Shown here one piece after another: positions 1 to 64,000 of a stretch of DNA of 64,000 bases. The notes beneath the pieces were generated by a model. The model was not told where the DNA came from. It made no database searches and saw only the letters and a list, made by a program, of their open reading frames with translations. A program made the position numbers and the translations under genes. Within the stretch, counting starts at the first letter, position 1. Each line of letters begins with the position of its first letter. This stretch comes from Bacteroidia bacterium (lineage in GTDB: Bacteria > Bacteroidota > Bacteroidia > B-17B0 > Aurantibacillaceae). The stretch covers positions 62,001-126,000 of the forward strand of contig JAEUTP010000007.1 of the NCBI GenBank assembly GCA_016787705.1, given 5' to 3'.

Positions 1-285
1 TTTAACCGAGTGATCTTTAATTAGTTTTTTAAAAACCTCTTCAGGTGTACTATAAAAAACAGTTAAGGTTGAACCAAGCAAAATCAATTCTTGATTAATA
101 CCGGTTAGAGCCTGGTGTATAAAATCAACACGCCGGTCATTCTTATCCTCCAACCGATCTAAAATATTCTTATCAAAAATAAAAATTGGCAACACGTTTT
201 TATTTTCTCGCAAAGCATAATATAAGCCAGCATTGTCCTGTAAGCGAAGATCTCTTCTAAACCAAAATAATGTTACATCTTTCAT
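1..285 (-). CDS. Deoxyribodipyrimidine photolyase / cryptochrome family, N-terminal fragment
   Basis: This gene runs off the left edge; only the first 95 codons are present, starting at the ATG complementary to 283-285. The protein opens with WFRRDLRLQDNAGLYYAL, the start of the alpha/beta photolyase domain that binds the antenna cofactor, followed by VLPIFIFDKNILDRL and the basic DRRVDFIHQAL helix. Photolyases use blue light and FADH to repair cyclobutane pyrimidine dimers. The FAD-binding C-terminal half lies outside the window, so a cryptochrome rather than a repair enzyme cannot be excluded. It lies on the same strand as the ECF sigma gene upstream (137 bp gap), but a terminator between them argues against one operon. 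Confidence 0.9.
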   Translation of the reverse strand, partial: MKDVTLFWFRRDLRLQDNAGLYYALRENKNVLPIFIFDKNILDRLEDKNDRRVDFIHQALTGINQELILLGSTLTVFYSTPEEVFKKLIKDHSVK

Positions 286-369
286 ACACGGTTATTATTA
301 ATTGTTATATGTAATACGCCATTTAATTATTGTTTTTCTTTTTTGTGATGGCTATTTCATAAAATAAAA

Positions 370-392
370 AAACCCTCCAGCTATGGTAGGGT
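370..392 (-). terminator. Rho-independent terminator of the ECF sigma gene
   Basis: An AACCCT/AGGGTT stem closes over an 11-nt loop. On the minus strand it is followed by a T-rich run (complement of 361-371). It lies 30 bp beyond the sigma stop codon. Confidence 0.75.
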
Positions 393-422
393 TAATTTAA
401 ACAACACACAAAATTTTAGAAA

Positions 423-929
423 CTAATTTCTAAAATGTTTTAAGCCATCCATTAAAATTTTGCGGGCTATAAATATCCTGCTTTTAACGGTTCCTAACGG
501 CAATTTCATTTCCTGTGCAATTTCTTCATATTTATAACCATTATAATAACGGGTAAAAGGCACTTTATATTCGTCGCCTAAATTTTCAATATGGCGAATT
601 ATTTCTTTTGCATTTAAACGACTTTCGCTATGATCATAACTGTTTTGTTTAAAGGCACGGTCCATAGCAATATCATCACCTTTACTAATTAATTGTTTTG
701 TTTTTACATTGCGGCGGTAGGCATTAATAAAAGTATTCTTCATAATTGTAAATAACCACGCTTTAATATTGGTGCTTTCTTCAAATTTTTCACGGTAGGT
801 TATCGCTTTTAAATAGGTATCCTGTAAAAGATCTAAGGCGTCGTCAGTATTTCGGGTAAGACTTAAAGCAAAGTTTTTTAATGAACTTTTTTCGTTCATT
901 ATCCTGGTGTTAAATTCAATTGCTGTCAT
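423..929 (-). CDS. ECF-type RNA polymerase sigma factor (sigma-70 family)
   Basis: A 168-residue sigma factor that redirects RNA polymerase to a subset of promoters. Region 2 is visible as LKNFALSLTRNTDDALDLLQ and the KAWLFTIMKNTFINAYRR segment; region 4 carries the helix-turn-helix YKYEEIAQEMKLPLGTVKSR. I chose the ATG at 929 because the family normally begins MTAxEFN; the open frame extends to 983, but those extra 18 residues have no sigma-like content. No anti-sigma factor is adjacent, so its control cannot be read from context. Its neighbours are a photolyase on one side and lysS on the other, divergent from it. The target regulon is unknown. Confidence 0.9.
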   Translation of the reverse strand: MTAIEFNTRIMNEKSSLKNFALSLTRNTDDALDLLQDTYLKAITYREKFEESTNIKAWLFTIMKNTFINAYRRNVKTKQLISKGDDIAMDRAFKQNSYDHSESRLNAKEIIRHIENLGDEYKVPFTRYYNGYKYEEIAQEMKLPLGTVKSRIFIARKILMDGLKHFRN

Positions 930-1175
930 ATTTCGTCTTTTTAAGTGGTTGAATTCTACATAAATATAAAAATTGTTTAACAAATTGCATTAAAGATTAA
1001 ACAAAAAGATTGTTAAATCAGTAGTCCAAATGGATGCAAATCAAATGCCAGCCAGTTTATGCCGCTTTTGTGGAAATTTTTGCACAAATAGTTCAATGAT
1101 ATATTCCCCTCATATACGTAAAAATCCCCGTATTTAGATTTATTCAGGCCATATTAAGCCTAAAAACCGCTTTTC

Positions 1176-1203
1176 TTTGAATAGAGATAAAAATGTACTT
1201 TTA
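1176..1203 (+). promoter_or_regulatory. Likely lysS promoter
   Basis: TTTG at 1176-1179 and TACTTTTA at 1196-1203 approximate the Bacteroidota -33 and -7 elements, ending 21 bp before the lysS ATG. The spacing (16 bp) is a little short, so this is moderate evidence only. The rest of the 930-1224 gap shows no gene; a short TTTGTG/CACAAA dyad near 1070 is its only other structure. Confidence 0.4.
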
Positions 1204-1224
1204 CTATCTAAAAATTTTTAAAAT

Positions 1225-2763
1225 ATGTCGGCACACTTAAGCGAACAAGAACTACAAAGAAGACAAAAGTTAACAGAACTTAGGGCATTGGGCATTGATC
1301 CATATCCTGCAGAAGAATTTAAGGTAAATGTAAATGCGTTAGATATAAAGGAGAATTACGATCGTGATAAATTAAATTATAAAGATATTTCAATTGCCGG
1401 GCGTATTATGAGTGTGCGCGATATGGGTAAAGCATGTTTTGCAGTAATTCAGGATGCTACAGGCCGCATACAGTTATACATTCGTAAAGATGATATTTGC
1501 CCCGGCGAGGATAAAACGCTTTATGATGTTGTTTGGAAAAAACTAATAGATATTGGTGATATTATTGGCGTGAACGGATACGTGTTTACTACAAAAACCG
1601 GCGAGATATCAATACATGTAACATCATTAAAAGTGTTAAGCAAATCATTAAAGCCTTTACCAATTGTAAAGACTGATGAACAAGGAAATTCATTTGATGA
1701 AGTAAGTGACCCAGAATTCAGGTATCGTCAGCGTTATGTAGATCTTATTATCAATCCGCAGGTGCGCGATACATTTAAAAAACGTACGCAAATTATTAAT
1801 TCAATTCGTACAACATTAACCAACGCAGGTTTGTTGGAGGTGGAGACGCCTATCCTGCAAAGCATTCCCGGTGGTGCAACAGCGCGACCTTTCATTACAC
1901 ATCACAATGCATTAAACATGCCTTTGTATTTGCGTATTGCCAACGAACTTTATTTAAAACGATTAATTGTTGGTGGCTTTGAAGGTGTATTTGAATTTGC
2001 AAAAGATTTCCGAAACGAAGGTATGGATCGCACACACAACCCTGAATTTACAGTATTGGAATTTTATATTGCCTATAAAGATTACAATTGGATGATGGAT
2101 TTTACGGAAAAAATGCTGGAGAAAATTGTAACCGATCTTTATGGAAAAACAGAAATTACAGTTGGTGAAAAACAAATAGATTTTAAAGCCCCGTTTAAAC
2201 GTGTTACTATGTATGAAGCCATTAAAGAATTTACAGGCTTTGATATTAGTGGCATGGATGAAGCACAATTGCGTGATGTTTGTAAAAAATTAAACATACA
2301 TGTTGAGGCGCACGCAGGTAAAGGAAAATTAATTGATGAGATATTTGGTGAGAAATGCGAAGGCAATTACATACAACCTACTTTTATTACCGACTATCCG
2401 GTAGAGATGAGCCCGCTTACTAAAAAGCACCGCACTGTTGAAGGCCTTGTGGAGCGTTTTGAATTAATGATCAACGGTAAGGAGATTGCCAACGCTTACA
2501 GCGAGCTAAATGATCCTATTGATCAACGCGAGCGTTTTGAAGAGCAATTAAAATTAATGGAGCGTGGCGATGATGAGGCCATGTTTATCGATCATGATTT
2601 TTTACGCGCATTAGAATATGGTATGCCGCCAACAGCTGGTATTGGTATCGGTATTGATCGTTTAACCATGCTTTTAACAAATAATGCTGCTATTCAAGAG
2701 GTGCTTTTCTTCCCTCAAATGCGTCCTGAAGTTAAACCAGCTGAAGAGATGACGCACTCATGA
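1225..2763 (+). CDS. lysS: Lysyl-tRNA synthetase, class II
   Basis: Charges tRNA-Lys with lysine using ATP in the cytoplasm. The N-terminal OB-fold anticodon-binding domain spans roughly residues 55-150 (ISIAGRIMSVRDMGKACF, IQDATGRIQLYIRKDD). The catalytic domain shows motif 1 near TLTNAGLLEVETPILQ, motif 2 in FRNEGMDRTHNPEFTVLEF, and motif 3 in GIGIGIDRLTMLL. At 512 residues it has normal length. The extreme C-terminus is unusual: after the conserved FFPQMRPE it continues VKPAEEMTHS, and a sequence resembling the same terminus recurs 35 bp downstream of the stop (see findings). It appears monocistronic. Confidence 0.97.
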   Translation: MSAHLSEQELQRRQKLTELRALGIDPYPAEEFKVNVNALDIKENYDRDKLNYKDISIAGRIMSVRDMGKACFAVIQDATGRIQLYIRKDDICPGEDKTLYDVVWKKLIDIGDIIGVNGYVFTTKTGEISIHVTSLKVLSKSLKPLPIVKTDEQGNSFDEVSDPEFRYRQRYVDLIINPQVRDTFKKRTQIINSIRTTLTNAGLLEVETPILQSIPGGATARPFITHHNALNMPLYLRIANELYLKRLIVGGFEGVFEFAKDFRNEGMDRTHNPEFTVLEFYIAYKDYNWMMDFTEKMLEKIVTDLYGKTEITVGEKQIDFKAPFKRVTMYEAIKEFTGFDISGMDEAQLRDVCKKLNIHVEAHAGKGKLIDEIFGEKCEGNYIQPTFITDYPVEMSPLTKKHRTVEGLVERFELMINGKEIANAYSELNDPIDQRERFEEQLKLMERGDDEAMFIDHDFLRALEYGMPPTAGIGIGIDRLTMLLTNNAAIQEVLFFPQMRPEVKPAEEMTHS

Positions 2764-2797
2764 GCCCTTTAGTTTTAATAACTAAAACAGCGAGCTA

Positions 2798-2836
2798 ATG
2801 CATCCTGAGGTAAAGGTAGTGACAGAAGAAGTCTAA
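2798..2836 (+). pseudogene. Echo of the lysS 3' end
   Basis: Thirteen codons reading MHPEVKVVTEEV and a TAA stop, in a different frame from lysS, matching the real terminus MRPEVKPAEE. Three of the four nucleotide differences over the first 18 bases are third-position changes. It looks like a degenerate duplicate or displaced original end; a TTTAGTT/AACTAAA hairpin (2768-2786) lies between the two copies. Function is not implied. Confidence 0.4.
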
Positions 2837-2923
2837 GTATTTTTACGGGTATTTAACAAAGTTTAAAAACAATAACTTGTTAGTTATTTGCGTTGCTTTT
2901 ATTTTTAAGACTGTATAATTAAC

Positions 2924-2931
2924 TATCTTTG
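2924..2931 (+). promoter_or_regulatory. -7 promoter element TATCTTTG
   Basis: Exact TAnnTTTG match 17 bp upstream of the lipoprotein start at 2949; the -33 region is only a T-run, not a clear TTG. Confidence 0.6.
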
Positions 2932-2948
2932 GCTTAGCGAATAAATTT

Positions 2949-3485
2949 GTGAGATTCACCTTTAAAATACTGGCATGTTTTTCTTTTTTGTTTTTACTTT
3001 CATGTGAAGGTGAGAAAAAGGAGGCCGTAAAAACCAAACCACGCATCTTTGAAGGCTATCATCCTTTGTTGGATGAGATCATCCGTTCTAAAGATGGCGT
3101 ATTCAGAGGCATTAATCTTAACAGTAAGCCCGAAGTTATTAAAACCATTGAAAGTGCAGTACCTGTGGAAAGATCGCCGGGGCATTTGTATTTTGAGTAT
3201 AAAGTAAACGAAGAAACAAATTATTCAATCGACTATACTTTGAATAAAGACAGTCTTGAAGAAATTAATTTGCAAATAAACAGTAACGACCTGGAACTTG
3301 CCAGCTATTTATTTTGCGATCTTAAAGATTATTACGCTAACAAATTACCTAATCCAACAGAGGATAAAGGCTATGTGGTTTATAATTGTTTTGAAGGTCA
3401 GCGCAAACCGTTTGTTGTTTCATTAAGCGATAACTCATCGCCAACCAAAGGCAGCATTAGCATGGTTATTTACAAGGATAAATAA
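2949..3485 (+). CDS. Small predicted lipoprotein, function unknown
   Basis: A 178-residue protein beginning with a lipoprotein signal peptide (KILACFSFLFLLSC, lipobox cysteine near residue 19) followed by the acidic/basic EGEKKEAVK stretch typical of exported Bacteroidota lipoproteins. The mature part is soluble, with no domain I recognise; it ends in a short beta-rich segment (KPFVVSLSDNSSPTKGSISMVIY). The start is GTG, and a TATCTTTG -7 element sits just upstream, supporting this start. It is transcribed convergently with the Kelch protein at 3536 and separated from it by only 50 bp. Membrane location (periplasmic face) is inferred from the lipobox. Confidence 0.75.
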   Translation: MRFTFKILACFSFLFLLSCEGEKKEAVKTKPRIFEGYHPLLDEIIRSKDGVFRGINLNSKPEVIKTIESAVPVERSPGHLYFEYKVNEETNYSIDYTLNKDSLEEINLQINSNDLELASYLFCDLKDYYANKLPNPTEDKGYVVYNCFEGQRKPFVVSLSDNSSPTKGSISMVIYKDK

Positions 3486-3535
3486 TTCCTGTTTATTTAA
3501 ATCCATGTCGATCGCAGTCGAGATAAGATCGCAAA

Positions 3536-4735
3536 TTACTCCTTAATTATTTTCTTAGTTGCAAGAAGAATATTTCCATCTAAAACTTTCAAAAAATAAA
3601 TTCCTTTCTCAAGAGATGAAACATCAATAGTATTTGAATTTATCCGTTGCTGAGATAAAATTACTTTAGAAGTTACATCAGTTATTTCAAATGTATAATT
3701 TAAACTTTCTGTCGAAGAGATAGTTAATTTATCATTACAAGGATTTGGATAAACAGAAAAACCAACTGAATTGTAATTCTCCTTTATGCCAACAGGTATA
3801 TCTATCATCCAGGTTTCTTTTAAACGTGTATTGCTTACATCAATACCACAACTGTAATAAAACCTGTCGTTATTTGTACAGCTCATGCCGCCTTTACGCC
3901 CGCCGGCCGGCAGGTTTGGGCCTTGTGTCCACGAGTTGGTAATATCATTATAAAACCACACATCATTGTAATAAACATTTAAAGTATCATAACCTCCAAA
4001 CATTACAAGTTTAGCGGTTGTTGTTCTTAATGCAGCATATGCCCGGCCTTTCGGCAAAGGAAAATCCATTACTTTGGTCCATATATCAGTTGCATTATTG
4101 TAACTATACATCTCCTTTCTAAATGATGAATTATTATCTAACCCAAACAGCAAATAACCAACACCATTTAAAACAGATGCGCCTGCACGCCATCTGCCTG
4201 CAAACGGAAAATTGTTTTTTTGCAACCAAGTATTAGTACTTATTGTATATTCCCACACTTCATCACTTACCGTGCCGCTCTGAAATTTGCCTCCAACAAT
4301 AATTATTTTATCGCCATACTCTAAACAACTGGCGCCAATTAAGCCATTGCCCGGTTTGCCTGCCAGCGTTGTCCATGTATTTGTTGCAACATCATAACGT
4401 TGCAGATCTGTAAATACTGCATTCGAATAACCAGCACCACTAAATACATAAAATGAATTTAAATAGGAAAACGCAACTGCATATTGCCTGTCAGAGCCTG
4501 TTGGCATTGGTGCAATGGTTGACCACGTGTTTGCAGCCAGGTCATACGAATAAAAATCTTTTCCTAAACTAAAACCTGCCAGCAAGCCAGTGCCATAATA
4601 AGCTTTTCCATTTACACGCACGGCAACACCATCGTCTCTTTCGGTTGCTGGAAAATCAGGCAATTGTGACCACGTTTGGGCCTTTAAAAAATTTAAAAGA
4701 AGAAGTAACGCTGCTATTAATTTTAATTTTTTCAT
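3536..4735 (-). CDS. Kelch-repeat protein with T9SS type A sorting domain
   Basis: A 399-residue secreted protein. An N-terminal signal peptide (KLIAALLLLLNFLKAQ) is followed by about six Kelch blades, each with a GG-type turn and W..YD/N motif (SYDLAANTWSTIAPMP, RYDVATNTWTTLAGKP, YNNATDIWTKVMDFP, FYNDITNSWTQGPNLP). These should form a beta-propeller used for binding. Residues ~325-399 form the T9SS C-terminal sorting domain, starting SVYPNPCNDKLTIS and ending LEKGIYFLKV...KKIIKE. The protein should cross the inner membrane by Sec and be delivered to the cell surface by the type IX system. It is followed upstream by a second T9SS cargo (4775-7042) in the same orientation, 39 bp away, so the two may be co-transcribed. 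The ligand is unknown. Confidence 0.9.
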   Translation of the reverse strand: MKKLKLIAALLLLLNFLKAQTWSQLPDFPATERDDGVAVRVNGKAYYGTGLLAGFSLGKDFYSYDLAANTWSTIAPMPTGSDRQYAVAFSYLNSFYVFSGAGYSNAVFTDLQRYDVATNTWTTLAGKPGNGLIGASCLEYGDKIIIVGGKFQSGTVSDEVWEYTISTNTWLQKNNFPFAGRWRAGASVLNGVGYLLFGLDNNSSFRKEMYSYNNATDIWTKVMDFPLPKGRAYAALRTTTAKLVMFGGYDTLNVYYNDVWFYNDITNSWTQGPNLPAGGRKGGMSCTNNDRFYYSCGIDVSNTRLKETWMIDIPVGIKENYNSVGFSVYPNPCNDKLTISSTESLNYTFEITDVTSKVILSQQRINSNTIDVSSLEKGIYFLKVLDGNILLATKKIIKE

Positions 4736-4774
4736 TTTATTCTTCTTTATAGATATAACGTATTAAAGTTGTTA

Positions 4775-7042
4775 TTAGTATTTAAGTACAACCAGCTTTT
4801 GCTTTTTAAAAACCTTATTACTCTTGCTTAAATAGATAGTATATACACCTTCACTAAACGCAGCTGTATTTATTTCCTGCGAAATAAATGATTGTAATGA
4901 TCCCCTTTTTATTTCTTTACCAAGCATGTCAATAATATAGTAACTCACTATTGCTATATCATCACCATTATATAATAAATTAAAATTAGTACTCGCGGGA
5001 TTTGGATATACCAATAGTGTATTTGCTGCAGCAGGATTGGCCTCAAACTTTATACCATCCCATTTGCTGTTATTACAAATGGCATTATCGATTGATGTTA
5101 ATTTTGCTCCATTTATAACATTTACAAAGCCGCCGAGCATCACGGTTATATTTGTTTCAATACCTGTTAACCTGCTGTCTGCAAAACGTACAATTGTATT
5201 TGGTCCTGAAATAAGAAAAACAACACCCGGGTGAACAACAATTTTCCCTAAAACCGTACGCGATGAATCCCAGGTTGTATTCTCAGTAATATCAATTACA
5301 TAATTTGGCCCACTGGCATATGCCTGTTGCGAATTACATTCGTTATAGATCTTAGCCATATAATTATCATCGAAGTTGCCGCTTGAATTACCGCTTATGG
5401 TATAACCCCCATCCTGTGTTTGTGTGATCTTATACATACACTCTTGTCTTTTCAGATCGCCGGGGGGCGTTTGTCGTGGCCGGCCCTCGGCTAGGTCAAA
5501 TGTTTTTGTCCAATGCAGTGCTCCTGTACTTGTAAACTTTACAACTAAAGCATCTGTATCCCAATCTGTAAAACCAAGCTCTGGGCAGGTAGCTAAATAA
5601 CCTAATTCGGCTGGGGTGGCAGGGGAATGATCGGCAGTAGGTGGCCGTACCGAACTTACTGCAATAAAGCCACCATCATCGGTTTCTTCAACACCAATTC
5701 TAAGATCGAAAGCATTTACTTTGCCCATTGAAGAAGGATTAGTGCTGTTTTTTACGAGCATGCCATTTACATGATACCTGTATACAAAGCCTTGACCTTC
5801 GTTTGAGCCTGCGGCAGAACATTTACTGCAATCTCTTACAACCGGTATTAATAATTGGTTAAGTGCCTTATGATATTTTATTTCCCACACGTTTGAATTA
5901 TAATTTGGACCAAGGCCTGCTATTTGTATGGGATTATTTGCCCAGTTAGTGCTTAAATTCAAATTCTGATCCAAACTCCATATAAAAGCATTATTCTGAT
6001 CTTCCTGTCCGGTGTTACCAAAAGAATAAACAGTTGCAATAGCATAATCACCGGTAGGTAAAATTTCTTCTACAGAATGCCCAATGCCGGCCGTACAATA
6101 ACCACTTATTATGTTTGACACGGGTTTTAACTCGTTGCCGTTTAAAGGCAAAACAACTTTTTTAATAAGATAACCAGTTGCAGCATCCAATTCAAGAATA
6201 AAAGGATAGCCAGGGCCATTAGCAATATTAGTTACCTGTGAAAACCCTGTTGCAATTAAATGTCCGTTAGAGCTTTTAATAATATCGTAACCATAGCTTT
6301 TACACTCGTATGCTATTAAAGGTGAGGTGGAATAATCTACATAGCCATATAAACCCTGCCATATAACTTTGCTTGTAGCTATCTCCACCTTTGCAATGTA
6401 TAAGTGGCCACATTCATTCGTGTAACCTGGCGCAACACCTAAACTGGTAAGCGAAAAGTTATCATTGGGGTTGGCAGGTGTTGGATTATAAGAGATGAAA
6501 TTTACCTTATCCTTGTATGGCCTTATTCCCAAATGAATGCCAACAATGTAAGCATAGTCGGGATTCTGAGGATCTTGTATCACTTCCTCAATTGCCCCAA
6601 CGGTTTTGGGCTTGCAGTAGATCATGTTTCCCTGCAGATCATTTAGTCCAACATTACCTCGTGATGGTGTGCGATGCTCGCCAATGTAATCCCTGTCTGA
6701 ACAACCTTCGGGTAACTGCGTATAATCATAAAGGGCAGGAGTTATGGGGTTATAGGGTGATTCCGGCCCCTCGTTATACATTAATTCGGCTGCTGTATAA
6801 GTTGCCGCAGTACTTACTAAATTTGTATAGCCACAGGTAATATATGCAGTATGTTGGCCTGATGTATTTAAAATATTTTTATGACTATACCACCATTCTT
6901 CGCCACTTTGTTGCTGGGTTTGCAAGCCTGCAAGCCCTCCCGGCGACCATGTGTTTTTTTGCCACTCAATGCCGGGTGAAAGTTGCGCCTTTGTAGTAAA
7001 AAGCACAATGAAATAAAATAAAAAAAGTAACAACCGTTTCAT
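4775..7042 (-). CDS. Large secreted protein with T9SS type A sorting domain
   Basis: A 755-residue protein with a signal peptide (RLLLFLFYFIVLFTTKAQ) and a long region of propeller-like repeats resembling the secreted beta-propeller proteins of this phylum (LDAATGYLIKKV, WSLDQNLNLSTNW, VKFTSTGALHWTKTFD, MYKITQTQDGGYTISG). Around residues 610-670 a right-handed beta-helix-like stretch occurs (VVHPGVVFLISGPNTIVRF, VINGAKLTSID). The last ~75 residues are a T9SS sorting domain (LVYPNPASTNFNLLYN ... FSEGVYTIYLSKSNK). I see no catalytic motif, so an adhesive or structural surface role is only an inference. Probable operon with the Kelch protein downstream. Confidence 0.85.
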   Translation of the reverse strand: MKRLLLFLFYFIVLFTTKAQLSPGIEWQKNTWSPGGLAGLQTQQQSGEEWWYSHKNILNTSGQHTAYITCGYTNLVSTAATYTAAELMYNEGPESPYNPITPALYDYTQLPEGCSDRDYIGEHRTPSRGNVGLNDLQGNMIYCKPKTVGAIEEVIQDPQNPDYAYIVGIHLGIRPYKDKVNFISYNPTPANPNDNFSLTSLGVAPGYTNECGHLYIAKVEIATSKVIWQGLYGYVDYSTSPLIAYECKSYGYDIIKSSNGHLIATGFSQVTNIANGPGYPFILELDAATGYLIKKVVLPLNGNELKPVSNIISGYCTAGIGHSVEEILPTGDYAIATVYSFGNTGQEDQNNAFIWSLDQNLNLSTNWANNPIQIAGLGPNYNSNVWEIKYHKALNQLLIPVVRDCSKCSAAGSNEGQGFVYRYHVNGMLVKNSTNPSSMGKVNAFDLRIGVEETDDGGFIAVSSVRPPTADHSPATPAELGYLATCPELGFTDWDTDALVVKFTSTGALHWTKTFDLAEGRPRQTPPGDLKRQECMYKITQTQDGGYTISGNSSGNFDDNYMAKIYNECNSQQAYASGPNYVIDITENTTWDSSRTVLGKIVVHPGVVFLISGPNTIVRFADSRLTGIETNITVMLGGFVNVINGAKLTSIDNAICNNSKWDGIKFEANPAAANTLLVYPNPASTNFNLLYNGDDIAIVSYYIIDMLGKEIKRGSLQSFISQEINTAAFSEGVYTIYLSKSNKVFKKQKLVVLKY

Positions 7043-7111
7043 AATAATTTACCGTAAGGCTGTAGGGTAATTAAAAATAAAAATACAATATATTTAAGCA
7101 AATCCCATAAA

Positions 7112-7138
7112 AAAAGCCATCCTGTTAAGATGGCTTTT
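7112..7138 (-). terminator. Terminator downstream of the DUF5606 gene
   Basis: AAAAGCCATC/GATGGCTTTT, a 10-bp stem with a 7-nt loop, flanked by A-runs and T-runs, 20 bp past the stop at 7158. Confidence 0.85.
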
Positions 7139-7157
7139 ATAAATATTTCGAAAACTA

Positions 7158-7700
7158 TTAAGCAGTGCCGGTTTTTCTTACACCGGTTGTTTTTTTAACA
7201 CCTGCAACAGCTTTTGCTTTACCTGTATCTTTAGTGTTTGTTTTTTTAACTGCTGCTTTTTTATCTTCAGCTTTAATTGCTTTAGCTTTATCGTCGCCTT
7301 CGCCTTCAGCACCTTTTTCTTTAAGATTACCTGTAGTTTGAAGCGCATTATACCAGCTAAATAATTTTTTCATATTGCTTACGTAAACACGGTCTTTATC
7401 ATAATCAGGTAATATCTCACCAAAGTATTTTTCTACAGCCTTATCATCTGCTTTGTTATCAATGGTAGCGCCACCTTTTTCTTTTTCAAAAATGGAAGTC
7501 ATGATCTCTTCAATAGGTTTATCATCACCGGTAGTAAACATGCTGATATCCGATAAAGTTGAAACTTTAGTAGAGGCATAAACATTCACTCTTTTTTTAT
7601 CCGATAAACCTTCTACGATAATACCGTTCTTGCTTTGAGCCACAATTTTAAACAATCCCGGCTGTCCTGAAATGGAAATAATTCCTGTTAAATCGATCAT
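7158..7700 (-). CDS. DUF5606 domain protein with basic tail
   Basis: A 180-residue cytoplasmic protein. The first ~130 residues match the Bacteroidota-specific DUF5606 family (opens MIDLTGIISISGQPGLFKIV, then SKNGIIVEGLSDKKRVNVYA and the ISMFTTGDDKPIEEIMTSI segment). The C-terminal ~50 residues are a low-complexity Lys/Ala/Thr tail (KAEDKKAAVKKTNTKD) that could contact nucleic acid, although this is an inference from charge only. The family is widely conserved but has no established function. A TATATTTG promoter element lies 25 bp upstream. The neighbours (secreted proteins; an MtfA-like peptidase on the other strand) give no functional hint. Confidence 0.85.
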   Translation of the reverse strand: MIDLTGIISISGQPGLFKIVAQSKNGIIVEGLSDKKRVNVYASTKVSTLSDISMFTTGDDKPIEEIMTSIFEKEKGGATIDNKADDKAVEKYFGEILPDYDKDRVYVSNMKKLFSWYNALQTTGNLKEKGAEGEGDDKAKAIKAEDKKAAVKKTNTKDTGKAKAVAGVKKTTGVRKTGTA

Positions 7701-7724
7701 ACACTTTTAATTTTATTCTATTAG

Positions 7725-7732
7725 CAAATATA
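7725..7732 (-). promoter_or_regulatory. -7 element TATATTTG of the DUF5606 gene
   Basis: Exact TAnnTTTG match on the minus strand, 24 bp upstream of the start codon at 7700. Confidence 0.6.
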
Positions 7733-7787
7733 AGTTTTTAATTAAAAATAAAAACCTTTTTTTTGTAAAAAATCCTCATATAAATTG

Positions 7788-8975
7788 ATGCCACAAGCGG
7801 ATATTGAATTGAAAGAAAGTAGCTTACACTATTTTTATTCAGAGTATTTTGCTTATTATACCACCCTTAACAGCCAGTGGCAGCAAGTGTTTGTGGAAAG
7901 ATGCCTTAAATTTATTGAAAAAAAGACCATTATTGGCGCCGAGGGGTTTAAACCGGATAACCGGGTAAAAGCCATTATTGCCGCCTGTGCTGTACAGTTA
8001 ACAATCGGACTAACAAGCTGGGATCTTGACTATTTTGAAACAATTATTGTGCATCCCGGCGATTTTGATGATAAGGCCTCGGGCCTTAAATTCAGAGGTG
8101 AAACAAACTTGCAGGGCTTTATTCGCCTTAGCTGGAAAGGTTTTTTAAGAGGATATAAGATAAGCGATGATAACATTAATCTTGGCCTGCATGAGTTTGC
8201 ACATGCTTTGCGTATTAACGATGTAAAAAGCTTTTACCAGGATTATTTTTTTGACCATTTTTTTAGCCGCTGGCTGGCAGCAGCCATGGAGGCCTTTTAC
8301 AACATAAGAAACAATAAACAAACACTTTTTAGAAAATATGGCGGTACAAATATTAACGAGTTTATTAGCGTGTGTATAGAACATTATTTTGAATCACCAC
8401 TTGAAATAAAAAAAGAATATCCATACCTGTATTATTGCACCGCTATTTTATTAAATCAACAAACTACTAATAAAATCACTGAAGTAAATGTGCGCAAACG
8501 TTTATTGAATGAGCTAAATGCTTTGCAACAAGGCTTTACCGCGAAGATCATAAAGAGTAATGCATTAAGAACAAATTCTTTTCCTATAGTAATGGTTATT
8601 TTAGTGCCATTTTTACTTACTGCGTTTGTTACCGGTTTATTTAGTGGCGGTAGTATCTTTTTTGAGATGTTAATAGCAATTATTTATCTGCGTTTTGATT
8701 ACCGCTATACAAAAATACACGTTCACAAGCAGGGGTTTACTATTAGCAAGGGCTTTTTTATTTTTAAGAACCGTAGTAAGTATAGTTTTCCTACCTCTAA
8801 CCTTGTAAGTTTAAGAATGTACAACAGGGGAAAGGAAAAGCAAGATTGGGAAGTGATTTTTTATAACTCTAATAACGATCATTTTTACGAAGAAACCATT
8901 CTCGAATATAAGCCACTTGATACGGTGTTTGTAGCCGAGATATATAAAAACAAGATTGCTTATTTTACTTCCTGA
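7788..8975 (+). CDS. MtfA-like zinc metallopeptidase with C-terminal membrane domain
   Basis: A 395-residue protein whose first ~260 residues belong to the MtfA (M90) zinc peptidase family. The metal site HEFAH is at residues 135-139, and the downstream Glu-bearing segment FISVCIEHYFESP fits the family's third ligand region. E. coli MtfA is about 265 residues; this version adds ~130. The extra part has two hydrophobic segments (VMVILVPFLLTAFVTGLF and MLIAIIYLRF) followed by a beta-rich cytosolic domain (GFTISKGFFIFKNRSKYSFP), suggesting a membrane-anchored peptidase. I chose the ATG at 7788 over the TTG one codon earlier. MtfA in enterobacteria acts on the repressor Mlc; no such partner is visible here, so the substrate is unknown. 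Confidence 0.85.
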   Translation: MPQADIELKESSLHYFYSEYFAYYTTLNSQWQQVFVERCLKFIEKKTIIGAEGFKPDNRVKAIIAACAVQLTIGLTSWDLDYFETIIVHPGDFDDKASGLKFRGETNLQGFIRLSWKGFLRGYKISDDNINLGLHEFAHALRINDVKSFYQDYFFDHFFSRWLAAAMEAFYNIRNNKQTLFRKYGGTNINEFISVCIEHYFESPLEIKKEYPYLYYCTAILLNQQTTNKITEVNVRKRLLNELNALQQGFTAKIIKSNALRTNSFPIVMVILVPFLLTAFVTGLFSGGSIFFEMLIAIIYLRFDYRYTKIHVHKQGFTISKGFFIFKNRSKYSFPTSNLVSLRMYNRGKEKQDWEVIFYNSNNDHFYEETILEYKPLDTVFVAEIYKNKIAYFTS

Positions 8976-9071
8976 GGATTACAAAAGCCCTGAAAACTTT
9001 AAAACCGTTATTCTTATCGTGCTGTTTTTGTAAATTATTATTTCTACTTTAGTAGCTATAATTTTTTAACT

Positions 9072-10364
9072 ATGAAATACCAGGCTATTGACAGCAGTTT
9101 ATTTATTGGGAACAGAAATAAATTTAAAAATAATTTAAAACCAAATTCACTTGCCATATTTGTAAGCAACGATATTATGCCTACCAATGCAGATGGTAGT
9201 ATGGGGTTTAGACAAAATAGCGACCTGTTTTATTTAACAGGAATTGACCAGGAAGAAACTATTTTAGTTGTTTTTCCGGATGTAAAGGATGGAAAACATA
9301 AAGAGATATTATTTGTAAAAGAAACAAGTGAGTTAATTGCCATTTGGGAAGGCGCAAAATTAAACAAGCAACAAGCTACTGCGGCAAGTGGTGTTGATCA
9401 TATTTACTGGTATCATGAATTTGATAAGGTAATGAAGCCCTTTTTCTTTCAGGCAGAACATATTTATTTAAATTCTAATGAGCATACACGTAATAGTAAT
9501 TTAGTAGAGACTGGCGAAGCACGCTTTAATAAAATTATTCTTGCAAAATATCCATTACATAAATTTGAACGCAGTGCGCCTATTATGCAAAAGATACGTG
9601 CTATTAAAAGCACGCAGGAAATTGAATTGATACAACAGGCCTGCGATATTACCGAAAAAGGATTTCGCCGTTTGTTATCGTTTATTAAACCCGGTATATG
9701 GGAGCATGAAATTGAAGCAGAATTAATTCACGAATTTATTCGTAACCGTTCGCAGGGTTTTGCTTACGGCCCAATTGTTGCAAGCGGAAAGAATGCCTGC
9801 GTGTTACATTATGTTGAGAACAATATGCAGTGTAAAGATGGCGATGTTATTTTATTAGATGTGGCCGCTGAGTATGCTAACTACGCAAGTGATCTAACAC
9901 GTTGTGTGCCCGTGAACGGTAAATTCACAAAACGCCAGAAGGAAGTTTATAATGCCGTATTGCGTGTACATAAAGCTGCAGCAAAAATGTTATTGCCCGG
10001 TCAAACCTTTGAAAAATACAATAAGGCTGTTGGTGATATGATGACAGAAGAATTATTACAATTAGGTTTAATAAAAGCCGAAGATGTAAAAAAACAAAAT
10101 CCTTCATGGCCGGCGTATAAAAAATATTTTATGCATGGAACTTCTCATTTTTTAGGATTAGACGTGCATGATGTTGGTTTCTTTACAGAGCCGATGCAAG
10201 CCGGTATGGTATTTACCGTTGAGCCGGGCATTTATATTCCTGAAGAAGGTTTAGGCATTCGTATTGAGAATAATTTAATGATCACTACAACCGGCCAGTT
10301 AGACCTGATGAAGAATATACCTATTGAAGCCGATGAGATAGAAGCTCTAATGGCGAAGAAATAA
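9072..10364 (+). CDS. pepP: Xaa-Pro aminopeptidase (M24B)
   Basis: Removes an N-terminal residue when proline is second, using two metal ions. The 430-residue protein has the N-terminal creatinase-like domain (residues 1-170, with the aminopeptidase P signature DLFYLTGIDQEETILV) and a pita-bread C-terminal domain. All five metal ligands are present: Asp263 (LLDVAAEY), Asp274 (SDLTR), His359 (GTSHFLGLDVHD), Glu384 (TVEPGIYIP) and Glu399 (GIRIEN). There is no signal peptide, so it is cytoplasmic. A strong terminator follows directly, so it is probably monocistronic. Confidence 0.95.
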   Translation: MKYQAIDSSLFIGNRNKFKNNLKPNSLAIFVSNDIMPTNADGSMGFRQNSDLFYLTGIDQEETILVVFPDVKDGKHKEILFVKETSELIAIWEGAKLNKQQATAASGVDHIYWYHEFDKVMKPFFFQAEHIYLNSNEHTRNSNLVETGEARFNKIILAKYPLHKFERSAPIMQKIRAIKSTQEIELIQQACDITEKGFRRLLSFIKPGIWEHEIEAELIHEFIRNRSQGFAYGPIVASGKNACVLHYVENNMQCKDGDVILLDVAAEYANYASDLTRCVPVNGKFTKRQKEVYNAVLRVHKAAAKMLLPGQTFEKYNKAVGDMMTEELLQLGLIKAEDVKKQNPSWPAYKKYFMHGTSHFLGLDVHDVGFFTEPMQAGMVFTVEPGIYIPEEGLGIRIENNLMITTTGQLDLMKNIPIEADEIEALMAKK

Positions 10365-10381
10365 TTTACCATATTTAAAAC

Positions 10382-10415
10382 AAAAAAGCCGCAGAATTTT
10401 TTCTGCGGCTTTTTT
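10382..10415 (+). terminator. Strong terminator of pepP
   Basis: AAAAAAGCCGCAGAA/TTCTGCGGCTTTTTT, a 15-bp perfect stem with a TTTT loop and a following T-run, 18 bp after the stop codon. The A-run on the left makes it potentially bidirectional. Confidence 0.95.
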
Positions 10416-10457
10416 GTTTTAGAAATTTTACTTTTAATCTTCCGCTAATTTAAATTG

Positions 10458-10615
10458 CGCCACGAATTACACAAGTTTTCACTGATTGTAATAGGTTGTA
10501 AACTATTTAATTAGTGTAATTTATCGTTCAAGCGGTATCGCTTGAACAATTATTTCACCAAACAAATTGCCTATTGCGCGCGAATAGTATAGTGTTATAT
10601 AGTGAAATTAGTGGC
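10458..10615. repeat. Intergenic inverted-repeat element (copy 1 of 6)
   Basis: The left end reads GCCACGAATTACACAAG and the right end GTGAAATTAGTGGC, inverted relatives of the ends seen at 18523-18676 and in the four units at 46007-46528. Inside is a perfect 9-bp hairpin, GTTCAAGCG/CGCTTGAAC (10526-10547). It fills most of the gap between pepP and the channel gene; no ORF is seen. Confidence 0.7.
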
Positions 10616-10633
10616 TAAACATTTTCGTAATTT

Positions 10634-12538
10634 TTAATCTTCAGCTAAAACAATTATAAAATCACTTTCTTTAAAGGTTAATTTTGATGCTTTGTTTGGA
10701 TTGATGTTTACACCAAAATGTTTTTCAGAATCGGTACTTTGAGAAGATATCCTGTAACCAATAACCGATTCACCTAATTGTGCGGCGCTTTCAACAACCG
10801 TATAAAAGTTTACAGGTTGGCCTGGTTTTACATATTTGCTAACCGGTTTTAAATATACTTCAGAACCTTCGGCCTGGAATAATACATCGTAAACTTTTTT
10901 AAGATCAGGATTTTCACTTAGCTGACTTAACATTAAGCTTACTAAATTATCGCTCACAATAAAATCATCTGCTTTGGCAACAACACCTAATTCGCGGTTG
11001 CGGATATCTAACATTTCAGATACAATGCTAAAATCTTTTCCGGCTTTTTCACTTAAGTTACGCAAGTGTAATAAGCAGATCAATGTTTTTGCATCACTCT
11101 CCTGCGTATCAATATCAGTATAACTTAATAAAATAATATGGTCAAACGATTCAGGTTTTAAACCTACAAGCGTAGCTTTATCATTAATGTTGCCTTTTTG
11201 TAATTTTATTTTTTGTTTATCGAGCGTTTTTTGTAATTCATTAATTTCATCTTCTATATCCATTCCATCCTCAACAATCAGCACTTCCGATCCTTTTGCA
11301 ACATAGTTATCCAACTCTTCGATAATTCTTAAGCCCCTCGCGTTCCAGCCAAGTATCAATGTTTTTTCAACACTTGCTGTTTTCATTTCACTTCTGCTAA
11401 ATAAACTTTCATGGATATCAAAAGTAGTTTTACCACTTAATACAACGGTATCATCATCCTCTGAAATAGCAATAACTTTATCTCCTTTATTAATAATGGT
11501 ATCCATTGGTGGATTGATCAAAGCAGAACCATCTTTTGTAAATAAACCAACAACTGATGAGGTTTCGTAAGCAAGCAATGCATCTTTGTATGTTTTGCCA
11601 AATAACTTTGGTTCTTCCTGAAAATACAATTCATCACCTTCAAACTGCAATAACTCACTGTAAACAATACTTAAGCCAGATTGGCGACAAGTTTGCGCCG
11701 TGATGCGGGAAATAAGATCCGACGACATAACAAAAACCGTTTCATCATTACCAACCAGTTCTGCAGCCTCCATATTTTTTGGATCTTTTATTTCTGCAAC
11801 AATTGAATAAGGACTCTCTTTCCTGTTTTTGCCATTAGTTAAAGCTAAAACAGATTTAATTACGTAGGTATCTGCATTATCTTCAGTGCCTGCCAATACA
11901 ATAATAGAGCGGGCTTCGTTTGGATTTACAAGTGAAATATTTGTTGATTCAAGCGGACTGCCACTTCTAACAATTAATTTTGTGTTCTTAAAATCTTCTA
12001 TCTTACCACGTATCTCATCTTCCATTTCTCCTTTATCACGATCGGCTAAAATAACAATACTTGGTTTTTTTTGATTCTCATTTGCTTCAATGATCTCTGA
12101 AATGATAGAAAAAACTTTTTCACTCCAACCTAAAATTAAAGTATGATTGCTCTCTAAAACACGGGAGCGTCCTTTTTTTAACTCATCCAGTTTTTCGTCA
12201 ATACCAGATGAAATGGTACCAATTAAAATTGAGATCAAAAAGATACCGCCTAAAGTTGCTACAAAGCGAACCGCACGAAACGCCCAGCCTTCATCACCAC
12301 CCATCGTTCCTGAATCTAAGGTGGCCATTAAACTTTGCCAGGCCCCTTCAATAAAACCTAAATTTTCAGCATCAGGCTCAGGCGAGCTCTTAATACCAAA
12401 TACAAGGATCAGTAATCCTAATATCAATACCATAAATAAAGAAAAAATGGCCAGCCATTTAATTACACCGGCCGGACCGGCTGACATGGTATTTTCAAAG
12501 TAATACCTTGTTCTTTCGCGAAATGATGGTTTATTCAT
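10634..12538 (-). CDS. CASTOR/POLLUX-like ion channel with two RCK-type domains
   Basis: A 634-residue membrane protein related to the CASTOR/POLLUX/SYM8 channels. It has a first transmembrane helix near residues 25-48 (IKWLAIFSLFMVLILGLLILV), a pore-loop-like segment around SLMATLDSGTMGGDEGW, and a second helix near 90-110 (ATLGGIFLISILIGTISSGI). The cytoplasmic part holds two Rossmann-fold TrkA-N-like modules, one beginning HTLILGWSEKVFSII, the other KTLILGWNARGLRII, each with a trailing RCK-C-like region. It should gate monovalent or divalent cation flow in response to nucleotide or ion binding. The ion is not evident from the filter. It lies directly downstream of the DPP4 gene, 43 bp apart and on the same strand, but functional coupling is not obvious. 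Confidence 0.85.
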   Translation of the reverse strand: MNKPSFRERTRYYFENTMSAGPAGVIKWLAIFSLFMVLILGLLILVFGIKSSPEPDAENLGFIEGAWQSLMATLDSGTMGGDEGWAFRAVRFVATLGGIFLISILIGTISSGIDEKLDELKKGRSRVLESNHTLILGWSEKVFSIISEIIEANENQKKPSIVILADRDKGEMEDEIRGKIEDFKNTKLIVRSGSPLESTNISLVNPNEARSIIVLAGTEDNADTYVIKSVLALTNGKNRKESPYSIVAEIKDPKNMEAAELVGNDETVFVMSSDLISRITAQTCRQSGLSIVYSELLQFEGDELYFQEEPKLFGKTYKDALLAYETSSVVGLFTKDGSALINPPMDTIINKGDKVIAISEDDDTVVLSGKTTFDIHESLFSRSEMKTASVEKTLILGWNARGLRIIEELDNYVAKGSEVLIVEDGMDIEDEINELQKTLDKQKIKLQKGNINDKATLVGLKPESFDHIILLSYTDIDTQESDAKTLICLLHLRNLSEKAGKDFSIVSEMLDIRNRELGVVAKADDFIVSDNLVSLMLSQLSENPDLKKVYDVLFQAEGSEVYLKPVSKYVKPGQPVNFYTVVESAAQLGESVIGYRISSQSTDSEKHFGVNINPNKASKLTFKESDFIIVLAED

Positions 12539-12581
12539 AACAGTTTTTTATTGGGATAATTATATTAAAGCTAAAAATTAT

Positions 12582-14723
12582 TTACAGATTGTCTATAAAA
12601 TAATTACAAATTTTTTCCATTAAATGTGCCCTATCTCTTCCAAGTACATTATGCTCATGGCCCGGATATACATAATAATCCAGCTGTATGCCCTTATCTA
12701 CCGCCTTTTTTTGATACATAATGCTGTGCTGCCAAACTACAACCGGATCCTGCGCGCCATGGATCATTAATAATTTGCCTTTTAATTTGTCAACATAATT
12801 CAATAAATTATTTCTATCATAGCCTTCTTTATTTTCCTGTGGACTATCGTTATACCTTTCACCATACATGATCTCGTAATAACTCCAATCAATTACCGGA
12901 CCGCCGGCCGCACCCACTTTAAATGTGCCGGGATAACGCGTCATTAACGATGTGGTCATAAAGCCACCATAGCTCCAGCCGTGTACTCCTAAACGTGAAG
13001 CGTCAACATAAGGCAACGATTTTAAATAGTTAACGCCACTTATTTGGTCTTCCATTTCTTTTGTCCCCACCTGCCTGTGTATGGCCTGCTCAAAAGCCTT
13101 GCCGCGGTAGTTCGTTCCCCTGCCATCTAATGTAAAAACAATAAAACCTTTTTGTGCCATGTACTGATACCAAACTTCTCCGCCGGCCATCCATGTATTG
13201 GTAACCATTTGCGAATGCGGACCATTATATAAATAAACAAGCACAGGGTATTTTTTTGTGCTGTCAAAACCTACAGGTTTAAACATTCTGCAATACAAGT
13301 CTGTGCCTTCATTATTTTTAATGGTAAACAAATTCCATTTACCTAATTTATAATCCTTCAATGGATTTTCTGCTTTATAAATAGTATTTGATTTGCCTGT
13401 AACTGCATTAACAACCCTATATTCACGTGGAGTGTAGCAAGAAGTATAAACATCAATAAAATAGTCTGCTTTTTGGCTTAATATGGCAGTGTGGTAACCG
13501 TTATCCTGTGTTAACTTTTTCATTTTCCCGCTCTTTAAATTCACAGAGTAAAAATCCTGGTTAATAGGGCTTTGTTCTGCAGCATGAAAAAACAGGTTTT
13601 CTCCTTTATCGTCAAAACCGGCATCATCCTTTACTTCCCAAGCACCTTTTGTAAGTTGTTTTATTAAAGAACCATTAATGTTGTATAAATAAAAATGGTT
13701 AAAGCCATCTCTTCTGCTTTGCCAGATAAATTGCGAGGGATTGTTTTTTACAAATAACATAGGGTTTAAAGGTTCGGCATATTTTTCATCTTTTTCTTCA
13801 AACAAAGTCCTTTTAAAGTCACCGGTTGTTGCATCGTACTCATTTACTTTAAAATGATTTTGCTCACGGTTCAATACCACTATGTAAATGTATTTTTCAT
13901 CTGGCGAAAAAGTAATGTTAGTGAGATATTGATCTTTTGGGCCTTCGGTTTTTATTTTAGTGCTTGTGTTGTTTTTTAGGTTGTAAACAAATACAGTTAC
14001 GTAGTGACTTTTTTTACCTGCCATTGGATATTTAATATTTTTGTTTTTTGCCGGGTAGGTCGTCCAGTCAATGATCGGATAATCATCCACATCACTTTGA
14101 TCCATTCTGTAATAGGCAAGGGCATTACCATTCGGGCTCCAGAATAAACCTTTGGTGATACCAAACTCATCGCGATGTACGCTTTTTCCGTTTACAATTT
14201 CGTAAGACCCATCGGTAGTAACCTGGTTGGTTTTACCATTATTTGTAACAAAAACATTGTTTCCGTTTACATAAGCAAAAATTTCCCCTTCTTTAAAAAC
14301 ATCAAGATTCTCTAAGGTAAAATCATTTAATTTTCTTTCAGACTTAACTGTTGTTTTTTTATCTAAAGAATGCAACCATTCGCCTTTGGTATTGCGGAAA
14401 TAAAATTGATTTTCGTTTTGCCATAATAGTCCGTCAAAGGCCGAGACAGTATCAATAGATGCTTTAACAAGATCTTTATTTAAGCCAACGGTAGAGATAG
14501 TTGATACCGTTTTGCCTGTTTCCGCATTGATGATGATCAATTCATTTTTTTCGATATAGGCTACTTTATTTGAACCGGGAATAAAACCAAGCGCCTGTAA
14601 GCGTTTTGGTGCAAGAGTGCTACGGCCTTTGTTTAATGCATCCTGGATGGTTAATAATTTATCTTGCGCAAAAGTAAATGATGAAGCAATAAATAGTAAG
14701 AGGATAACGACAGCTTTTTTCAT
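12582..14723 (-). CDS. S9B-type dipeptidyl peptidase IV
   Basis: A 713-residue serine peptidase removing Xaa-Pro dipeptides. A signal peptide (VVILLLFIASSFTFAQ) indicates a periplasmic location. The central part is the eight-bladed DPP4 propeller (for example FGITKGLFWSPNGNALAYYR and NITFSPDEKYIYIVVLN). The C-terminal alpha/beta-hydrolase domain carries the catalytic triad: Ser584 in GWSYGGF, Asp659 in HGAQDP and His691 in GHEHNV. The Asp region reads HGAQDPVVVW rather than the common HGxxDDNVH, a mild deviation. It faces divergently away from a DUF5819-like gene, with only 25 bp to the first possible start codon of that gene. Likely role: nutrient peptide processing. Confidence 0.93.
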   Translation of the reverse strand: MKKAVVILLLFIASSFTFAQDKLLTIQDALNKGRSTLAPKRLQALGFIPGSNKVAYIEKNELIIINAETGKTVSTISTVGLNKDLVKASIDTVSAFDGLLWQNENQFYFRNTKGEWLHSLDKKTTVKSERKLNDFTLENLDVFKEGEIFAYVNGNNVFVTNNGKTNQVTTDGSYEIVNGKSVHRDEFGITKGLFWSPNGNALAYYRMDQSDVDDYPIIDWTTYPAKNKNIKYPMAGKKSHYVTVFVYNLKNNTSTKIKTEGPKDQYLTNITFSPDEKYIYIVVLNREQNHFKVNEYDATTGDFKRTLFEEKDEKYAEPLNPMLFVKNNPSQFIWQSRRDGFNHFYLYNINGSLIKQLTKGAWEVKDDAGFDDKGENLFFHAAEQSPINQDFYSVNLKSGKMKKLTQDNGYHTAILSQKADYFIDVYTSCYTPREYRVVNAVTGKSNTIYKAENPLKDYKLGKWNLFTIKNNEGTDLYCRMFKPVGFDSTKKYPVLVYLYNGPHSQMVTNTWMAGGEVWYQYMAQKGFIVFTLDGRGTNYRGKAFEQAIHRQVGTKEMEDQISGVNYLKSLPYVDASRLGVHGWSYGGFMTTSLMTRYPGTFKVGAAGGPVIDWSYYEIMYGERYNDSPQENKEGYDRNNLLNYVDKLKGKLLMIHGAQDPVVVWQHSIMYQKKAVDKGIQLDYYVYPGHEHNVLGRDRAHLMEKICNYFIDNL

Positions 14724-14787
14724 GCTTGTTTTTTTATTAATTTAGAGCATTAAATATAGGAATAAAATAGTTATATCGGCCTTTTTA

Positions 14788-15261
14788 TTGGCTTATTTGC
14801 TTATACATTTTAGCTCAGTTTTCCTCTACTCAAAACCCTTTAGTTCAGAAAAAAGTAGGGTAGATTTTTATGCCCATGGTTATGTTTATCCTTATTTTCA
14901 TCAAAACTGGAATTTGTTTGCGCCGGCGCCTACTTCAAATTACAGGTTATATTGTGAATATGAAAATAACGGAAAACAACAATTAGATGTTTTTTCTGAA
15001 ATCAAAATAAATCACCAAACAAACCGTTTAAAAGGTTATGCAGCTTTAGTTGTAGCTTTTGCCAATAGTTTTTATTATCTCGAATCATCTTTAAATAAAC
15101 CAATTAATGGGCCATTGGAAAACAATTATTATTTTAAAATGATAATTCATTCTACAAAAAATTATTTAGAAAACACACGCAATATCACTCTTACAAACCT
15201 TAAACTCATTCTTGTTGCCGAGAACGTTGTAACAAAAGAGAAAAAAATTTACTTCAATTAG
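14788..15261 (+). CDS. DUF5819-like membrane-anchored protein
   Basis: A protein of about 157 residues from the TTG at 14788. The signature HQNWNLFAPAP fits the DUF5819 family (typically QNWxLFAPxP), which is an uncharacterised, membrane-anchored family. The start is doubtful: the same frame stays open from 14746 and adds IKYRNKIVISAFL before the TTG codon, giving a basic cluster followed by a complete transmembrane helix. That implies initiation at ATT 14749 or a lost ATG (see findings). The C-terminal half is beta-rich and soluble (LTNLKLILVAENVVTKEKKI). The patatin gene follows 42 bp later on the same strand and could be cotranscribed. Confidence 0.75.
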   Translation: MAYLLIHFSSVFLYSKPFSSEKSRVDFYAHGYVYPYFHQNWNLFAPAPTSNYRLYCEYENNGKQQLDVFSEIKINHQTNRLKGYAALVVAFANSFYYLESSLNKPINGPLENNYYFKMIIHSTKNYLENTRNITLTNLKLILVAENVVTKEKKIYFN

Positions 15262-15303
15262 ATTTTTATATCCGCATACAGGTTTTTTTGTTATTTTTAG
15301 GCT

Positions 15304-16308
15304 ATGACAAAAGTGAAGAAAATTGATGTAGCCTTGCAAGGCGGAGGCGCTCATGGTGCATATTCATGGGGTGTTTTGGATAGATTATTGGATGATGAAC
15401 GTATTGAAATAGACGGCATTTGTGGTACCAGCGCAGGTGCTATGAATGGGGTTTGCACTGTTTACGGGCTAAATAAAGGCGGAAAGAATTTAGCCAAACA
15501 TTTATTGGTAAAATTTTGGCACAAGATTTCAGAAGCAGGAAAGTTATCACCATTACAACCAACCTGGTTTGATAAAGTGATGAGCCCCGGCAATATGGAT
15601 TACTCGCCAACCTATAAATTTTTTACTATGGCTTCGGAAAATATGTCGCCGGCGCAAATGAATCCTTTAAAATTTAATCCACTCGAAAAAATATTAAAAG
15701 AATTGATTGATTTTGATGAGCTTCATAAAATGAGTCCGCCAAAATTATTTGTGTGTGCCACCAATGTAAAAACCTGTGAGCCAAAAATATTCGGGCCAAA
15801 AGAAATTTCGGCAAAAGCAATTTTAGCGAGCGCGTGTTTACCCTACATGTATGAGGCCGTTGAAATAGATGGTGAACATTATTGGGATGGAGGCTATATG
15901 GGTAACCCACCGCTGGGACCTTTAACAGAGCATACCGAAGGTACCGATGATATTTTATTGATTGAAGTAAACCCTTTTGTTATTAAAAAAGTACCCGATA
16001 ATATTGAAGAGATAAAAGATCGTGTAAATGAAATAAGCTTTAACTCATCTTTAGCTTTAGAAATTAAACACATGGAGTTTGTGAACGACCTTGTTGATAA
16101 AGGAATTACACTAGATGGCAAATTGAAAAAAATAAATTTACATCGTGTAAGCTCCAATAATGTTTTAGGTGAATTTAATTTATCAAGCAAATTAAATACC
16201 GATTGGGATTTTTTAATGCACTTAAAAAATCTTGGCTACAAAGCCTGCAATACATGGTTAGAAGCTAACTTTAATAATATCGGAAAAAAATCAACCTTTC
16301 ATTTATAG
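15304..16308 (+). CDS. Patatin-like phospholipase
   Basis: A 334-residue acyl hydrolase with the patatin Ser-Asp dyad: oxyanion loop GGGAHG (residues 13-18), nucleophile Ser43 in GTSAGAMNG, and Asp195 in WDGGYMGNPP. No signal peptide is present and there is no C-terminal beta-barrel, so this is the short, cytoplasmic RssA-like type. Substrate lipid not evident. The M3 oligopeptidase begins 17 bp after its stop, so the two form a likely operon, and the upstream DUF5819-like gene may belong to it. Confidence 0.93.
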   Translation: MTKVKKIDVALQGGGAHGAYSWGVLDRLLDDERIEIDGICGTSAGAMNGVCTVYGLNKGGKNLAKHLLVKFWHKISEAGKLSPLQPTWFDKVMSPGNMDYSPTYKFFTMASENMSPAQMNPLKFNPLEKILKELIDFDELHKMSPPKLFVCATNVKTCEPKIFGPKEISAKAILASACLPYMYEAVEIDGEHYWDGGYMGNPPLGPLTEHTEGTDDILLIEVNPFVIKKVPDNIEEIKDRVNEISFNSSLALEIKHMEFVNDLVDKGITLDGKLKKINLHRVSSNNVLGEFNLSSKLNTDWDFLMHLKNLGYKACNTWLEANFNNIGKKSTFHL

Positions 16309-16325
16309 GATCATAAAATTTAAAT

Positions 16326-18017
16326 ATGAAAAGAAATTTTGTTGCAAAAGATTTCACGGTTACTACCTGGGAATTATTAAAACCCTATTTTACACAATTA
16401 CAGGATCGTGCCATTAATTCGGTTGATGAATTAGAGAAGTGGCTAAAAGATTACAGCGAATTAAGCGCAGTAATTAGCGAGAACATGGCATGGCGTTATA
16501 TTAAAATGACCTGTGATACTGCCAATACTGAGTTGCGCGATAGCTTTAACGATTTTGTGCAGAACATTGAACCGCACATGTCACCCATTGCCAATGAGCT
16601 TAATAAAAAAATTATGGCTACGCCGTATAAAGATAAATTAACCAAAGCAGGTTATGATATTTATTTGCGTGGTATAAAAAACAGCATTGATCTTTTTAGA
16701 GAAGAAAATATTCCTTTAAATACAAAGCTTCAGGAATTAGAACAACAGTTTGGCGAAATTAACGGCGCGCAAAGTATTGAATACGCCGACGAAAAAATGA
16801 CATTGCAAAAAGCAGGCATCTTTTTAAAAGATCTGAATCGTGCTGTGCGGGAAGAAGTATATAAAAAAGTGCAAGACAGAAGGGCGCAGGATGAAGATGC
16901 GTTGAATGAGCTCTTCACAAAATTAATTGAGTTAAGAAATCAGGTTGCTTTAAATGCTGGTTTTAAAAACTTTCGTGATTACAAGCACCAGGCTTTAGCG
17001 CGCTTTGATTATAGCGTAAAAGATTGTTTGGATTTTCACGAAGCAGTTAAATTACATGCAGTGCCTTTAATTAATGAGCATGATAAAAAACGCAAAGAAA
17101 AATTAAAGCTGGATGATTATCGTCCGTGGGATACTTCGGTAGATGAAGAAGGCTTGCCTCCTTTAAAACCGTTTTCTACAGCGCAGGAATTAATTGACAA
17201 AACTATTGCTTGTTTTAATAAATTAGATCCTTTTTTTGGCGAGTGTATAAACACCATGCAAAAAATGAAACGCCTCGATCTGGATAGCAGGTTAGGCAAA
17301 GCACCCGGAGGATATCAATATCCGTTGTATGAAACAGACGTTCCTTTTATTTTTATGAACTCGGTTGGTTTGCATCGTGATCTTGTAACAATGGTGCATG
17401 AAGGCGGCCATGCTATCCATTCATTTTTAGATTTTGATCTGGAATTGGTTGATTTTAAATCGCCGCCAAGCGAAGTAGCAGAGTTGGCCAGTATGAGCAT
17501 GGAATTAATTAGCATGGAACACTGGGACGAATTTTTTAAAGATAAAGAAGAATTAAAACGTGCCAAGCGCCAACAGCTGGAAGGGGTAATGGATACCTTG
17601 CCGTGGATAGCAGCAATAGATAAATTCCAGCACTGGATCTATGAAAACCCAAAGCACACAACCGCAGACCGTTATGATGCTTGGCAAAAAATAATGAATG
17701 AATTTGGCAGCACTGTTATTAATTATAAAGGCCTTGAAAGTAATTTAAAACGCAGGTGGCAGGTGCAATTGCATTTATACGAAGTGCCGTTTTATTATAT
17801 TGAATATGGTTTTGCACAGTTAGGCGCGGTTGCTGTATGGCGCAATTATAAACGCAACCCAAAAGAGGCAATTGAAAAGTATAAAAAAGCCTTGGCCTTA
17901 GGATACACTCAATCCATTCCGAAAATTTATGAAACGGCAGGCATTAAATTTGATTTTAGCCCAGCTTATATAAAAGAGTTAATGGATTTTGTGAAGGAAG
18001 AATATAATAAGATATAA
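16326..18017 (+). CDS. pepF: M3 family oligoendopeptidase
   Basis: A 563-residue zinc peptidase cleaving short peptides in the cytoplasm. The active-site motif HEGGH is at residues 358-362, with a downstream Glu in SMSMELISMEHWDE as third ligand. The N-terminal helical region and the conserved C-terminal WQVQLHLYEVPFYYIEYGFA segment fit the PepF/M3B family, and the length is normal. It lies immediately downstream of the patatin gene. It overlaps nothing and converges with the Cys-repeat gene at 18026, only 8 bp away. Confidence 0.92.
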   Translation: MKRNFVAKDFTVTTWELLKPYFTQLQDRAINSVDELEKWLKDYSELSAVISENMAWRYIKMTCDTANTELRDSFNDFVQNIEPHMSPIANELNKKIMATPYKDKLTKAGYDIYLRGIKNSIDLFREENIPLNTKLQELEQQFGEINGAQSIEYADEKMTLQKAGIFLKDLNRAVREEVYKKVQDRRAQDEDALNELFTKLIELRNQVALNAGFKNFRDYKHQALARFDYSVKDCLDFHEAVKLHAVPLINEHDKKRKEKLKLDDYRPWDTSVDEEGLPPLKPFSTAQELIDKTIACFNKLDPFFGECINTMQKMKRLDLDSRLGKAPGGYQYPLYETDVPFIFMNSVGLHRDLVTMVHEGGHAIHSFLDFDLELVDFKSPPSEVAELASMSMELISMEHWDEFFKDKEELKRAKRQQLEGVMDTLPWIAAIDKFQHWIYENPKHTTADRYDAWQKIMNEFGSTVINYKGLESNLKRRWQVQLHLYEVPFYYIEYGFAQLGAVAVWRNYKRNPKEAIEKYKKALALGYTQSIPKIYETAGIKFDFSPAYIKELMDFVKEEYNKI

Positions 18018-18025
18018 TTTTCGCT

Positions 18026-18454
18026 TTACTTACATTTCGCACAGTTGTCTTTTTTGCTGCCAAATCCGCAATCATTACATAATTTAGCTTCAATCTTGGT
18101 AGTGCCCATCCATTTGTTGCATTTAGCACAATTGTCTTTTTTACTGCCAAAGCCACAATCGCTGCATAATTGAGCGGCAATTTTTGTGCTTCCAACCCAT
18201 TTATCACAGGCTACACAGTTATCTTTTTTATTGCCAAAACCACAATCGTTGCACAACATGGCCGGAACACCCGAGCTGGCAACCCATTTATTGCAACGCT
18301 TGCAATCGTCACCATTGTGCGAAACAGAGCTTATTTTAGTTGATTCGTTTGTTGCATTGTTCTGAGCATTTTTACTTCCATGCATATACATCGAAAAGCC
18401 AATGACCATAGAAAGAACAAGACTTATTGCTACATTATATTTATATTTTTTCAT
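18026..18454 (-). CDS. Signal-anchored protein with tandem Cys-rich (zinc-ribbon-like) repeats
   Basis: A 142-residue protein. A short basic N-terminus and one hydrophobic segment (residues ~9-22) are followed by a Ser/Asn linker and then three 29-residue tandem repeats, residues 51-79, 80-108 and 109-137, plus a partial CAKCK. Each repeat has CxxC-X13-CxxCGFGxKKxN, where the next CxxC follows after eight residues. The regular four-cysteine spacing suggests each repeat binds one zinc. No enzymatic motif. The hydrophobic segment may be an uncleaved anchor or a signal peptide. I do not know the function; the repeat motif is unusual enough to be worth a structural search. Confidence 0.8.
   Translation of the reverse strand: MKKYKYNVAISLVLSMVIGFSMYMHGSKNAQNNATNESTKISSVSHNGDDCKRCNKWVASSGVPAMLCNDCGFGNKKDNCVACDKWVGSTKIAAQLCSDCGFGSKKDNCAKCNKWMGTTKIEAKLCNDCGFGSKKDNCAKCK
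18044..18304 (-). repeat. Three 87-bp tandem coding repeats
   Basis: Three in-frame copies of 87 bp encoding the 29-residue Cys motif. They diverge at the DNA level (for example AGCxxAxLCNDCGFG stays fixed while codons differ), so the array is probably old, and not a recent slippage product. Confidence 0.75.
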
Positions 18455-18522
18455 TATATTTTTTTATAGATTAAATTTATGATATTTTTTTGTCACTTAT
18501 ACTACATTAAAATAAAAGGCTT

Positions 18523-18676
18523 GCCACTAATTTCACTAATACCACAAAACAATTAATACAAGACTTTTTAGTGTAATTTATTCTTTATAATTCGATAAAG
18601 ACTAGAAATTTCATAAAACCTTACTCTTAGAAAGGAAGCCAAACAAATGATTTGAGAAATTTGTGTAATTCGTGGC
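18523..18676. repeat. Intergenic inverted-repeat element (copy 2 of 6)
   Basis: Left end GCCACTAATTTCACTAAT and right end GTGTAATTCGTGGC; same family as 10458-10615 and 46007-46528. It occupies almost the whole gap upstream of the Cys-repeat gene and downstream of ftsE; no ORF. Confidence 0.7.
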
Positions 18677-18683
18677 TTGAATT

Positions 18684-19352
18684 TTAATTCTGTTCAATTA
18701 CCTTACCGTTCTCAAACAATAAAGTACGTGATTTAAATTTGTTGTAAACCAACATATCATGTGTGGCAAATAGTACAGCACAACCGCTTTCACTTAATTT
18801 TTTTAAGAGCACTAAAATTTCTTCCGAAGTTTGAGGATCTAAATTTCCCGTTGGCTCATCGGCCAAAATTAATTCAGGATTATTCACCAATGCGCGTGCA
18901 ATGCTCACACGTTGTTGTTCGCCACCCGAAAGTTCGTGAGGCATTTTATTTTCTTTGCCGTCTAAGTTCACTTTTTTAAGTACATCTAAAATGCGCTCTT
19001 TTATTTTAGCGTCTTCTTTCCAGCCGGTTGCTTTCATTACAAATTTTAAATTCTCATAAACGCTTCTGTCGCCCAGCAATTGAAAATCCTGGAAAACAAT
19101 ACCCAATCTTCTTCTTAAAAAAGGAATTTCTTTTTGTTTAAGATCATTCAGTGCAAAGCCGCATACTTTGGCACTACCGTTATTTAATGTTAAATCGCCG
19201 TAAATGGTTTTTAAAAAACTACTCTTGCCGCTGCCTGTTTTTCCAAGCAAATAAACAAACTCGCCTTTTTTTATTTCAACGCTTAAGTTGCCTACAATGG
19301 GGCGCTCATCCTGGAAGATAGTTACATTATCAAATTTTATCAATTCACTCAT
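18684..19352 (-). CDS. ftsE: FtsE-like ABC transporter ATPase
   Basis: A 222-residue ATPase with Walker [10 protein letters not shown] (~residues 37-45), Q-loop [11 protein letters not shown], signature LSGGEQQR, Walker B LILADEP and the switch His in ATHDM. Length and sequence fit FtsE, which with the permease FtsX regulates peptidoglycan hydrolysis during division. No ftsX is in the window, as is common in this phylum where they can be separate. It is divergent from the giant TPR gene at 19513, with a hairpin between them. A LolD/MacB-type assignment cannot be fully excluded by sequence alone. Confidence 0.85.
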
Positions 19353-19423
19353 GATTCAAACAAACTTCTAAGTTAAATCTAATGTAACTTTTATTCTAAA
19401 CAGAGTTATTCCAATATCAACAC

Positions 19424-19453
19424 GGCGGGGTTAATAACTGCATTAACGCCGCC
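19424..19453. promoter_or_regulatory. Strong dyad in the ftsE-TPR divergent gap
   Basis: GGCGGGGTTAAT/ATTAACGCCGCC, a 12-bp arm pair with one mismatch and a 6-nt loop. It lies midway between the divergent starts at 19352 and 19513, a position expected for an operator or a leader structure. Identity of any regulator is unknown. Confidence 0.45.
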
Positions 19454-19512
19454 ACAAAGTGTTAGCCTGCTAAAGGTAAATTTAGTGTGATAAAAAATTG
19501 GCAATTTAATTA

Positions 19513-22500
19513 ATGAAGCACGTATTAAAAATTAGTGCCCTGGCGCTTTTTGTATTTTTTAGTTCCACTTTCCTGGCGCAAAAAACTGCAATTTTTACTG
19601 ATAAAGATGCCCTGTTTAAGCAGGGTTTAGACTTGTTTGATAAAAAGCAATATGTGCAAGCGCAAAAAAGTTTTTTAGATTATGTGGCAATAAGCAATTC
19701 ACGAATCTTAAAAACAGATGCGCTTTATTATTCTGCAGCCTGCGCCATTGAAGTATTTAATAAGGATGGCGAATGGCAGATGAAACAGTTTGTTGAGAAG
19801 TATCCTGAAAGCAACAAGATCAATAACGCCAATTTCTATTTAGGAAAATCAAATTTCAGAAAGAAAAAATATCCCGAAACACTCGAATTTTTAGAGAAGG
19901 TGGATATTTATAAATTAGATAAAGAACAATTAGCGGAACTTTACTTTAAACGTGGTTATAGTTATTTAGAAACCGGCAAAGACGAAAAAGCAAAAACAGA
20001 TCTTTACGAAATAAAAGATGTAGATAATAAATATGCTTTTCCGGCAAATTACTATTACTCGCATATTGCTTATAAAGAAAAAAATTATGAAACCGCCTTA
20101 CAGGGCTTTAACCGTTTGGTTGGTAACGAAACATTTGGAAGCGTGGTGCCTTATTACATTACACAAATTTATTTTATACAAGGTAAATACGATAGGGTGG
20201 TGAAGGAAGCACCTGCGCTTTTGAACGATAGTGCTAACGTTCAAAAAGAAGGTGAGATCAATCGCATGATAGGCGAAAGTTATTTTAACTTAAAAGATTA
20301 TACAAACGCCCTAACCTATTTAAAGAAAACAAACTCGTCAACACCACAAGGCAATTATGCATTGGGTTATTGTTATTATAAAATAAACGATTGCGCCAAC
20401 GCTGTAATCAGTTTTGAAAAAGTAACTGTAAATAAAGACTCATTAGCACAAAATGCCTGGTACCATATGGCCGATTGTTATGTGAAGCTCAACGAAAAAT
20501 TAAAGGCCAAAAATGCCTATTACAGCGCTTATCAAATAGATCAGGATAAGAAAATAACAGAAGATGCTTTATTTGGTTTTGCAAAATTGAGTTACGAATT
20601 AGATTTTTCTCCGTTTAACGAAGCGGTTAAAGCATTTACAAAATATTTAAAGGAATATCCCAACTCACCGCGTAAAGAAGAGTGCTATAATTTTTTAATT
20701 AACGTATATTCTACCACAAAAAATTATGATCTCGCTATTAAAAGTATAGAAGCTATTGGTGCCATTGATCCCATCTTAAAAGTTACCTATCAAAAATTAA
20801 TTTATTTCCGAGGCGTGGAGTATTTTAATAATAATGATCTGGATAATGCTGAAAAACAATTTAAAAAATCACTTCAGCAAAATACAGATCTTAAATTAAA
20901 TGCCTTAAATCAATATTGGTTAGGCGAGATTTCTTACATTCGCAAAGACTATACAACCTCAATTGATCTTTGGAAAAAATTCCAGGTAATGGATGGCGCT
21001 TTGCAATTAGTAGAATACGATCTTAGTAATTACGCCTTGGGTTATGCCTATTTTCAACGCCAGGAAAAAGATGATTATACAAATGCCAACATTTCTTTCC
21101 GTAAATTTTTACTGACTAAAAACGCATACGACGAGAATAAGATAACCGACGCGCACATTCGCGTAGGGGATAGTTATTTTATGAACCGTGATTTTGCTCA
21201 GGCTTCTGAAAATTATAAAATAGCCATTGCAAAAAATAAGTTGGATGTAGATTATTGTTTATACCAAAAAGCATTATGCGATGGCTTAAATAAAAATTAT
21301 AACGAGAAGATCTCTGAATTAAAAAAGATCGAAACGCGTTATCCCGCTTCTAATTATTTAAGTGCGGCATTAAATGAGATAGCAGATACGTATTATAATA
21401 ATGTGAAAGATCAGGAAAATGCTATTGTTTATTATAACAAGATCCTGAAGAATTATCCAAACTCTTCTTTTACTTCAAACGCCAATGCACAATTAGGAAA
21501 TATTTATTACGAGCGCAAACAGGACGACAAAGCCTTTGAATACTTTGACAAATTTGTAAAATACGATTCAAAAAGCGACGCGGCAAAAGATGTGTTAGAG
21601 ATCATTAAAAAGATCTTTACAGAAAAAGGTAAGATAGACGAAATGGAAGAGTATTTCAAAAAACTCGGCAATCCTTTATCTGAAAACGCAATAGAAAAAG
21701 CAACCTATGTTTCGGCTTACGATGCCTTTTACACGCAAAAAGATTGCAATGCCGCTATGCCAAAATGGGAAGCGTATATCTCTAAATTTCCAAACGGAAA
21801 ATATATAAATGAAGCGCAATTTAGTTTTTCAGAATGTGCTTACGATAGAGGCATGTTCGAAAAAGCATTACCGGGTTATTTATTTGTGATACAAAAACCT
21901 CGAAATTTATATAGCGAAGTTTCACTTTCTAAAGCTGCTTACCTTTATTACAAAGACAAAAAATATGCCGAGGCATTACCATTGTATATGCAGCTGCAGG
22001 AGTTTGCAGAAACCCCCTCTAATAAAAGTCTTGCGCGCTTAGGCGCCATGCGTTGCTCATTTAATCTGGCTCAGTTTGAAACCGCTTTAACGGAAGCCGG
22101 TAAGGTATTGAATACCGAAAAATTAACACCGCAGCAAACTACCGAAGCAAAATACATTAAAGCAAAATCATTATACGAAACCAATCGTTACGATGATGCG
22201 ATGTTGGAATTTAAAGCTATGACAAAAGCATCGATGAACGTTACTGGTGCCGAAGCCTATTATTACATCGCTAAAATACAATTCAATAAAAAAGAATACA
22301 AAGAAGTAGAAAAGACAATTAATAAATTAATTAGTTACGAATACAGCAACGATGACTGGAACAACAAAGGCATGTTATTGCTGGCAGATGCTTATACGGC
22401 AAAAGGCGACGATGCCGATGCACAGGTGATATTGGAAACAATAATTGACAATAAAGCCAAGCAGGAATATATTGATGAAGCTAAAAAACGTTTGGAAGAA

Positions 22501-22674
22501 TTAAAAGCAAAACAAGCTGCAAAAGAAGCGGCTGAGAAAAAAATGTCGTATGACGATATGAAAGTGAAGTTTTACGAAACAAATAAGGATGCAGGAATTA
22601 TGCAGGAAATAAAAATGGAAGCAGAAGGTTCAACTACTCCGGCAGATTCTACAAACATTACGCAACCAAAATAA
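19513..22674 (+). CDS. Large secreted TPR protein
   Basis: A 1053-residue protein with a signal peptide (SALALFVFFSSTFLAQ) followed by at least twenty tetratricopeptide-like helical pairs, most with the small-residue pattern near AxxYYxxAxx (examples: AYLYYKDKKYAEALPLYMQL, GDSYFMNRDFAQASENYKIA). The C-terminus becomes a charged coil (AKKRLEELKAKQAAKEAAEK) with a flexible tail. Such periplasmic or outer-membrane TPR scaffolds organise protein complexes. The beta-barrel gene follows 6 bp later, so the two are one operon and probably act together at the outer membrane. Partner identity and precise role are unknown. Confidence 0.85.
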   Translation: MKHVLKISALALFVFFSSTFLAQKTAIFTDKDALFKQGLDLFDKKQYVQAQKSFLDYVAISNSRILKTDALYYSAACAIEVFNKDGEWQMKQFVEKYPESNKINNANFYLGKSNFRKKKYPETLEFLEKVDIYKLDKEQLAELYFKRGYSYLETGKDEKAKTDLYEIKDVDNKYAFPANYYYSHIAYKEKNYETALQGFNRLVGNETFGSVVPYYITQIYFIQGKYDRVVKEAPALLNDSANVQKEGEINRMIGESYFNLKDYTNALTYLKKTNSSTPQGNYALGYCYYKINDCANAVISFEKVTVNKDSLAQNAWYHMADCYVKLNEKLKAKNAYYSAYQIDQDKKITEDALFGFAKLSYELDFSPFNEAVKAFTKYLKEYPNSPRKEECYNFLINVYSTTKNYDLAIKSIEAIGAIDPILKVTYQKLIYFRGVEYFNNNDLDNAEKQFKKSLQQNTDLKLNALNQYWLGEISYIRKDYTTSIDLWKKFQVMDGALQLVEYDLSNYALGYAYFQRQEKDDYTNANISFRKFLLTKNAYDENKITDAHIRVGDSYFMNRDFAQASENYKIAIAKNKLDVDYCLYQKALCDGLNKNYNEKISELKKIETRYPASNYLSAALNEIADTYYNNVKDQENAIVYYNKILKNYPNSSFTSNANAQLGNIYYERKQDDKAFEYFDKFVKYDSKSDAAKDVLEIIKKIFTEKGKIDEMEEYFKKLGNPLSENAIEKATYVSAYDAFYTQKDCNAAMPKWEAYISKFPNGKYINEAQFSFSECAYDRGMFEKALPGYLFVIQKPRNLYSEVSLSKAAYLYYKDKKYAEALPLYMQLQEFAETPSNKSLARLGAMRCSFNLAQFETALTEAGKVLNTEKLTPQQTTEAKYIKAKSLYETNRYDDAMLEFKAMTKASMNVTGAEAYYYIAKIQFNKKEYKEVEKTINKLISYEYSNDDWNNKGMLLLADAYTAKGDDADAQVILETIIDNKAKQEYIDEAKKRLEELKAKQAAKEAAEKKMSYDDMKVKFYETNKDAGIMQEIKMEAEGSTTPADSTNITQPK

Positions 22675-22680
22675 ATAACG

Positions 22681-24414
22681 ATGAGTGTATTAGACATACC
22701 TAAAAAAGAAACTGAAAAGAAGAGCGAACTTCTTGATAATCGTCGTAAAAAGCAGTTAGAGTGGTTGCTGATCATTTTAATTGTTTTAGGATACACGGTT
22801 GCTGTTATGGCGCAAACCAATAGCACCGAAACATTTAGTGTTTCAAGCACATTTAAGCCAACTATAAAAGATGCTTCTAAATTTTCAGACGTGCCTGAAA
22901 TTAAAGATACCGTTAAACGCATTAAGGATATTAAATATGGCATTACAAGCATTCCATTATTTCCTAAATACCAGGTGCAGCCAATTACACAGGCTAAACT
23001 ACAAAACGAGCCCTTAAGTAAATTATACCATTCATTGTTAAAAGTAGGTTATGGCCCAATTTACAATATGCCTTACGGCGAATTCTGGATCGCCAACACG
23101 CGTTCGCGCGAAACTAATTACGGCGCGCATTTAAAACATTTTTCGGGTACACCGCATTTGCAGGATGTTGGTTACGGAGGCTATAGCGATAACGAAATAA
23201 ATTTATTTGCAAAACAATTCTATAAAAAACATACATTGAGCGGCGATTTTAATTATGAAAGAAATGTAATACATTATTATGGTTATGATACAAGTTTAAA
23301 TAAACTGGAAAATAATTTTACCCGTCAGCGTTACCAGTTGTTGGAGCCAAAATTAAGATTGCAAAGTCATTATACGGATAGTACTCATATTAACCATGAT
23401 CTTGGCTTAAGTTATTATAATTTGCAGAACTTAAATCGTGAAACAGAGAACAATATAAAGTTTAATGCCATGGGCAGCATGTTTATTAATAAAGAAAAAC
23501 TGAACGTTAACTTTTTAACCGACTATTATAATCACAAACAAGCAAATGATACATTGAATGATCTTATTGTTAGCTTAAGTCCTTCGTTTGAAGCAGGCAA
23601 TAACCGATGGCATGCAGATATTGGTTTAACCGGCACACTGGATAATTTTAAGAACAAAACCAGGTTTTATTTCTTTCCTAAATTAAATGTGTTTTATAAT
23701 GTGTATGAGAACATGATTATTCCTTATGCAGGCGTAAACGGCGGTTTAATAAAGAATAGTTTTCGCAGCTTAAGCAGCGAGAACAGGTTTGTAGATACAA
23801 CTCTTCATTATGCAAATACAAATAATAAGTACAATGCATACATTGGCTTAAGAGGAAATTTAAGCAGCAAAACAGCTTACGACGCAAAAGTAAGTTATGC
23901 GCAGTACGACAGTCTGCAATTTTTTGTGATCGATTACAGTGGTGTTAACCAGGTGTATAACCGTTTTGATGTGGTGTATGATAATGCCACGCTGCTAACC
24001 GTTAGCGGCCAGTTAAAATATCAATTAAAAGAAAAATTAAATATTTTAGCTAAAGGAAATTATTATTTATACAAAACAAAAAATTTAACACGCGCATATC
24101 AAAAGCCCGATTACGATATTACTTTTTCTGCTATTTATAATTTAAAAAGTAAAATTATTGTAAAGGCCGATATCTTTTTAGTAGGGCAACAATGGGCATT
24201 AATTCAAAAAACAGATACAGGAGCAGTTAGTTATGTTCCAAAACAATTAAAGGGCTATGTAGATGCCAACCTGGGCGCAGAATACCGGTATAGTAAAATG
24301 TTGAGTTTCTTTGTACAGTTTAATAATATTGCCAACCAGCGTTATTATCGTTGGGACAGGTACCCGAGCCAGCGCTTTAATTTTATGTTTGGTGTAACGT
24401 TTGTTCCGTTCTAG
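22681..24414 (+). CDS. TonB-receptor-like outer-membrane beta-barrel lacking the plug
   Basis: A 577-residue protein. A 27-residue charged segment precedes the hydrophobic stretch LEWLLIILIVLGYTVAVMAQ, giving an unusually long N-region for a signal peptide. After a ~80-residue soluble part (FKPTIKDASKFSDVPEIKD) come alternating beta strands of a barrel (GEFWIANTRSRETNYGAHL to the terminal RFNMFGVTF-like strand), similar to the C-terminal portion of TonB-dependent receptors but with no CarboxypepD domain and no plug. Tight coupling to the TPR gene (6 bp) suggests a TPR/barrel complex. An alternative start that would shorten the N-region is not obvious. Confidence 0.8.
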   Translation: MSVLDIPKKETEKKSELLDNRRKKQLEWLLIILIVLGYTVAVMAQTNSTETFSVSSTFKPTIKDASKFSDVPEIKDTVKRIKDIKYGITSIPLFPKYQVQPITQAKLQNEPLSKLYHSLLKVGYGPIYNMPYGEFWIANTRSRETNYGAHLKHFSGTPHLQDVGYGGYSDNEINLFAKQFYKKHTLSGDFNYERNVIHYYGYDTSLNKLENNFTRQRYQLLEPKLRLQSHYTDSTHINHDLGLSYYNLQNLNRETENNIKFNAMGSMFINKEKLNVNFLTDYYNHKQANDTLNDLIVSLSPSFEAGNNRWHADIGLTGTLDNFKNKTRFYFFPKLNVFYNVYENMIIPYAGVNGGLIKNSFRSLSSENRFVDTTLHYANTNNKYNAYIGLRGNLSSKTAYDAKVSYAQYDSLQFFVIDYSGVNQVYNRFDVVYDNATLLTVSGQLKYQLKEKLNILAKGNYYLYKTKNLTRAYQKPDYDITFSAIYNLKSKIIVKADIFLVGQQWALIQKTDTGAVSYVPKQLKGYVDANLGAEYRYSKMLSFFVQFNNIANQRYYRWDRYPSQRFNFMFGVTFVPF

Positions 24415-24434
24415 TTTCTTTAAAAACTTTTGTC

Positions 24435-24455
24435 ATTCCGGCCTTGAGCCGGAAT
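24435..24455. repeat. Palindrome ATTCCGGC/GCCGGAAT
   Basis: An 8-bp perfect stem with a CTTGA loop just after the barrel gene. It belongs to the widespread CATTCCGGCxTGAGCCGGAAT class of intergenic palindromes; it may also act as the terminator here. No second copy is seen in this window. Confidence 0.6.
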
Positions 24456-24549
24456 CTCATTTCTCAAAAAAATACTGAGACCCAGAATCAAGTTAAGGGT
24501 GTCGATAAACAAAAATCCCTTATCTTTACTACTACAAAAAGTAAAGAAC

Positions 24550-25431
24550 ATGCCTCGTTTAAACGTTTTAAAAACATATAAAATATATATTGGCGGACAA
24601 TTTCCCCGCACCGAAAGTGGAAGGTATTATGCTTTGCAAAATAAAAAAGGCGATACCGTTGCTAATGTTTGTTTATCATCACGCAAAGATTTTAGAAATG
24701 CTGTAGTTGCCGCGCGCTCTGCCATTACAGGCTGGAGCGGAAAGACCGCTTTTAACCGCAGCCAGATCTTATACCGTATTGCAGAAATGCTGGAAGGAAG
24801 AAAAACACAATTTATTGACGAATTGGTTTTACAAGGCATTACTGCAAAAGCCGCACAAGCAGAGGTGTTACAAAGTATTGACAGATTGGTTTATTATGCC
24901 GGCTGGTGCGATAAATATGCTGCTTTATTCAGTTCTGTAAATCCTGTGGCTTCATCTCATTTTAATTTTTCAGTACCCGAGCCTACCGGTGTTGTTTCGG
25001 TTATTGCACCGGAAGATTCATCTTTATTAGGATTGGTAAGTGTTATTGCTCCCATTATTTGCGGTGCTAATACCTGTGTTGTTCTTGCTTCAAATACATT
25101 GCCTTTATGCGCTGTTACTTTTGCCGAAGTGCTTGCCACATCTGATCTTCCGGGTGGTGTAGTAAATATTTTAACCGGTACTTCCAACGAATTGCATAGC
25201 CACTTTTCTTCACACATGGATGTAAACGCGGTGATTTATTGCAGAAAAAATAAAGAAGAAGAGAAGCTTATTTCAGAAAATGCATCACTAAATGTAAAAC
25301 GTTCTTTTAACTGGAATAAAGACTGGACAAAAGAAGAAAATCAAAATCCGTATTTAATTCTCGAACTGCAGGAAATAAAAACAACCTGGCACCCTATTGA
25401 AAACATTGGTATTGGCGGTGCAAAATATTAA
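24550..25431 (+). CDS. Short aldehyde dehydrogenase-family protein (probably not catalytic)
   Basis: A 293-residue protein homologous to the N-terminal NAD-binding half of aldehyde dehydrogenases: KIYIGGQFPRTESGRYY, FNRSQILYRIAEMLEGRK, EPTGVVSVIAPEDSS and LPGGVVNILTGTSNEL are recognisable. A full ALDH is ~480 residues; this one ends before the catalytic Cys and catalytic Glu regions, so normal dehydrogenase chemistry is not expected. I chose the ATG at 24550 rather than the upstream frame start at 24499. It stands alone; no deoC or full-length ALDH is adjacent. Possible roles: a subunit or regulatory protein, or an old truncation kept by selection. Confidence 0.75.
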   Translation: MPRLNVLKTYKIYIGGQFPRTESGRYYALQNKKGDTVANVCLSSRKDFRNAVVAARSAITGWSGKTAFNRSQILYRIAEMLEGRKTQFIDELVLQGITAKAAQAEVLQSIDRLVYYAGWCDKYAALFSSVNPVASSHFNFSVPEPTGVVSVIAPEDSSLLGLVSVIAPIICGANTCVVLASNTLPLCAVTFAEVLATSDLPGGVVNILTGTSNELHSHFSSHMDVNAVIYCRKNKEEEKLISENASLNVKRSFNWNKDWTKEENQNPYLILELQEIKTTWHPIENIGIGGAKY

Positions 25432-25480
25432 CGTGTAACTTTTATAAGCAGTCAAACGTCTTAAGCTTAACTATTATTTT

Positions 25481-26290
25481 ATGAAAACTATCTACATACT
25501 TTTTTTAAGCTTCCTATTTAAGTCTTTTTTTGCACAAAAAATATGTAAAGGTGTTTTGTTAGATAGCGCTACAAACCAACCTATTGAGTTTGCAAATATT
25601 GGTATTATTGGTAAAGGTTTTGGTACTGTTACCAACGAGAACGGTGAATTTAATTTTACAGTACCTGATAGCGCTGCCGGCGCGCCGGTAAGAGTTTCTA
25701 TGATCGGCTACAGGGCAAGAAGTTTATCTATAGAAACTTTAAACAATCAAAATAGAATATTACTTTCTCCTGCGGCAACTAATTTAAATGAGGTTTCTGT
25801 TTCTGCAAAAAAAACAAAAACAAAGATACTTGGTAACGAGACGAAAACCAACCATGTTACCGCCGGTTTTGTTAAGAACACACTTGGAGCGGAATTAGCT
25901 GTAAAATTAAACATCAAAAACCCCAAAACCCATTTAAAGAAATTCTATATTAATGTTGCCAGAAATTCCATCGAGAAACCTATCTTCCGATTTAATGTTT
26001 ACAATAAAGGCGAAGATGGAAATCCTAAAGAAAATATCTTAACGCAAAATGTAATTATTGAGCTGAAAGAAAATGCCGGCCTGATAGAGCTTGATCTTAC
26101 ACCTTACAATTTATACGTAGATGATGATGTTTTCATTTCTATTGAATGGATCAAAGATCTTGGTGATGTTAAAGGATTATTTTTTTCAGCAAAATTAGTA
26201 GGAACTCCAACTTATTTTCGCCAGGCAAGCCAGGACAGTTGGCATAAAATTGCCGTGGGTGTTGGTTTACATGCCCAAGTGGCGTATTAA
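25481..26290 (+). CDS. Secreted protein with CarboxypepD regulatory-like domain
   Basis: A 269-residue protein with a signal peptide (YILFLSFLFKSFFAQ) and an N-terminal carboxypeptidase regulatory-like beta-sandwich (GVLLDSATNQPIEFANIG, FGTVTNENGEFNFTVPD, VRVSMIGYRARSLSIE). This is the domain normally found at the start of SusC-like TonB receptors, here without a barrel. The remaining ~140 residues form another beta-rich domain (FRFNVYNKGEDGNPKE, ITIELKENAGLIELDLTPYN-like). Location is predicted periplasmic or surface. It converges back-to-back with a 49-residue lipoprotein gene. Confidence 0.8.
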   Translation: MKTIYILFLSFLFKSFFAQKICKGVLLDSATNQPIEFANIGIIGKGFGTVTNENGEFNFTVPDSAAGAPVRVSMIGYRARSLSIETLNNQNRILLSPAATNLNEVSVSAKKTKTKILGNETKTNHVTAGFVKNTLGAELAVKLNIKNPKTHLKKFYINVARNSIEKPIFRFNVYNKGEDGNPKENILTQNVIIELKENAGLIELDLTPYNLYVDDDVFISIEWIKDLGDVKGLFFSAKLVGTPTYFRQASQDSWHKIAVGVGLHAQVAY

Positions 26291-26440
26291 TTAAATAGAA
26301 CCTTTGCTTGATTTTCTTACCCGTTTGGATTTGGTAAGTCCCGGGCAACCATCACATTTATTTTTGTGAAAAAGGCAGCTTTCCATTGTAAGTGTTACAA
26401 AAGCTACAAGGGAAAGAATAATAAGGCCACGTTTGAACAT
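26291..26440 (-). CDS. 49-residue small lipoprotein
   Basis: A small ORF of 50 codons beginning at the ATG complementary to 26438-26440. It reads as a short basic start, a hydrophobic helix (LIILSLVAFVTLTMES), a lipobox-like Cys at residue 22, then a short mature part containing CDGCPG and a basic tail (KSKRVRKSSKGSI). This is the layout of tiny Bacteroidota lipoproteins. The minus strand has TATATTTG at 26444-26451, immediately before the ATG, which supports transcription and would give a leaderless message. Its stop abuts the stop of the neighbouring gene. Function unknown. Confidence 0.7.
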   Translation of the reverse strand: MFKRGLIILSLVAFVTLTMESCLFHKNKCDGCPGLTKSKRVRKSSKGSI

Positions 26441-26443
26441 GTA

Positions 26444-26451
26444 CAAATATA
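26444..26451 (-). promoter_or_regulatory. -7 element TATATTTG adjacent to the small lipoprotein ATG
   Basis: Exact TAnnTTTG on the minus strand; the predicted transcription start 4 nt downstream is the A of the ATG at 26440. No clear -33 element is seen. Confidence 0.5.
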
Positions 26452-26483
26452 CGGGAATATTTTAGTATTTTTAAGCTTCGTAA

Positions 26484-27227
26484 ATGAACCTCTTTTTTCA
26501 CATAGGCCGCTATTTTATGCTCTTGTACAGGGTGTTTAAAAAGCCTCAGAATTTGCGTGTTTACATTCGCCAGATCATTTTTGAGATCGACAATATTGGC
26601 ATTACTTCATTACCTATTGTAGCAATTATTTCTATTTTCATGGGTGGCATTATTACTATTCAGGCAGCTTATGCGGTTGATAGTCCTTTAGTACCACTTT
26701 ACGCTGTTGGCTTTACTGCACGTGAAAGTATGATCCTTGAATTTAGCTCCACCATTTTGTGTTTGATCTTAGCAGGTAAAGTTGGTTCTAACATTGCCTC
26801 TGAAATTGGTGCCATGCGTATTAGCGAGCAAATTGATGCTTTGGAAATTATGGGTATCAACTCAGCCAGCTATTTGATCTTTCCTAAAATTGCAGGTGCC
26901 ATGATCATTTTTCCTTTTTTAGTTGTATTAAGTATGTTTCTTGGTTTGGTGGGTGGCTATATTATGGGTGTTTCATCAGGGGCCTGCACGTCATACGAAT
27001 ACATATTTGGCATCCAGGCATTTTTTATGCCGTGGAAAGTAGGTTATTCTATTGGTAAAAGTGTCACCTTTGCTTTTCTTATTACTTCGGTTTCTTCTTA
27101 CTATGGTTATTACACTTCAGGCGGCGCTTTAGAAGTTGGTAAAAGCAGTACCAACGCCGTAGTATATAGCAGCATCTTGATTTTATTGTTTAGTTTAATT
27201 TACACCAACTTATTTATAGGGCATTGA
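26484..27227 (+). CDS. mlaE: MlaE-type lipid ABC transporter permease
   Basis: A 247-residue inner-membrane permease with five to six helices and the MlaE-family hallmarks: GITSLPIVAIISIFMGGIIT, the conserved ASEIGAMRISEQIDALEIMG loop that contacts the ATPase, and the FAFLITSVSSYYGYYTSGGA segment. In Gram-negative bacteria it forms the MlaFEDB core that moves phospholipids between membranes. The last codons overlap the start of mlaF. No mlaD (MCE domain) follows in the window. A YrbE-type paralogue role with a distant MCE protein is possible. Confidence 0.9.
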   Translation: MNLFFHIGRYFMLLYRVFKKPQNLRVYIRQIIFEIDNIGITSLPIVAIISIFMGGIITIQAAYAVDSPLVPLYAVGFTARESMILEFSSTILCLILAGKVGSNIASEIGAMRISEQIDALEIMGINSASYLIFPKIAGAMIIFPFLVVLSMFLGLVGGYIMGVSSGACTSYEYIFGIQAFFMPWKVGYSIGKSVTFAFLITSVSSYYGYYTSGGALEVGKSSTNAVVYSSILILLFSLIYTNLFIGH

Positions 27228-27982
27228 TAGAGATTAGAAATATCAATAAAACCTTTGGCGACAGGCAGGTTGTAAAAAACGTATCATTTACTTTTTTACC
27301 GGGCAAAACCAATTTAATTATTGGTGAGAGCGGTTGCGGAAAAAGTACCATTTTAAAGATGATGGTAGGTTTGCATGAGGTAGATAGCGGTGAAGTGTTA
27401 TACAACGGACAAAATTTTCCGGCCTTAAATATGGACGGAAAACAAGAGGTGAGAAAAAAAATAGGGATGTTGTTTCAGGGCGGCGCTTTATTTGACTCGC
27501 AAACCTTGGAAGAAAATGTACGCTTTCCTTTAGACATGTTTACAAGCATGAGCAAAGAGGAAAAATTAGAGCGTGTGAATTTTTGTTTAGAGCGCGTTCA
27601 ATTAGTTGGAAGAAATAAATTATATCCGGCCGAGTTAAGCGGTGGTATGAAAAAACGTGCAGCTCTTGCGCGAGCTATTGCCAACAACCCAAGTTATTTG
27701 TTTTGCGATGAGCCCAACTCAGGTTTGGATCCTAAAACATCTATCGTTATTGATGATCTGATACAGGATATTACACGAGAGTATAATATTACTACCATTA
27801 TTGTTACGCACGACATGAATAGTGTAATTGAAATTGGCGATAACATTATGTTTGTTTACAAAGGTGAGAACTGGTGGACGGGTGACAAGTCGCAAATTCT
27901 TAAAACAACAAATAAAGAATTATTTGATTTTGTTTTTGCAAGTGAGTTTATGAAACAAGTGCTTGGGCCAAAGCAAGCGTGA
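27224..27982 (+). CDS. mlaF: MlaF-type ATP-binding protein
   Basis: A 252-residue ATPase that energises MlaE. Walker A GESGCGKST, the Q-loop LFQGGALFDSQTL (the GGALFDS variant is typical of MlaF), signature LSGGMKKR, Walker B LFCDEPNSGLDP, and the switch His in THDMN are all present. Translation probably begins at the TTG at 27224, overlapping the mlaE TGA stop (TTGA), so translation is likely coupled. It is the last gene of the plus-strand unit. Confidence 0.93.
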   Translation: MIEIRNINKTFGDRQVVKNVSFTFLPGKTNLIIGESGCGKSTILKMMVGLHEVDSGEVLYNGQNFPALNMDGKQEVRKKIGMLFQGGALFDSQTLEENVRFPLDMFTSMSKEEKLERVNFCLERVQLVGRNKLYPAELSGGMKKRAALARAIANNPSYLFCDEPNSGLDPKTSIVIDDLIQDITREYNITTIIVTHDMNSVIEIGDNIMFVYKGENWWTGDKSQILKTTNKELFDFVFASEFMKQVLGPKQA

Positions 27983-28109
27983 TAGGCCACTTTTCCCTTC
28001 AAAAAATTAATCATCTTTTTTTGTCACTTTTGCTACACCCAATTTTTTTAATTTACTTTTCCTTAGTCGAAACCCTTCGACTTCTTCAAACCTAACACAC
28101 AACCTCGCT

Positions 28110-28130
28110 CAAAAGCACACCGTGCTTTTG
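28110..28130. terminator. Palindrome CAAAAGCAC/GTGCTTTTG
   Basis: A 9-bp perfect stem with a 3-nt loop in the 27983-28213 gap between the convergent mlaF and ABC-F genes. It plausibly ends one or both transcripts, although no long T-run follows. The rest of the gap contains a weaker GTCGAA/TTCGAC dyad near 28066 and no gene. Confidence 0.4.
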
Positions 28131-28213
28131 CCGTGCTCAGAATAAAATCCAACAAAAGATGATGGTGGAAATTATTTGCCAATTTTTGTTTACTTTAAAT
28201 AAACAAAAGAAAA

Positions 28214-30118
28214 TCAAGCTTCTTCCTGTATCTCTAACCAGCGCATCGATTTTTCATCGAGTGCATTGGTGATGGTTTTTAATTCATCACTTAGTTTTTG
28301 AATTTCATTATAATCACTAATGCCGCTTGCTAATTTATCTTCTAATTGTTTTTTCTTTTCTTCCAAAGCGGGCATTTCTTTTTCGAGAATTTCTAATTCG
28401 CGTTGTGTTTTGTATGATAACTTTTTTGCTGGCGTTTCTGTTTTTGGTTTTTCAGCAACAACGGTTTTTTCTTCAACAGGAATTTCAATTTTTAATTCCG
28501 GCATAGGCTCATCTTTTTTATTAGCTTTCCATTCGCGGTACTCGGTATAGTTGCCCGGAAAATCTTTAATAGCCCCATCACCTTCCAGTACAAATGTATG
28601 ATCCACCAAACGGTCAATAAAATACCGGTCGTGCGATACGATCAACACGCAGCCTTTAAATTCTTCCAAAAATTCTTCCAGCGTTTGTAGTGTAACAATG
28701 TCTAAATCGTTAGTAGGCTCATCTAGAATTAGGAAGTTAGGGTTCTTCATTAACACGGTCAATAAATACAACCTCCTTTTTTCGCCACCGCTTAATGTAT
28801 GCGCGTAGCTAAATTGTACGGCCGGTGTAAAATTAAAACGCGTTAATAATTGCGATGCGGAAAGGCTGGTACCGTTAGCTAAAGGAATATGGTCGGCAAT
28901 GTCCTGAACGATCTCAATAATGCGTTTATCATTATTAATTATCATACCTGCTTGTGAATAATAACCAAATACAATGGTATCGCCTAAAGAGACCTTTCCT
29001 GAATCCACCGCTTCTTTGCCCTGGATAATATTTAACAAGGTTGTTTTACCAACTCCGTTCTTTCCAACCACACCAATTTTTTCGCCCGGGATAAAGGTGT
29101 AAGTAAAAGGATCATTTAAAATAGTTTTGTTGGGATAATTTTTTGTGATCTTATGCAGCTCTACCACCTTCGATCCCATGCGCTCCATTTTTACAGTGAG
29201 CTCAATTTTTTTCTCAATGCGTTTTTGTTTCGCTTTTTTCTCAATTTCGTAAAAAGCATCCACTCGCGATTTTGATTTGGTACCGCGGGCCTTTGGCATC
29301 TTGCGAACCCAAACTACTTCGCGACGGTAAGCATTGCGCGCTTTATCAATTTCGGCATTGGCAATTTGTTCGCGTTCTGCTTTCTTTTCTAAATAATAAT
29401 CAAAATTGCCGTTGTATTCGTACAATTGGTAATTATCAATCTCAATAATTTTATCGCACACCTCATCTAAAAAATAACGGTCGTGCGTAACCAATAAAAT
29501 ACTCAATGACGCATCCTGTAAATAATTCTCTAACCACTCAATCATGTCAATGTCTAAATGGTTCGTGGGCTCATCCATAATAATTAAATTCGGACGATTA
29601 ATTAAAGTCAACGCCAGCGCCACACGTTTTTTTTGCCCGCCTGATAATGTTTTTGCAATTTGAGTGGTATCTCTTATTTCTAAGCGCGATAAAATTTCAA
29701 TAATATTTTTTTCATAATCCCAGGCTTCTATCTCGTTCATTGAATTTAAAGCCGCTTCCATTCGGTCGGCCACTTTTGGGTCGGTAGACGTTTCGCTCAG
29801 CTTTATTACCTCATCGTATTCGCGAATGGCCTTTACAAATTTATTATCTGCTGTATCAATTAATTGTTGAATGCTTAAGGATTCATCAAAGGCAAAATTC
29901 TGGTCTAAAAAGCCAATGGTAATATCTTTTCTAAATACTACTTCACCTTCGTCGGCAATTTCAATACCTTTTAAAATTTTAAACAGCGTGGTTTTGCCCG
30001 AGCCGTTTTTTGCAACCAAAGCCAGCTTTTCGCCGTAGTTAATACCAAAGCTGATTTTATTAAATAATTTTTTTGCCCCGTAGGCTTTTGTAAGGTTGTT
30101 TATTGAAAGTAGGTTCAT
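28214..30118 (-). CDS. ABC-F family ATPase (Uup-like)
   Basis: A 634-residue soluble protein with two ABC domains. Domain 1: NGSGKTTL, LSGGQKKR, IIMDEPTNHLD. Domain 2: GKNGVGKTTL, LSGGEKRRL, LILDEPTNDLD. A basic linker (KARGTKSKSRVDAFYEIEKK) and a C-terminal coiled coil (LEILEKEMPALEEKKKQLED) match the Uup subgroup. ABC-F proteins act on the ribosome in translation factor or resistance roles; no membrane part exists. I chose the ATG at 30118; the frame extends to 30331 but those residues have no ABC-F resemblance. A TACCTTTG promoter sits directly before the ATG. Confidence 0.92.
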   Translation of the reverse strand: MNLLSINNLTKAYGAKKLFNKISFGINYGEKLALVAKNGSGKTTLFKILKGIEIADEGEVVFRKDITIGFLDQNFAFDESLSIQQLIDTADNKFVKAIREYDEVIKLSETSTDPKVADRMEAALNSMNEIEAWDYEKNIIEILSRLEIRDTTQIAKTLSGGQKKRVALALTLINRPNLIIMDEPTNHLDIDMIEWLENYLQDASLSILLVTHDRYFLDEVCDKIIEIDNYQLYEYNGNFDYYLEKKAEREQIANAEIDKARNAYRREVVWVRKMPKARGTKSKSRVDAFYEIEKKAKQKRIEKKIELTVKMERMGSKVVELHKITKNYPNKTILNDPFTYTFIPGEKIGVVGKNGVGKTTLLNIIQGKEAVDSGKVSLGDTIVFGYYSQAGMIINNDKRIIEIVQDIADHIPLANGTSLSASQLLTRFNFTPAVQFSYAHTLSGGEKRRLYLLTVLMKNPNFLILDEPTNDLDIVTLQTLEEFLEEFKGCVLIVSHDRYFIDRLVDHTFVLEGDGAIKDFPGNYTEYREWKANKKDEPMPELKIEIPVEEKTVVAEKPKTETPAKKLSYKTQRELEILEKEMPALEEKKKQLEDKLASGISDYNEIQKLSDELKTITNALDEKSMRWLEIQEEA

Positions 30119-30124
30119 GCGCCG

Positions 30125-30132
30125 CAAAGGTA
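30125..30132 (-). promoter_or_regulatory. -7 element TACCTTTG of the ABC-F gene
   Basis: TAnnTTTG on the minus strand; the ATG at 30118 begins about 7 nt from the terminal G. A leaderless or nearly leaderless message is expected. Confidence 0.55.
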
Positions 30133-30252
30133 CGGTGTTTTGGTGAATTGAACGAGTTTTTCTGTATTTTACAATATAGCCATGGTGCAAACGTGCCTGT
30201 GAGGAGCTGAAAGGGGAAGATTTGTTAAAAAGGCTTATTTTATAACTATTGG

Positions 30253-30326
30253 TATAGGATATCCTAACTGTTACTATAGGACATCCTAACCGTAACATAA
30301 CTGTAAGGTAACACTTGCCTAACTGT
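30253..30326. promoter_or_regulatory. Phased TAACYGT array with a 22-bp tandem repeat
   Basis: Two 22-bp tandem units (30253-30274, 30275-30296; 19 of 22 identical), each containing TATAGGATATCCTAAC-like sequence. The core TAACYGT occurs at 30265, 30287, 30298 and 30320, so the spacings are 22, 11 and 22 bp, whole helical turns. It lies about 140-200 bp upstream of the ABC-F start. This is consistent with cooperative binding of a regulator, but no protein is identified. The remaining part of 30119-30576 holds no gene. Confidence 0.5.
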
Positions 30327-30576
30327 ATCACAGACTATGCACAATCGCTATTTCTATGTGGCGGGTATTAACAGTGCGGAGATAGTGAATTAGCCCGACA
30401 AATTGAAATAATGAGAAATTTTTATCAAATAATCTTTAACCGGCTTTTTATGTTTGTTGCTTGTTACAAAGCCAAGCGTAAATAAAAATTAATTGCTACT
30501 GTAAATATGTAAGTGGCTATAAAACATATTGAGTAGATTAACCCATTTTAGACAAAGCACCGTTAATTGCCTTTTT

Positions 30577-31659
30577 TTACCCTTTTAGTGTTTCTATTGC
30601 TTTGGTTATTACAGGATCTGTTCCATTTGTTATATCAGATTTTGAGTTTTTAATTTCAATTTTTGCCGGCACACCTTTATCTTCTAATATTTCTTTATCT
30701 GTTGAATAGTAGCATTGATTTGAAAGTGTAAACGAAATTTTATTTGATAAATCGGTTCCAAACATATCCGATAACATTCCCGAAGTATTCGTTCCAATTG
30801 TAGTTACATTTGATTGTTGATATAAAGAAATAGTAAAATCTTCTGCTGAACTTGCTGTTTTATCACTTGTTAAAATAACAACCGGTTTCAAAAACTGCAG
30901 GCCTTTATTTGGTTCAATATAATTAGGTTCAAGTTCTGTAAATTTTTCATAACCACCTTTTTGTCTGATTGCTTTGTAATGTGTTAATGTTTTTGCTTTT
31001 ACAAATCTACTAGCAAGTTCAATTCCACCATGTCCGCCACCATTTGTTCGCAGATCGATAATAAGTGCTTTTTTATTGCCGCATGTAATCAATAAACTGT
31101 CAAATAAAGCCAGCATTAATTTAGTATCTGCATCTTCCTTTTTGTCATCAAAAACGCTTTCTGCATTTGCAAAACATCTCGCAATTCTCAGGTAACAAAA
31201 TTCCGGATTTTCTGAAAAGTAATACAAATTCTCTTCTTTAAAAACGGGGCCAATTCCTTTTGGTTCTGTAAATTTGTTAGTCAGCAAAGTTTTATTTACA
31301 GTTTGCCAAAATTGTTTTTCAATACCTTTAAATTCTTGCAGAAAGAGAGACTTTTTTTTCCCCTTATAAAGGATTTCTTCTCTTTTTGAAATTGTAATGT
31401 GTCCGTCTTTTAATGGTTCAACCATTTGTCCAAATATTGACACAAGGTCCTTTTCTGTTGTCTTTTTTGTTATCAAAGGCCGGTACTTTATATATGTACT
31501 ATCCCAATTCACTCCTTTTAGTTTAAAAAAGGCATAATTATCTTTAAAAGTTGTCCAAAATTTTTCAAAGTCTTTTTCCGGTTCACTCAGTTTTTTTGTT
31601 TGACTTTGTGCAGTGGCTAAACAAGTGAAGAAAAGTAATAATTGTAAAAGTTGTTTCAT
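30577..31659 (-). CDS. S41 family peptidase, secreted
   Basis: A 360-residue protein with a signal peptide (LLQLLLFFTCLATAQ). It has the tail-specific protease fold: the IIDLRTNGGGHGG strand-loop, the nucleophile Ser in TASSAEDF, and upstream PLKDGHITI, typical of S41 proteins without a separate PDZ. Its catalytic Lys is not obvious to me, so enzymatic activity is likely but not proven. It is the last gene of the accessory minus-strand run, 20 bp from the SnoaL-like gene, so they are probably cotranscribed. Substrate unknown. Confidence 0.85.
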   Translation of the reverse strand: MKQLLQLLLFFTCLATAQSQTKKLSEPEKDFEKFWTTFKDNYAFFKLKGVNWDSTYIKYRPLITKKTTEKDLVSIFGQMVEPLKDGHITISKREEILYKGKKKSLFLQEFKGIEKQFWQTVNKTLLTNKFTEPKGIGPVFKEENLYYFSENPEFCYLRIARCFANAESVFDDKKEDADTKLMLALFDSLLITCGNKKALIIDLRTNGGGHGGIELASRFVKAKTLTHYKAIRQKGGYEKFTELEPNYIEPNKGLQFLKPVVILTSDKTASSAEDFTISLYQQSNVTTIGTNTSGMLSDMFGTDLSNKISFTLSNQCYYSTDKEILEDKGVPAKIEIKNSKSDITNGTDPVITKAIETLKG

Positions 31660-31679
31660 TGTTAATTTTCTGTTATAGT

Positions 31680-32141
31680 TTACTCTCCTGTTGTTTCTTC
31701 GTTAAAATTGTCGTAGTAAGTAAAGTCTTTTGTTATGATCCCGTTTTCGATTGTCAATATTGTACAAATTGACAATTCAAATTTAGAGTTATCACTTGCT
31801 GTTCCTGTTGAAACAAATTCAACAATTATATGTTTGTCGCCAGACGGATAAGTTTGTATTACTTTATCGTGTAGGTTTGGAAATACCTTGTTTAATTCTG
31901 TGTATTTGTCAACAATTTGCTGCCTTGTTTGCTTTACAATTCCTTGTCCTAAAGAGGGGTCTTTAAATTCGGAAGTTTCGGCATACATATCAGCCATTTT
32001 TGACCATTGATGGTTATTGAAATATTCGAAATATTGTTTTACTAATTTTTCGTTATTTTCATTTCCCAAATTTTTCTGATTTTGGTTGTTACAAGAAATA
32101 ATCGTAAAAGTTGCTAAAAAAAGTGTTGCTATTTTTTTCAT
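31680..32141 (-). CDS. SnoaL/NTF2-like lipoprotein
   Basis: A 153-residue protein with a lipoprotein signal (FLATFTIISC, Cys near 17) and an NTF2-like fold signature: KLVKQYFEYFNNHQWSKMAD, the DPSLGQGIVKQ loop, and the terminal strand ITKDFTYYDNF. Such domains bind small hydrophobic ligands or act as hydrolases or isomerases; no catalytic residue can be assigned here. It probably shares a transcript with the S41 peptidase downstream. The 244-bp gap upstream contains leader repeat copy A and no further gene. Confidence 0.8.
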   Translation of the reverse strand: MKKIATLFLATFTIISCNNQNQKNLGNENNEKLVKQYFEYFNNHQWSKMADMYAETSEFKDPSLGQGIVKQTRQQIVDKYTELNKVFPNLHDKVIQTYPSGDKHIIVEFVSTGTASDNSKFELSICTILTIENGIITKDFTYYDNFNEETTGE

Positions 32142-32220
32142 ATTTTATATGTATTAATTTGTTTAAACTTTATTTTATTATCGCGCTATCTTTTGCAGGA
32201 TCTATAGAGCCTTACTACTA

Positions 32221-32305
32221 AGCGGTATAAAGCCATGTTTAATTGTTTGTAAACGTTTGTTGTTGCTTGATGTAAAACTACAATTATTTTAAATAAAAAC
32301 ACCTA
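32221..32305 (-). repeat. Leader repeat, copy A
   Basis: An ~85-bp segment 80-164 bp upstream of the SnoaL gene that matches 34648-34734 (copy B) at roughly 85% identity, including TTTAATTGTTTGTAAACG and GTTTGTTGTTG. On the minus strand both copies contain a TAGYTTTACAT element that could be a -7 region. The two genes concerned are unrelated, so the DNA upstream of them was shared by duplication or by insertion of both genes in the same kind of site. Confidence 0.7.
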
Positions 32306-32385
32306 TGCGCAGTACGCAACTAAAAAAAAAGCACTGGATTTTGGGGACTTTTTATAAAACATATTTTAACCACACTATTTTTTTG

Positions 32386-33291
32386 TTACTCCAATACTGT
32401 TATTCCCGTTAAATTTGCTTCGTTATTTTTTAAGAAGGCATAGGTTAACTTATCCACCTTACAGTTTATAAATTGAACTTTTTTTAATTTATCATTATAC
32501 TTAAAAAAGGTGTTTAGAATAATTGCGTTCTCGAACTTAACGCTATAAAATCCGCAATGTTCAAAATGGCAATCTTCAAACGTTCCTGTAAACGTCATGT
32601 TGCTTAAGTTGGACTTAAAAAATTTTGTGAACTTCCAAACCACATCAGTAACCACATTACTCTCTAAATTTGATTCGAGAATTTCTGTTCCTGAAAAGTT
32701 GGCTCCGGAGAAATTGCATTTTTCAATATTACTTTTACAAAATTCAGCATCTATAAAAGAACATTTATGAAACTGATTATTTAACAGGTTGGATGACCTG
32801 ATTTTTCCGTCTCTGATGTCTGAAACTGAAAAATCGCATTTTTCAATATTGTTTTTTTCAAGTGTCAAGCCCGACAGATCGGAGTTCGTGAATTGGCAGT
32901 TAATCATATTTGAAGAACTGAATTTTTCTTTTAAATTCTTCAAGCCTGAAAAATCAGCGTCGGCCCAGTTTCCTTTAGACATATCCCAGTTCCAGTCAAA
33001 GCTATTTTTTGGTCGGTCAATTATTAATTCTTCTTTTTTAAGGCTGATGGTTTTGGCGTTTGGTGTTTTGGTTTCAAATTCCTGGAAACTATCTGAGAAG
33101 TAGTTAAGGTCAACACCCAAAATTTCTGCTAGCTTGTTTAGGGTGCTGATGTCGGGCATGGATTCTCCACGTTCCCATTTACCTACTGCCTGGGGGCTGA
33201 TAGACACTTTTTGTGAAAGTTCTGCTTGCGAAAGATTGATCTTCTTTCTTGCTTCGGCAATTTTATTGCCAATTGATTTTGAATTTAGCAT
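32386..33291 (-). CDS. XRE-type HTH regulator with pentapeptide repeats
   Basis: A 301-residue protein. Residues ~5-65 form a helix-turn-helix of the Xre/Cro type (KIAEARKKINLSQAELSQKV, AVGKWERGESMPDISTLNKL). From ~95 to ~285 there are pentapeptide-like repeats, A(D/N)LxX type: for example SNMINCQFTNSDLSGLTLEK, NIEKCNFSGANFSGTEIL. Such fusions are common in this phylum; the right-handed beta-helix may sense a ligand or partner. Promoter and a triple 21-bp repeat lie just upstream (see separate entries), consistent with autoregulation or activation. Placement in an accessory block suggests a role as the local regulator. Confidence 0.9.
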   Translation of the reverse strand: MLNSKSIGNKIAEARKKINLSQAELSQKVSISPQAVGKWERGESMPDISTLNKLAEILGVDLNYFSDSFQEFETKTPNAKTISLKKEELIIDRPKNSFDWNWDMSKGNWADADFSGLKNLKEKFSSSNMINCQFTNSDLSGLTLEKNNIEKCDFSVSDIRDGKIRSSNLLNNQFHKCSFIDAEFCKSNIEKCNFSGANFSGTEILESNLESNVVTDVVWKFTKFFKSNLSNMTFTGTFEDCHFEHCGFYSVKFENAIILNTFFKYNDKLKKVQFINCKVDKLTYAFLKNNEANLTGITVLE

Positions 33292-33315
33292 CGTGTTTAT
33301 TTTTTTGTGATGCTA

Positions 33316-33347
33316 CAAAGTTACGCTGTTACATAAGCATTGTGCAA
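33316..33347 (-). promoter_or_regulatory. Promoter of the XRE gene
   Basis: Minus-strand TAACTTTG at 33316-33323 (exact TAnnTTTG) with TTG at 33345-33347, 21 bp between them. The start codon follows about 25 bp beyond the -7 element. Confidence 0.75.
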
Positions 33348-33365
33348 AAAATGAGCGCTACCCTT

Positions 33366-33428
33366 GGTTGTTTTTACACTACTTTTGGTTGTATTACCAC
33401 AACCAGCGGTTGTTTTTATAAGGCCGGT
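33366..33428 (-). promoter_or_regulatory. Three 21-bp direct repeats, putative operator
   Basis: GGTTGT begins at 33366, 33387 and 33408, with exactly 21-bp spacing, two helical turns. The fuller core is GGTTGTWTTWM (GGTTGTTTTTA, GGTTGTATTAC, GGTTGTTTTTA). The array begins 18 bp upstream of the -33 element, a class I activator-like distance. The binding protein is unknown; the XRE protein is the natural candidate. Confidence 0.6.
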
Positions 33429-33491
33429 TAATTTCTACCAGTTTTTAGCGTAAAATTGCCGTTGTAGTTCGGCCGTTTTGTTTAAGATTGT

Positions 33492-33590
33492 ATTTAACGG
33501 TTTGCAAGCAGGCATCAGTTTTTGGCTATTGTCCACCCGTGTATTTGAGCAGCCCTGCCCCAAAAATTGTGCTTGCTTGCTGTTAGTGCC
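33492..33590 (-). other. attC-like element candidate
   Basis: Minus-strand order: GGCACTAAC, A, GCAAGCA, ~65 bp, TGCTTGC, AAACC, GTTAAAT. The arms GCAAGCA/TGCTTGC are complementary, as attC L-arms are, and the outer copy GTTAGTGCC occurs upstream of the same 330-residue gene at 34631-34639. The outermost R arms do not match well, so this is weak. The remaining 33429-33603 sequence contains no gene. Confidence 0.25.
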
Positions 33591-33603
33591 TAGTGCTTTT
33601 TTG

Positions 33604-34596
33604 TCAATTAAGTTTGTCTGCACCAGTCAATTTTTTCAGCATTTTAATTTTGAATAATTCGAAAACACTTGGAGGGCCGTCATTGTGAGTTCTGCTACCA
33701 AGTGTCTCGCTAGGATTAAATTTAGCGGAGTCAATCATAGTTTCAAGTAATTTCTCGGACAGTTTAGTTTTTTCTGCTGAGTCGGGTAGTTTTTCAATTT
33801 CTCTTTTGTCCGCCTCGTATGATTTTGCCAAGACCTCTTTATGAGCATATTCTTGTTGAAGTCGTTTGTTTTGACTTTGTTGTTTGCTAGCAAATATTGC
33901 AAGCCAAAATGCCGGAACAAAAAACGGAAGTCTTGAAATAACTTTTAAAAATGCGTCCTCAACTGATGAAGCGTCTTTAAGATTTGAAATTGCAAACAAA
34001 ATAATACAGCAAAGGGTCACAACAAATGTTATTGCCCAACCCCAATATGGTTTATTGTACGAAATTCTTTGGTCTTGATATGCTTTTGCTAAACCTGTAG
34101 CAGTTGCACCTGGTAGCAAACCTTCAATTTTTTTAAAAAGGGTATCTGAATTGTCTTCCCATAATTTTTTCTTGGTTTTTATTTCATTTTCGAGTTCGTC
34201 AATTCGTTGCTTTTGTCCAACTATGTTTTTTTCTTGGTCGCCAAGTAATTCAATTTTGTAATTTTCTATTGCTTTAACTTCAGCTTCTGATTTTATTCTG
34301 TCTGATGAAACAGAAGAGAATGCCTCTCTAAAAAGTTCAATTTGTGATTTATCTTGTCCTTCCTTTGGGCGCAATATTTCGCTATGAAATTCATTAATCT
34401 TGTCAACGTTTGCAGAAATAGTGCTAATTGTGGATTCCATTGTTGCAAGTCGAGCTGTCATTTGCTCTCTCAAAGTAGGCTTGCCTTCTGTCGCCACGTT
34501 AATGTCATTTTTGTAAGCCTCTATTTCAAGCTTTAAAGTGTCCCGTTGACTTATTAAGTTTGCAATTTCTTGCTGAATTTCGTTCTTGTCTTCCAT
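33604..34596 (-). CDS. Membrane protein with N-terminal coiled coil and C-terminal helical tail
   Basis: A 330-residue protein of unknown function. The first ~150 residues are coiled coil (QQEIANLISQRDTLKLEIEA, VGQKQRIDELENEIKTKKK). A short LLPGATATGLAKAY linker precedes two transmembrane segments (WGWAITFVVTLCCIILFAI and LPFFVPAFWLAIFA). The C-terminal ~100 residues include a characteristic SQNKRLQQEYAHKEVLAKSY motif followed by LSEKLLETMIDSAKFNPSETL, as in a number of uncharacterised bacterial membrane sensors, some of them found in defence-rich regions. A link to defence is inference only. Flanked by leader repeat B and inverted GGCACTAAC copies. Confidence 0.7.
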   Translation of the reverse strand: MEDKNEIQQEIANLISQRDTLKLEIEAYKNDINVATEGKPTLREQMTARLATMESTISTISANVDKINEFHSEILRPKEGQDKSQIELFREAFSSVSSDRIKSEAEVKAIENYKIELLGDQEKNIVGQKQRIDELENEIKTKKKLWEDNSDTLFKKIEGLLPGATATGLAKAYQDQRISYNKPYWGWAITFVVTLCCIILFAISNLKDASSVEDAFLKVISRLPFFVPAFWLAIFASKQQSQNKRLQQEYAHKEVLAKSYEADKREIEKLPDSAEKTKLSEKLLETMIDSAKFNPSETLGSRTHNDGPPSVFELFKIKMLKKLTGADKLN

Positions 34597-34647
34597 GTTG
34601 GTATCTATTTAAGTGGGTCGTCTAAGCATTGGCACTAACTTATCGCT

Positions 34648-34734
34648 AGGCGCCATAAAGCCGTTTTTAATTGTTTGTAAACGTTTGTTGTTGGTTTATG
34701 TAAAGCTACAAACTATTTTAAACAAAAACACCTA
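34648..34734 (-). repeat. Leader repeat, copy B
   Basis: Second copy of the ~85-bp segment, 52-138 bp upstream of the 330-residue gene. It is followed on the plus strand by the hairpin CCTACTG/CAGTAGG (34731-34748). In the 34597-34953 gap this repeat, that hairpin and the terminator below are the only structures; no gene. Confidence 0.7.
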
Positions 34735-34885
34735 CTGCCAGCAGTAGGTAATTTGTTGTGTACCGGCAATTAAGCTTAATTGTTTTGCCCTTACTATCAG
34801 TCAATTTATAATAAGGCGCTCATTAAAGGCCTGTTTTCCTTCTCTTTTTAAAGCAAGTAACTTAAAAAATAAATAATAAAATAAA

Positions 34886-34915
34886 AAGGCCCGGCTAATT
34901 AGCTAACCGGGCCTT
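34886..34915 (-). terminator. Terminator of the T9SS gene at 34954
   Basis: AAGGCCCGG/CCGGGCCTT 9-bp GC-rich stem, with T-rich DNA beyond it on the minus strand, about 40 bp past the stop at 34954. Confidence 0.85.
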
Positions 34916-34953
34916 GCCATAAAGTAAAGGTGAAAAATAACTTTTGTTATTAG

Positions 34954-37155
34954 TTATTGTTTGATGAACTTTTTAATAGTTGTGCCATTTCCGCTTTCAA
35001 CTTGTATAAAATAAACCCCACCCGGTAAATTACTTATTTGCAATGTTGTGTTACTTAAAATGTCTTTTTTAATTAATATAATTTCGCCAACTGTATTAAC
35101 AACATAAATGGTAATATTATCCATCCTTTCGCTTGCAGAAAAATCAATACTAATAAAATCATTAGCCGGATTAGGATACACGGATATAAAATTATTATTA
35201 ATTGCTTCTTCAATGCCTGTGCAAGTACTTACGCTTTGAGTAATGGTGGCTGCTGTTACCGGGCACCCAATATTAGCACCAACAATTGTATAGGTGGTAT
35301 TAGTGGTAGGTGAAATAACTACCGATGTTGAGAAAGGAACGCTGTTCAAAGAAAAATTAGTAGCTCCGCTTGCCGTTATGGTTGCCTGTTGACCAACACA
35401 TAATAAGTTGTTACTTGTAGCCAGCGTAATTGTGGGAATAGAGCTTACAGTTAAATTTAATACAGTTTGTGGGGAAACGCCACAACCGCTATTATTAGTT
35501 AAGTAATAGCTATAAACGCCTGCAGGAGTAAAGGGATTATTAGTATTGTATGAGGTTCCATTAGCCAAAACGGTTGTAGAAGTTGAAGAAGCGTACCATT
35601 TAATGCCGCCACCTACTGAGCTGGCAGTCATGATATAATAGTCGCCATCGCAAATTGCTGTTAATGTATTGGTAACCACTGGCGAGGCTACCACCGTGCT
35701 TGTGCAGGGAGCATAATTAATTAAAAAGCCATTACTATTCGAATTGCCTGCATAATAGTTCTGTATAACACCAGGGCTAGGATCTAAATTTCCGGTCCAA
35801 GAAAAAACGCCGGAAATTAAATATTCATTAAACTCGTTTACTAATAAATTGTTTATGGATGCTGACGATAAGCCACCTCCAAAAGTACGTGTATAATCAA
35901 ATACGCCCGTTCCAATCATTTTTGTAAAAAAGGTTCCATAGGCACTGGCACCAAAGGTAATGGTGTTGGTTCCTACAGGGTTTGTATTACAGGTGCCTAG
36001 TGCATTTCCTGAAATTATTAAATTATTAAATTGGTCTAACGAAATATCCGTTACATTATCATCATTGGCCCCTCCTAATTTAAACCCGGCGGTTAAACTT
36101 CCGGTTGCGGGATTGATGCTTAGATAAAAAATGTCATTCATAGTTCCAAGTAAACTATTATTTGTTACAACATAGCCACCATTATAAAATATGTCTAAAT
36201 CAGTAAAAGTGCCTGCAATAATTAAATTTCCACCTGGAATTAAAAGACTTTTTGTTGCTGAAGTGCCGTACGTTGGTCCGCCAAATTTTTTAGCCCACTG
36301 TAATGTACCTACCTGATTATATTTTACTACAAAACCATCCGCCCCGCTCGCTGCTGCTATAGTAAATGTTGATGCAGACGGATCCATGTCGGGAGTGCCA
36401 TAATAAGAACCTGAAACAATTACATTACTGCTGCCGTCACAAACAATTGTATTGCCATATTGATCGCTAGTACCTGTATTAGCCCAGGCAGTAAAAAAAG
36501 AACCTGTAGTTGCGTTTAATCTCCAAACATACATATCAGCATTGGTTGCTGTAAGATTATATGCCGTTGGGCTTGGGTCAAAATCAAAAGTACCATTAAA
36601 GTAACCTGTAACGAATACACAATTAGTGGCCGGATCAAAAGCAATATCATTAGCAACATCATTTCCGGTGTTGCCAATTTTTTGATGCCACTGATAAACA
36701 CCATTCGAATCTAATTTAATTACAACACCATCTGTTGTTGATGATGTGCCGCTGTTGTTTACGTTTACAGTACCAGTACCCGGATCCACATCAATAGCAC
36801 CATTATAATTACCAACTAAGTAAACCGATTTATTATTGTCTAAAATTAACCTGTTAACCGTTAAAGGGCCATTAAATGCGTATGCCCACAGCAATTGCTG
36901 TGATGTTGTAATTCTTCGAATATAAACCGAACCGGGTACAGTTGTGGATGCAACACTTGGATTAATATCAACCGGTGTTGTTTGCCCACCACAAACAAAA
37001 ATAGTGTTTTTTGAAACTGCCATTTTTGAACTAGAGCTTGCTGAAGTGTTTATTCCTATTTTTTCAATAGTTTTGGCATAATAGTTTTGTGCAAGCAACG
37101 CTCCGTTAATGAATGTAAATAGCGCAAAACTTAATTTGTAAATAATTTTTTTCAT
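34954..37155 (-). CDS. T9SS-sorted surface protein with DxDPS repeats
   Basis: A 733-residue secreted protein: signal peptide (YKLSFALFTFINGALLAQ), then a beta-propeller-like domain with recurrent AIDVDPGT/TFDFDPSP/TPDMDPSA motifs about 50-60 residues apart, typical of Bacteroidota surface propellers. Residues ~490-640 include Ig-like regions (YYIMTASSVGGGIKWYASS, CVGQQATITASGATNF). The last ~80 residues are a T9SS type A domain (ISVYPNPANDFISIDFSA ... NLPGGVYFIQVESGNG). The promoter at 37178-37250 carries LytTR-like repeats, so expression is probably controlled by the neighbouring two-component locus. Ligand unknown; adhesion inferred. Confidence 0.88.
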   Translation of the reverse strand: MKKIIYKLSFALFTFINGALLAQNYYAKTIEKIGINTSASSSSKMAVSKNTIFVCGGQTTPVDINPSVASTTVPGSVYIRRITTSQQLLWAYAFNGPLTVNRLILDNNKSVYLVGNYNGAIDVDPGTGTVNVNNSGTSSTTDGVVIKLDSNGVYQWHQKIGNTGNDVANDIAFDPATNCVFVTGYFNGTFDFDPSPTAYNLTATNADMYVWRLNATTGSFFTAWANTGTSDQYGNTIVCDGSSNVIVSGSYYGTPDMDPSASTFTIAAASGADGFVVKYNQVGTLQWAKKFGGPTYGTSATKSLLIPGGNLIIAGTFTDLDIFYNGGYVVTNNSLLGTMNDIFYLSINPATGSLTAGFKLGGANDDNVTDISLDQFNNLIISGNALGTCNTNPVGTNTITFGASAYGTFFTKMIGTGVFDYTRTFGGGLSSASINNLLVNEFNEYLISGVFSWTGNLDPSPGVIQNYYAGNSNSNGFLINYAPCTSTVVASPVVTNTLTAICDGDYYIMTASSVGGGIKWYASSTSTTVLANGTSYNTNNPFTPAGVYSYYLTNNSGCGVSPQTVLNLTVSSIPTITLATSNNLLCVGQQATITASGATNFSLNSVPFSTSVVISPTTNTTYTIVGANIGCPVTAATITQSVSTCTGIEEAINNNFISVYPNPANDFISIDFSASERMDNITIYVVNTVGEIILIKKDILSNTTLQISNLPGGVYFIQVESGNGTTIKKFIKQ

Positions 37156-37177
37156 ATTTTTATTTTTAAAATTTTAC

Positions 37178-37250
37178 TGCAAATAAACAGCACTGAAGAA
37201 TCCTTGCCAAAACAACCTTGTGAAATGTAGATTTAACCTTGTGAAATGTA
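37178..37250 (-). promoter_or_regulatory. Composite LytTR-like promoter 1
   Basis: Half-sites at 37235-37250 and 37214-37229, each ACATTTCAC-AAGGTT on the minus strand, 21 bp apart. GTTTTGG follows directly, and a TATTTGCA -7 element lies at 37178-37185, 28 bp from the proximal repeat. The gene start is at 37155. Confidence 0.75.
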
Positions 37251-37296
37251 TTTTGCTCAGTTGCCACAGAATAATACAAAGAGATTATGCGCAAGA

Positions 37297-37326
37297 AAAG
37301 CCCCGCTAAGCTATTAGCGGGGCTTT
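37297..37326 (-). terminator. Terminator of the T9SS gene at 37366
   Basis: AAAGCCCCGCTAA/TTAGCGGGGCTTT, a 13-bp stem with a GCTA loop, 40 bp beyond the stop codon. Confidence 0.9.
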
Positions 37327-37365
37327 GCCAAACTGAGTATAAAAACAATGTACTTGTTATTAGAT

Positions 37366-39171
37366 TTATTGTTTAATAAATTTTTTAATAGCTGAACCAT
37401 TTTTACTTTCCATTTTTACAAAATAAATTCCGCTTTTTAAATTATCTATATTTAAAGTTGTGTTGGCGGCACTTGCTTTTTCAGTTACTATCGTTTCGCC
37501 TAATGCATTGATGATATAAAATGTTGTAGTATCAGCCGACTCAGTTATTAAACTAACAGTCATAAATTCATTAGCAGGGTTAGGATAAATGCTAATTGTA
37601 TTATTGTTATCAATTTCATTAATACCAACTGTGTTGCAATTACTAACTACTTGAGTGATAGTTCCGCTTGCAGAACAGCCTACGTTGTTTGTTACTGAAA
37701 GCGTATAAGTTGTAGTTACAGTAGGACTAATTAATAAGTTAGCCGAGTTGCTTCCACTACTCCAGGTGTATGTTACTACCGTTGGGCCACTATATCCTGC
37801 TAAATATAAATTTGTAGAGTTACCAACACACAAATTTGCAGTACCGCTATTAATAGTTGTAATTGTAGGTGAGGTAAGCACCGAAATGTAACAATTTACT
37901 GTGCCTATGCAACCCCCCGATGTTGTGCCCGTTATAGTATAGTTTGACGACGTTGTTGGCGTTACAACTGCACTGCCGCCACTAAACGTATATGTGCTTG
38001 CTCCACTTGGTGCAATAGTAAATGATTGACCCGAACAAATAGTTCCACTACTTACAGAAATACTTGCGGTGCAAACAGAAGTATTTAGGAAAACTGCCAT
38101 TCCATTATATTGGCTAACAGCTAAATCTATTTTAGTATCGTTATTAAAATTGCCTGCTATTAATCTTAAACCATTAGCACCAGGAATTGTGAAATTAACA
38201 CCTCCTGAAAAAGTTCCTAAACCATTGCCTTTTAAAACAGATACGTTATTAGAGTTCGTAACCGCTAAATCAATTTTAGTATCCCCATCAATATCTGCAC
38301 AAACTAACGATGTTGGTTGAGGAATAACATTGTAATTTATGGCAGTTGCAAAAGTACCAGTGCTGCTACCAAGCAAAATCGAAATATTATTTGAATCGTA
38401 ATTTGCAACTGCTAAATCCAGGTTACCATCTCCATTAAAATCGGCCGCTTTAACTGAGCGCGGCCCGAGCCCAGTTACATAATTTACCGGCGTACCAAAT
38501 GAACCGGTACCGTTACCAAATAAAACAGTTACCGAACCAGTTGTGGAAGTTCCCTTAGCAACAGCAATATCTTTATTGCCATCGTTATTAAAGTCGCCTG
38601 ACGTTAGGGCATAAGGAAATGACCCCACCGCAAAATTTGTAGATGTGCCAAAAGTTCCAGTTGTACTGCACAACGCTACAGTTATATTTGCACCATTATT
38701 ATTTGCTGTGGCTAAATCTGGCTTCCCATCATTATTAAAATCATCAGCTATCATATCCAACAAATTATTACCAGTTGCAAAAGCGCTATTGCTCACTGCT
38801 GTAAAAGTTCCTATACCTGTACCCCCTCTTGTTCTCACAGTATTAAAATTGTCAGTGTGCGCTAAATCCAGTTTTGCATCATTATCAAAATCGGCTACTG
38901 CCAAAACATATGGCTGAAATGCTAGCGCAGCCGAATTAAAAGAATTTGTAAACGTACCGGTACTGCTTCCTAAGAATGTTCCATAAGTACTAGTAAAGAC
39001 ATTGGATATTACAATATCTTTAAACCCATCACCATTAAAATCGCCGGACGCAAGATCGCTTGTATTTGTGCCGGTTCCATAATATTGAGTAGCAGGCTGA
39101 AAGTTAATTTGTGCTTTTAGGCCACATACCGATAATAAACAGGTTGCAGCTAATGTGTAAATTTTTTTCAT
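37366..39171 (-). CDS. FG-GAP/VCBS-repeat surface protein with T9SS sorting domain
   Basis: A 601-residue secreted protein. I chose the ATG at 39171 (MKKIYTLAATCLLSVCGLKAQ signal peptide), since the open frame before it to 39270 is not protein-like. About eight integrin-type FG-GAP/VCBS repeats follow, each with a calcium-binding DxNxDGxxD loop (SGDFNGDGFKDIVISN, ADFDNDAKLDLAHT, ADFNGDGNLDLAVANYD). A later Ig-like region and a T9SS domain (ISIYPNPANEFMTVSLI ... NLKSGIYFVKMESKNG) end the protein. Its promoter has the same LytTR-like repeats as its neighbours. Likely a calcium-dependent surface adhesin, by analogy. Confidence 0.88.
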   Translation of the reverse strand: MKKIYTLAATCLLSVCGLKAQINFQPATQYYGTGTNTSDLASGDFNGDGFKDIVISNVFTSTYGTFLGSSTGTFTNSFNSAALAFQPYVLAVADFDNDAKLDLAHTDNFNTVRTRGGTGIGTFTAVSNSAFATGNNLLDMIADDFNNDGKPDLATANNNGANITVALCSTTGTFGTSTNFAVGSFPYALTSGDFNNDGNKDIAVAKGTSTTGSVTVLFGNGTGSFGTPVNYVTGLGPRSVKAADFNGDGNLDLAVANYDSNNISILLGSSTGTFATAINYNVIPQPTSLVCADIDGDTKIDLAVTNSNNVSVLKGNGLGTFSGGVNFTIPGANGLRLIAGNFNNDTKIDLAVSQYNGMAVFLNTSVCTASISVSSGTICSGQSFTIAPSGASTYTFSGGSAVVTPTTSSNYTITGTTSGGCIGTVNCYISVLTSPTITTINSGTANLCVGNSTNLYLAGYSGPTVVTYTWSSGSNSANLLISPTVTTTYTLSVTNNVGCSASGTITQVVSNCNTVGINEIDNNNTISIYPNPANEFMTVSLITESADTTTFYIINALGETIVTEKASAANTTLNIDNLKSGIYFVKMESKNGSAIKKFIKQ

Positions 39172-39193
39172 GTTTATATTTTTAAAATTATGA

Positions 39194-39266
39194 TGCAAAG
39201 AAATGTCATTATAAAAAGCTCGCCAAAACAACCTTGTGAAAGGTATATTTAACCTTGTGAACTGTA
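39194..39266 (-). promoter_or_regulatory. Composite LytTR-like promoter 2
   Basis: Half-sites at 39251-39266 (ACAGTTCAC) and 39230-39245 (ACCTTTCAC), period 21 bp; GTTTTGGCGAG follows; -7-like TCTTTGCA at 39194-39201, 28 bp from the proximal site. The ATG follows at 39171. Confidence 0.75.
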
Positions 39267-39384
39267 ACAAAAAAACATTATAAATTAAAGAGGTTGAAAA
39301 GGCAAAGACTTAGTGTAAAATAAAAAACGCTGCTACGTGCCTGGCGAGGCTGATATAAAAGGCAATTGAACTAAAGTGTAATTA

Positions 39385-40011
39385 TTATTCCAGTTCAACA
39401 ATATCTCCGGTAACACCATCTACTTTATAATTGCCAAAAGCATTATCTGTAATATTGTTTTTAGTGAATTGGGAGTAACAATAAAACGTTAATTTATTTG
39501 ATATTTTCACCAAACAATCAGTATTTGTTTTTCCTTTTGGTTGTGTAAAGATAACAGGTGTTTCGTCTTGTATTGTAAAAACACTTTTTTGTGATACTAC
39601 ACTTTTTGCATGGTTGTGATAAATAAGAAGCAGAATATCATTGTCAATCGAATTATCCTCATTAGAATATTCAATACAACAAATAACTCCACGCATTAGC
39701 TCATTAATACCAATATCATATTTAGCCCATACTTTAATTGAATTAATTATTTTTCCGTTTTTATTTTTACCCACCTGGTAACCTGTAAGATCTTTCCAAA
39801 AGAAAACTGGCACGTTTTGCCAGGAATCAACATCTGTGGTTCTAAGGCCATGTTTTTTTTCAATTTTTATTTCACCTGCAAATCGTCCGTCCTTTAAACT
39901 CTCAATGTATTTGTGTAATGAGTCGGATTTGGATTGCGCAACTAGTATTCCATTAAAAACGAAAATAGAAAGGTATAATACTAGAATCAGTTTTAAATTA
40001 TATTTATTCAT
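39385..40011 (-). CDS. Secreted protein of unknown function
   Basis: A 208-residue protein with a signal peptide (LILVLYLSIFVFNGILVAQ). The mature region is mixed alpha/beta with no recognised domain; it includes FWKDLTGYQVGKNKNGKIIN and a paired ICCIEYSN stretch. Unlike its neighbours it lacks the composite LytTR promoter, and it has its own start region downstream of a strong terminator. Its T9SS domain is absent, so it is probably periplasmic. The remainder of 39272-39384 is a short gap with no gene. Confidence 0.65.
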   Translation of the reverse strand: MNKYNLKLILVLYLSIFVFNGILVAQSKSDSLHKYIESLKDGRFAGEIKIEKKHGLRTTDVDSWQNVPVFFWKDLTGYQVGKNKNGKIINSIKVWAKYDIGINELMRGVICCIEYSNEDNSIDNDILLLIYHNHAKSVVSQKSVFTIQDETPVIFTQPKGKTNTDCLVKISNKLTFYCYSQFTKNNITDNAFGNYKVDGVTGDIVELE

Positions 40012-40084
40012 TACTTTCGGTTTTCAATGAAGTCAATAATTACTATAAGCATTTTTCGACACTCCGTTTTATACTTAAATATCA

Positions 40085-40120
40085 AAACAACCATTCTGCA
40101 ATTTTGCAGAATGGTTGTTT
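40085..40120 (-). terminator. Long terminator of the 331-residue gene
   Basis: AAACAACCATTCTGCAA/TTGCAGAATGGTTGTTT, a 17-bp perfect stem with a 2-nt loop, 20 bp past the stop at 40139. It effectively insulates the genes on either side. Confidence 0.85.
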
Positions 40121-40138
40121 AAGATTATAACCATTTAA

Positions 40139-41134
40139 TTACTTTAAAACATCTTTATACTGCATTGCATTTTCTTTTGTAATACGCCCCAGGTACATAG
40201 TACCTGTAGCTTTTAGCTCTCCATTAAATTTACTTCCATCCCATACATCAAATGCGTGTTCTTCTTCTATGGTAATACACGTGTGGTTATATATTCCATT
40301 TTTTATATTTTCTTCGGTTTGGTAAATACAAATTGCAAATATTCTTCTTTTGGTAATAAAGTCATCATAAGTTCCGTTAACGGTCTTCTTTTCTTTAATC
40401 ATTTTCCATTCATTTGTAGGGCTAATGGCTTTTAGCATATCAGGAATTCCAAAATAGCAATATGCAATTTTATCATTACCAACGCGTGTTTGGCACAACT
40501 CCTGAAGTTTGGCTTGATTGCAGGGATTTGTTTTAGTAGGCGCTGGTAATTTAACATTAGCTGTTGCGGCATCTTGTTTCTTTTTCTCTTCTGCATTTTT
40601 AGCGTCATCAACATCCTTTACTGCTTTTATAAAATCAGCTACTGCAACTTCCAGCTTCTTGTAATTTTCACACTTATCATCTTTTTGAATTTCTTTAATA
40701 AATTCTTTGTTCGATGAAAACACCTCTATTAGATTTAAAAATTGCATTTCGCAAGCCTGGCCCTGGAAATATAGCTTTAAAAACACGCCATCTTGTATTT
40801 TAATAATGGAATTGTGACAATCACCATCATTAAAAACAGGTAATTTCATGCCGGGTATTTCAATTTTTTTAAACGTTCTATCAGGATCTCCTCCATATTT
40901 TGATGTGCCTTTTGTAGCTAAATTATTTTCATCTATTACCGAAAATTTTTCGGTAATAAGAACCTCTTTTGCTTTTTCTTTTTTGCCAATATTTTCATAG
41001 TAAAAATAATAGGCTCCTTTTGGTGTTGCAGCATTTTCAAGCTTTTCTTTCATTTTGGCAAATGCACCCTGCGCACTTAAATTTGCACTTAAACTTACTA
41101 TAGCTATTGATGCTATTAAACATAATTTTTTCAT
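40139..41134 (-). CDS. Secreted protein of unknown function under LytTR-like promoter
   Basis: A 331-residue protein with a signal peptide (CLIASIAIVSLSANLSAQ). Two mixed alpha/beta regions, an N-terminal one with YYFYYENIGKKEKAKEV and a C-terminal one with FDVWDGSKFNGELKATGTM, are joined by a Lys/Ala-rich stretch (AKNAEEKKKQDAATAN). There are four Cys in short-spaced positions (for example ECEMQF, CNQAKLQELC), so disulphides in the periplasm are likely. No T9SS domain. Its promoter has LytTR-like repeats identical in layout to those of the two T9SS genes, so it likely belongs to the same regulon. Function unknown. Confidence 0.7.
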   Translation of the reverse strand: MKKLCLIASIAIVSLSANLSAQGAFAKMKEKLENAATPKGAYYFYYENIGKKEKAKEVLITEKFSVIDENNLATKGTSKYGGDPDRTFKKIEIPGMKLPVFNDGDCHNSIIKIQDGVFLKLYFQGQACEMQFLNLIEVFSSNKEFIKEIQKDDKCENYKKLEVAVADFIKAVKDVDDAKNAEEKKKQDAATANVKLPAPTKTNPCNQAKLQELCQTRVGNDKIAYCYFGIPDMLKAISPTNEWKMIKEKKTVNGTYDDFITKRRIFAICIYQTEENIKNGIYNHTCITIEEEHAFDVWDGSKFNGELKATGTMYLGRITKENAMQYKDVLK

Positions 41135-41158
41135 AAATACTTTTTTAGATTAATATGC

Positions 41159-41231
41159 TGCAAATAAAAAGCAATAAAAAAGTCTCGCCAAAACAACTTT
41201 GTGAAATGTATATTTAACCTTGTGAAATGTA
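41159..41231 (-). promoter_or_regulatory. Composite LytTR-like promoter 3
   Basis: Half-sites at 41216-41231 and 41195-41210 (both ACATTTCAC), period 21; GTTTTGGCGAG follows; TATTTGCA at 41159-41166, 28 bp from the proximal repeat. The ATG at 41134 follows after about 20 nt of leader. Confidence 0.8.
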
Positions 41232-41272
41232 ATTTGTAACTATAAGAAACAAAGGTCCACGAACTTTCAAAA

Positions 41273-41602
41273 TCACAAAACCACTTTTTCAAATTCCGAT
41301 TTTAAATTTCGAGATACAGGAATCGGTTCTTTAATGTTTTTTAAATACAATAATAAATCAGATTTAATATAACGTTCAACATAATTTGTATTTATGACAT
41401 ATGAACGGTGTGGCTTAAAAAAAAGCTTAGCAGGTAATTTTTCTAAAATATCTTTTAAAGTATTTGAAGCCAAAATACATTGCCCGTTAGCTAAATACAC
41501 GGTACAATAAATATTTTCGGCCTTTAATAAAACAATATCTGACATTAAAATAAAAACTATTTCGCGGCCTATCTTAAAAGCAATTTGATGTAATTTTTGC
41601 AT
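41273..41602 (-). CDS. LytTR-only DNA-binding protein (no receiver domain)
   Basis: A 109-residue protein that is essentially one LytTR domain: IVFILMSDIVLLKAENIYC, the loop LASNTLKDILEKL, and the recognition segment FFKPHRSYVINTNYVERY. I chose the ATG at 41602 over a TTG at 41611. It has no receiver, kinase or membrane segment, so its activity must be set by amount or by ligand or partner binding. Its own promoter carries the same repeats as the three secreted genes, so it is probably autoregulated. It is divergent from the histidine kinase gene, with which it shares this control region. Confidence 0.9.
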   Translation of the reverse strand: MQKLHQIAFKIGREIVFILMSDIVLLKAENIYCTVYLANGQCILASNTLKDILEKLPAKLFFKPHRSYVINTNYVERYIKSDLLLYLKNIKEPIPVSRNLKSEFEKVVL

Positions 41603-41606
41603 AAGC

Positions 41607-41679
41607 TGCAAAACACAAAATAAAACACTTCAAAACAAAAAATAACTTGTCAAATGTGGTTTTAAACTTGTGAAATGTT
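41607..41679 (-). promoter_or_regulatory. Composite LytTR-like promoter 4 (autoregulatory)
   Basis: Half-sites at 41664-41679 (ACATTTCAC) and 41643-41658 (ACATTTGAC), period 21; GTTTTGCA at 41607-41614, 28 bp from the proximal repeat. The predicted start lies only ~1-3 nt before the ATG at 41602. The repeats also end 30 bp before the kinase ATG at 41709 on the other strand, so they may control both genes. Confidence 0.75.
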
Positions 41680-41708
41680 TTTATATTAGGGATTTTAAAT
41701 TCGCTTGT

Positions 41709-44015
41709 ATGCAGCTCAGGCTTTTTTTACTTACTTATTTTTTCATTGGGTCCTCATTTATTAATGCACAGTTTAACCAACACGATAGCTTAGTTTCTGT
41801 TTATAATAAAACGAAGGTTAAAGATACCAGTGTTTGTAAGCTACTCTCAGCTATTATAGAGAGCGCTCAGGATTATGAGATCATGAAACCATATTTAGCT
41901 GCTTATCGTGAAATTGTATTTAAACATATTACCTATAATAATTACAAGCAAGACGATAAAAAACCATTTGTAAATTATTTTATAAACTATCATTACGAAT
42001 GCGGCTATGTTTATGGACAGATAGATCAATTGGATAGTACAATTTTTTATTTAAAATTAACTGAAAAATATTGCGAGGAGTTTAACGAAGTTTCAATTGC
42101 CGCAAATAACTATACAGGGTATATGGGTTACTACTATGCTGTTGGCGATGCAAAAAAATCGTTGCAATACGCAACTAAAGCAGTAAAGTTCTATTTAAAA
42201 GATAAGAACTTAGAAAACGCCGCAACTACAGCAAGGAGCATAGGGGTGATATTGGAGATGCAGGGTAAAAGTAAAGAGGCTTTGCAAATTTATAAAGTGT
42301 TAGAAAAATATTATTTAGTAAAAAAGAGAGATGTGGATATGGGCGACATCTACTATTGTTTAGCAGGAGTATATAAAACGCTCTCGCAGTATAATATATC
42401 ATTAAATTATATGCTAAGATCTACAGAGTTTAGAGTTAAGGTAAAGGATGAAAGAAATTTGGCCCGAAATTATGATGGAATAGCTGTTTTGATGGAATAT
42501 GGTGATAGGTATACCGAAGCAATACCTTACTACTCAAAGGCAATTTCATTAAATAAAAAACTAAATGCAAAATATAGTTTGGCTGGCAATTATAATAAGC
42601 TAACACGCTGTTTGATGAAAGCAAACCCGGATTATAAAAATAATTTAAAAAAGATAGATAAGTATGAAGCATTTTTTAAGTATGCACTAAAACTTTCCAA
42701 CGAATCAGAAGTTCCTTTACAGCAAGCCTATTCTTTAGCATCCCTGGGCGGATTAATGTTAACCAAGTCTGATTTAAATAAAGGTGAAAAACAAAAACAC
42801 TTATTAGAAGCTGAAATTTACCTTAAAAAAGCCGAAGCAATTCAAATTAGTCACGATTTAAAGTCAGAATATGTGGTTTTGTGTAATTACTTAATAGATT
42901 TATATGAACGTAATAATAATAACAATTTAGTTGAATATTATGCCAACAAAAAATTATCATTGGCAAAAGATATAGATAATTTATATGAGATAAAACAAGC
43001 AGCCATAGTTTTAAAGGAGTTTTACTTATCGCAAAATAATTCTAAAAAAGCATTTGAAATGGCTGAATTAGTTATTTCAGCTAATGAAAGTATAAAAGAG
43101 GAGAATATAAAAAATGACTATTTAAAAACAGAATTTAACTACGAAACCGAAAAAAAAGAAGCTGCTATTAAGGATCTCGAACATCAAAACAAAATAGCTT
43201 CCTTACAAGCTAAACAAAAGACCATTGTATTATATAGCATCATTGGTTTAGCAATAACTATAGCATTAATTACTTACTTTTTATTTACCAGGTTTAAAAC
43301 AAAAAAGCAAAACGAATTATTAAAAACAAAATTAGAAGACGCTGAGTTACTGTTAATAGAAAAACAAAAGGCAGCTGACAGCGAAATTAAAGCCATTAAG
43401 AGCCAGATGAATCCTCATTTTTTTTATAACGCCCTTAATTCAATACAAGGTTATATTTATAGTGGCGACAAAGAAAATGCCGCTAAATCGCTTGGATTGT
43501 TTAGTGATTTGAGCCGTTCGGTTTTAGAAAGCAGCCGCAATACCGAAATTAGTTTATATGATGAAATCGAATTACTGGAAAATTATTTGAAACTGGAAAA
43601 CATGCGTTTGCCAAAAATAAAATACACTATCAATGCTTCTGATAACATTAATTTACATGACGTTTATATACCGGCAATGATACTACAGCCATTGGTTGAA
43701 AACGCTGTTAAGCATGGTTTAGCTAATAAACAGGGCGAGGGAGTTTTAAATATAAAGTTTGAAGAAAACAACAACAAATTATTTATATACATTGAAGATG
43801 ATGGCATAGGCCGTGCTGCAGCAGCAGAAATAGGAAAGCGGATGATTAAAAAATCGGCATCGTTTAGCACTGAAGCAAACATCAGCCGTATTGAATTATT
43901 AAATGCCAATAAAACCGAAAAAATAACTCAAGATATTATTGATAAAAAGGACAAAGAAGGCAATGCTGCCGGAACTATTGTTAAACTTGTAATACCGATT
44001 GAACTGTATGATTAA
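41709..44015 (+). CDS. TPR-containing membrane histidine kinase (YesM/LytS type)
   Basis: A 768-residue kinase. I chose ATG 41709, where a signal peptide begins (LFLLTYFFIGSSFINAQ), over the GTG at 41670. The periplasmic part holds repeated TPR pairs (residues ~120-450, e.g. GDIYYCLAGVYKTLSQYNIS). A transmembrane helix (IVLYSIIGLAITIALITYF, ~505-525) leads to a coiled linker and the His_kinase domain with phospho-acceptor His570 in SQMNPHFFYNALNSIQG, N-box PLVENAVKHGL and G-box EDDGIG. Such kinases pair with LytTR response regulators. Start of the response-regulator gene overlaps the stop. Its signal is unknown. Confidence 0.92.
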   Translation: MQLRLFLLTYFFIGSSFINAQFNQHDSLVSVYNKTKVKDTSVCKLLSAIIESAQDYEIMKPYLAAYREIVFKHITYNNYKQDDKKPFVNYFINYHYECGYVYGQIDQLDSTIFYLKLTEKYCEEFNEVSIAANNYTGYMGYYYAVGDAKKSLQYATKAVKFYLKDKNLENAATTARSIGVILEMQGKSKEALQIYKVLEKYYLVKKRDVDMGDIYYCLAGVYKTLSQYNISLNYMLRSTEFRVKVKDERNLARNYDGIAVLMEYGDRYTEAIPYYSKAISLNKKLNAKYSLAGNYNKLTRCLMKANPDYKNNLKKIDKYEAFFKYALKLSNESEVPLQQAYSLASLGGLMLTKSDLNKGEKQKHLLEAEIYLKKAEAIQISHDLKSEYVVLCNYLIDLYERNNNNNLVEYYANKKLSLAKDIDNLYEIKQAAIVLKEFYLSQNNSKKAFEMAELVISANESIKEENIKNDYLKTEFNYETEKKEAAIKDLEHQNKIASLQAKQKTIVLYSIIGLAITIALITYFLFTRFKTKKQNELLKTKLEDAELLLIEKQKAADSEIKAIKSQMNPHFFYNALNSIQGYIYSGDKENAAKSLGLFSDLSRSVLESSRNTEISLYDEIELLENYLKLENMRLPKIKYTINASDNINLHDVYIPAMILQPLVENAVKHGLANKQGEGVLNIKFEENNNKLFIYIEDDGIGRAAAAEIGKRMIKKSASFSTEANISRIELLNANKTEKITQDIIDKKDKEGNAAGTIVKLVIPIELYD

Positions 44016-44745
44016 ATGTGTTATTATTGAAGATGAGCCACAGGCTGTTACTTTACTTAAAAACATTATAGCATCTAAATTTCCACACATTGAGGTACTA
44101 GCTGATTTTGATAAAATTAGCGTGGCTTCAAAATTTATTAAAGAACATAAACCAGATTTTGTTTTTTTAGATGTTCAATTAAATGGTGAGTTAGGAATTG
44201 ATATTGCCAACCATTTAACCAAAGAAGAACTTGATTTTGAAATTATATTTACAACAGCTTATGGTGGGTTTGCGTTAGAAGCCTTTGCATTAAGCGCTGT
44301 TGATTATATACTCAAACCAATTAACGAAATTCGTTTAATTGAAGCGGTAACCCGAGTCTTGAAAAAACATCACGTGTCGCTTGAACAATTAAAAATTTTA
44401 CAGGAAGTTTCAACGACTGATAAAATTGAAAAAATAGTTTTATCAATGAATGAAAAAAAAATAATTGTGAACGTAAAGGATATTGTTTTTTTAAAGGCAG
44501 ATAATGTGTATACTGAATTTTATTTAAGCAATGCTGTAAAGTATGTTGTGTCAAAACCATTAAAGGAATACGAGCTGTTGCTAAGTCAAACAAACTTTTA
44601 TAAGCCTCACCGCTCATACATCATTAATAAAAATGCGATTAAAGCCTATCAAAAAGTAAATGCTGAAATTGAAATGAGTAATGGACAATATGTTAGTCTT
44701 TCAAGAGACAAGAAAAAAGAGTTTGAGGAATTACTATTAAGATAA
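44008..44745 (+). CDS. LytTR response regulator
   Basis: A 245-residue regulator with an N-terminal receiver domain and C-terminal LytTR domain. The phospho-acceptor is Asp55 in PDFVFLDVQLNG; acidic pocket EDE at 8-10, switch residues in FTTAYGG and the Lys in LKPI are present. The LytTR part runs from about 145 (KIIVNVKDIVFLKADNVY) to FYKPHRSYIINKNAI and the C-terminus. I chose ATG 44008; it overlaps the kinase stop by 8 nt, so translation is coupled. It probably binds the same type of 9-bp direct repeats as the LytTR-only protein. Confidence 0.95.
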   Translation: MIKCVIIEDEPQAVTLLKNIIASKFPHIEVLADFDKISVASKFIKEHKPDFVFLDVQLNGELGIDIANHLTKEELDFEIIFTTAYGGFALEAFALSAVDYILKPINEIRLIEAVTRVLKKHHVSLEQLKILQEVSTTDKIEKIVLSMNEKKIIVNVKDIVFLKADNVYTEFYLSNAVKYVVSKPLKEYELLLSQTNFYKPHRSYIINKNAIKAYQKVNAEIEMSNGQYVSLSRDKKKEFEELLLR

Positions 44746-44918
44746 ACTCTTAATGGAAATACAAAAATTTTATAAAAAGAAATTGGTTGGCTGTAATTGT
44801 CTAATAAGAAAGTTTTAGTGTTACTGTTTTTTGGATCTTTAAGCGACAAATGAGTAATAAAAAAATATTTATTATATGAAAAGCGCTACGCTAATTCATA
44901 CTTATCACAGCCACAAGT

Positions 44919-44950
44919 AAAAAAACCTCAACATATGTTGAGGTTTTTTT
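44919..44950. terminator. Bidirectional terminator
   Basis: AAAAAAACCTCAACAT/ATGTTGAGGTTTTTTT, a 16-bp perfect palindrome between the convergent response-regulator and YwqK-like genes. Confidence 0.9.
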
Positions 44951-44971
44951 GTTATATAAAGTGTATTAAAA

Positions 44972-45430
44972 TTAATTAGCGTTGTAATTTTTTGTGCTGG
45001 CTACGGCACCTGCTTCATCCCAGCTCATCCACACGCCGGTTTTATTGCCGTTGTTGTAGTTCATTTCAAAACGTTTGTTGCCGGCTTCATCATACACTAA
45101 CCAGGTACCATCTTTTTTACCAGCTTTGTAAAAAGCAATGGCAGATAAAGTACCGTTCTCGTTAAAGCGTGTCCATTTAAGATCTTTAACACCGTTTGTA
45201 AAAGTACCGGTCTCCATTTTATTGCCTGAAGCATAATAGTAGGTTACCTCGCCGTTAATGATACCGTCTTTTACATTAAAATCTGTTTTAATGTTATTTT
45301 CTGTTTTTTGAACAACGCCGTTAAATAAATTTCCTTCGCTGTCTATATATAAACCTTTTTCGTTTTGTATTTGAGCGTTTGTAACGCCTGCTATTAAAAC
45401 CGATAAAACTATTACTACTAACTTTTTCAT
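44972..45430 (-). CDS. YwqK-like MORN-repeat secreted protein
   Basis: A 152-residue protein with a signal peptide (VVIVLSVLIAGVTNAQ) and about five short beta-hairpin repeats in the YwqK/MORN style (GEVTYYYASGNKMETGTF, DGTWLVYDEAGNKRFEMNY, KTGVWMSWDEAGAVASTKNY). The family is sometimes labelled toxin-antitoxin antitoxin, but there is no partner toxin here, so that name is not supported. Likely periplasmic or outer-membrane associated. A clear promoter lies upstream (45470-45500), so it is independently expressed. Confidence 0.8.
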   Translation of the reverse strand: MKKLVVIVLSVLIAGVTNAQIQNEKGLYIDSEGNLFNGVVQKTENNIKTDFNVKDGIINGEVTYYYASGNKMETGTFTNGVKDLKWTRFNENGTLSAIAFYKAGKKDGTWLVYDEAGNKRFEMNYNNGNKTGVWMSWDEAGAVASTKNYNAN

Positions 45431-45469
45431 AACCGTTTGTTTTAAAATGAGTGGATCAATTTCCTATAT

Positions 45470-45500
45470 CAAAGATATTAAGATAACACTCAGGAAACAA
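45470..45500 (-). promoter_or_regulatory. Promoter of the YwqK-like gene
   Basis: Minus-strand TATCTTTG (45470-45477) with TTG at 45498-45500, exactly 20 bp between; both match the consensus. The leader to the ATG at 45430 is about 35 nt. Confidence 0.85.
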
Positions 45501-45587
45501 TGGCGTAATGCAGATTTAACCTTAACTTTACCGTGAATGGCGTTAAAAAGCGTGAATGCCTTATGAATAAAGGCTTACCGATGTTAA

Positions 45588-45923
45588 TTAGTTAAGTTCT
45601 GTAAGAGAAAGTGCAGAAAAATAAGAAAGTGTGTTTGATTTTACTTCCAAAGGTTGAAAACCAACTGTGTTTATTGAGATAGAATATACCTTATCTGTTT
45701 TTACACGTAGTGTGAATTTACCCTCAAGATCTGCAAAAAAAGTTTCGCCGGTTTCGTTAATGGTAATTTTTGCACCTGCAATAGATTCGCCTGTAGTATC
45801 AGTAATTTTGCCTGCAAGGGTTTTGTGAGTTACCGCAACGGCCTTTTTTTCTTTATCGCTGTTACCTGCAAAAGATATTGCGCTAAAGCTTAAAAATAAC
45901 AGTATGTAAACTAAGTTTTTCAA
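45588..45923 (-). CDS. Small secreted CarboxypepD regulatory-like protein
   Basis: A 111-residue protein with a signal peptide (LVYILLFLSFSAISFAG) and one carboxypeptidase regulatory-like beta-sandwich (LAGKITDTTGESIAGAKI, ADLEGKFTLRVKTDKVYS, VGFQPLEVKSN). It is the free-standing version of the domain normally fused to TonB receptors; no receptor is adjacent. Translation probably starts at TTG (complement of 45921-45923); no ATG fits. Location is predicted periplasmic. Its upstream gap, 45924-46565, is filled by repeat elements. Confidence 0.75.
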   Translation of the reverse strand: MKNLVYILLFLSFSAISFAGNSDKEKKAVAVTHKTLAGKITDTTGESIAGAKITINETGETFFADLEGKFTLRVKTDKVYSISINTVGFQPLEVKSNTLSYFSALSLTELN

Positions 45924-46006
45924 TGGTATAAAATTAATATCACTACTTCACCTTATGTTTAGGCCAATGTTACCAAATCGTTAATATGAGCATTTGTGTA
46001 TAATTA

Positions 46007-46163
46007 GCCACCAATTTCACTAATTACACGAAATAAATTTTTCAAATTATGTTGTGTTTAGTGAAATTATTTTTCTAATGATTTATCATTAGAAAAACCG
46101 GAATTACAAAAAGTATTTTAAGTTACTCTTTAAGAATCAGTGAAATTAGTGCGATTAGTGGCA
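46007..46163. repeat. Intergenic inverted-repeat element (copy 3 of 6)
   Basis: Left end GCCACCAATTTCACTAATTACAC; right end AGTGAAATTAGTGCGATTAGTGGC. First of four consecutive units between the regulatory-domain gene and trmD. The arms can pair into a long hairpin. Confidence 0.75.
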
Positions 46164-46184
46164 TATTTTTGCTTAGAGTAAGTA

Positions 46185-46257
46185 ACCACTAATTTCACTA
46201 ATGACACAAAGTTTTTTATCATTTCTCAAAAACCACGACGATTGGGGTAATTCGTGC
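46185..46257. repeat. Intergenic inverted-repeat element (copy 4 of 6)
   Basis: Left end ACCACTAATTTCACTAATGACAC; right end GGGTAATTCGTGC. A shorter, more degenerate unit than the others. Confidence 0.6.
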
Positions 46258-46268
46258 TTAAATTAAAT

Positions 46269-46338
46269 GCCACTAATTGCACTACCTCAATTATAGACTT
46301 AAACATTACCATTAGAGATATTAGTGTAATTCGTGGCA
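46269..46338. repeat. Intergenic inverted-repeat element (copy 5 of 6)
   Basis: Left end GCCACTAATTGCACT; right end TTAGTGTAATTCGTGGC. About 70 bp in total, the most compact unit. Confidence 0.65.
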
Positions 46339-46362
46339 TATTTTTTTGTTCTGGCTCAGAAA

Positions 46363-46525
46363 AGCCACTAATTTCACTAATTACACCAACCTTTTAGTTT
46401 AAATGGGTACAAATTAGTGGAATCATGTTTCTACAATTTATTGCAGAAACATAAAAATTACACCAATATGGTAGTGCATGCAGGTTGGTTTTCATTGTAT
46501 TAGTGAAATTTGTGTAATTAGCGGC
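46363..46525. repeat. Intergenic inverted-repeat element (copy 6 of 6)
   Basis: Left end GCCACTAATTTCACTAATTACACC; right end TTAGTGAAATTTGTGTAATTAGCGGC. It ends about 30 bp upstream of the trmD -7 element, so it may influence that promoter. Confidence 0.7.
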
Positions 46526-46553
46526 TTAATTTTTAACAAATCACAGCAATCGC

Positions 46554-46561
46554 TATCTTTG
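46554..46561 (+). promoter_or_regulatory. -7 element TATCTTTG of trmD
   Basis: Exact TAnnTTTG; trmD ATG begins 5 nt after it, so the message is predicted to start at or next to the ATG. The -33 region is not clear. Confidence 0.6.
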
Positions 46562-46565
46562 GGCC

Positions 46566-47240
46566 ATGAGAATTGACATCATCAGCGCAGTACCGGAATT
46601 AATGACCAGCTCATTTAGCCATTCTATTTTAAAAAGGGCTATTAATAACAAATTAGTGGAAGTCAATCTCATTAACCTGCGCGATTATTCTACCCAAAAA
46701 CAAAAACAGATTGATGATTACGCTTTTGGCGGCGGGGCGGGAATGGTATTGATGATAGAACCCATAGCAGCCTGCATTGCTGATCTTAAGTCTAAGCGCG
46801 ATTACGATGAGGTTATTTATATGAGTCCGGATGGCGAGCTGTTAACACAAAAGTTGTGTAACCAGTATTCGCTGGTAAAGAATATCATTATACTTTGTGG
46901 ACATTACAAAGGCGTTGATGAGCGCGTGCGCCAGCATTTAATTACCAAAGAGATAAGCATTGGCGATTATGTGCTGAGTGGGGGAGAGATTCCTGCTGCA
47001 GTATTCAGCGATGCGGTGATTCGTTTAGTACCTGGGGTTTTAAATGATGAAACTTCTGCCCTGAGCGATTCTTTCCAGGATAATTTACTGGCGCCGCCTG
47101 TTTACACAAGGCCTGCGGAGTTTAACGGTTGGGCCATACCCGAGATATTATTAAGCGGACATAGCGCCAACATTGACAAGTGGCGCCATGAGCAAAGTGT
47201 GGAGCGCACAAAGCTGCGTCGTCCAGATCTGCTTAAATAG
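46566..47240 (+). CDS. trmD: tRNA (guanine-N1)-methyltransferase
   Basis: Methylates G37 of tRNAs that read CNN codons using S-adenosylmethionine; essential for reading-frame maintenance. The 224-residue protein shows the SPOUT-fold hallmarks: [17 protein letters not shown], the [12 protein letters not shown] knot region and [14 protein letters not shown], plus the C-terminal [17 protein letters not shown] and WR segments. Length is normal for the family. No rpsP/rimM/rplS partners are adjacent, unlike many bacteria. Start is at ATG 46566. Confidence 0.97.
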
Positions 47241-47315
47241 GGCAAAACTTGTTTAAAATACCTTTTAATTTCCCGATTTTTTTGCGTTATTTGGGTTCCT
47301 AAAAACCAATCATTT

Positions 47316-48863
47316 ATGAAAGTTGGAATTCCCGCGGAGATATCCCCAAACGAACTAAGAGTAGCCGCAACTCCTAAAACCGTTAAGCGTTTGCAAAAGC
47401 AAGGCTTTGAGGTTCAAATTCAAAAAGGTGCCGGCCTTAAAGCAAATTTTTCTGATAAAGAATTTGAAGAAGCAGGTGCTAAAATAGTTAATTCTGCTGC
47501 CGACATTTATGGCGGTTCCGATATAGTTCTTAAAGTAAAAGAGCCAAGCACCGAAGAGGTTGCTATGATGAAAGAAGGTTTGGTAATGCTGAGCTATTTA
47601 TGGCCCGCACAAAATCAAGACCTCTTAAAAAAACTAGCCGATAAAAAAGTAAATGCTGTTGCCATGGATGCGATTCCCCGCATTTCACGTGCGCAAAAAA
47701 TGGATGTGCTCTCCTCTATGGCTAACATCGCAGGCTACCGTGCTGTTATTGAAGGCTCTTATCATTTCGGGCGTTTTTTAAACGGACAAATTACTGCTGC
47801 AGGTAAAGTAGAACCTGCAAAAGTACTGGTAATTGGTGCCGGTGTGGCGGGTTTAGCGGCCTTAGGCGCGGCTAATTCGTTAGGTGCCATTGTAAGAGCG
47901 TTTGATACACGTAAAGAAGTAGCTGAACAAATTCAATCTATGGGCGCTACGTTCTTAACAGTTGAAATAAACGAGGACGGAGCAACATCATCGGGTTACT
48001 CAAAAGAAATGAGTAAAGAATTTATTGAGGCAGAGATGAAATTGTTTTTAGAACAAGCGAAGGAAGTTGATATTGTTATTACAACAGCGCAAATTCCGGG
48101 CAAGCCTGCACCAAAGCTTTGGTTAGATTATCACGTAGCTGCTATGAAGCCGGGTTCTGTTATTGTCGATCTGGCTGCATCAACAGGTGGCAACTGCGCG
48201 CTTACAAAAAATGGCGAAGTTTTTACAACCGATAATGGCGTAACCATAGTTGGTAAATTAAATCAATTACCTTCACAAGCTTCGCAATTATACGGTAACA
48301 ACTTATGTCATTTGTTAGATGACATGGGCAAAGCAGAAAAATGGAAAATTGACATGGAAGACGCCGTTGTTTCAAGGGCAATGGTAACTTATGATGGCAA
48401 AATTAACTGGCCGCCGCAGCCGCTTCCGGTAAGTCCTACAGCTGGTGGCAACGTAAAAAAAGTAGCGGCACCAACGGCAGAAGAAGAAAAATTATCTGCA
48501 GAAGCAAAAGCAAAAAAAGCAACTACATCTATGATAATTAGTTTATTGGTAGTTGGTGGATTATTGTTTTTAGTGGGCAAGTTTGCGCCGCCAGAATTTA
48601 TACAACACTTTACTGTATTTATATTAGCAGTATTTGTAGGCTGGCAATTGATCTCAAATGTAGCGCATTCGTTACATACACCTTTAATGGCCGTTACCAA
48701 TGCTATTAGCGGTATTATTGTTGTGGGTGGTTTATTACAAACTACAGATGATATATCCAGTCCAATGACAATCCTTGCCTTCATTGCTATTTTGGTGGCA
48801 AGTATAAATATTGTTGGTGGTTTTTTTGTTACTCACCGTATGTTGAAAATGTTTAAAAAATAA
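47316..48863 (+). CDS. pntA: NAD(P) transhydrogenase subunit alpha (fused form)
   Basis: A 515-residue subunit of the proton-pumping enzyme that makes NADPH from NADH. Domain I, the NAD(H)-binding part (residues ~1-380), opens [20 protein letters not shown] and has the Rossmann segment [22 protein letters not shown] and [10 protein letters not shown]. After a linker ([16 protein letters not shown]), the C-terminal ~110 residues hold four transmembrane segments ([31 protein letters not shown]). Alpha1 and alpha2 are fused, as in E. coli PntA, rather than split. The pntB gene follows 11 bp later. Confidence 0.95.
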
Positions 48864-48874
48864 GATCCAGATTT

Positions 48875-50275
48875 ATGTTCATCGCAAAAGAAATACAAAC
48901 AGCAGCTTACTTATTTGCCAGTATCCTGTTTATTTTAAGTCTTGGAGGTTTATCTTCGCAAGAATCGGCAAAACGTGGTGTGTTCTATGGTATCATTGGT
49001 ATGATCGTAGCCATCATTGCAACCGTTTTAGGTCAGGGTGTTGCGGGTCATGTATACATTATTTCTGCAATTGCAGTTGCTTCGGTAATTGGTTTATTGC
49101 TGGCACGCAAAGTAGAAATGACGTCTATGCCGCAGCTGGTTGCTATATTACACAGTTTTGTGGGTTTAGCGGCTGTATTGGTTGGTTTTGGTTCTTACTT
49201 AGATCCTAAATCGCACGAGTTAACAGGTGCTGCGCATAGCATTCACTTAGTAGAAGTATTTGTAGGGATTTTTATTGGTGCTATCACTTTCACAGGATCT
49301 ATTATTGCCTGGGGAAAATTGGATGGCAAAGTGCCTTCAAAACCATGGGCATTTAAAGGCTTGCAAACAATGAATTTAGTATTGCTTGCAGCTTGTACAG
49401 TACTTGGTGTTTTGTTTTGTAATGCAGAAGGAACCGGTGGCATGTTATTTTTATTAATCATGACAGCTATTGCATCTTTTATTGGTGTGGTTTTGGTTAT
49501 GGCTATTGGTGGTGGCGATATGCCGGTTGTTGTTTCTATGTTAAACTCATATTCTGGTTGGGCAGCTTCGGCAGCCGGCTTTATGTTAGGCAACGACTTA
49601 TTAATTGTTACAGGCGCATTGGTTGGTAGCTCAGGTGCTATTTTATCAATGCACATGTGTCATGCTATGAACCGTTCGTTCTTCTCGGTAATATTTGCAA
49701 ACGGTTCGGGCAATGGTTCGGGCGGCGAGAAAAAAGCAATTGAAGGAGAAGTAACCGCATTAAATCATGAAGAAGTGGCAGCTTTATTAAAAGAAGCAAA
49801 ATCGGTTGTTATTGTTCCGGGCTATGGTATGGCGGTTGCCAAAGCGCAGTATCCGATTTACGACATGGTGCAAACTTTACGTAAAGAAGGAAAAAATGTA
49901 CGTTTCGCCATTCACCCTGTAGCGGGTCGTTTACCTGGTCACATGAATGTATTGTTGGCAGAAGCCAACGTGCCTTACGATATTGTTTTAGAAATGGACG
50001 AGATTAATGACGATATGCCAGATACAGATGTTGTAATGGTTATTGGTGCAAATGATGTGGTAAATCCAAGTGCGCAGGATGATCCCGCAAGCTCTATTTA
50101 TGGTATGCCTGTAATTGAAGCGTGGAAAGCCGAGAAGGTAATTATCATGAAACGTTCTATGAGCGCTGGTTATTCAGGCGAAGATAATCCATTATTTTAC
50201 AAACCAAATTCAGAAATGTTGTATGGTGATGCAAAGGCAAGTGTTGAAAAGCTAATGAGCTTTTTAAAAGCATAA
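48875..50275 (+). CDS. pntB: NAD(P) transhydrogenase subunit beta
   Basis: A 466-residue subunit with an N-terminal membrane domain II of about eight or nine helices ([41 protein letters not shown]) and the C-terminal NADP(H)-binding domain [63 protein letters not shown] and [18 protein letters not shown]. All match PntB. Operon with pntA, spacing 11 bp. The SpoIIE gene follows 34 bp later and may read through. Confidence 0.96.
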
Positions 50276-50309
50276 GCACATAAACAATTTAATTTTTTAA
50301 AATAGTTTA

Positions 50310-52403
50310 ATGAAAAAAACTGCCTGCCTGATATTATTTTTATTTACAGCTAAAATAATATCAGCTCAGTGTGATAGTCTTTTAAAGCTACTCGATGCAG
50401 AAAAGAACGATACATTAAGGTTACGCAAATACGTAAAGCTTATTGATTGTTATAACGGAAAAGAAAATTTTGCGGCTTCCATCGATCTTTTAGGTAATTA
50501 CAAAGTAGAGACTGATAATTGTATTGCTAAGTATAAAGATTCCATTTATTTTAGAAATTACCTCGGCGACATTACATCTACTTATTATTTTAAAGGTGAT
50601 ATTCAAAAAGCGCTTGACGTTTCATTACAATTATTAAACTACAATGTTCGTAGGAAAGATTCAGTAAATATTTCCAGCGTTTTAAGTAATGTTGCCGTAT
50701 TATACCGCCGTATGGGTAATTATCCGCGTGCTATTTATTATTTAACAGAAGCGATTAAGCTTAACGAAAAAACAAAAAAATCATTGGCCAGTAATTATTC
50801 AAATCTTGCCAATGTTTATAATGATATACATGAATATGATAAAGCAAAAGAATTATTAATTAAAGCTTTGCAAATACGCATTGAAGAAAAAGATGAAAAA
50901 GGAATTACCACCTCTTATTCGAACATCGCCAATAATTTTTTTAAAGTAAAACAATACGACTCTGCTATTTATTATTATACTAAAACAATTTATTTAAACG
51001 AAAAACAAAATGCGCCGGTATCTAAAAAGGCGCTAACCTTAAACAATCTAATTACACTTTATATCCAACTTTTAAAATTAGATTCTGCCGAAAAATATTT
51101 AAACATGACTGCTAAGTTGATTAACGATCAAAGCAATCCTGCTATCGTGGCTCATTACTTCGAAAACAAAGGCGATATAAACCGTTATAAAAATAAATTT
51201 AAAGAAGCGCTCGAAGATTATAATCACTCGATGGTTTTGTCATCCGCCAATAACGATCTTAACCGGGTTGCAGATCTTTACCTGGATAAATCGTTGTGTT
51301 TTTATAAATTAAGAAACATAGATTCTACATTTATTAATCGTGCATGGGCACAAAAATATAAGGACTCCTTATTCAGCACGTCTAAAACTGCTGAGATAAC
51401 CCGCTACGAAATGCAATATGAATTTGATAAAGAGCAAGAGACTATTAAAAGCGAACAATTAAAAAAAGAAATAGAAGCAAAGAATGCACTTGAAAGAAAA
51501 CAACTTTTAATTTACGCTGCATTGGCAGGTTTGGTTTTATTGCTTGGTTTGGTTGTAATTGTTTTAAAAAGCAATAACCAAAAAAAGAAAGACAATTTAT
51601 TGTTGCGGCAAAAAAATGATCTGATAGAATCACAGAAAAAAGATATTATTGATAGCATCAATTACGCAAAAAATCTGCAACAGGCTATTTTACCTCCGCT
51701 AACAAAAATAAAAGAAGAACTGGGAGATAGCTTTGTATATTATAAACCAAAAGATATTATTGCCGGCGATTTTTATTGGCTATACAAAACAAAAGATGCC
51801 GTTTTGTTTGCTGTTGCCGATTGCACGGGGCACGGTGTGCCGGGAGCTATGGTAAGTGTTGTTTGCAGCAATGCCTTAGATAGTTCGGTTAAAGAGTATG
51901 GTTTAAACGATCCCGGCCAGATACTTGATAAAACAAAGGACCTTGTATTGGAAACATTTTCAAAAACAAGTCAAAATGTTAAAGATGGTATGGATATTTC
52001 TTTATGTTCTATCCAGCGTAATGGCAATATTATAAATGTTAAATGGGCCGGTGCCAATAATTCATTATGGTATATCCACAACAATGAAATAAAAGAGTTA
52101 ACGGCCAATAAACAACCCATTGGTTTATCTGAACACAGCAAACCATTTACAACACAAACGCTTGATCTTAATAAAGGCGACACTTTGTTTTTTTCTACCG
52201 ATGGTTACTATGACCAGTTTGGCGGCGATAAAGGTAGTACCAGCGGTAAAAAATTTATGCGTAAGCGATTGGCACAATTATTTTTTGATATGAAGGAACT
52301 TTCAACAGCCGACCAGCTAGCCATGATAGACAAGACATTTAACAGTTGGAAAGGAAAACTGGAGCAAATTGACGATGTGTGTATTGCGGGCATAAAATTA
52401 TAA
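50310..52403 (+). CDS. TPR-containing SpoIIE/PP2C-type phosphatase
   Basis: A 697-residue protein with a signal peptide (KTACLILFLFTAKIISAQ), a periplasmic TPR region (residues ~25-370, e.g. SNIANNFFKVKQYDSAIYY), a transmembrane helix (LIYAALAGLVLLLGLVVIVL) and a cytoplasmic phosphatase domain. The latter shows AILPPLTKIKEELGDSF, KDIIAGDFYWL, the metal-site VADCTGHGVPGAMVSVVCS, the GMDISLCSI strand and FFSTDGYYDQFGG. SpoIIE-type phosphatases remove phosphate from Ser/Thr on a partner protein. A STAS-like gene follows, suggesting a partner-switch system in which periplasmic TPRs sense a signal. Confidence 0.9.
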   Translation: MKKTACLILFLFTAKIISAQCDSLLKLLDAEKNDTLRLRKYVKLIDCYNGKENFAASIDLLGNYKVETDNCIAKYKDSIYFRNYLGDITSTYYFKGDIQKALDVSLQLLNYNVRRKDSVNISSVLSNVAVLYRRMGNYPRAIYYLTEAIKLNEKTKKSLASNYSNLANVYNDIHEYDKAKELLIKALQIRIEEKDEKGITTSYSNIANNFFKVKQYDSAIYYYTKTIYLNEKQNAPVSKKALTLNNLITLYIQLLKLDSAEKYLNMTAKLINDQSNPAIVAHYFENKGDINRYKNKFKEALEDYNHSMVLSSANNDLNRVADLYLDKSLCFYKLRNIDSTFINRAWAQKYKDSLFSTSKTAEITRYEMQYEFDKEQETIKSEQLKKEIEAKNALERKQLLIYAALAGLVLLLGLVVIVLKSNNQKKKDNLLLRQKNDLIESQKKDIIDSINYAKNLQQAILPPLTKIKEELGDSFVYYKPKDIIAGDFYWLYKTKDAVLFAVADCTGHGVPGAMVSVVCSNALDSSVKEYGLNDPGQILDKTKDLVLETFSKTSQNVKDGMDISLCSIQRNGNIINVKWAGANNSLWYIHNNEIKELTANKQPIGLSEHSKPFTTQTLDLNKGDTLFFSTDGYYDQFGGDKGSTSGKKFMRKRLAQLFFDMKELSTADQLAMIDKTFNSWKGKLEQIDDVCIAGIKL

Positions 52404-52486
52404 GGTTTTAAGAATAAGCCTAAAATAGTTGCGCTCTAAAAAGTAGATTTGTATATTTGATAGTAACATAGCTTTGAAATTATTAG

Positions 52487-52882
52487 TTGAGATCATTAAA
52501 AACATATAATTCTGAAATTAATTATGACGAAAGGGGCTTTTTACGAATTGCCTTTAACGACACAGATGATGAAATTGATTTTGATGAGATTAAACAACAG
52601 GTGGATGCCTGTTATATAATTACAGAGGGAAAAGCTACACCGGTTTTGATTGACGTAAGAAACGGCAAAAAAAATCTTTCACCCGAAGCGCGTAATTACG
52701 CCGGCAAAAATAATCCTTACCGGCATTTAAAATTAGCAGAAGCTTTATTAATAAAAAGTTTGCCGCAACGTATCATAGCTAACTTTTTTATTAAGATCGG
52801 AAAAAGCCGTCATCCTTCAAAAGTTTTTACGCGCGAAGAAGCTGCTGTAAAATGGCTTTTAGAATTTGTAAATAAACAATAG
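52487..52882 (+). CDS. SpoIIAA/STAS-like protein
   Basis: A 131-residue soluble protein, weakly resembling STAS-like anti-sigma-factor-antagonist folds (FLRIAFNDTDDEIDFDEIKQ, ATPVLIDVRNGKKNLSPEA, AEALLIKSLPQRIIANFFIK). The position directly after a SpoIIE phosphatase (84 bp later) is the strongest argument for a partner in a phosphorylation switch. The phospho-acceptor Ser/Thr seen in SpoIIAA is not clear here; SPEARNYAGK carries a candidate Ser. Translation appears to begin at TTG. Moderate confidence in function. Confidence 0.65.
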   Translation: MRSLKTYNSEINYDERGFLRIAFNDTDDEIDFDEIKQQVDACYIITEGKATPVLIDVRNGKKNLSPEARNYAGKNNPYRHLKLAEALLIKSLPQRIIANFFIKIGKSRHPSKVFTREEAAVKWLLEFVNKQ

Positions 52883-52886
52883 TTTT

Positions 52887-53378
52887 TTACTCCCTTGCAG
52901 GTGGCCTGTGCGATTCTAGAATACACGGCAGGTTCCAGGGACAAACTTCAATTATTTCATTCTTTTCAGAAAACTTTATTTCTGTTTTTGTAACTGTAAC
53001 AATTTTGATTTCTTTTTGCCATTCTTCTTTCAAGCATTCAACATCAAAATCACTCACTACCATGCCGCCATCTGCTTTTTTATAGTAGCGCCAGGCTTCA
53101 TATAATTTATAATCGCCAATTTTTAATTTTGCACTAAACAAACCGGCAGCATTTGTTTTTACCGAATCTGTTTTCCCGGTTGAAGAAACAAAAACAATTG
53201 TTTTGTTCGCATACGGACGTGGTGTTTCTGAGTCTTTTATTATTTCAGGTGTTGGTCTTGCGCCGCCACAATAAGGTTGCATAAAATTAATTTGCGCGCT
53301 TACTAGTTTTTTTTGTGAGCAAGATGAAAGCACAAAAAACGCGGCAAAAAATAGCAGGATTTTCCTAAAGATTTTCAT
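52887..53378 (-). CDS. Small lipoprotein of a paired secreted family
   Basis: A 163-residue protein with a lipoprotein signal (ILLFFAAFFVLSSC). The mature part is a beta-rich domain containing YCGGARPTPE, TDSVKTNAAGLFSAKLKIGD and YKLYEAWRYYK, and ends in CPWNLPCILESHRPP. It shares these motifs with the 162-residue protein at 59027-59515: Cys positions, SxxTDxxGL, GxYxLYExW and the terminal CPxxxxC. I chose ATG 53378 rather than one two codons earlier. The family is unnamed to me; a transthyretin-like fold is plausible. It converges with the STAS-like gene, 4 bp away. Confidence 0.7.
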   Translation of the reverse strand: MKIFRKILLFFAAFFVLSSCSQKKLVSAQINFMQPYCGGARPTPEIIKDSETPRPYANKTIVFVSSTGKTDSVKTNAAGLFSAKLKIGDYKLYEAWRYYKKADGGMVVSDFDVECLKEEWQKEIKIVTVTKTEIKFSEKNEIIEVCPWNLPCILESHRPPARE

Positions 53379-53461
53379 AATCAAATATACATGGTTTTAT
53401 TTGTTAAAAACCTTTGAGCCTGTGCTTTTTTTTAATAGTTTAGTTAAATAATAAATTTATC

Positions 53462-56400
53462 ATGAAAAAAACAGTACTGTTACTATGCTTAATATTAGCG
53501 TCTAAACATTCTTTCTCGCAAGAGTGGATCGAAATGGCCAGCAAGCCCAATGCCAATCTATATGAAATTCAAAAAGAATTTTATAAATCTTTTGAAGGAA
53601 AAGATGTAACGGTTAAAAGCAATGGTTATAAGGTTTTTAAGCGTTGGGAGTATTTTGTAGAACCGCGTGTTTATCCTACAGGAGATCTTTCATTATTAAG
53701 TCAAACATCAAAAAATTATTCTGATTTTTTAAAAAACTATAATGACCCCGCTAATGGTGCAGGTAAATTTTCAAGTGCAAATTCAGTTATGTCTGCCACA
53801 TGGGTACCCGTTGGCCCTATGGGTGCGCCAACCGGATCTGTTGGCGGATTGCCACGCAAAGCCGGAAGAGATAATTTTATTACGTTTCATCCAACAAATG
53901 CAAATACATTTTATGCAGGTGCAGCAGGAGGAGGATTATGGGAAACCACTAACGGCGGTGCTTCGTGGACTACAAGTACCGATAATTTACCGGTAACTGC
54001 TGTTTCAGATCTGGTTATCGACCCAACAAATCCAAACTTAATGTACCTGGCTACAGGTGGCGGAGATGACCTTTTATCTGCGTTTCCAGTAAATTCAGAT
54101 GGTCTTTACAAATCAACAGATGCAGGTGCAACATGGGTGCCAACCGGTTTAACTTTTCCTGTATCGCAAGGGCGAGTAATACATAAATTACTGTTAGATC
54201 CCACAAACCCTCAAATAATATTTGCAGCTACCAATGCAGGTATTTATAGAAGTATCAATAGTGGAGCAACCTGGACAACGGTTAGTACTGTAGCTACATG
54301 GGATATGAAATTCCATCCTACAAATCCAACTATTCTATACGCTTGCGGAACGGCTTTTTACAGATCTACAAACAGCGGTTCAAGTTTTACTGTTGTTTCA
54401 ACCGGTATTCCAACTTCAGGTAGCAATAGGATGTCAATTGCAGTAACGCCAACTAACCCTTCTTATGTTTATGTTTTGGCAAGCAAAAGTTCAGACAGCC
54501 AGTTTCTTGGTGTTTACCGTTCAACAAACGATGGTGTAAATTTTACAACCATGTCTACCACTCCAAATATTATTGGTAACTCTTGTGCAGGCACTTCAAC
54601 AGGCCAGGGTCAGGGTTGGTTTGATCTTACTATTGCAGCATCACCGATAACTCCTGACGAAGTAGTGGTTGGTGGCGTAAATGTATGGAAATCGGTAAAT
54701 GGAGGCGCTAACTGGACTATGATCGGTTGCTGGAATTCAGTTAACCCATATATTCATGCAGATATTCATGAACTACAATATTCAACTAACGGTACGCTCT
54801 ATTCCGCAAATGACGGAGGTATGTTTGTTTATAACGGAACTAATGCATGGACTGATATAACGGCTCAAAGAAATATTGCGCAAATATATAAGATAGGTTT
54901 ATCGGGAATTAATGCAAACAAATGGATAACCGGCCATCAGGATAATGGGACTAATATTAAAAACGGCGCAAATTATACTGCAAGTTTAGCTGGCGATGGT
55001 ATGGATTGTTTTATTGATAGAACCAACGACAATAATATGTTTGCATCACAATTTAATGGTAACATTTACCGATCTGCAAATGGTGGTGCAAGCTGGTTAA
55101 ATATTTCATCGGGTGTTACCGGTACAGGTGCATGGGTTACACCTTGGAAACAGGATCCTATATCTGCAACCACAATCTACACTGGCCGTAATCAACTTTT
55201 TAAATCTACAGCATTAGGTACCGGTTGGTCGCAATTAGGCACTACAGGTGGTGGTGGTTCGATGGTTGAATTCGCAATTGCACCGTCTAATAACCAGGTA
55301 ATTTATGCTTTATATGCGGGTTCTATAAGAAAAACAATTAACGGCGGTACTACATGGACAAATGCTACAGGTACGGCAGCGTCAGGCGGTGCGTTAACCT
55401 TTATAACAATTTCACCAACAGATCCTGATAAAGCATGGGTTACTGTAAGTGGATACAGTGCCGGTAATAAAGTTTTTCAAACAGTTGATGGTGGTGTTAC
55501 CTGGATGAATATTTCATCTAACCTGCCTAACTTACCGGCCAACTGTTCGGTATATGAACCAGGCTCTAACGATCGTATTTATATTGGTATGGATGTTGGT
55601 ATTTATTATAAAGATAATTCATCAACCAACTGGACGCTTTACAACGCAGGTTTACCAAACGTAGCAATTATGGATCTTGAAATGACTCCTGCTGCACCGG
55701 GTAAAATATACGCAGCTACATATGGCCGTGGTGTTTACGAAGCAGATGTTATTCAAACAACAGCGGCACCGGTTCCTAACTTCTCTTATTATGGACCATT
55801 ATGCGTTGGTGTAAATAAAGTATTAGTTGATAATTCAAGTAATACACCAACAAGCTGGAGTTGGACAATAACACCGTCAACAGGTGTAACATTTAATTCA
55901 ACCACAGTGCAAACACCAACAATGAATTTTACAACTGCAGGTGTTTATACTATATCAATGGTATCTGGAAATAGTTTTGGCCAGGGGCCGGTAAGCACTC
56001 AAACAATTTTAGTAGAAACTATACCAAACATGGTATTATCTACAAACAGTGTTGTTTCATGTGATAATGACCCTGTAACGGTTACTGCCTCGGGAGCAAA
56101 TACATATACATGGAGCAATGGAGGTGGAAATGCCGCAACTGCAACATATACATTTGGTATTGATTTTACTTATACTGTAACGGGAGCAAATGGCGGTTGT
56201 TTGTCTACACAAACGGTTGCTGTATCAATTTTAAATTGTGTAGGTATTGTAGAAATTGATGCTAACACAAGCTTTAAAGTTTTCCCTAATCCTGCTGTAG
56301 ATAATATTACTTTAAAAGTAAACGAAGCAAAGAATATTGATGTTGTTATTGAAATGTATGATGTTGCCGGAAAACTAGTATTGAAACAAAACTCCGGTTT

Positions 56401-56518
56401 TACTAAAGATAAAACAGAATATAAATTAAACATTGCCTCGCTTGCAAAAGGAATTTATAATTTAAAAATTTCGACAAAAGAAGGCAGCTCGCAAACTTTA
56501 AAGATTGCTAAGGATTAA
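53462..56518 (+). CDS. T9SS-sorted BNR/sortilin-type propeller protein
   Basis: A 1018-residue secreted protein. Signal peptide (LLLCLILASKHSFSQ), then a double beta-propeller of BNR/sortilin-type repeats with many SxDxGxTW-like turns (TTNGGASWTTSTDNLP, KSTDAGATWVPTG, YRSINSGATWTTVS, RKTINGGTTWTNATG). Near residue 775 a PKD-type domain begins (YYGPLCVGVNKVLVDNSSN), followed by an Ig-like stretch. The last ~80 residues are the T9SS type A domain (KVFPNPAVDNITLKVNE ... SLAKGIYNLKISTKEG). The repeats resemble those in xyloglucanases and sortilin, but I see no active-site motif. Likely a surface binding or hydrolytic protein. Confidence 0.88.
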   Translation: MKKTVLLLCLILASKHSFSQEWIEMASKPNANLYEIQKEFYKSFEGKDVTVKSNGYKVFKRWEYFVEPRVYPTGDLSLLSQTSKNYSDFLKNYNDPANGAGKFSSANSVMSATWVPVGPMGAPTGSVGGLPRKAGRDNFITFHPTNANTFYAGAAGGGLWETTNGGASWTTSTDNLPVTAVSDLVIDPTNPNLMYLATGGGDDLLSAFPVNSDGLYKSTDAGATWVPTGLTFPVSQGRVIHKLLLDPTNPQIIFAATNAGIYRSINSGATWTTVSTVATWDMKFHPTNPTILYACGTAFYRSTNSGSSFTVVSTGIPTSGSNRMSIAVTPTNPSYVYVLASKSSDSQFLGVYRSTNDGVNFTTMSTTPNIIGNSCAGTSTGQGQGWFDLTIAASPITPDEVVVGGVNVWKSVNGGANWTMIGCWNSVNPYIHADIHELQYSTNGTLYSANDGGMFVYNGTNAWTDITAQRNIAQIYKIGLSGINANKWITGHQDNGTNIKNGANYTASLAGDGMDCFIDRTNDNNMFASQFNGNIYRSANGGASWLNISSGVTGTGAWVTPWKQDPISATTIYTGRNQLFKSTALGTGWSQLGTTGGGGSMVEFAIAPSNNQVIYALYAGSIRKTINGGTTWTNATGTAASGGALTFITISPTDPDKAWVTVSGYSAGNKVFQTVDGGVTWMNISSNLPNLPANCSVYEPGSNDRIYIGMDVGIYYKDNSSTNWTLYNAGLPNVAIMDLEMTPAAPGKIYAATYGRGVYEADVIQTTAAPVPNFSYYGPLCVGVNKVLVDNSSNTPTSWSWTITPSTGVTFNSTTVQTPTMNFTTAGVYTISMVSGNSFGQGPVSTQTILVETIPNMVLSTNSVVSCDNDPVTVTASGANTYTWSNGGGNAATATYTFGIDFTYTVTGANGGCLSTQTVAVSILNCVGIVEIDANTSFKVFPNPAVDNITLKVNEAKNIDVVIEMYDVAGKLVLKQNSGFTKDKTEYKLNIASLAKGIYNLKISTKEGSSQTLKIAKD

Positions 56519-56625
56519 TCGCGTTTAAGCGATTAATGAAATGCCAGTGCTTGTAAAGTGCTAATGAAGTGCCAGAACTGAGTCAGTAATTAATAAAGTA
56601 GCTTAGATTAATAAATATCTTCACT

Positions 56626-56656
56626 AAAAAGCCACACCGTTTGAGTGTGGCTTTTT
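56626..56656. terminator. Bidirectional terminator
   Basis: AAAAAGCCACAC/GTGTGGCTTTTT, a 12-bp stem with a 7-nt loop between the convergent T9SS gene and the TonB receptor gene. Confidence 0.9.
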
Positions 56657-56659
56657 ACT

Positions 56660-59026
56660 TTAAAAAAGTAAGCGGTATTGTGGTATCACAAAAAAACGTA
56701 ATTGATAATCGGTTTTTATGGTTTTATTTTGAATGTCGTAAGACTGCTGAAACACATTTGCATGTTGTGTTACGTTTTGAATATCAATGGTGAATTCATG
56801 CGTTAATTTTTTTGAATTATAACGGTATCCTGGTTTTACATCCAATCTGAAATAATCGGGATATTGAAATTCGTAGGCGCGGGTGCCATCACGCACCTCA
56901 TCATTAGACGCAATGCTTGCATTAAGATCAATAGGTGTATAACGTTTACCTCCGGCATAAGTTCCCCTAACATCTACACTTAATGTGTGTCTTTGGCCAA
57001 TTTTAAATTCTTTGCCGCCCAATAAATTAAAAACATAATTGCCGTTAAAAGCTGTGTTGCGAATAATATTATCGCTGCCTTTGTATTTGCTTTCAAATAA
57101 ACTGCCTGTAAATAAAATGTAATAACCTTTGCTGTAAAATTTTTCGAGTGTTAATTCAATACCATAATTTTCGCCGGTACCTTTGCTTACTAAATTATTT
57201 ACGTTGGGGCTCTCAAAATCTGCGCCTAAATTTAAAGCGGAAAAATAGCTTGGAAAATTTTGTATTGGTGCATTATAAATGTATTGATAGTATAATTCTG
57301 CTTTTAATCTAAAATTGGTTGCAAAGCTATTATCGTAAGCAAGCACGGCATGTGTAGCGCGCGTAAAATCTAAATTTTTGTTGGTCTCAACACGTTTACC
57401 ATTCAGCGAATCGGTTGCAAAATAAATATATATGGGTTGTAATTGACTATGCATACCGCCACCAAGACTTATAGATTGTTTGTTGTTGATGGAATACTTT
57501 AATCCAGCGCGCGGCTCAATGGCATTAGAATTGTTTAGTAAAAAGAACTGATCGCTAACGCCTACATTAATTAAAAAATTATCGGTGAATTTATGCTGCC
57601 ATTGTATAAAGCCACGCATTAAAACAGTTGTGCCCCTGTAATCGCGCAATGTAACAAAAGTGTTGTTGCCAAAATAATTATCAATGCTATCAATAAATAA
57701 AGTAGTGTAAAGATCTGAGTATACACCAGTATTAATAAAATCTCTTGAATTAAATTTTTTATTATAGGTTGTATTAAACGAGTAACGAATTGTTTGCGTG
57801 GTTTGCCTATATTCGGGTTTTAAATTATTTGGTGTTTTAAACGCTGTATCAATTCTATCGGCTACAATGTTATTATATTGTATGCTTGTTCCGGCATTTG
57901 TTTTTATGTAAGCGTTGTTTTTAAAAAGATAGGTGTGTGAAAGCCCTGCGGCACCAACATTTGAGCGAAAGTAAGTATCACGTGAGCTGTAGCCAAAAAT
58001 TTCCTGCCCGGGTTTTTTATCGCGTTCTAGCAAAGCAATGTAACTTAAACCACCAACAGCCCAAAAAGAAAAAGACCCTGCTTTTTTTGTAGCAAAATCA
58101 GTTTTAAATGTAATATCCTGATATTGTGGTACAGCGGCGCCTGTTCCAAAATCAATATTCAGTGCTTTAAAAACAGCCAGTGTAGAGTAACGATAATTTA
58201 AAAGATAGCTTGAACTTTTCTTTTTATTGTATGGACCCTCTGCGCCAAGCTCGAAACCGTTAAAGCCCATTTGCACTAAAAATTCATGTTTTTCGTTATT
58301 ACCTTTTCGCATACGCAGATCAAATACACCTGATGTAGCATTACCATAATCGGCAGCAAAAGCGCCGCTCATAAAATCAGAATTATCTAAAGTGTTATTG
58401 TTTAATATACTTACTGGCCCGCCGGTTGAACCTGCATTGCCAAAGTGATTGGGGTTTGGAATATCTAATCCATTTAATCGCCATAAAATGCCAAGCGGTG
58501 AGTTGCCTCTTATGATAATATCATTTCTTGAATCGTTAGAGCCGCTTACACCTGCAAAGTTAGCTGCCATACGCGCCGGATCATTTCTGCTGCCTGCATA
58601 ACGGGCAGCCTCTTCCGAACTAAATACGCGAGAGCTTACTGTGCTCATTTTGTTATTTGTTTTTGTTTTATCCTGTTCGGCCACTACAACTACTTCTTCA
58701 CCTTGTATAACGCTTTCTTCCATTTCAACGTTAGAAATTGATTCTTTACCTGCATTTAAAATAACAGTAATGTATTTTTCCTTGTAACTAACAGATTGAA
58801 ATTTTAATTGCCATCTCCCTATAGGTACATTTTGAATTTTAAATTCTCCTTTTTCATTTGTGATTGTTCCCAGTAAAGGATCAGAATTTAAAACCTGCAC
58901 TACGGCCCCGGGAATGGGTGTTTGGCTTTGCTTATCAATTACAACGCCCTTAATGGTTTGTGTAATTGTTTGCGAATAAAAAGGTGAAATAAAAAATAAA
59001 AGAAATATTAAACAATATTTGTGCAT
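56660..59026 (-). CDS. TonB-dependent outer-membrane receptor with CarboxypepD domain
   Basis: A 788-residue receptor: signal peptide (CLIFLLFFISPFYSQ), N-terminal carboxypeptidase regulatory-like domain (IKGVVIDKQSQTPIPGAVVQ, VPIGRWQLKFQSVSYKEK), a plug domain (RNDIIIRGNSPLGILWRLNG and the GVSGSNDSRND region), then a beta-barrel ending in FFVIPQYRLLF. The substrate is not clear; no SusD or sugar/siderophore genes are adjacent. It is the third gene of a three-gene minus-strand operon (SDR, small secreted protein, receptor); the stop of the previous gene abuts its start codon. Confidence 0.9.
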   Translation of the reverse strand: MHKYCLIFLLFFISPFYSQTITQTIKGVVIDKQSQTPIPGAVVQVLNSDPLLGTITNEKGEFKIQNVPIGRWQLKFQSVSYKEKYITVILNAGKESISNVEMEESVIQGEEVVVVAEQDKTKTNNKMSTVSSRVFSSEEAARYAGSRNDPARMAANFAGVSGSNDSRNDIIIRGNSPLGILWRLNGLDIPNPNHFGNAGSTGGPVSILNNNTLDNSDFMSGAFAADYGNATSGVFDLRMRKGNNEKHEFLVQMGFNGFELGAEGPYNKKKSSSYLLNYRYSTLAVFKALNIDFGTGAAVPQYQDITFKTDFATKKAGSFSFWAVGGLSYIALLERDKKPGQEIFGYSSRDTYFRSNVGAAGLSHTYLFKNNAYIKTNAGTSIQYNNIVADRIDTAFKTPNNLKPEYRQTTQTIRYSFNTTYNKKFNSRDFINTGVYSDLYTTLFIDSIDNYFGNNTFVTLRDYRGTTVLMRGFIQWQHKFTDNFLINVGVSDQFFLLNNSNAIEPRAGLKYSINNKQSISLGGGMHSQLQPIYIYFATDSLNGKRVETNKNLDFTRATHAVLAYDNSFATNFRLKAELYYQYIYNAPIQNFPSYFSALNLGADFESPNVNNLVSKGTGENYGIELTLEKFYSKGYYILFTGSLFESKYKGSDNIIRNTAFNGNYVFNLLGGKEFKIGQRHTLSVDVRGTYAGGKRYTPIDLNASIASNDEVRDGTRAYEFQYPDYFRLDVKPGYRYNSKKLTHEFTIDIQNVTQHANVFQQSYDIQNKTIKTDYQLRFFVIPQYRLLF

Positions 59027-59515
59027 TTACTTTTTAATTAGTGTTGGTAAATGACGTACTTTTAAACAGGCGTATTGAAAGGGGCAGCGACTGGCACTTA
59101 TTTCATTGTAAGTCATTTTATATTGCCCATCCATTTCAATAGTTAAATAATAATTTGGTTTTACCCATTCTTTGGCAAGGCAATCCGGAAAAAAATCTGT
59201 CATTGGCGAATTATCGGGTGTTTTTTTAAAATGTTTCCAGGGCTCGTATAAATAGTATCTTCCAGGAGGATATTTTAATACAACAAGTCCGCTATCGTCT
59301 GTTCTTATACTATCCACACATACGCCGCTCTGATATACATAAAAACGTTGTTTTGCCAAAGGCTTGTCAACTTTCGAATTCTGGATCTCCGCATCTGTTT
59401 TGCATTTACCGCTGCAATCAGGCAGGCCGTACCTGAATTCAATCTGGAGCTTAATTCGTTGCGCCTGGCAAACAAATGAGATGCATAAACAAAAAGCTAA
59501 TATTAGTTTATTCAT
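59027..59515 (-). CDS. Small secreted protein paired with the TonB receptor
   Basis: A 162-residue protein with a signal peptide (LILAFCLCISFVCQA). It has DCSGKCKTDAEIQN, CVDSIRTDDSGLVVLKY, GRYYLYEPWKHFKK and a final CPFQYACLKVRHLP. This is clearly a paralogue of the lipoprotein at 52887-53378, about 6 kb away on the same strand. The order in the operon suggests it may bind the ligand of the receptor. Not a lipoprotein here: no lipobox Cys. It starts only 2 bp after the SDR stop codon and its stop abuts the receptor ATG. Confidence 0.75.
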   Translation of the reverse strand: MNKLILAFCLCISFVCQAQRIKLQIEFRYGLPDCSGKCKTDAEIQNSKVDKPLAKQRFYVYQSGVCVDSIRTDDSGLVVLKYPPGRYYLYEPWKHFKKTPDNSPMTDFFPDCLAKEWVKPNYYLTIEMDGQYKMTYNEISASRCPFQYACLKVRHLPTLIKK

Positions 59516-59517
59516 GG

Positions 59518-60216
59518 TTATGGTGTTGTTGATGATACCGGTATAATTTTTCCGTTAAAAAAAGTATGGCCGGTTAATGCAAAATTACAAATAAACTCTG
59601 CCATTTGATTTGCCTCTAAAGGCGCTTTGTATCCCGGAAAAGCTTTGCTTAGCATTTCGGTTTGTACAGCGCCAATGGCTAAACAATTAACCGAAATGTT
59701 TTTTGGTTTTAATTCTTCAGCCAGGCATTCGGTTAAGCCGCTTAAAGCAGATTTGCTGCTGGAGTAGGCGCTAAGCCCCGGAAACTTTGAACTGCCCTGG
59801 AAACCACCCATGCTGCTGATGTTTACAATATGCGCTTTATTTTTTTTAGTAAAGAAAGGTAATAAAGATTGTATCAATGTAAACGGACCAAATACATTTG
59901 TGGCGTAAACAGATTGAAGTTCTTTACCAGTTATTTTCTCAAAAGGTTTATTTACTATTTGGCCTGCATTGTTTATTAATACATCTACTTTTAAGTTTAA
60001 TGAGCTTAAAATTTTAATGATCTTTTTTTGATCGTTCGCATTTGTAATATCAGCTTTTATTGGCAGAATGGAATGCGTGTTTTTTTGATTAACAAGTTTT
60101 GTGATTGGCTCAATATTACGTGATACCGCAATTACAAGCGTTTTAGAATTTTTTGAAAATGATTTTATTATTTCAAATCCAATTCCTTTTGATGCGCCTG
60201 TAACAAGTATGGTCAT
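59518..60216 (-). CDS. Short-chain dehydrogenase/reductase
   Basis: A 232-residue cytoplasmic oxidoreductase with the classical SDR motifs: cofactor-binding TGASKGIG (residues 6-13), NNAG (82-85), catalytic Ser134/Ser135, Tyr151 and Lys155 (YSSSK). Substrate is not predictable; similarity is to the general 3-oxoacyl-reductase-like group. It leads the operon that includes the small secreted protein and TonB receptor, 2 bp apart. Start at ATG 60216. Confidence 0.9.
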   Translation of the reverse strand: MTILVTGASKGIGFEIIKSFSKNSKTLVIAVSRNIEPITKLVNQKNTHSILPIKADITNANDQKKIIKILSSLNLKVDVLINNAGQIVNKPFEKITGKELQSVYATNVFGPFTLIQSLLPFFTKKNKAHIVNISSMGGFQGSSKFPGLSAYSSSKSALSGLTECLAEELKPKNISVNCLAIGAVQTEMLSKAFPGYKAPLEANQMAEFICNFALTGHTFFNGKIIPVSSTTP

Positions 60217-60218
60217 AT

Positions 60219-60238
60219 TTCGTAAATTTGTATACGAA
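60219..60238. promoter_or_regulatory. Dyad in the SDR / barrel divergent gap
   Basis: TTCGTA and TACGAA arms separated by 8 bp, inside the only 39 bp between divergent genes starting at 60216 and 60256, where a shared operator would be expected. Confidence 0.4.
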
Positions 60239-60255
60239 GATACTTTATAAAGTGC

Positions 60256-60840
60256 ATGAAAAAAAGGTTTTTTAGTTTAGTTTTTATGGTATTTATTTGT
60301 TTGCATTATTATACGCAAACAGATAGCGTTTATTATGGAGACCCGGCTAAAGATACCATACGAAAACCGCGGCAGGAAAAAAACAGGGATTGGCTTGATA
60401 AAGTAACGTATGGTGGCAATTTTCAATTAAGTTTTGGTACTTACACAAATATCTATCTTGCACCTACCATAGGGTATACACCTTTTAAACGGTTTAATTT
60501 TGGAGTAGGATTTATTTATAATTATGTAAGCATAAATTATTCAGGCTATGGTCGTTTTGAACAAACTATTTATGGGGGTACTTCGTATGCCAGGTATTAT
60601 TTTGGTGAGAGTTTTTTTGCCCAGGCACAGTTCGATCATCTATTACAACCAAACGTTTTTAATTATAACAACCCAAAAGAAAAAGTGTGGGTTGACTATT
60701 TTTTAGTAGGTGGCGGATACAGGCAAATGATTGGAAAGAATGCTGCCCTTGTAACATCTATAATGGTAAACCTTACACCAACATCATTATCGCTTTACCC
60801 CAATCCAATATTTCAGATAGGATTTGTTGGTGGATTTTAG
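60256..60840 (+). CDS. Outer-membrane beta-barrel protein
   Basis: A 194-residue protein with a signal peptide (FFSLVFMVFICLHYYTQ), a short linker and about eight beta-strands with aromatic girdles (YGGNFQLSFGTYTNIYLAP, FNFGVGFIYNYVSINYS, SFFAQAQFDHLLQ), ending in the C-terminal aromatic FQIGFVGGF. Resembles small OmpX/OprF-like barrels. No partner is seen. Divergent from the SDR operon. Confidence 0.85.
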   Translation: MKKRFFSLVFMVFICLHYYTQTDSVYYGDPAKDTIRKPRQEKNRDWLDKVTYGGNFQLSFGTYTNIYLAPTIGYTPFKRFNFGVGFIYNYVSINYSGYGRFEQTIYGGTSYARYYFGESFFAQAQFDHLLQPNVFNYNNPKEKVWVDYFLVGGGYRQMIGKNAALVTSIMVNLTPTSLSLYPNPIFQIGFVGGF

Positions 60841-60939
60841 TTGCGGTTTTTGCCTCAGATCTCACTGATAATAAAGAGCTAGTTAAACAGGTCACAAAAT
60901 TTCTTTTTAATCTGCGTTATTTGCGAAATCTGCGGCTTG

Positions 60940-62640
60940 TTAAAATTTCTTTTTACTGTTAAAAGGCTTTGTGGCTTTTTCGCTGCTGGTTAAAAGTATC
61001 TTCACTTTGTTTTGGTCACTTAATAATCTTACTCCTTCTTTAAGATCATCATCATTTTTAAGAGAAAACTCTATCCTTCCTTTTTGGAAATAATAGCGTG
61101 ATGTTATTTCTTCTTCAAGATAACGCTTAACCTGGTTTTTGTGTTTTACAAGATCGTCTTTTTTGTTCGAAGCCATTTTATTCATCAACACATCAAATTC
61201 TGTTTTTATATCAGAATAATATTTTTCTTCTTCAGCGTTCTTTTTAAGATCTTCTAATTCTAATTCGCTTTTGGTTTTGTATTTGTAATCTTTGTCTTTT
61301 AAATAATCTACAAAATCATTGTATTCGGCATCAGTTAAATTAAATGAGGCAGGAGGAGCTAATTGAGTATGCGCCAAATAATATTTTGTAGCATAATTAA
61401 AAATATGATTTTTAGAGATCAGCGCGATAAGAACGTTACTATATTTATCTTCTACTGTTTTTACATCGGGCATAATACCCGCACCATCATAAACAATTCT
61501 TCCACCTTTTGTTTTAAACGCGGTAATTAAACTATCAGGTACTTTTTCTACACGACCTTCTTCATCTTTATTGGAGTAATCTAAAGCCTGCACACAACGG
61601 CCGCTTGGTATATAGTATTTAGCAACCGTAATTTTTATTTGCGCGTTATAAACTAACGGTTTTGTTTGTTGTACCAAACCTTTGCCATAGGTACGTTTAC
61701 CAATAATTAAAGCACGGTCAAGATCCTGCAAAGCGCCACTCACAATTTCGGATGCTGATGCAGAATTCTCATTCACTAAAACCACTAAAGGAATCTGCGT
61801 ATCAATAGGGTTGTTAACAGCTAAATACGTTTTATCCCAATCGGCCACTTTGCCTTTTGTAAATACAACTTCCTGTCCTTTTTCAACAAAAAAATTTACA
61901 ATGTTTACCGCTTCGTGTAACAGGCCACCCAAATTTTCTCTAAGGTCTAGTACAATATTTTTACAACCTTTACCTTTAAGATCTAATAAAGCTTCTTTTA
62001 CTTCAGCGCTGCAGTTTTCGGTAAACGAAACTAACTTAATATAACCTGTTTCACCATTTGGCAGCATTCCAAAATAAGGTACTGCTTTAGCCTTTATTTC
62101 TTCTCGCACCAGGTTTAGTTCTACCGGTGTTGTTTGTCCTACTTTAATTATTTTTAATTTTATTGGCGTGCCCGCGTTGCCTTTTAATAAGCCTGAAATG
62201 TTATCGCTGTTCTTACCTTCTACATTATTACCATTAATACCAATTATTTGGTCTCCGGCCCTAATGCCAGCTTTATAAGCGGCAAAACCTTCGTAGGGCT
62301 CGCCAATAATTAATTTGCCATTAATATCGTTTACCTGCGCGCCAATGCCACCATACTCGCCCGTGGTCATAAAACGGTAATCTTCTATATCATTCTCGGT
62401 ATAATAAACGGTGTAAGGGTCTAAAGAGCCAAGCATAGCGTCAATGCTGGTTTTCATTAACTGGCCCGGCCTGGTTTCATCAACATAAGCCACATTTAAT
62501 TCGCGGTAAACGGCATTAAAAATATCCAGGTTCTTGCTTATCTCAAAATAATCGGGGGTATAGGCTGCGCCAATAATAATAACAGCGGTTAGAGACAAGC
62601 CTGCCACCCATTTTTTTATGGTTTTCTTCGCAAATATCAT
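60940..62640 (-). CDS. CtpA/Prc-like S41 C-terminal processing peptidase
   Basis: A 566-residue periplasmic peptidase. N-terminal hydrophobic anchor (WVAGLSLTAVIIIGAAYT), PDZ domain near residues 90-180 (YGGIGAQVNDINGKLIIGE, AAYKAGIRAGDQIIGING), S41 core with LDLRENLGGLLHEAVNIV, catalytic Ser in SASASEIVSG and catalytic Lys in GKRTYGKGLVQQ. The C-terminal ~170 residues are helical, charged and poorly defined. Such enzymes remove C-terminal tails of secreted and outer-membrane proteins, and control hydrolases. Start at ATG 62640. The 60841-60939 gap upstream shows no gene. Confidence 0.93.
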   Translation of the reverse strand: MIFAKKTIKKWVAGLSLTAVIIIGAAYTPDYFEISKNLDIFNAVYRELNVAYVDETRPGQLMKTSIDAMLGSLDPYTVYYTENDIEDYRFMTTGEYGGIGAQVNDINGKLIIGEPYEGFAAYKAGIRAGDQIIGINGNNVEGKNSDNISGLLKGNAGTPIKLKIIKVGQTTPVELNLVREEIKAKAVPYFGMLPNGETGYIKLVSFTENCSAEVKEALLDLKGKGCKNIVLDLRENLGGLLHEAVNIVNFFVEKGQEVVFTKGKVADWDKTYLAVNNPIDTQIPLVVLVNENSASASEIVSGALQDLDRALIIGKRTYGKGLVQQTKPLVYNAQIKITVAKYYIPSGRCVQALDYSNKDEEGRVEKVPDSLITAFKTKGGRIVYDGAGIMPDVKTVEDKYSNVLIALISKNHIFNYATKYYLAHTQLAPPASFNLTDAEYNDFVDYLKDKDYKYKTKSELELEDLKKNAEEEKYYSDIKTEFDVLMNKMASNKKDDLVKHKNQVKRYLEEEITSRYYFQKGRIEFSLKNDDDLKEGVRLLSDQNKVKILLTSSEKATKPFNSKKKF

Positions 62641-62748
62641 AGTTAAAATATCAACCTAAATTAGCTAAAAATGTTCAGTCGGGCAGAAAGTTGAGCCTTT
62701 TTCTTCAATATTTTATACTTTTTTAATAAAAAACGGCAAAAAATACCT

Positions 62749-62756
62749 TATCTTTG
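62749..62756 (+). promoter_or_regulatory. -7 element TATCTTTG of the queA leader
   Basis: Exact TAnnTTTG; no clean TTG -33. The message would begin near 62760, giving a ~138-nt leader to the queA ATG. Confidence 0.7.
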
Positions 62757-62809
62757 CCCTCCGAATTAATCCCGTAAGATTATGACATTTATTTTTTGAT
62801 CAGTATTGC

Positions 62810-62841
62810 TTGAGCCGGGTACTGTATTATTCATGGCTCAA
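62810..62841 (+). promoter_or_regulatory. Leader hairpin covering the small ORF start
   Basis: TTGAGCC (62810-62816) pairs with GGCTCAA (62835-62841). The right arm includes the G of the ATG at 62833, so it could hide the small ORF start. The 18-nt loop is long. Confidence 0.4.
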
Positions 62842-62901
62842 CACTCAAAAAAATTTAAGTTTCATTTTCCTGCATTAAAACAAATAAAAAGAGAACTATG
62901 A
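62833..62901 (+). CDS. 22-residue upstream ORF coupled to queA
   Basis: An ORF of 22 codons from ATG 62833, containing [10 protein letters not shown] and ending KQIKREL, whose TGA overlaps the queA ATG (ATGA). The peptide is very basic. It has no family I recognise. The overlap suggests translation of queA depends on it, and a hairpin hides its start codon. Its origin as noise cannot be excluded, since the leader is short. Confidence 0.4.
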
Positions 62902-63947
62902 AATTATCCATGTTTAAATTTAATCTGCCTAAAGAACTTATAGCAGAGCATCCGGCAAAAAACCGCGAAGATTCACGATTAATGGTAGTTGAGCGTGCCA
63001 CCGGAAAAATTAGCCATAAAAAATTTAAAGACATTATTAATTATTTTGATGATGGTGATGTTTTAGTATTGAACGATACAAAAGTATTTCCTGCACGTAT
63101 GTATGGAAACAAAGAAAAAACAGGTGCTAAAATTGAAGTATTCTTATTACGTGAATTGAACGCTGAAAGCCGTTTGTGGGATGTGTTAGTAGATCCTGCG
63201 CGTAAAATTCGTATTGGTAACAAATTATATTTTGGCGAGAACGATAATCTAGTTGCAGAGGTAATTGATAACACAACGTCTCGCGGTCGTACACTACGTT
63301 TCTTATACGATGGTAGTTATGAAGAATTCAGAAAAGTACTGTACGATTTGGGCGAAACACCATTACCAAAATATATTAAACGTGCTAATGAGCCAGAAGA
63401 TACTGAGCGTTACCAAACTGTATTTGCTAAGAACGAAGGCGCAGTTGCCGCGCCAACCGCAGGTTTACACTTTAGTCGCGAATTATTAAAACGTTTGGAA
63501 ATTAAAGGCGTACAATTTGCACCACTAACACTACACGTTGGTTTAGGAACTTTCAGAACTGTTGAGGTGGAAGATCTTACCAAACACAAAATGGAAAGCG
63601 AAGAAGCTTTGATCTCGAGCGATGCCTGTAAAATTGTAAACAACGCCAAAGCAAAAAAGAAAAAAGTTTGTGCTGTTGGTACAACTGTTATGCGTGGTAT
63701 CGAATCATCGGTTTCAACAACAGGAGAATTAAATCCTTATGTTGGTTGGACTAACAAATTTATTTTCCCGCCATACGAATTTAGCGTTGCTAATTGTATG
63801 ATCACTAATTTTCATATGCCAGAAAGCACTTTATTGATGATGGTAAGCGCATTTGGTGGTTACGATCTTATTAATAAAGCATACAAAGAAGCGATAAAAG
63901 AAAAATACCGCTTTTATTCTTATGGTGATGCCATGTTGATCCTTTAA
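62898..63947 (+). CDS. queA: S-adenosylmethionine:tRNA ribosyltransferase-isomerase
   Basis: Catalyses the penultimate step of queuosine synthesis: transfers and isomerises ribose from SAM onto preQ1-modified tRNA. The 349-residue protein shows [36 protein letters not shown], the [20 protein letters not shown] motif, and [21 protein letters not shown], all family hallmarks. Length normal. No other queuosine gene is near. A short coupled ORF precedes it. A strong terminator follows. Confidence 0.97.
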
Positions 63948-63964
63948 TAAAAATAAAACGTCAA

Positions 63965-64000
63965 AAAAAATCCCTTTACTTTTCGGTAAAGGGATTTTTT
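63965..64000 (+). terminator. Terminator of queA
   Basis: AAAAAATCCCTTTAC/GTAAAGGGATTTTTT, a 15-bp stem with a TTTTCG loop, at the right edge of the window. Confidence 0.9.

Follow-up and report, generated by a model that had tools for sequence, protein, structure and literature searches.

Four minus-strand promoters in a Bacteroidia genome share one composite element, in which two LytTR-type direct repeats stand at a fixed distance upstream of a −33/−7 promoter. We put the probability at roughly 0.8 that this element is the operator–promoter of a self-contained two-component cassette, in which a response regulator would activate a regulon of secreted proteins. The window, the whole 64,000-nucleotide stretch analysed here (G000:C20:62001-126000), belongs to a genome of 4,515,664 bases in 28 contigs. 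The four promoters, hereafter labelled A–D, and the features around them are collected in Table 1, together with the corresponding features of cassettes in related genomes.

Table 1 Coordinates of promoters, cassette genes and corresponding features at related loci.
Locus	Feature	Coordinates	Strand	Details
Window	Target gene A	34954–37155	−	733-aa secreted protein, T9SS C-terminal sorting domain (PF18962) and Ig_7
Window	Promoter A, core	37180–37213	−	GTTTTGG (−33 region) 37213–37207; −7 box TTTATTTG 37187–37180; TTTG at +66
Window	Promoter A, LytTR-type direct repeat	37214–37249	−	Half-sites 37249–37235 and 37228–37214 (starts 37249/37228), period 21 bp
Window	Target gene B	37366–39171	−	601-aa FG-GAP repeat protein, T9SS sorting domain
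Window	Promoter B, core	39196–39229	−	GTTTTGG; −7 box TTTCTTTG 39203–39196; TTTG at +66
Window	Promoter B, LytTR-type direct repeat	39230–39265	−	Half-site starts 39265/39244
Window	208-aa protein gene	39385–40011	−	Downstream of C, no site of its own
Window	Target gene C	40139–41134	−	331 aa, hydrophobic signal-peptide-like N-terminus
Window	Promoter C, core	41161–41194	−	GTTTTGG; −7 box TTTATTTG 41168–41161; TTTG at +66
Window	Promoter C, LytTR-type direct repeat	41195–41230	−	Half-site starts 41230/41209
Window	LytTR-only regulator gene	41273–41602	−	Receiverless, 109 aa
Window	Promoter D, core	41609–41642	−	TTTTTTG in −33 region; −7 box with TTTG at +66
Window	Promoter D, LytTR-type direct repeat	41643–41678	−	Half-site starts 41678/41657; between divergent LytTR-only and kinase genes
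Window	Histidine kinase gene	41709–44015	+	TPR repeats, one predicted membrane segment, His_kinase PF06580 (LytS/YpdA type)
Window	Response regulator gene	44008–44745	+	Receiver and LytTR domain; likeliest candidate binder of the repeats
L092	Kinase with TPR or two-component propeller sensor	5089–6855		
L129	Kinase with TPR or two-component propeller sensor	8632–11529		
L130	Kinase with TPR or two-component propeller sensor	2229–5123		
L138	Kinase with TPR or two-component propeller sensor	7114–10008		
L140	Kinase with TPR or two-component propeller sensor	14410–16251		
Window	LytTR-only start codon to −7 TTTG	41602–41616		
L092	LytTR-only start codon to −7 TTTG	7071–7082		
L093	LytTR-only start codon to −7 TTTG	9874–9884		
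L129	LytTR-only start codon to −7 TTTG	11654–11667		
L130	LytTR-only start codon to −7 TTTG	2084–2097		

Each promoter carries two ACATTTCACAAGGTT-like half-sites with a 21-bp period; the first-pass annotation had placed such pairs before these four genes, and re-inspection bears out all of its coordinates. From the 16-bp proximal half-site to TATTTGCA the distance is exactly 28 bp, as it had claimed, and in all four promoters TTTG stands at +66, counting ACATTTCAC from its first base. The 81-bp promoters (n = 4) align without a gap, so that repeat and −7 box are equally far apart in each. GTTTTGGCRAG was said to follow the repeat directly in three promoters and does so; the LytTR-only promoter is the exception, with TTTTTTG in that place. 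Known LytTR sites consist of two repeats of 9–11 bp, 11–13 bp apart, with no common consensus (PMC4847170), and the direct half-sites here fall within these dimensions, the 9-mers being spaced by the claimed 12 bp at all four sites and at 20 of 20 cassette sites across genomes. The reported agreement of ACATTTCAC with six of the eight defined positions of the LytTR consensus [TA][AC][CA]GTTN[AG][TG] also holds, for a class of sites that shares no common consensus (PMC4847170); the half-site is closer to the YpdB site GGCATTTCAT than to this AgrA-type consensus. A two-block pattern with up to three mismatches matches three times in the window versus zero times in 100 shuffles.

Domain calls and the signal-peptide-like N-terminus of protein C agree with the earlier description of the targets as two T9SS cargo proteins, a secreted protein and the LytTR-only gene. 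No Pfam family was found for the 331-aa protein C, which has orthologues of 73–75% identity in the cassettes of relatives G013 and G122; its AlphaFold2 model, based on an alignment of three sequences, has a mean pLDDT of 53. Genes similar to that of the 208-aa protein also occur in the cassettes of both these relatives. A strong, terminator-like inverted repeat with T-rich sequence after it (AACCATTCTGCAAAATTGCAGAATGGTTGTTTT, 40085–40122, minus strand) separates the 331-aa gene from the 208-aa gene. Elsewhere in the window, repeats of ~22 bp (ATAGGATATCCTAACTGTTACT and variants) occupy 30240–30330, on the N-terminal side of an ABC-F-type open reading frame. Across genomes, the genes directly after the sites encode T9SS cargo, the 331-aa protein or a 260-aa protein (G013, G026), and the LytTR-only gene is a site-bearing target in all five family genomes that hold the element. 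The PF18962 sorting domain is present in 12 of 19 non-regulatory targets over all cassettes by our own count, and in two of three in the window; at least 150 genes of the whole genome carry it. The binomial P for this enrichment is ~7e-11 with an assumed background of 6%, a value that is optimistic because the targets include linked tandem genes.

In the whole 4.5-Mb genome, the repeat pattern has four matches, which are the four promoters. A profile built from these promoters (R1) returns the same four at E ≤ 1.9e-17, with the next match at 0.075. This confinement to one cassette is informative because the genome encodes 27 LytTR domain proteins and the element lies solely beside one of them, the response regulator of Table 1. 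The genome-wide scan that the first-pass annotation had suggested thus revealed no scatter of matches, and a dispersed regulon in this genome is ruled out, given that both pattern and profile match only the four cassette promoters. In relative G026, two sites lie on other contigs (L094, 9904, plus strand; L095, 1805, plus strand), preceding genes for a 718-aa T9SS protein and a 475-aa protein; the regulon can therefore extend beyond the cassette.

Among 100 relatives, profile R1 has strong clustered matches in G013 and G026, which are also the genomes with clear LytTR-only orthologues among 40 of the same genus (51% and 48% identity); in the other same-genus genomes the next matches, at 41–43% or less, lie in longer proteins of response-regulator size. 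The related genomes are mostly MAGs, and a LytTR-only gene could be overlooked in incomplete ones. A second profile, R2, built from 14 sites of three genomes, has matches at E ≤ 1e-5 in exactly 5 of 87 family genomes, and orthologues of the response regulator (P0004) at E ≤ 1e-55 are found in exactly 5 of the 87, the same five. The chance of so perfect a coincidence is 1/C(87,5) = 2.7e-8, or 2.9e-4 without the three model-building genomes, for a co-occurrence that rests on few independent acquisitions or lineages. In the genome collection, a clear gap separates the orthologues (58–83% identity) from all other response regulators (35% or less), and the orthologue loci include ones assigned to Crocinitomicaceae and Sphingobacteriales. 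Over 80 loci of response regulator homologues, R2 matches at E < 1e-4 are located solely in orthologue loci. The layout, which was to be sought in related genomes, is accordingly found just where the orthologue is present. Relative G122 holds two copies of this orthologue on separate contigs (L130 = C287, L132 = C296), accompanied by whole or fragmentary kinase genes.

The response regulator is accompanied by a cognate PF06580 kinase, a pairing typical of LytTR-type regulons, and the receiver Asp and the HRS..IIN motif are kept in three aligned response regulators. The kinases themselves differ in their sensors, with TPR repeats in the genome of the window (G000), G013, G026 and locus L140, and a propeller (Reg_prop) in G113, G122 and locus L138. 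Judged by these domain calls, sensor domains are exchanged while the response regulator and the operator stay constant.

The geometry of the promoter also emerges from the half-sites alone. A search of 87 genomes for TTCACAAG-N13-TTCACAAG, with at most one mismatch, made no use of the promoter for selection. Twenty sites in cassettes or before secreted-protein genes were recovered from five genomes; TTTG begins at exactly +66 in 18 of these and at +65 in two, both of them LytTR-only promoters. TTTG is found at neither position in any of 15 background matches in cassette-free genomes, nor at one further G026 match, and its frequency at a given upstream position is ~0.011. In flavobacteria, the TAnnTTTG box spans −12 to −5 (PMC9723704), which places the predicted transcription start near +74. 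The −33 TTG stands ~20 bp upstream of the −7 box and ~9 bp downstream of the proximal 9-mer, a distance that fits the ~10 bp between repeat and −33/−35 box in LytTR-regulated promoters of the LytTR Regulatory Systems (LRS; PMC6193735). The repeats thus immediately precede the −33 box, with constant spacing, as in LytTR-type regulons. Of 20 cassette promoters, one has the TA of the −7 box, whereas 54 of the 274 nnTTTG occurrences upstream of genes in the genome are preceded by TA, a dinucleotide with a frequency of 0.11; the scarcity in the cassettes is weak evidence (P = 0.07). We read these −7 boxes, mostly devoid of TA, as belonging to promoters that need an activator beside −33. In all five genomes, the start codon of the LytTR-only gene follows the start of the −7 TTTG by 10–13 nt (10 nt at promoter D), so that its mRNA is predicted to be nearly leaderless (~2–5 nt). 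The predicted leaders of the target genes measure ~15–36 nt.

These features suggest a mechanism in which the TPR histidine kinase phosphorylates the response regulator, two molecules of which would sit on the two half-sites, immediately ahead of the −33 box and along a single face of the helix. The bound regulator would recruit RNA polymerase to a housekeeping-type promoter with its −7 box, mostly without the TA of TAnnTTTG, at a fixed distance. It would then switch on the adjacent secreted-protein genes, mostly T9SS cargo, as well as the LytTR-only gene, the product of which probably shares these sites and exerts feedback. Genome confinement and co-occurrence with the response regulator support the earlier proposal that a LytTR regulator activates these genes by binding beside −33. 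That proposal left two LytTR proteins in play, and we refine it here, with the response regulator as the better candidate.

The phosphorylatable response regulator is the likelier binder and activator because two loci outside the family, L138 and L141, retain sites in front of genes for secreted or T9SS proteins although neither locus yielded a LytTR-only gene. Such a gene was not found in loci L138, L140 and L141, nor in the genome of L141, where just two LytTR domains reach 1e-10, that of the response regulator itself and that of an unlinked protein of response-regulator size. The sites of L141 are weak (best E 4.5e-7 in its genome), and the single site of L140 is weak too, with TTTG at +67, and does not rise above its genome's background; the gene that follows it encodes a T9SS-like tail. 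The kinase and response regulator of L141 (7131–10750) are frame-shifted in the complete-genome MAG record CP096135, probably through sequencing error. Among all paralogues tested, the clade of LytTR-only proteins is sister to the LytTR domains of these response regulators (support 97/95), from which we infer that both derive from one ancestral regulator. It is unlikely that the LytTR-only protein is instead the main binder, with the kinase and response regulator governing only its synthesis in a two-step relay. The gene is part of the cassette in all five family genomes, always with a site in its own promoter, and receiverless LytTR regulators are autoactivators in the LRS (PMC6193735); a relay of this kind sits poorly, however, with the target-gene sites kept at L138 and L141, and LytTR-only orthologues have diverged faster (48–50% identity) than the response regulators (65–82%).

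Rather improbable, too, is a LytTR operator that serves repression, or antagonism between the response regulator and the LytTR-only protein, in place of activation. AgrA is known to repress some genes as well (PMC4227749), and a regulator bound at site D, in the neighbourhood of the divergent kinase gene, could influence kinase expression too. The repeat is, however, upstream of the core promoter and not over it in 20 of 20 cassette promoters, in a single helical phase; the low count of TA in the −7 boxes, in a genome where TA is over-represented before TTTG, points the same way but is weak alone. Recognition of the repeats by some other DNA-binding protein is very unlikely, in view of the 21-bp direct repeats beside a −33/−35 box, which are a LytTR hallmark, the half-site core, which equals that of the YpdB site, and the response regulator, which is the gene found to co-occur with the element. 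Recent duplication of a promoter and signal-peptide stretch along with T9SS genes, with no dedicated regulator, is barely credible: A, B and C do resemble each other closely in promoter and first codons, and tandem paralogy is common among T9SS genes, but sites in other genomes precede non-homologous genes, only the half-site, −33 and −7 columns are conserved while spacer columns drift, and within the family the element never occurs without the response regulator orthologue, a co-occurrence over 87 genomes that, together with the spacer drift, contradicts plain promoter duplication. By these aligned sites, the element is no local duplication and occurs across the family genomes that have the orthologue.

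At other LytTR loci, 96 repeat pairs have a 21-bp spacing, compared with 29–37 at other periods, an approximately threefold excess. Eight of the 96 have TTTG at +66 or +67, versus 1.4 expected; two of the eight are simple repeats, and without them P = 0.003. A similar geometry with different half-sites thus appears, from these counts, to recur at other LytTR loci. A sister cassette in the same genome (L029, G000:C7:155000-165506, positions 3573–9630) comprises a response regulator, a TPR-like kinase, divergent genes for secreted proteins of 399 and 170 aa, and a T9SS protein. Its repeat word, ACAGTTTATGAA, stands before a T9SS gene, where TTTA is found as far from the proximal pair as in the present cassette, and before a secreted-protein gene, where TTTG takes that place. 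The 331-aa and 399-aa proteins share no significant similarity. The second receiverless LytTR gene of the genome (L025, 7618–7944, minus strand) diverges from a response regulator gene (8227–8988, plus strand), and the scans used found no 21-bp repeat there.

LytTR regulators are numerous in Bacteroidota, as the 27 in this genome illustrate. In the open literature, with most subscription journals outside our scope, we came across no paper that establishes a binding site or a regulon for a LytTR two-component regulator of Bacteroidota. The present case yields an operator, a promoter geometry, targets and a candidate cognate regulator from sequence and cross-genome co-occurrence, so that a target regulon becomes assignable to a LytTR regulator without experiment. 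It would link T9SS surface display, cargo gene by cargo gene, to specific two-component inputs, and it offers a recipe for other LytTR regulons, namely a 21-bp repeat and, 45 bp on from the first base of the proximal half-site, a −7 TTTG. We tentatively suggest, as a generalization that may well not hold, that Bacteroidota possess portable, self-contained LytTR cassettes with private half-site words, this one geometry, exchanged TPR or propeller sensors, reshuffled surface proteins and feedback through a receiverless version of the response regulator's DNA-binding domain, made from a near-leaderless mRNA. If true, many orphan LytTR regulators of the phylum could be decoded from sequence.

By analogy, the architecture matches that of the known LytTR activators AgrA, YpdB and those of the LRS. 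The YpdB site at the Escherichia coli yhjX promoter has an 11-bp spacer (21-bp period). As in the cassette, the YpdA/YpdB system pairs a PF06580 kinase with a LytTR response regulator, and the GGCATTTCAT direct repeat lies upstream of the target promoter, with a half-site core, CATTTCA, identical to the cassette's (PMC4847170). YpdB differs in acting on a transporter gene with a sigma-70 promoter, whereas the cassette has T9SS targets with a Bacteroidota −33/−7 promoter, a TPR sensor and a receiverless LytTR copy within the regulon. AgrA of Staphylococcus aureus likewise activates its own operon (P2/P3) and other genes (PMC4227749), but the cassette half-site misses two of the eight positions of its consensus, and no quorum-sensing genes were seen beside the cassette. 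The LRS (HdrRM, BrsRM and LRS-like operons in Bacteroides) share with it a receiverless LytTR regulator and repeats in that regulator's own promoter, with 12-bp spacing ~10 bp upstream of the −33/−35 box (PMC6193735); such autoregulatory repeats are present here at site D and at the equivalent site of four further genomes. Unlike in an LRS, the LytTR-only gene adjoins a kinase–response regulator pair in place of a membrane inhibitor, and membership in the LRS was rejected, no inhibitor gene having been found and the flanks being the secreted 331-aa gene, with its own promoter, and the kinase. The Bacteroides LRS-like systems have 11-bp repeats, 11-bp spacing and regulators with membrane segments (PMC6193735). 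Similar to the cassette, PorXY-SigP of Porphyromonas gingivalis ties a two-component system to type IX secretion (PMC4800418, PMC5005315), but there the machinery genes are controlled through an ECF sigma factor, whereas in the cassette it is single cargo genes that carry LytTR-type sites.

Follow-up and report, generated by a model that had tools for sequence, protein, structure and literature searches.

The DNA analyzed here, a stretch of 64,000 nucleotides that we call the window, carries a gene for a 109-residue protein on its reverse strand (41602–41273, starting with ATG), in which a Pfam search places a LytTR domain (PF04397) at residues 14–106 with a score of 71.5 bits (cut-off 22.6). 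The same search gives no Response_reg match, so the protein does not have the N-terminal receiver of a LytTR response regulator (RR). Divergent from this LytTR-only gene is an operon on the forward strand, which encodes a 768-residue TPR sensor histidine kinase (41709–44015; Pfam His_kinase at 79.7 bits, TPR_12 and HATPase_c) and a 245-residue LytTR RR with a receiver (44008–44745; Pfam Response_reg and LytTR), the start of which is overlapped by the kinase stop. Only 107 nt separate the two divergent ATG codons, and there is therefore no upstream room for a missing receiver-coding stretch, which rules out that the receiver was lost through a frameshift. The protein is thus receiver-less, as a preliminary description of the locus had proposed.

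By sequence, the LytTR domain is of the same kind as the DNA-binding domain of Staphylococcus aureus AgrA (3bs1, E 0.0017), although AgrA carries a receiver. R66 and R98 of the protein align with N201 and R233 of AgrA, and the matching motifs of the neighboring RR contain R202 and R233; many LytTR proteins in the phylum share this motif, which is not diagnostic. The genome from which the window comes has 27 LytTR matches. It also encodes a second stand-alone LytTR protein of 108 residues (G000:C23:749620-749943; L067:5618-5944, reverse strand), divergent from another LytTR RR (L067:6227-6988), and genome G026 holds a 54% relative of it. The region upstream of this second gene, up to the divergent RR, contains no direct repeat, and we set it apart from the operator system described below as a separate case.

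Between the divergent start codons of the LytTR-only and kinase genes is a 33-bp operator (41646–41678) in which CTTGTSAAATGT occurs twice at a 21-bp period, as the direct repeat CTTGTCAAATGT-N9-CTTGTGAAATGT, and which is common to both promoters. It matches the operators at 37217–37249, 39233–39265 and 41198–41230, each ahead of a secreted-protein gene and all in one orientation, with starts at 37155, 39171 and 41134; the sequence thus agrees with the earlier proposal that the gene's own promoter carries the repeats of its presumed targets. The first of these genes encodes an SBBP beta-propeller protein with a T9SS sorting tail (34954–37155, reverse strand; TIGR04183 at 48.7 bits), the second an FG-GAP-like repeat protein with the same type of tail (37366–39171, reverse strand; TIGR04183 at 58.5 bits), and the third an exported 331-residue protein of unassigned family (40139–41134, reverse strand), which is followed on its strand by a 208-residue gene (39385–40011). 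Genes similar to the SBBP target stand under the operator in genomes G013 and G026, and a 335-residue gene similar to the 331-residue target, again with an operator, is present in G013. The targets are exported proteins, several of which carry T9SS sorting tails. A search of the whole 4.5-Mb genome that allowed up to three mismatches found just four copies of the repeat, each of them at this locus, and the reversed control pattern gives no match at the same threshold over the same genome.

We tabulated 14 target-type promoters from four genomes, among them that of the 331-residue protein, and in every one the distance from the operator end to the start of a −7 TTTG is exactly 33 nt; the background frequency of TTTG in the window is 0.95% of positions. 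The LytTR-only promoter has this spacing as well: the TTTG of its −7-like element, GTGTTTTG (41616–41609, reverse strand), begins exactly 33 nt past the operator. The element was noted in the preliminary description, though its position there, 41607–41614, is off by 2 nt. It does not have the TA with which TAnnTTTG begins, and the sequence upstream of the gene contains no complete TAnnTTTG motif. A −33-like TTTG (41636–41639, reverse strand) stands 19 nt before the −7 box, at a position corresponding to that of the TTTTG after the target operators. As a combined pattern at one mismatch or fewer, operator and TTTG are found at 14 local sites and 4 elsewhere in the four genomes, in which the reversed control yields 0 matches. 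Two of the four non-local matches lie in G026 before exported-protein genes, one of them for an SBBP-repeat protein, and one lies in G092, a genome of another family, before an exported protein resembling that genome's local LamG target. A one-mismatch match in the genome of the window (G000:C23:637103-637168), which has a full TATATTTG box and precedes a short exported protein, marks a tentative fifth, unlinked target. An operator-like site on G013 C18, with 3 mismatches and the TTTG displaced by 4 nt, was taken as a chance match.

The TAnnTTTG element has been placed at −12 to −5 (PMC9723704), and Flavobacterium data put the start 4–5 nt past the TTTG (PMC6847099, PMC9723704). Leaders computed from these two values are 2, 3 and 2 nt for three LytTR-only genes versus 13–33 nt for eleven target genes. 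For the gene in the window, the predicted start is at ∼41604, with a leader of about 2 nt (1–2 nt), so that a near-leaderless mRNA is still the prediction, as it was in the preliminary description. The main support for it is that three species, despite diverged sequences, keep the −7 element in the same place between operator and ATG, and near-leaderless transcription is accordingly predicted for 3/3 orthologues, though these three promoters, being orthologous, are not independent events. Leaderless mRNAs make up 5.5% of the mapped mRNAs of F. psychrophilum (PMC9723704), and leaders under 10 nt amount to 3.7% in B. thetaiotaomicron according to the literature.

On its other side, the operator lies 3 nt from a −7-like box of the kinase, TATATTAG (41682–41689, forward strand). 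TAnnTT(A/G)G occurs 3 nt beyond the operator at all four sites of the genus that face kinase or RR genes (three kinase promoters and the separated RR gene of G026) and at 0/11 of the other operator sites tabulated; before the G092 kinase, the box is absent at that place. The separated RR gene is the weaker case because the leader implied by its box would be long. In G026 (L063:12935-14847), a target gene with an operator sits between kinase and RR, and the RR has its own operator at 13987. With the operator thus abutting the core promoter of the kinase, the layout is suggestive of repression: since the two touch, any occupant of the operator would probably lower kinase/RR expression.

Orthologues of the LytTR-only protein occur in two congeners, at 51% and 48% identity, with the same divergent layout and the operators kept, so the synteny with kinase and RR genes extends to both. 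Exactly three of 40 genomes of the genus have clustered operators, the same three that have the LytTR-only gene, and a few others show single 3-mismatch operator matches. The cognate RR (E ≤ 1e-60) is likewise confined, among the 40, to these three genomes, at 82% and 65–66% identity, and its receiver residues, including D9, D55 and K103, are invariant in them. A single scan of the contigs of named relatives returned one locus only, 35% identical. Across the class, 395 sampled genomes contain one further RR orthologue at E ≤ 1e-60, that of G092, where the RR accompanies two local T9SS cargo genes with the same operator/TTTG geometry; a search with the LytTR-only profile found no stand-alone gene in this genome. 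There is one operator class, and it is through G092 that the RR is tied to it. The comparison in this way supports the expected association of the RR with the same DNA, although G092, where the reading frames of kinase and RR are both split as a result of error or decay, carries less weight than an intact genome would. The G092 kinase (L116:6267-9144), beside the orthologous RR, has Reg_prop and Y_Y_Y sensor domains in place of TPRs; its sensor part has apparently been exchanged. Short LytTR frames in the distant genomes G092, G315 and G086 were read as split RR genes rather than stand-alone proteins, and a 134-residue LytTR frame on G013 C25, which adjoins a 96-residue receiver-only frame and a kinase, is probably a split RR too.

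A tree of 73 LytTR domains (105 columns) places the LytTR-only trio (100/99) as sister to the LytTR clade of the RR, G092 included (100/97), with a joint support of 93/84, which lies under the strong threshold of the tree tool. Direct descent of the LytTR-only gene from the neighboring RR is therefore likely rather than proven, given this support on only 105 columns. Since G092 shows the same geometry without the gene, the simplest history is that an RR-operated regulon later gained a copy of the RR output domain, which probably reads its parent's operator.

The nearest characterized arrangement is that of BlpS with BlpH/BlpR in Streptococcus gallolyticus, where BlpS is a 108-residue LytTR-only protein and its competition is experimentally supported (PMC8545106). 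There, too, a LytTR-only gene lies beside a kinase/LytTR-RR pair, the regulated promoters have a common operator, and the gene is itself a regulon member; at our locus the adjacency comes with the same divergent synteny in three genomes. However, blpS is directly upstream of blpRH and likely cotranscribed, whereas the gene described here is divergent, belongs to Bacteroidota and is predicted to be near-leaderless; the BlpS system has a peptide signal and bacteriocin targets in place of T9SS cargo, and competition by our protein is a prediction. Our literature search, with most subscription journals outside its coverage, found no study of a LytTR-only protein in Bacteroidota. The receiver-less proteins of the LytTR Regulatory Systems (LRS; HdrRM and BrsRM) activate their own promoters, and they resemble this case in being LytTR regulators outside two-component signaling whose own promoters are controlled through direct repeats immediately before them (PMC6193735). 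Here the operator lies just before the −33-like TTTG. In an LRS, however, a transmembrane inhibitor gene adjoins the regulator in one operon, whereas the LytTR-only gene is flanked by the divergent kinase operon and by the exported 331-residue protein with its own operator, and sits beside a two-component pair.

These observations suggest that the LytTR-only gene is a receiver-less duplicate of the neighboring RR output domain, retained under the operator which that domain would read. Because it appears to be switched through the same repeats as the secreted-protein genes, the protein most likely feeds back on its own system, and that it is a feedback paralogue acting on the shared operator is, in our judgment, very probable. 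Phosphorylated RR (RR∼P) would bind the direct repeat of 21-bp period in front of the weak promoters, whose TTTG −7 boxes lack the TA, and would activate the secreted-protein genes and the LytTR-only gene together; that it acts as an activator is suggested by the placement of the operator directly upstream of these promoters. The LytTR-only protein would then take the same operators. As it cannot be phosphorylated and its mRNA is predicted to be near-leaderless, its amount, set by the output of the system, would decide the extent of competition. We infer binding, activation, competition and the leaderless start from features present in the sequences: the domain, the operators, the promoter geometry, their conservation and co-occurrence, and the sister placement. 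The preliminary description had seen control by abundance instead of phosphorylation, which the data do not support: with its promoter under the operator of a probable RR activator, the module probably comes into play after phosphorylation and does not replace it. The earlier interpretation as a whole is thus partly supported.

The sign of the feedback, on which the preliminary description had made no choice, is more finely balanced. By analogy with BlpS and BlpR, attenuation through competition with RR∼P is slightly favored over amplification, and the full account, attenuating sign included, has in our view an even chance of being right. Alternatively, the protein may need no phosphorylation to activate the targets and its own promoter, such that a brief kinase/RR signal passes into a self-sustaining state, as in an LRS; we regard this as a serious contender that falls a little short of even. 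The repeats directly upstream of its own −33 region match the layout of positively autoregulated receiver-less LytTR regulators (PMC6193735), and the −7 boxes appear activator-dependent, but the defining membrane inhibitor is not adjacent, and the same promoter layout is present in G092, where there is an RR but no LytTR-only orthologue; the layout by itself therefore speaks only for RR activation. In an unlikely variant, the labor is divided: the LytTR-only protein would use the shared operator mainly to repress the kinase promoter, leaving the targets to the RR. The TAnnTT(A/G)G box at 3 nt from the operator, present before the kinase genes of three species and the separated RR gene of G026, would fit it; the target operators share the same consensus, which leaves no apparent selective binding, and the G092 kinase does not have the box at that place. 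That the gene is a decaying relic, a functionless truncated duplicate, is very improbable. It does diverge faster (48–51% identity) than the RR (82%, 65–66%), but its frame is open, and start, promoter spacing and LytTR core are conserved in three diverged species. Finally, a more elaborate version of the feedback paralogue, which we offer tentatively and consider rather doubtful as a whole, is a dosage governor: an RR output domain duplicated and moved under its parent's operator, near-leaderless, in a sporadic T9SS-cargo island where the bidirectional operator also restrains the kinase.

Judged from its sequences, this is a real, conserved arrangement, very probably one of feedback. It offers a compact, testable case of a two-component system that copies its own DNA-binding domain and so gains a feedback arm from within; on LytTR operators in this phylum, our literature search turned up little. 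The pattern of operator, 33 nt and TTTG locates targets genome-wide, with a reversed control that has no matches. Moreover, the contrast between a regulator that is near-leaderless and targets that have leaders, both under one type of promoter, would allow a direct test of leaderless translation in bacteria without Shine-Dalgarno sequences.
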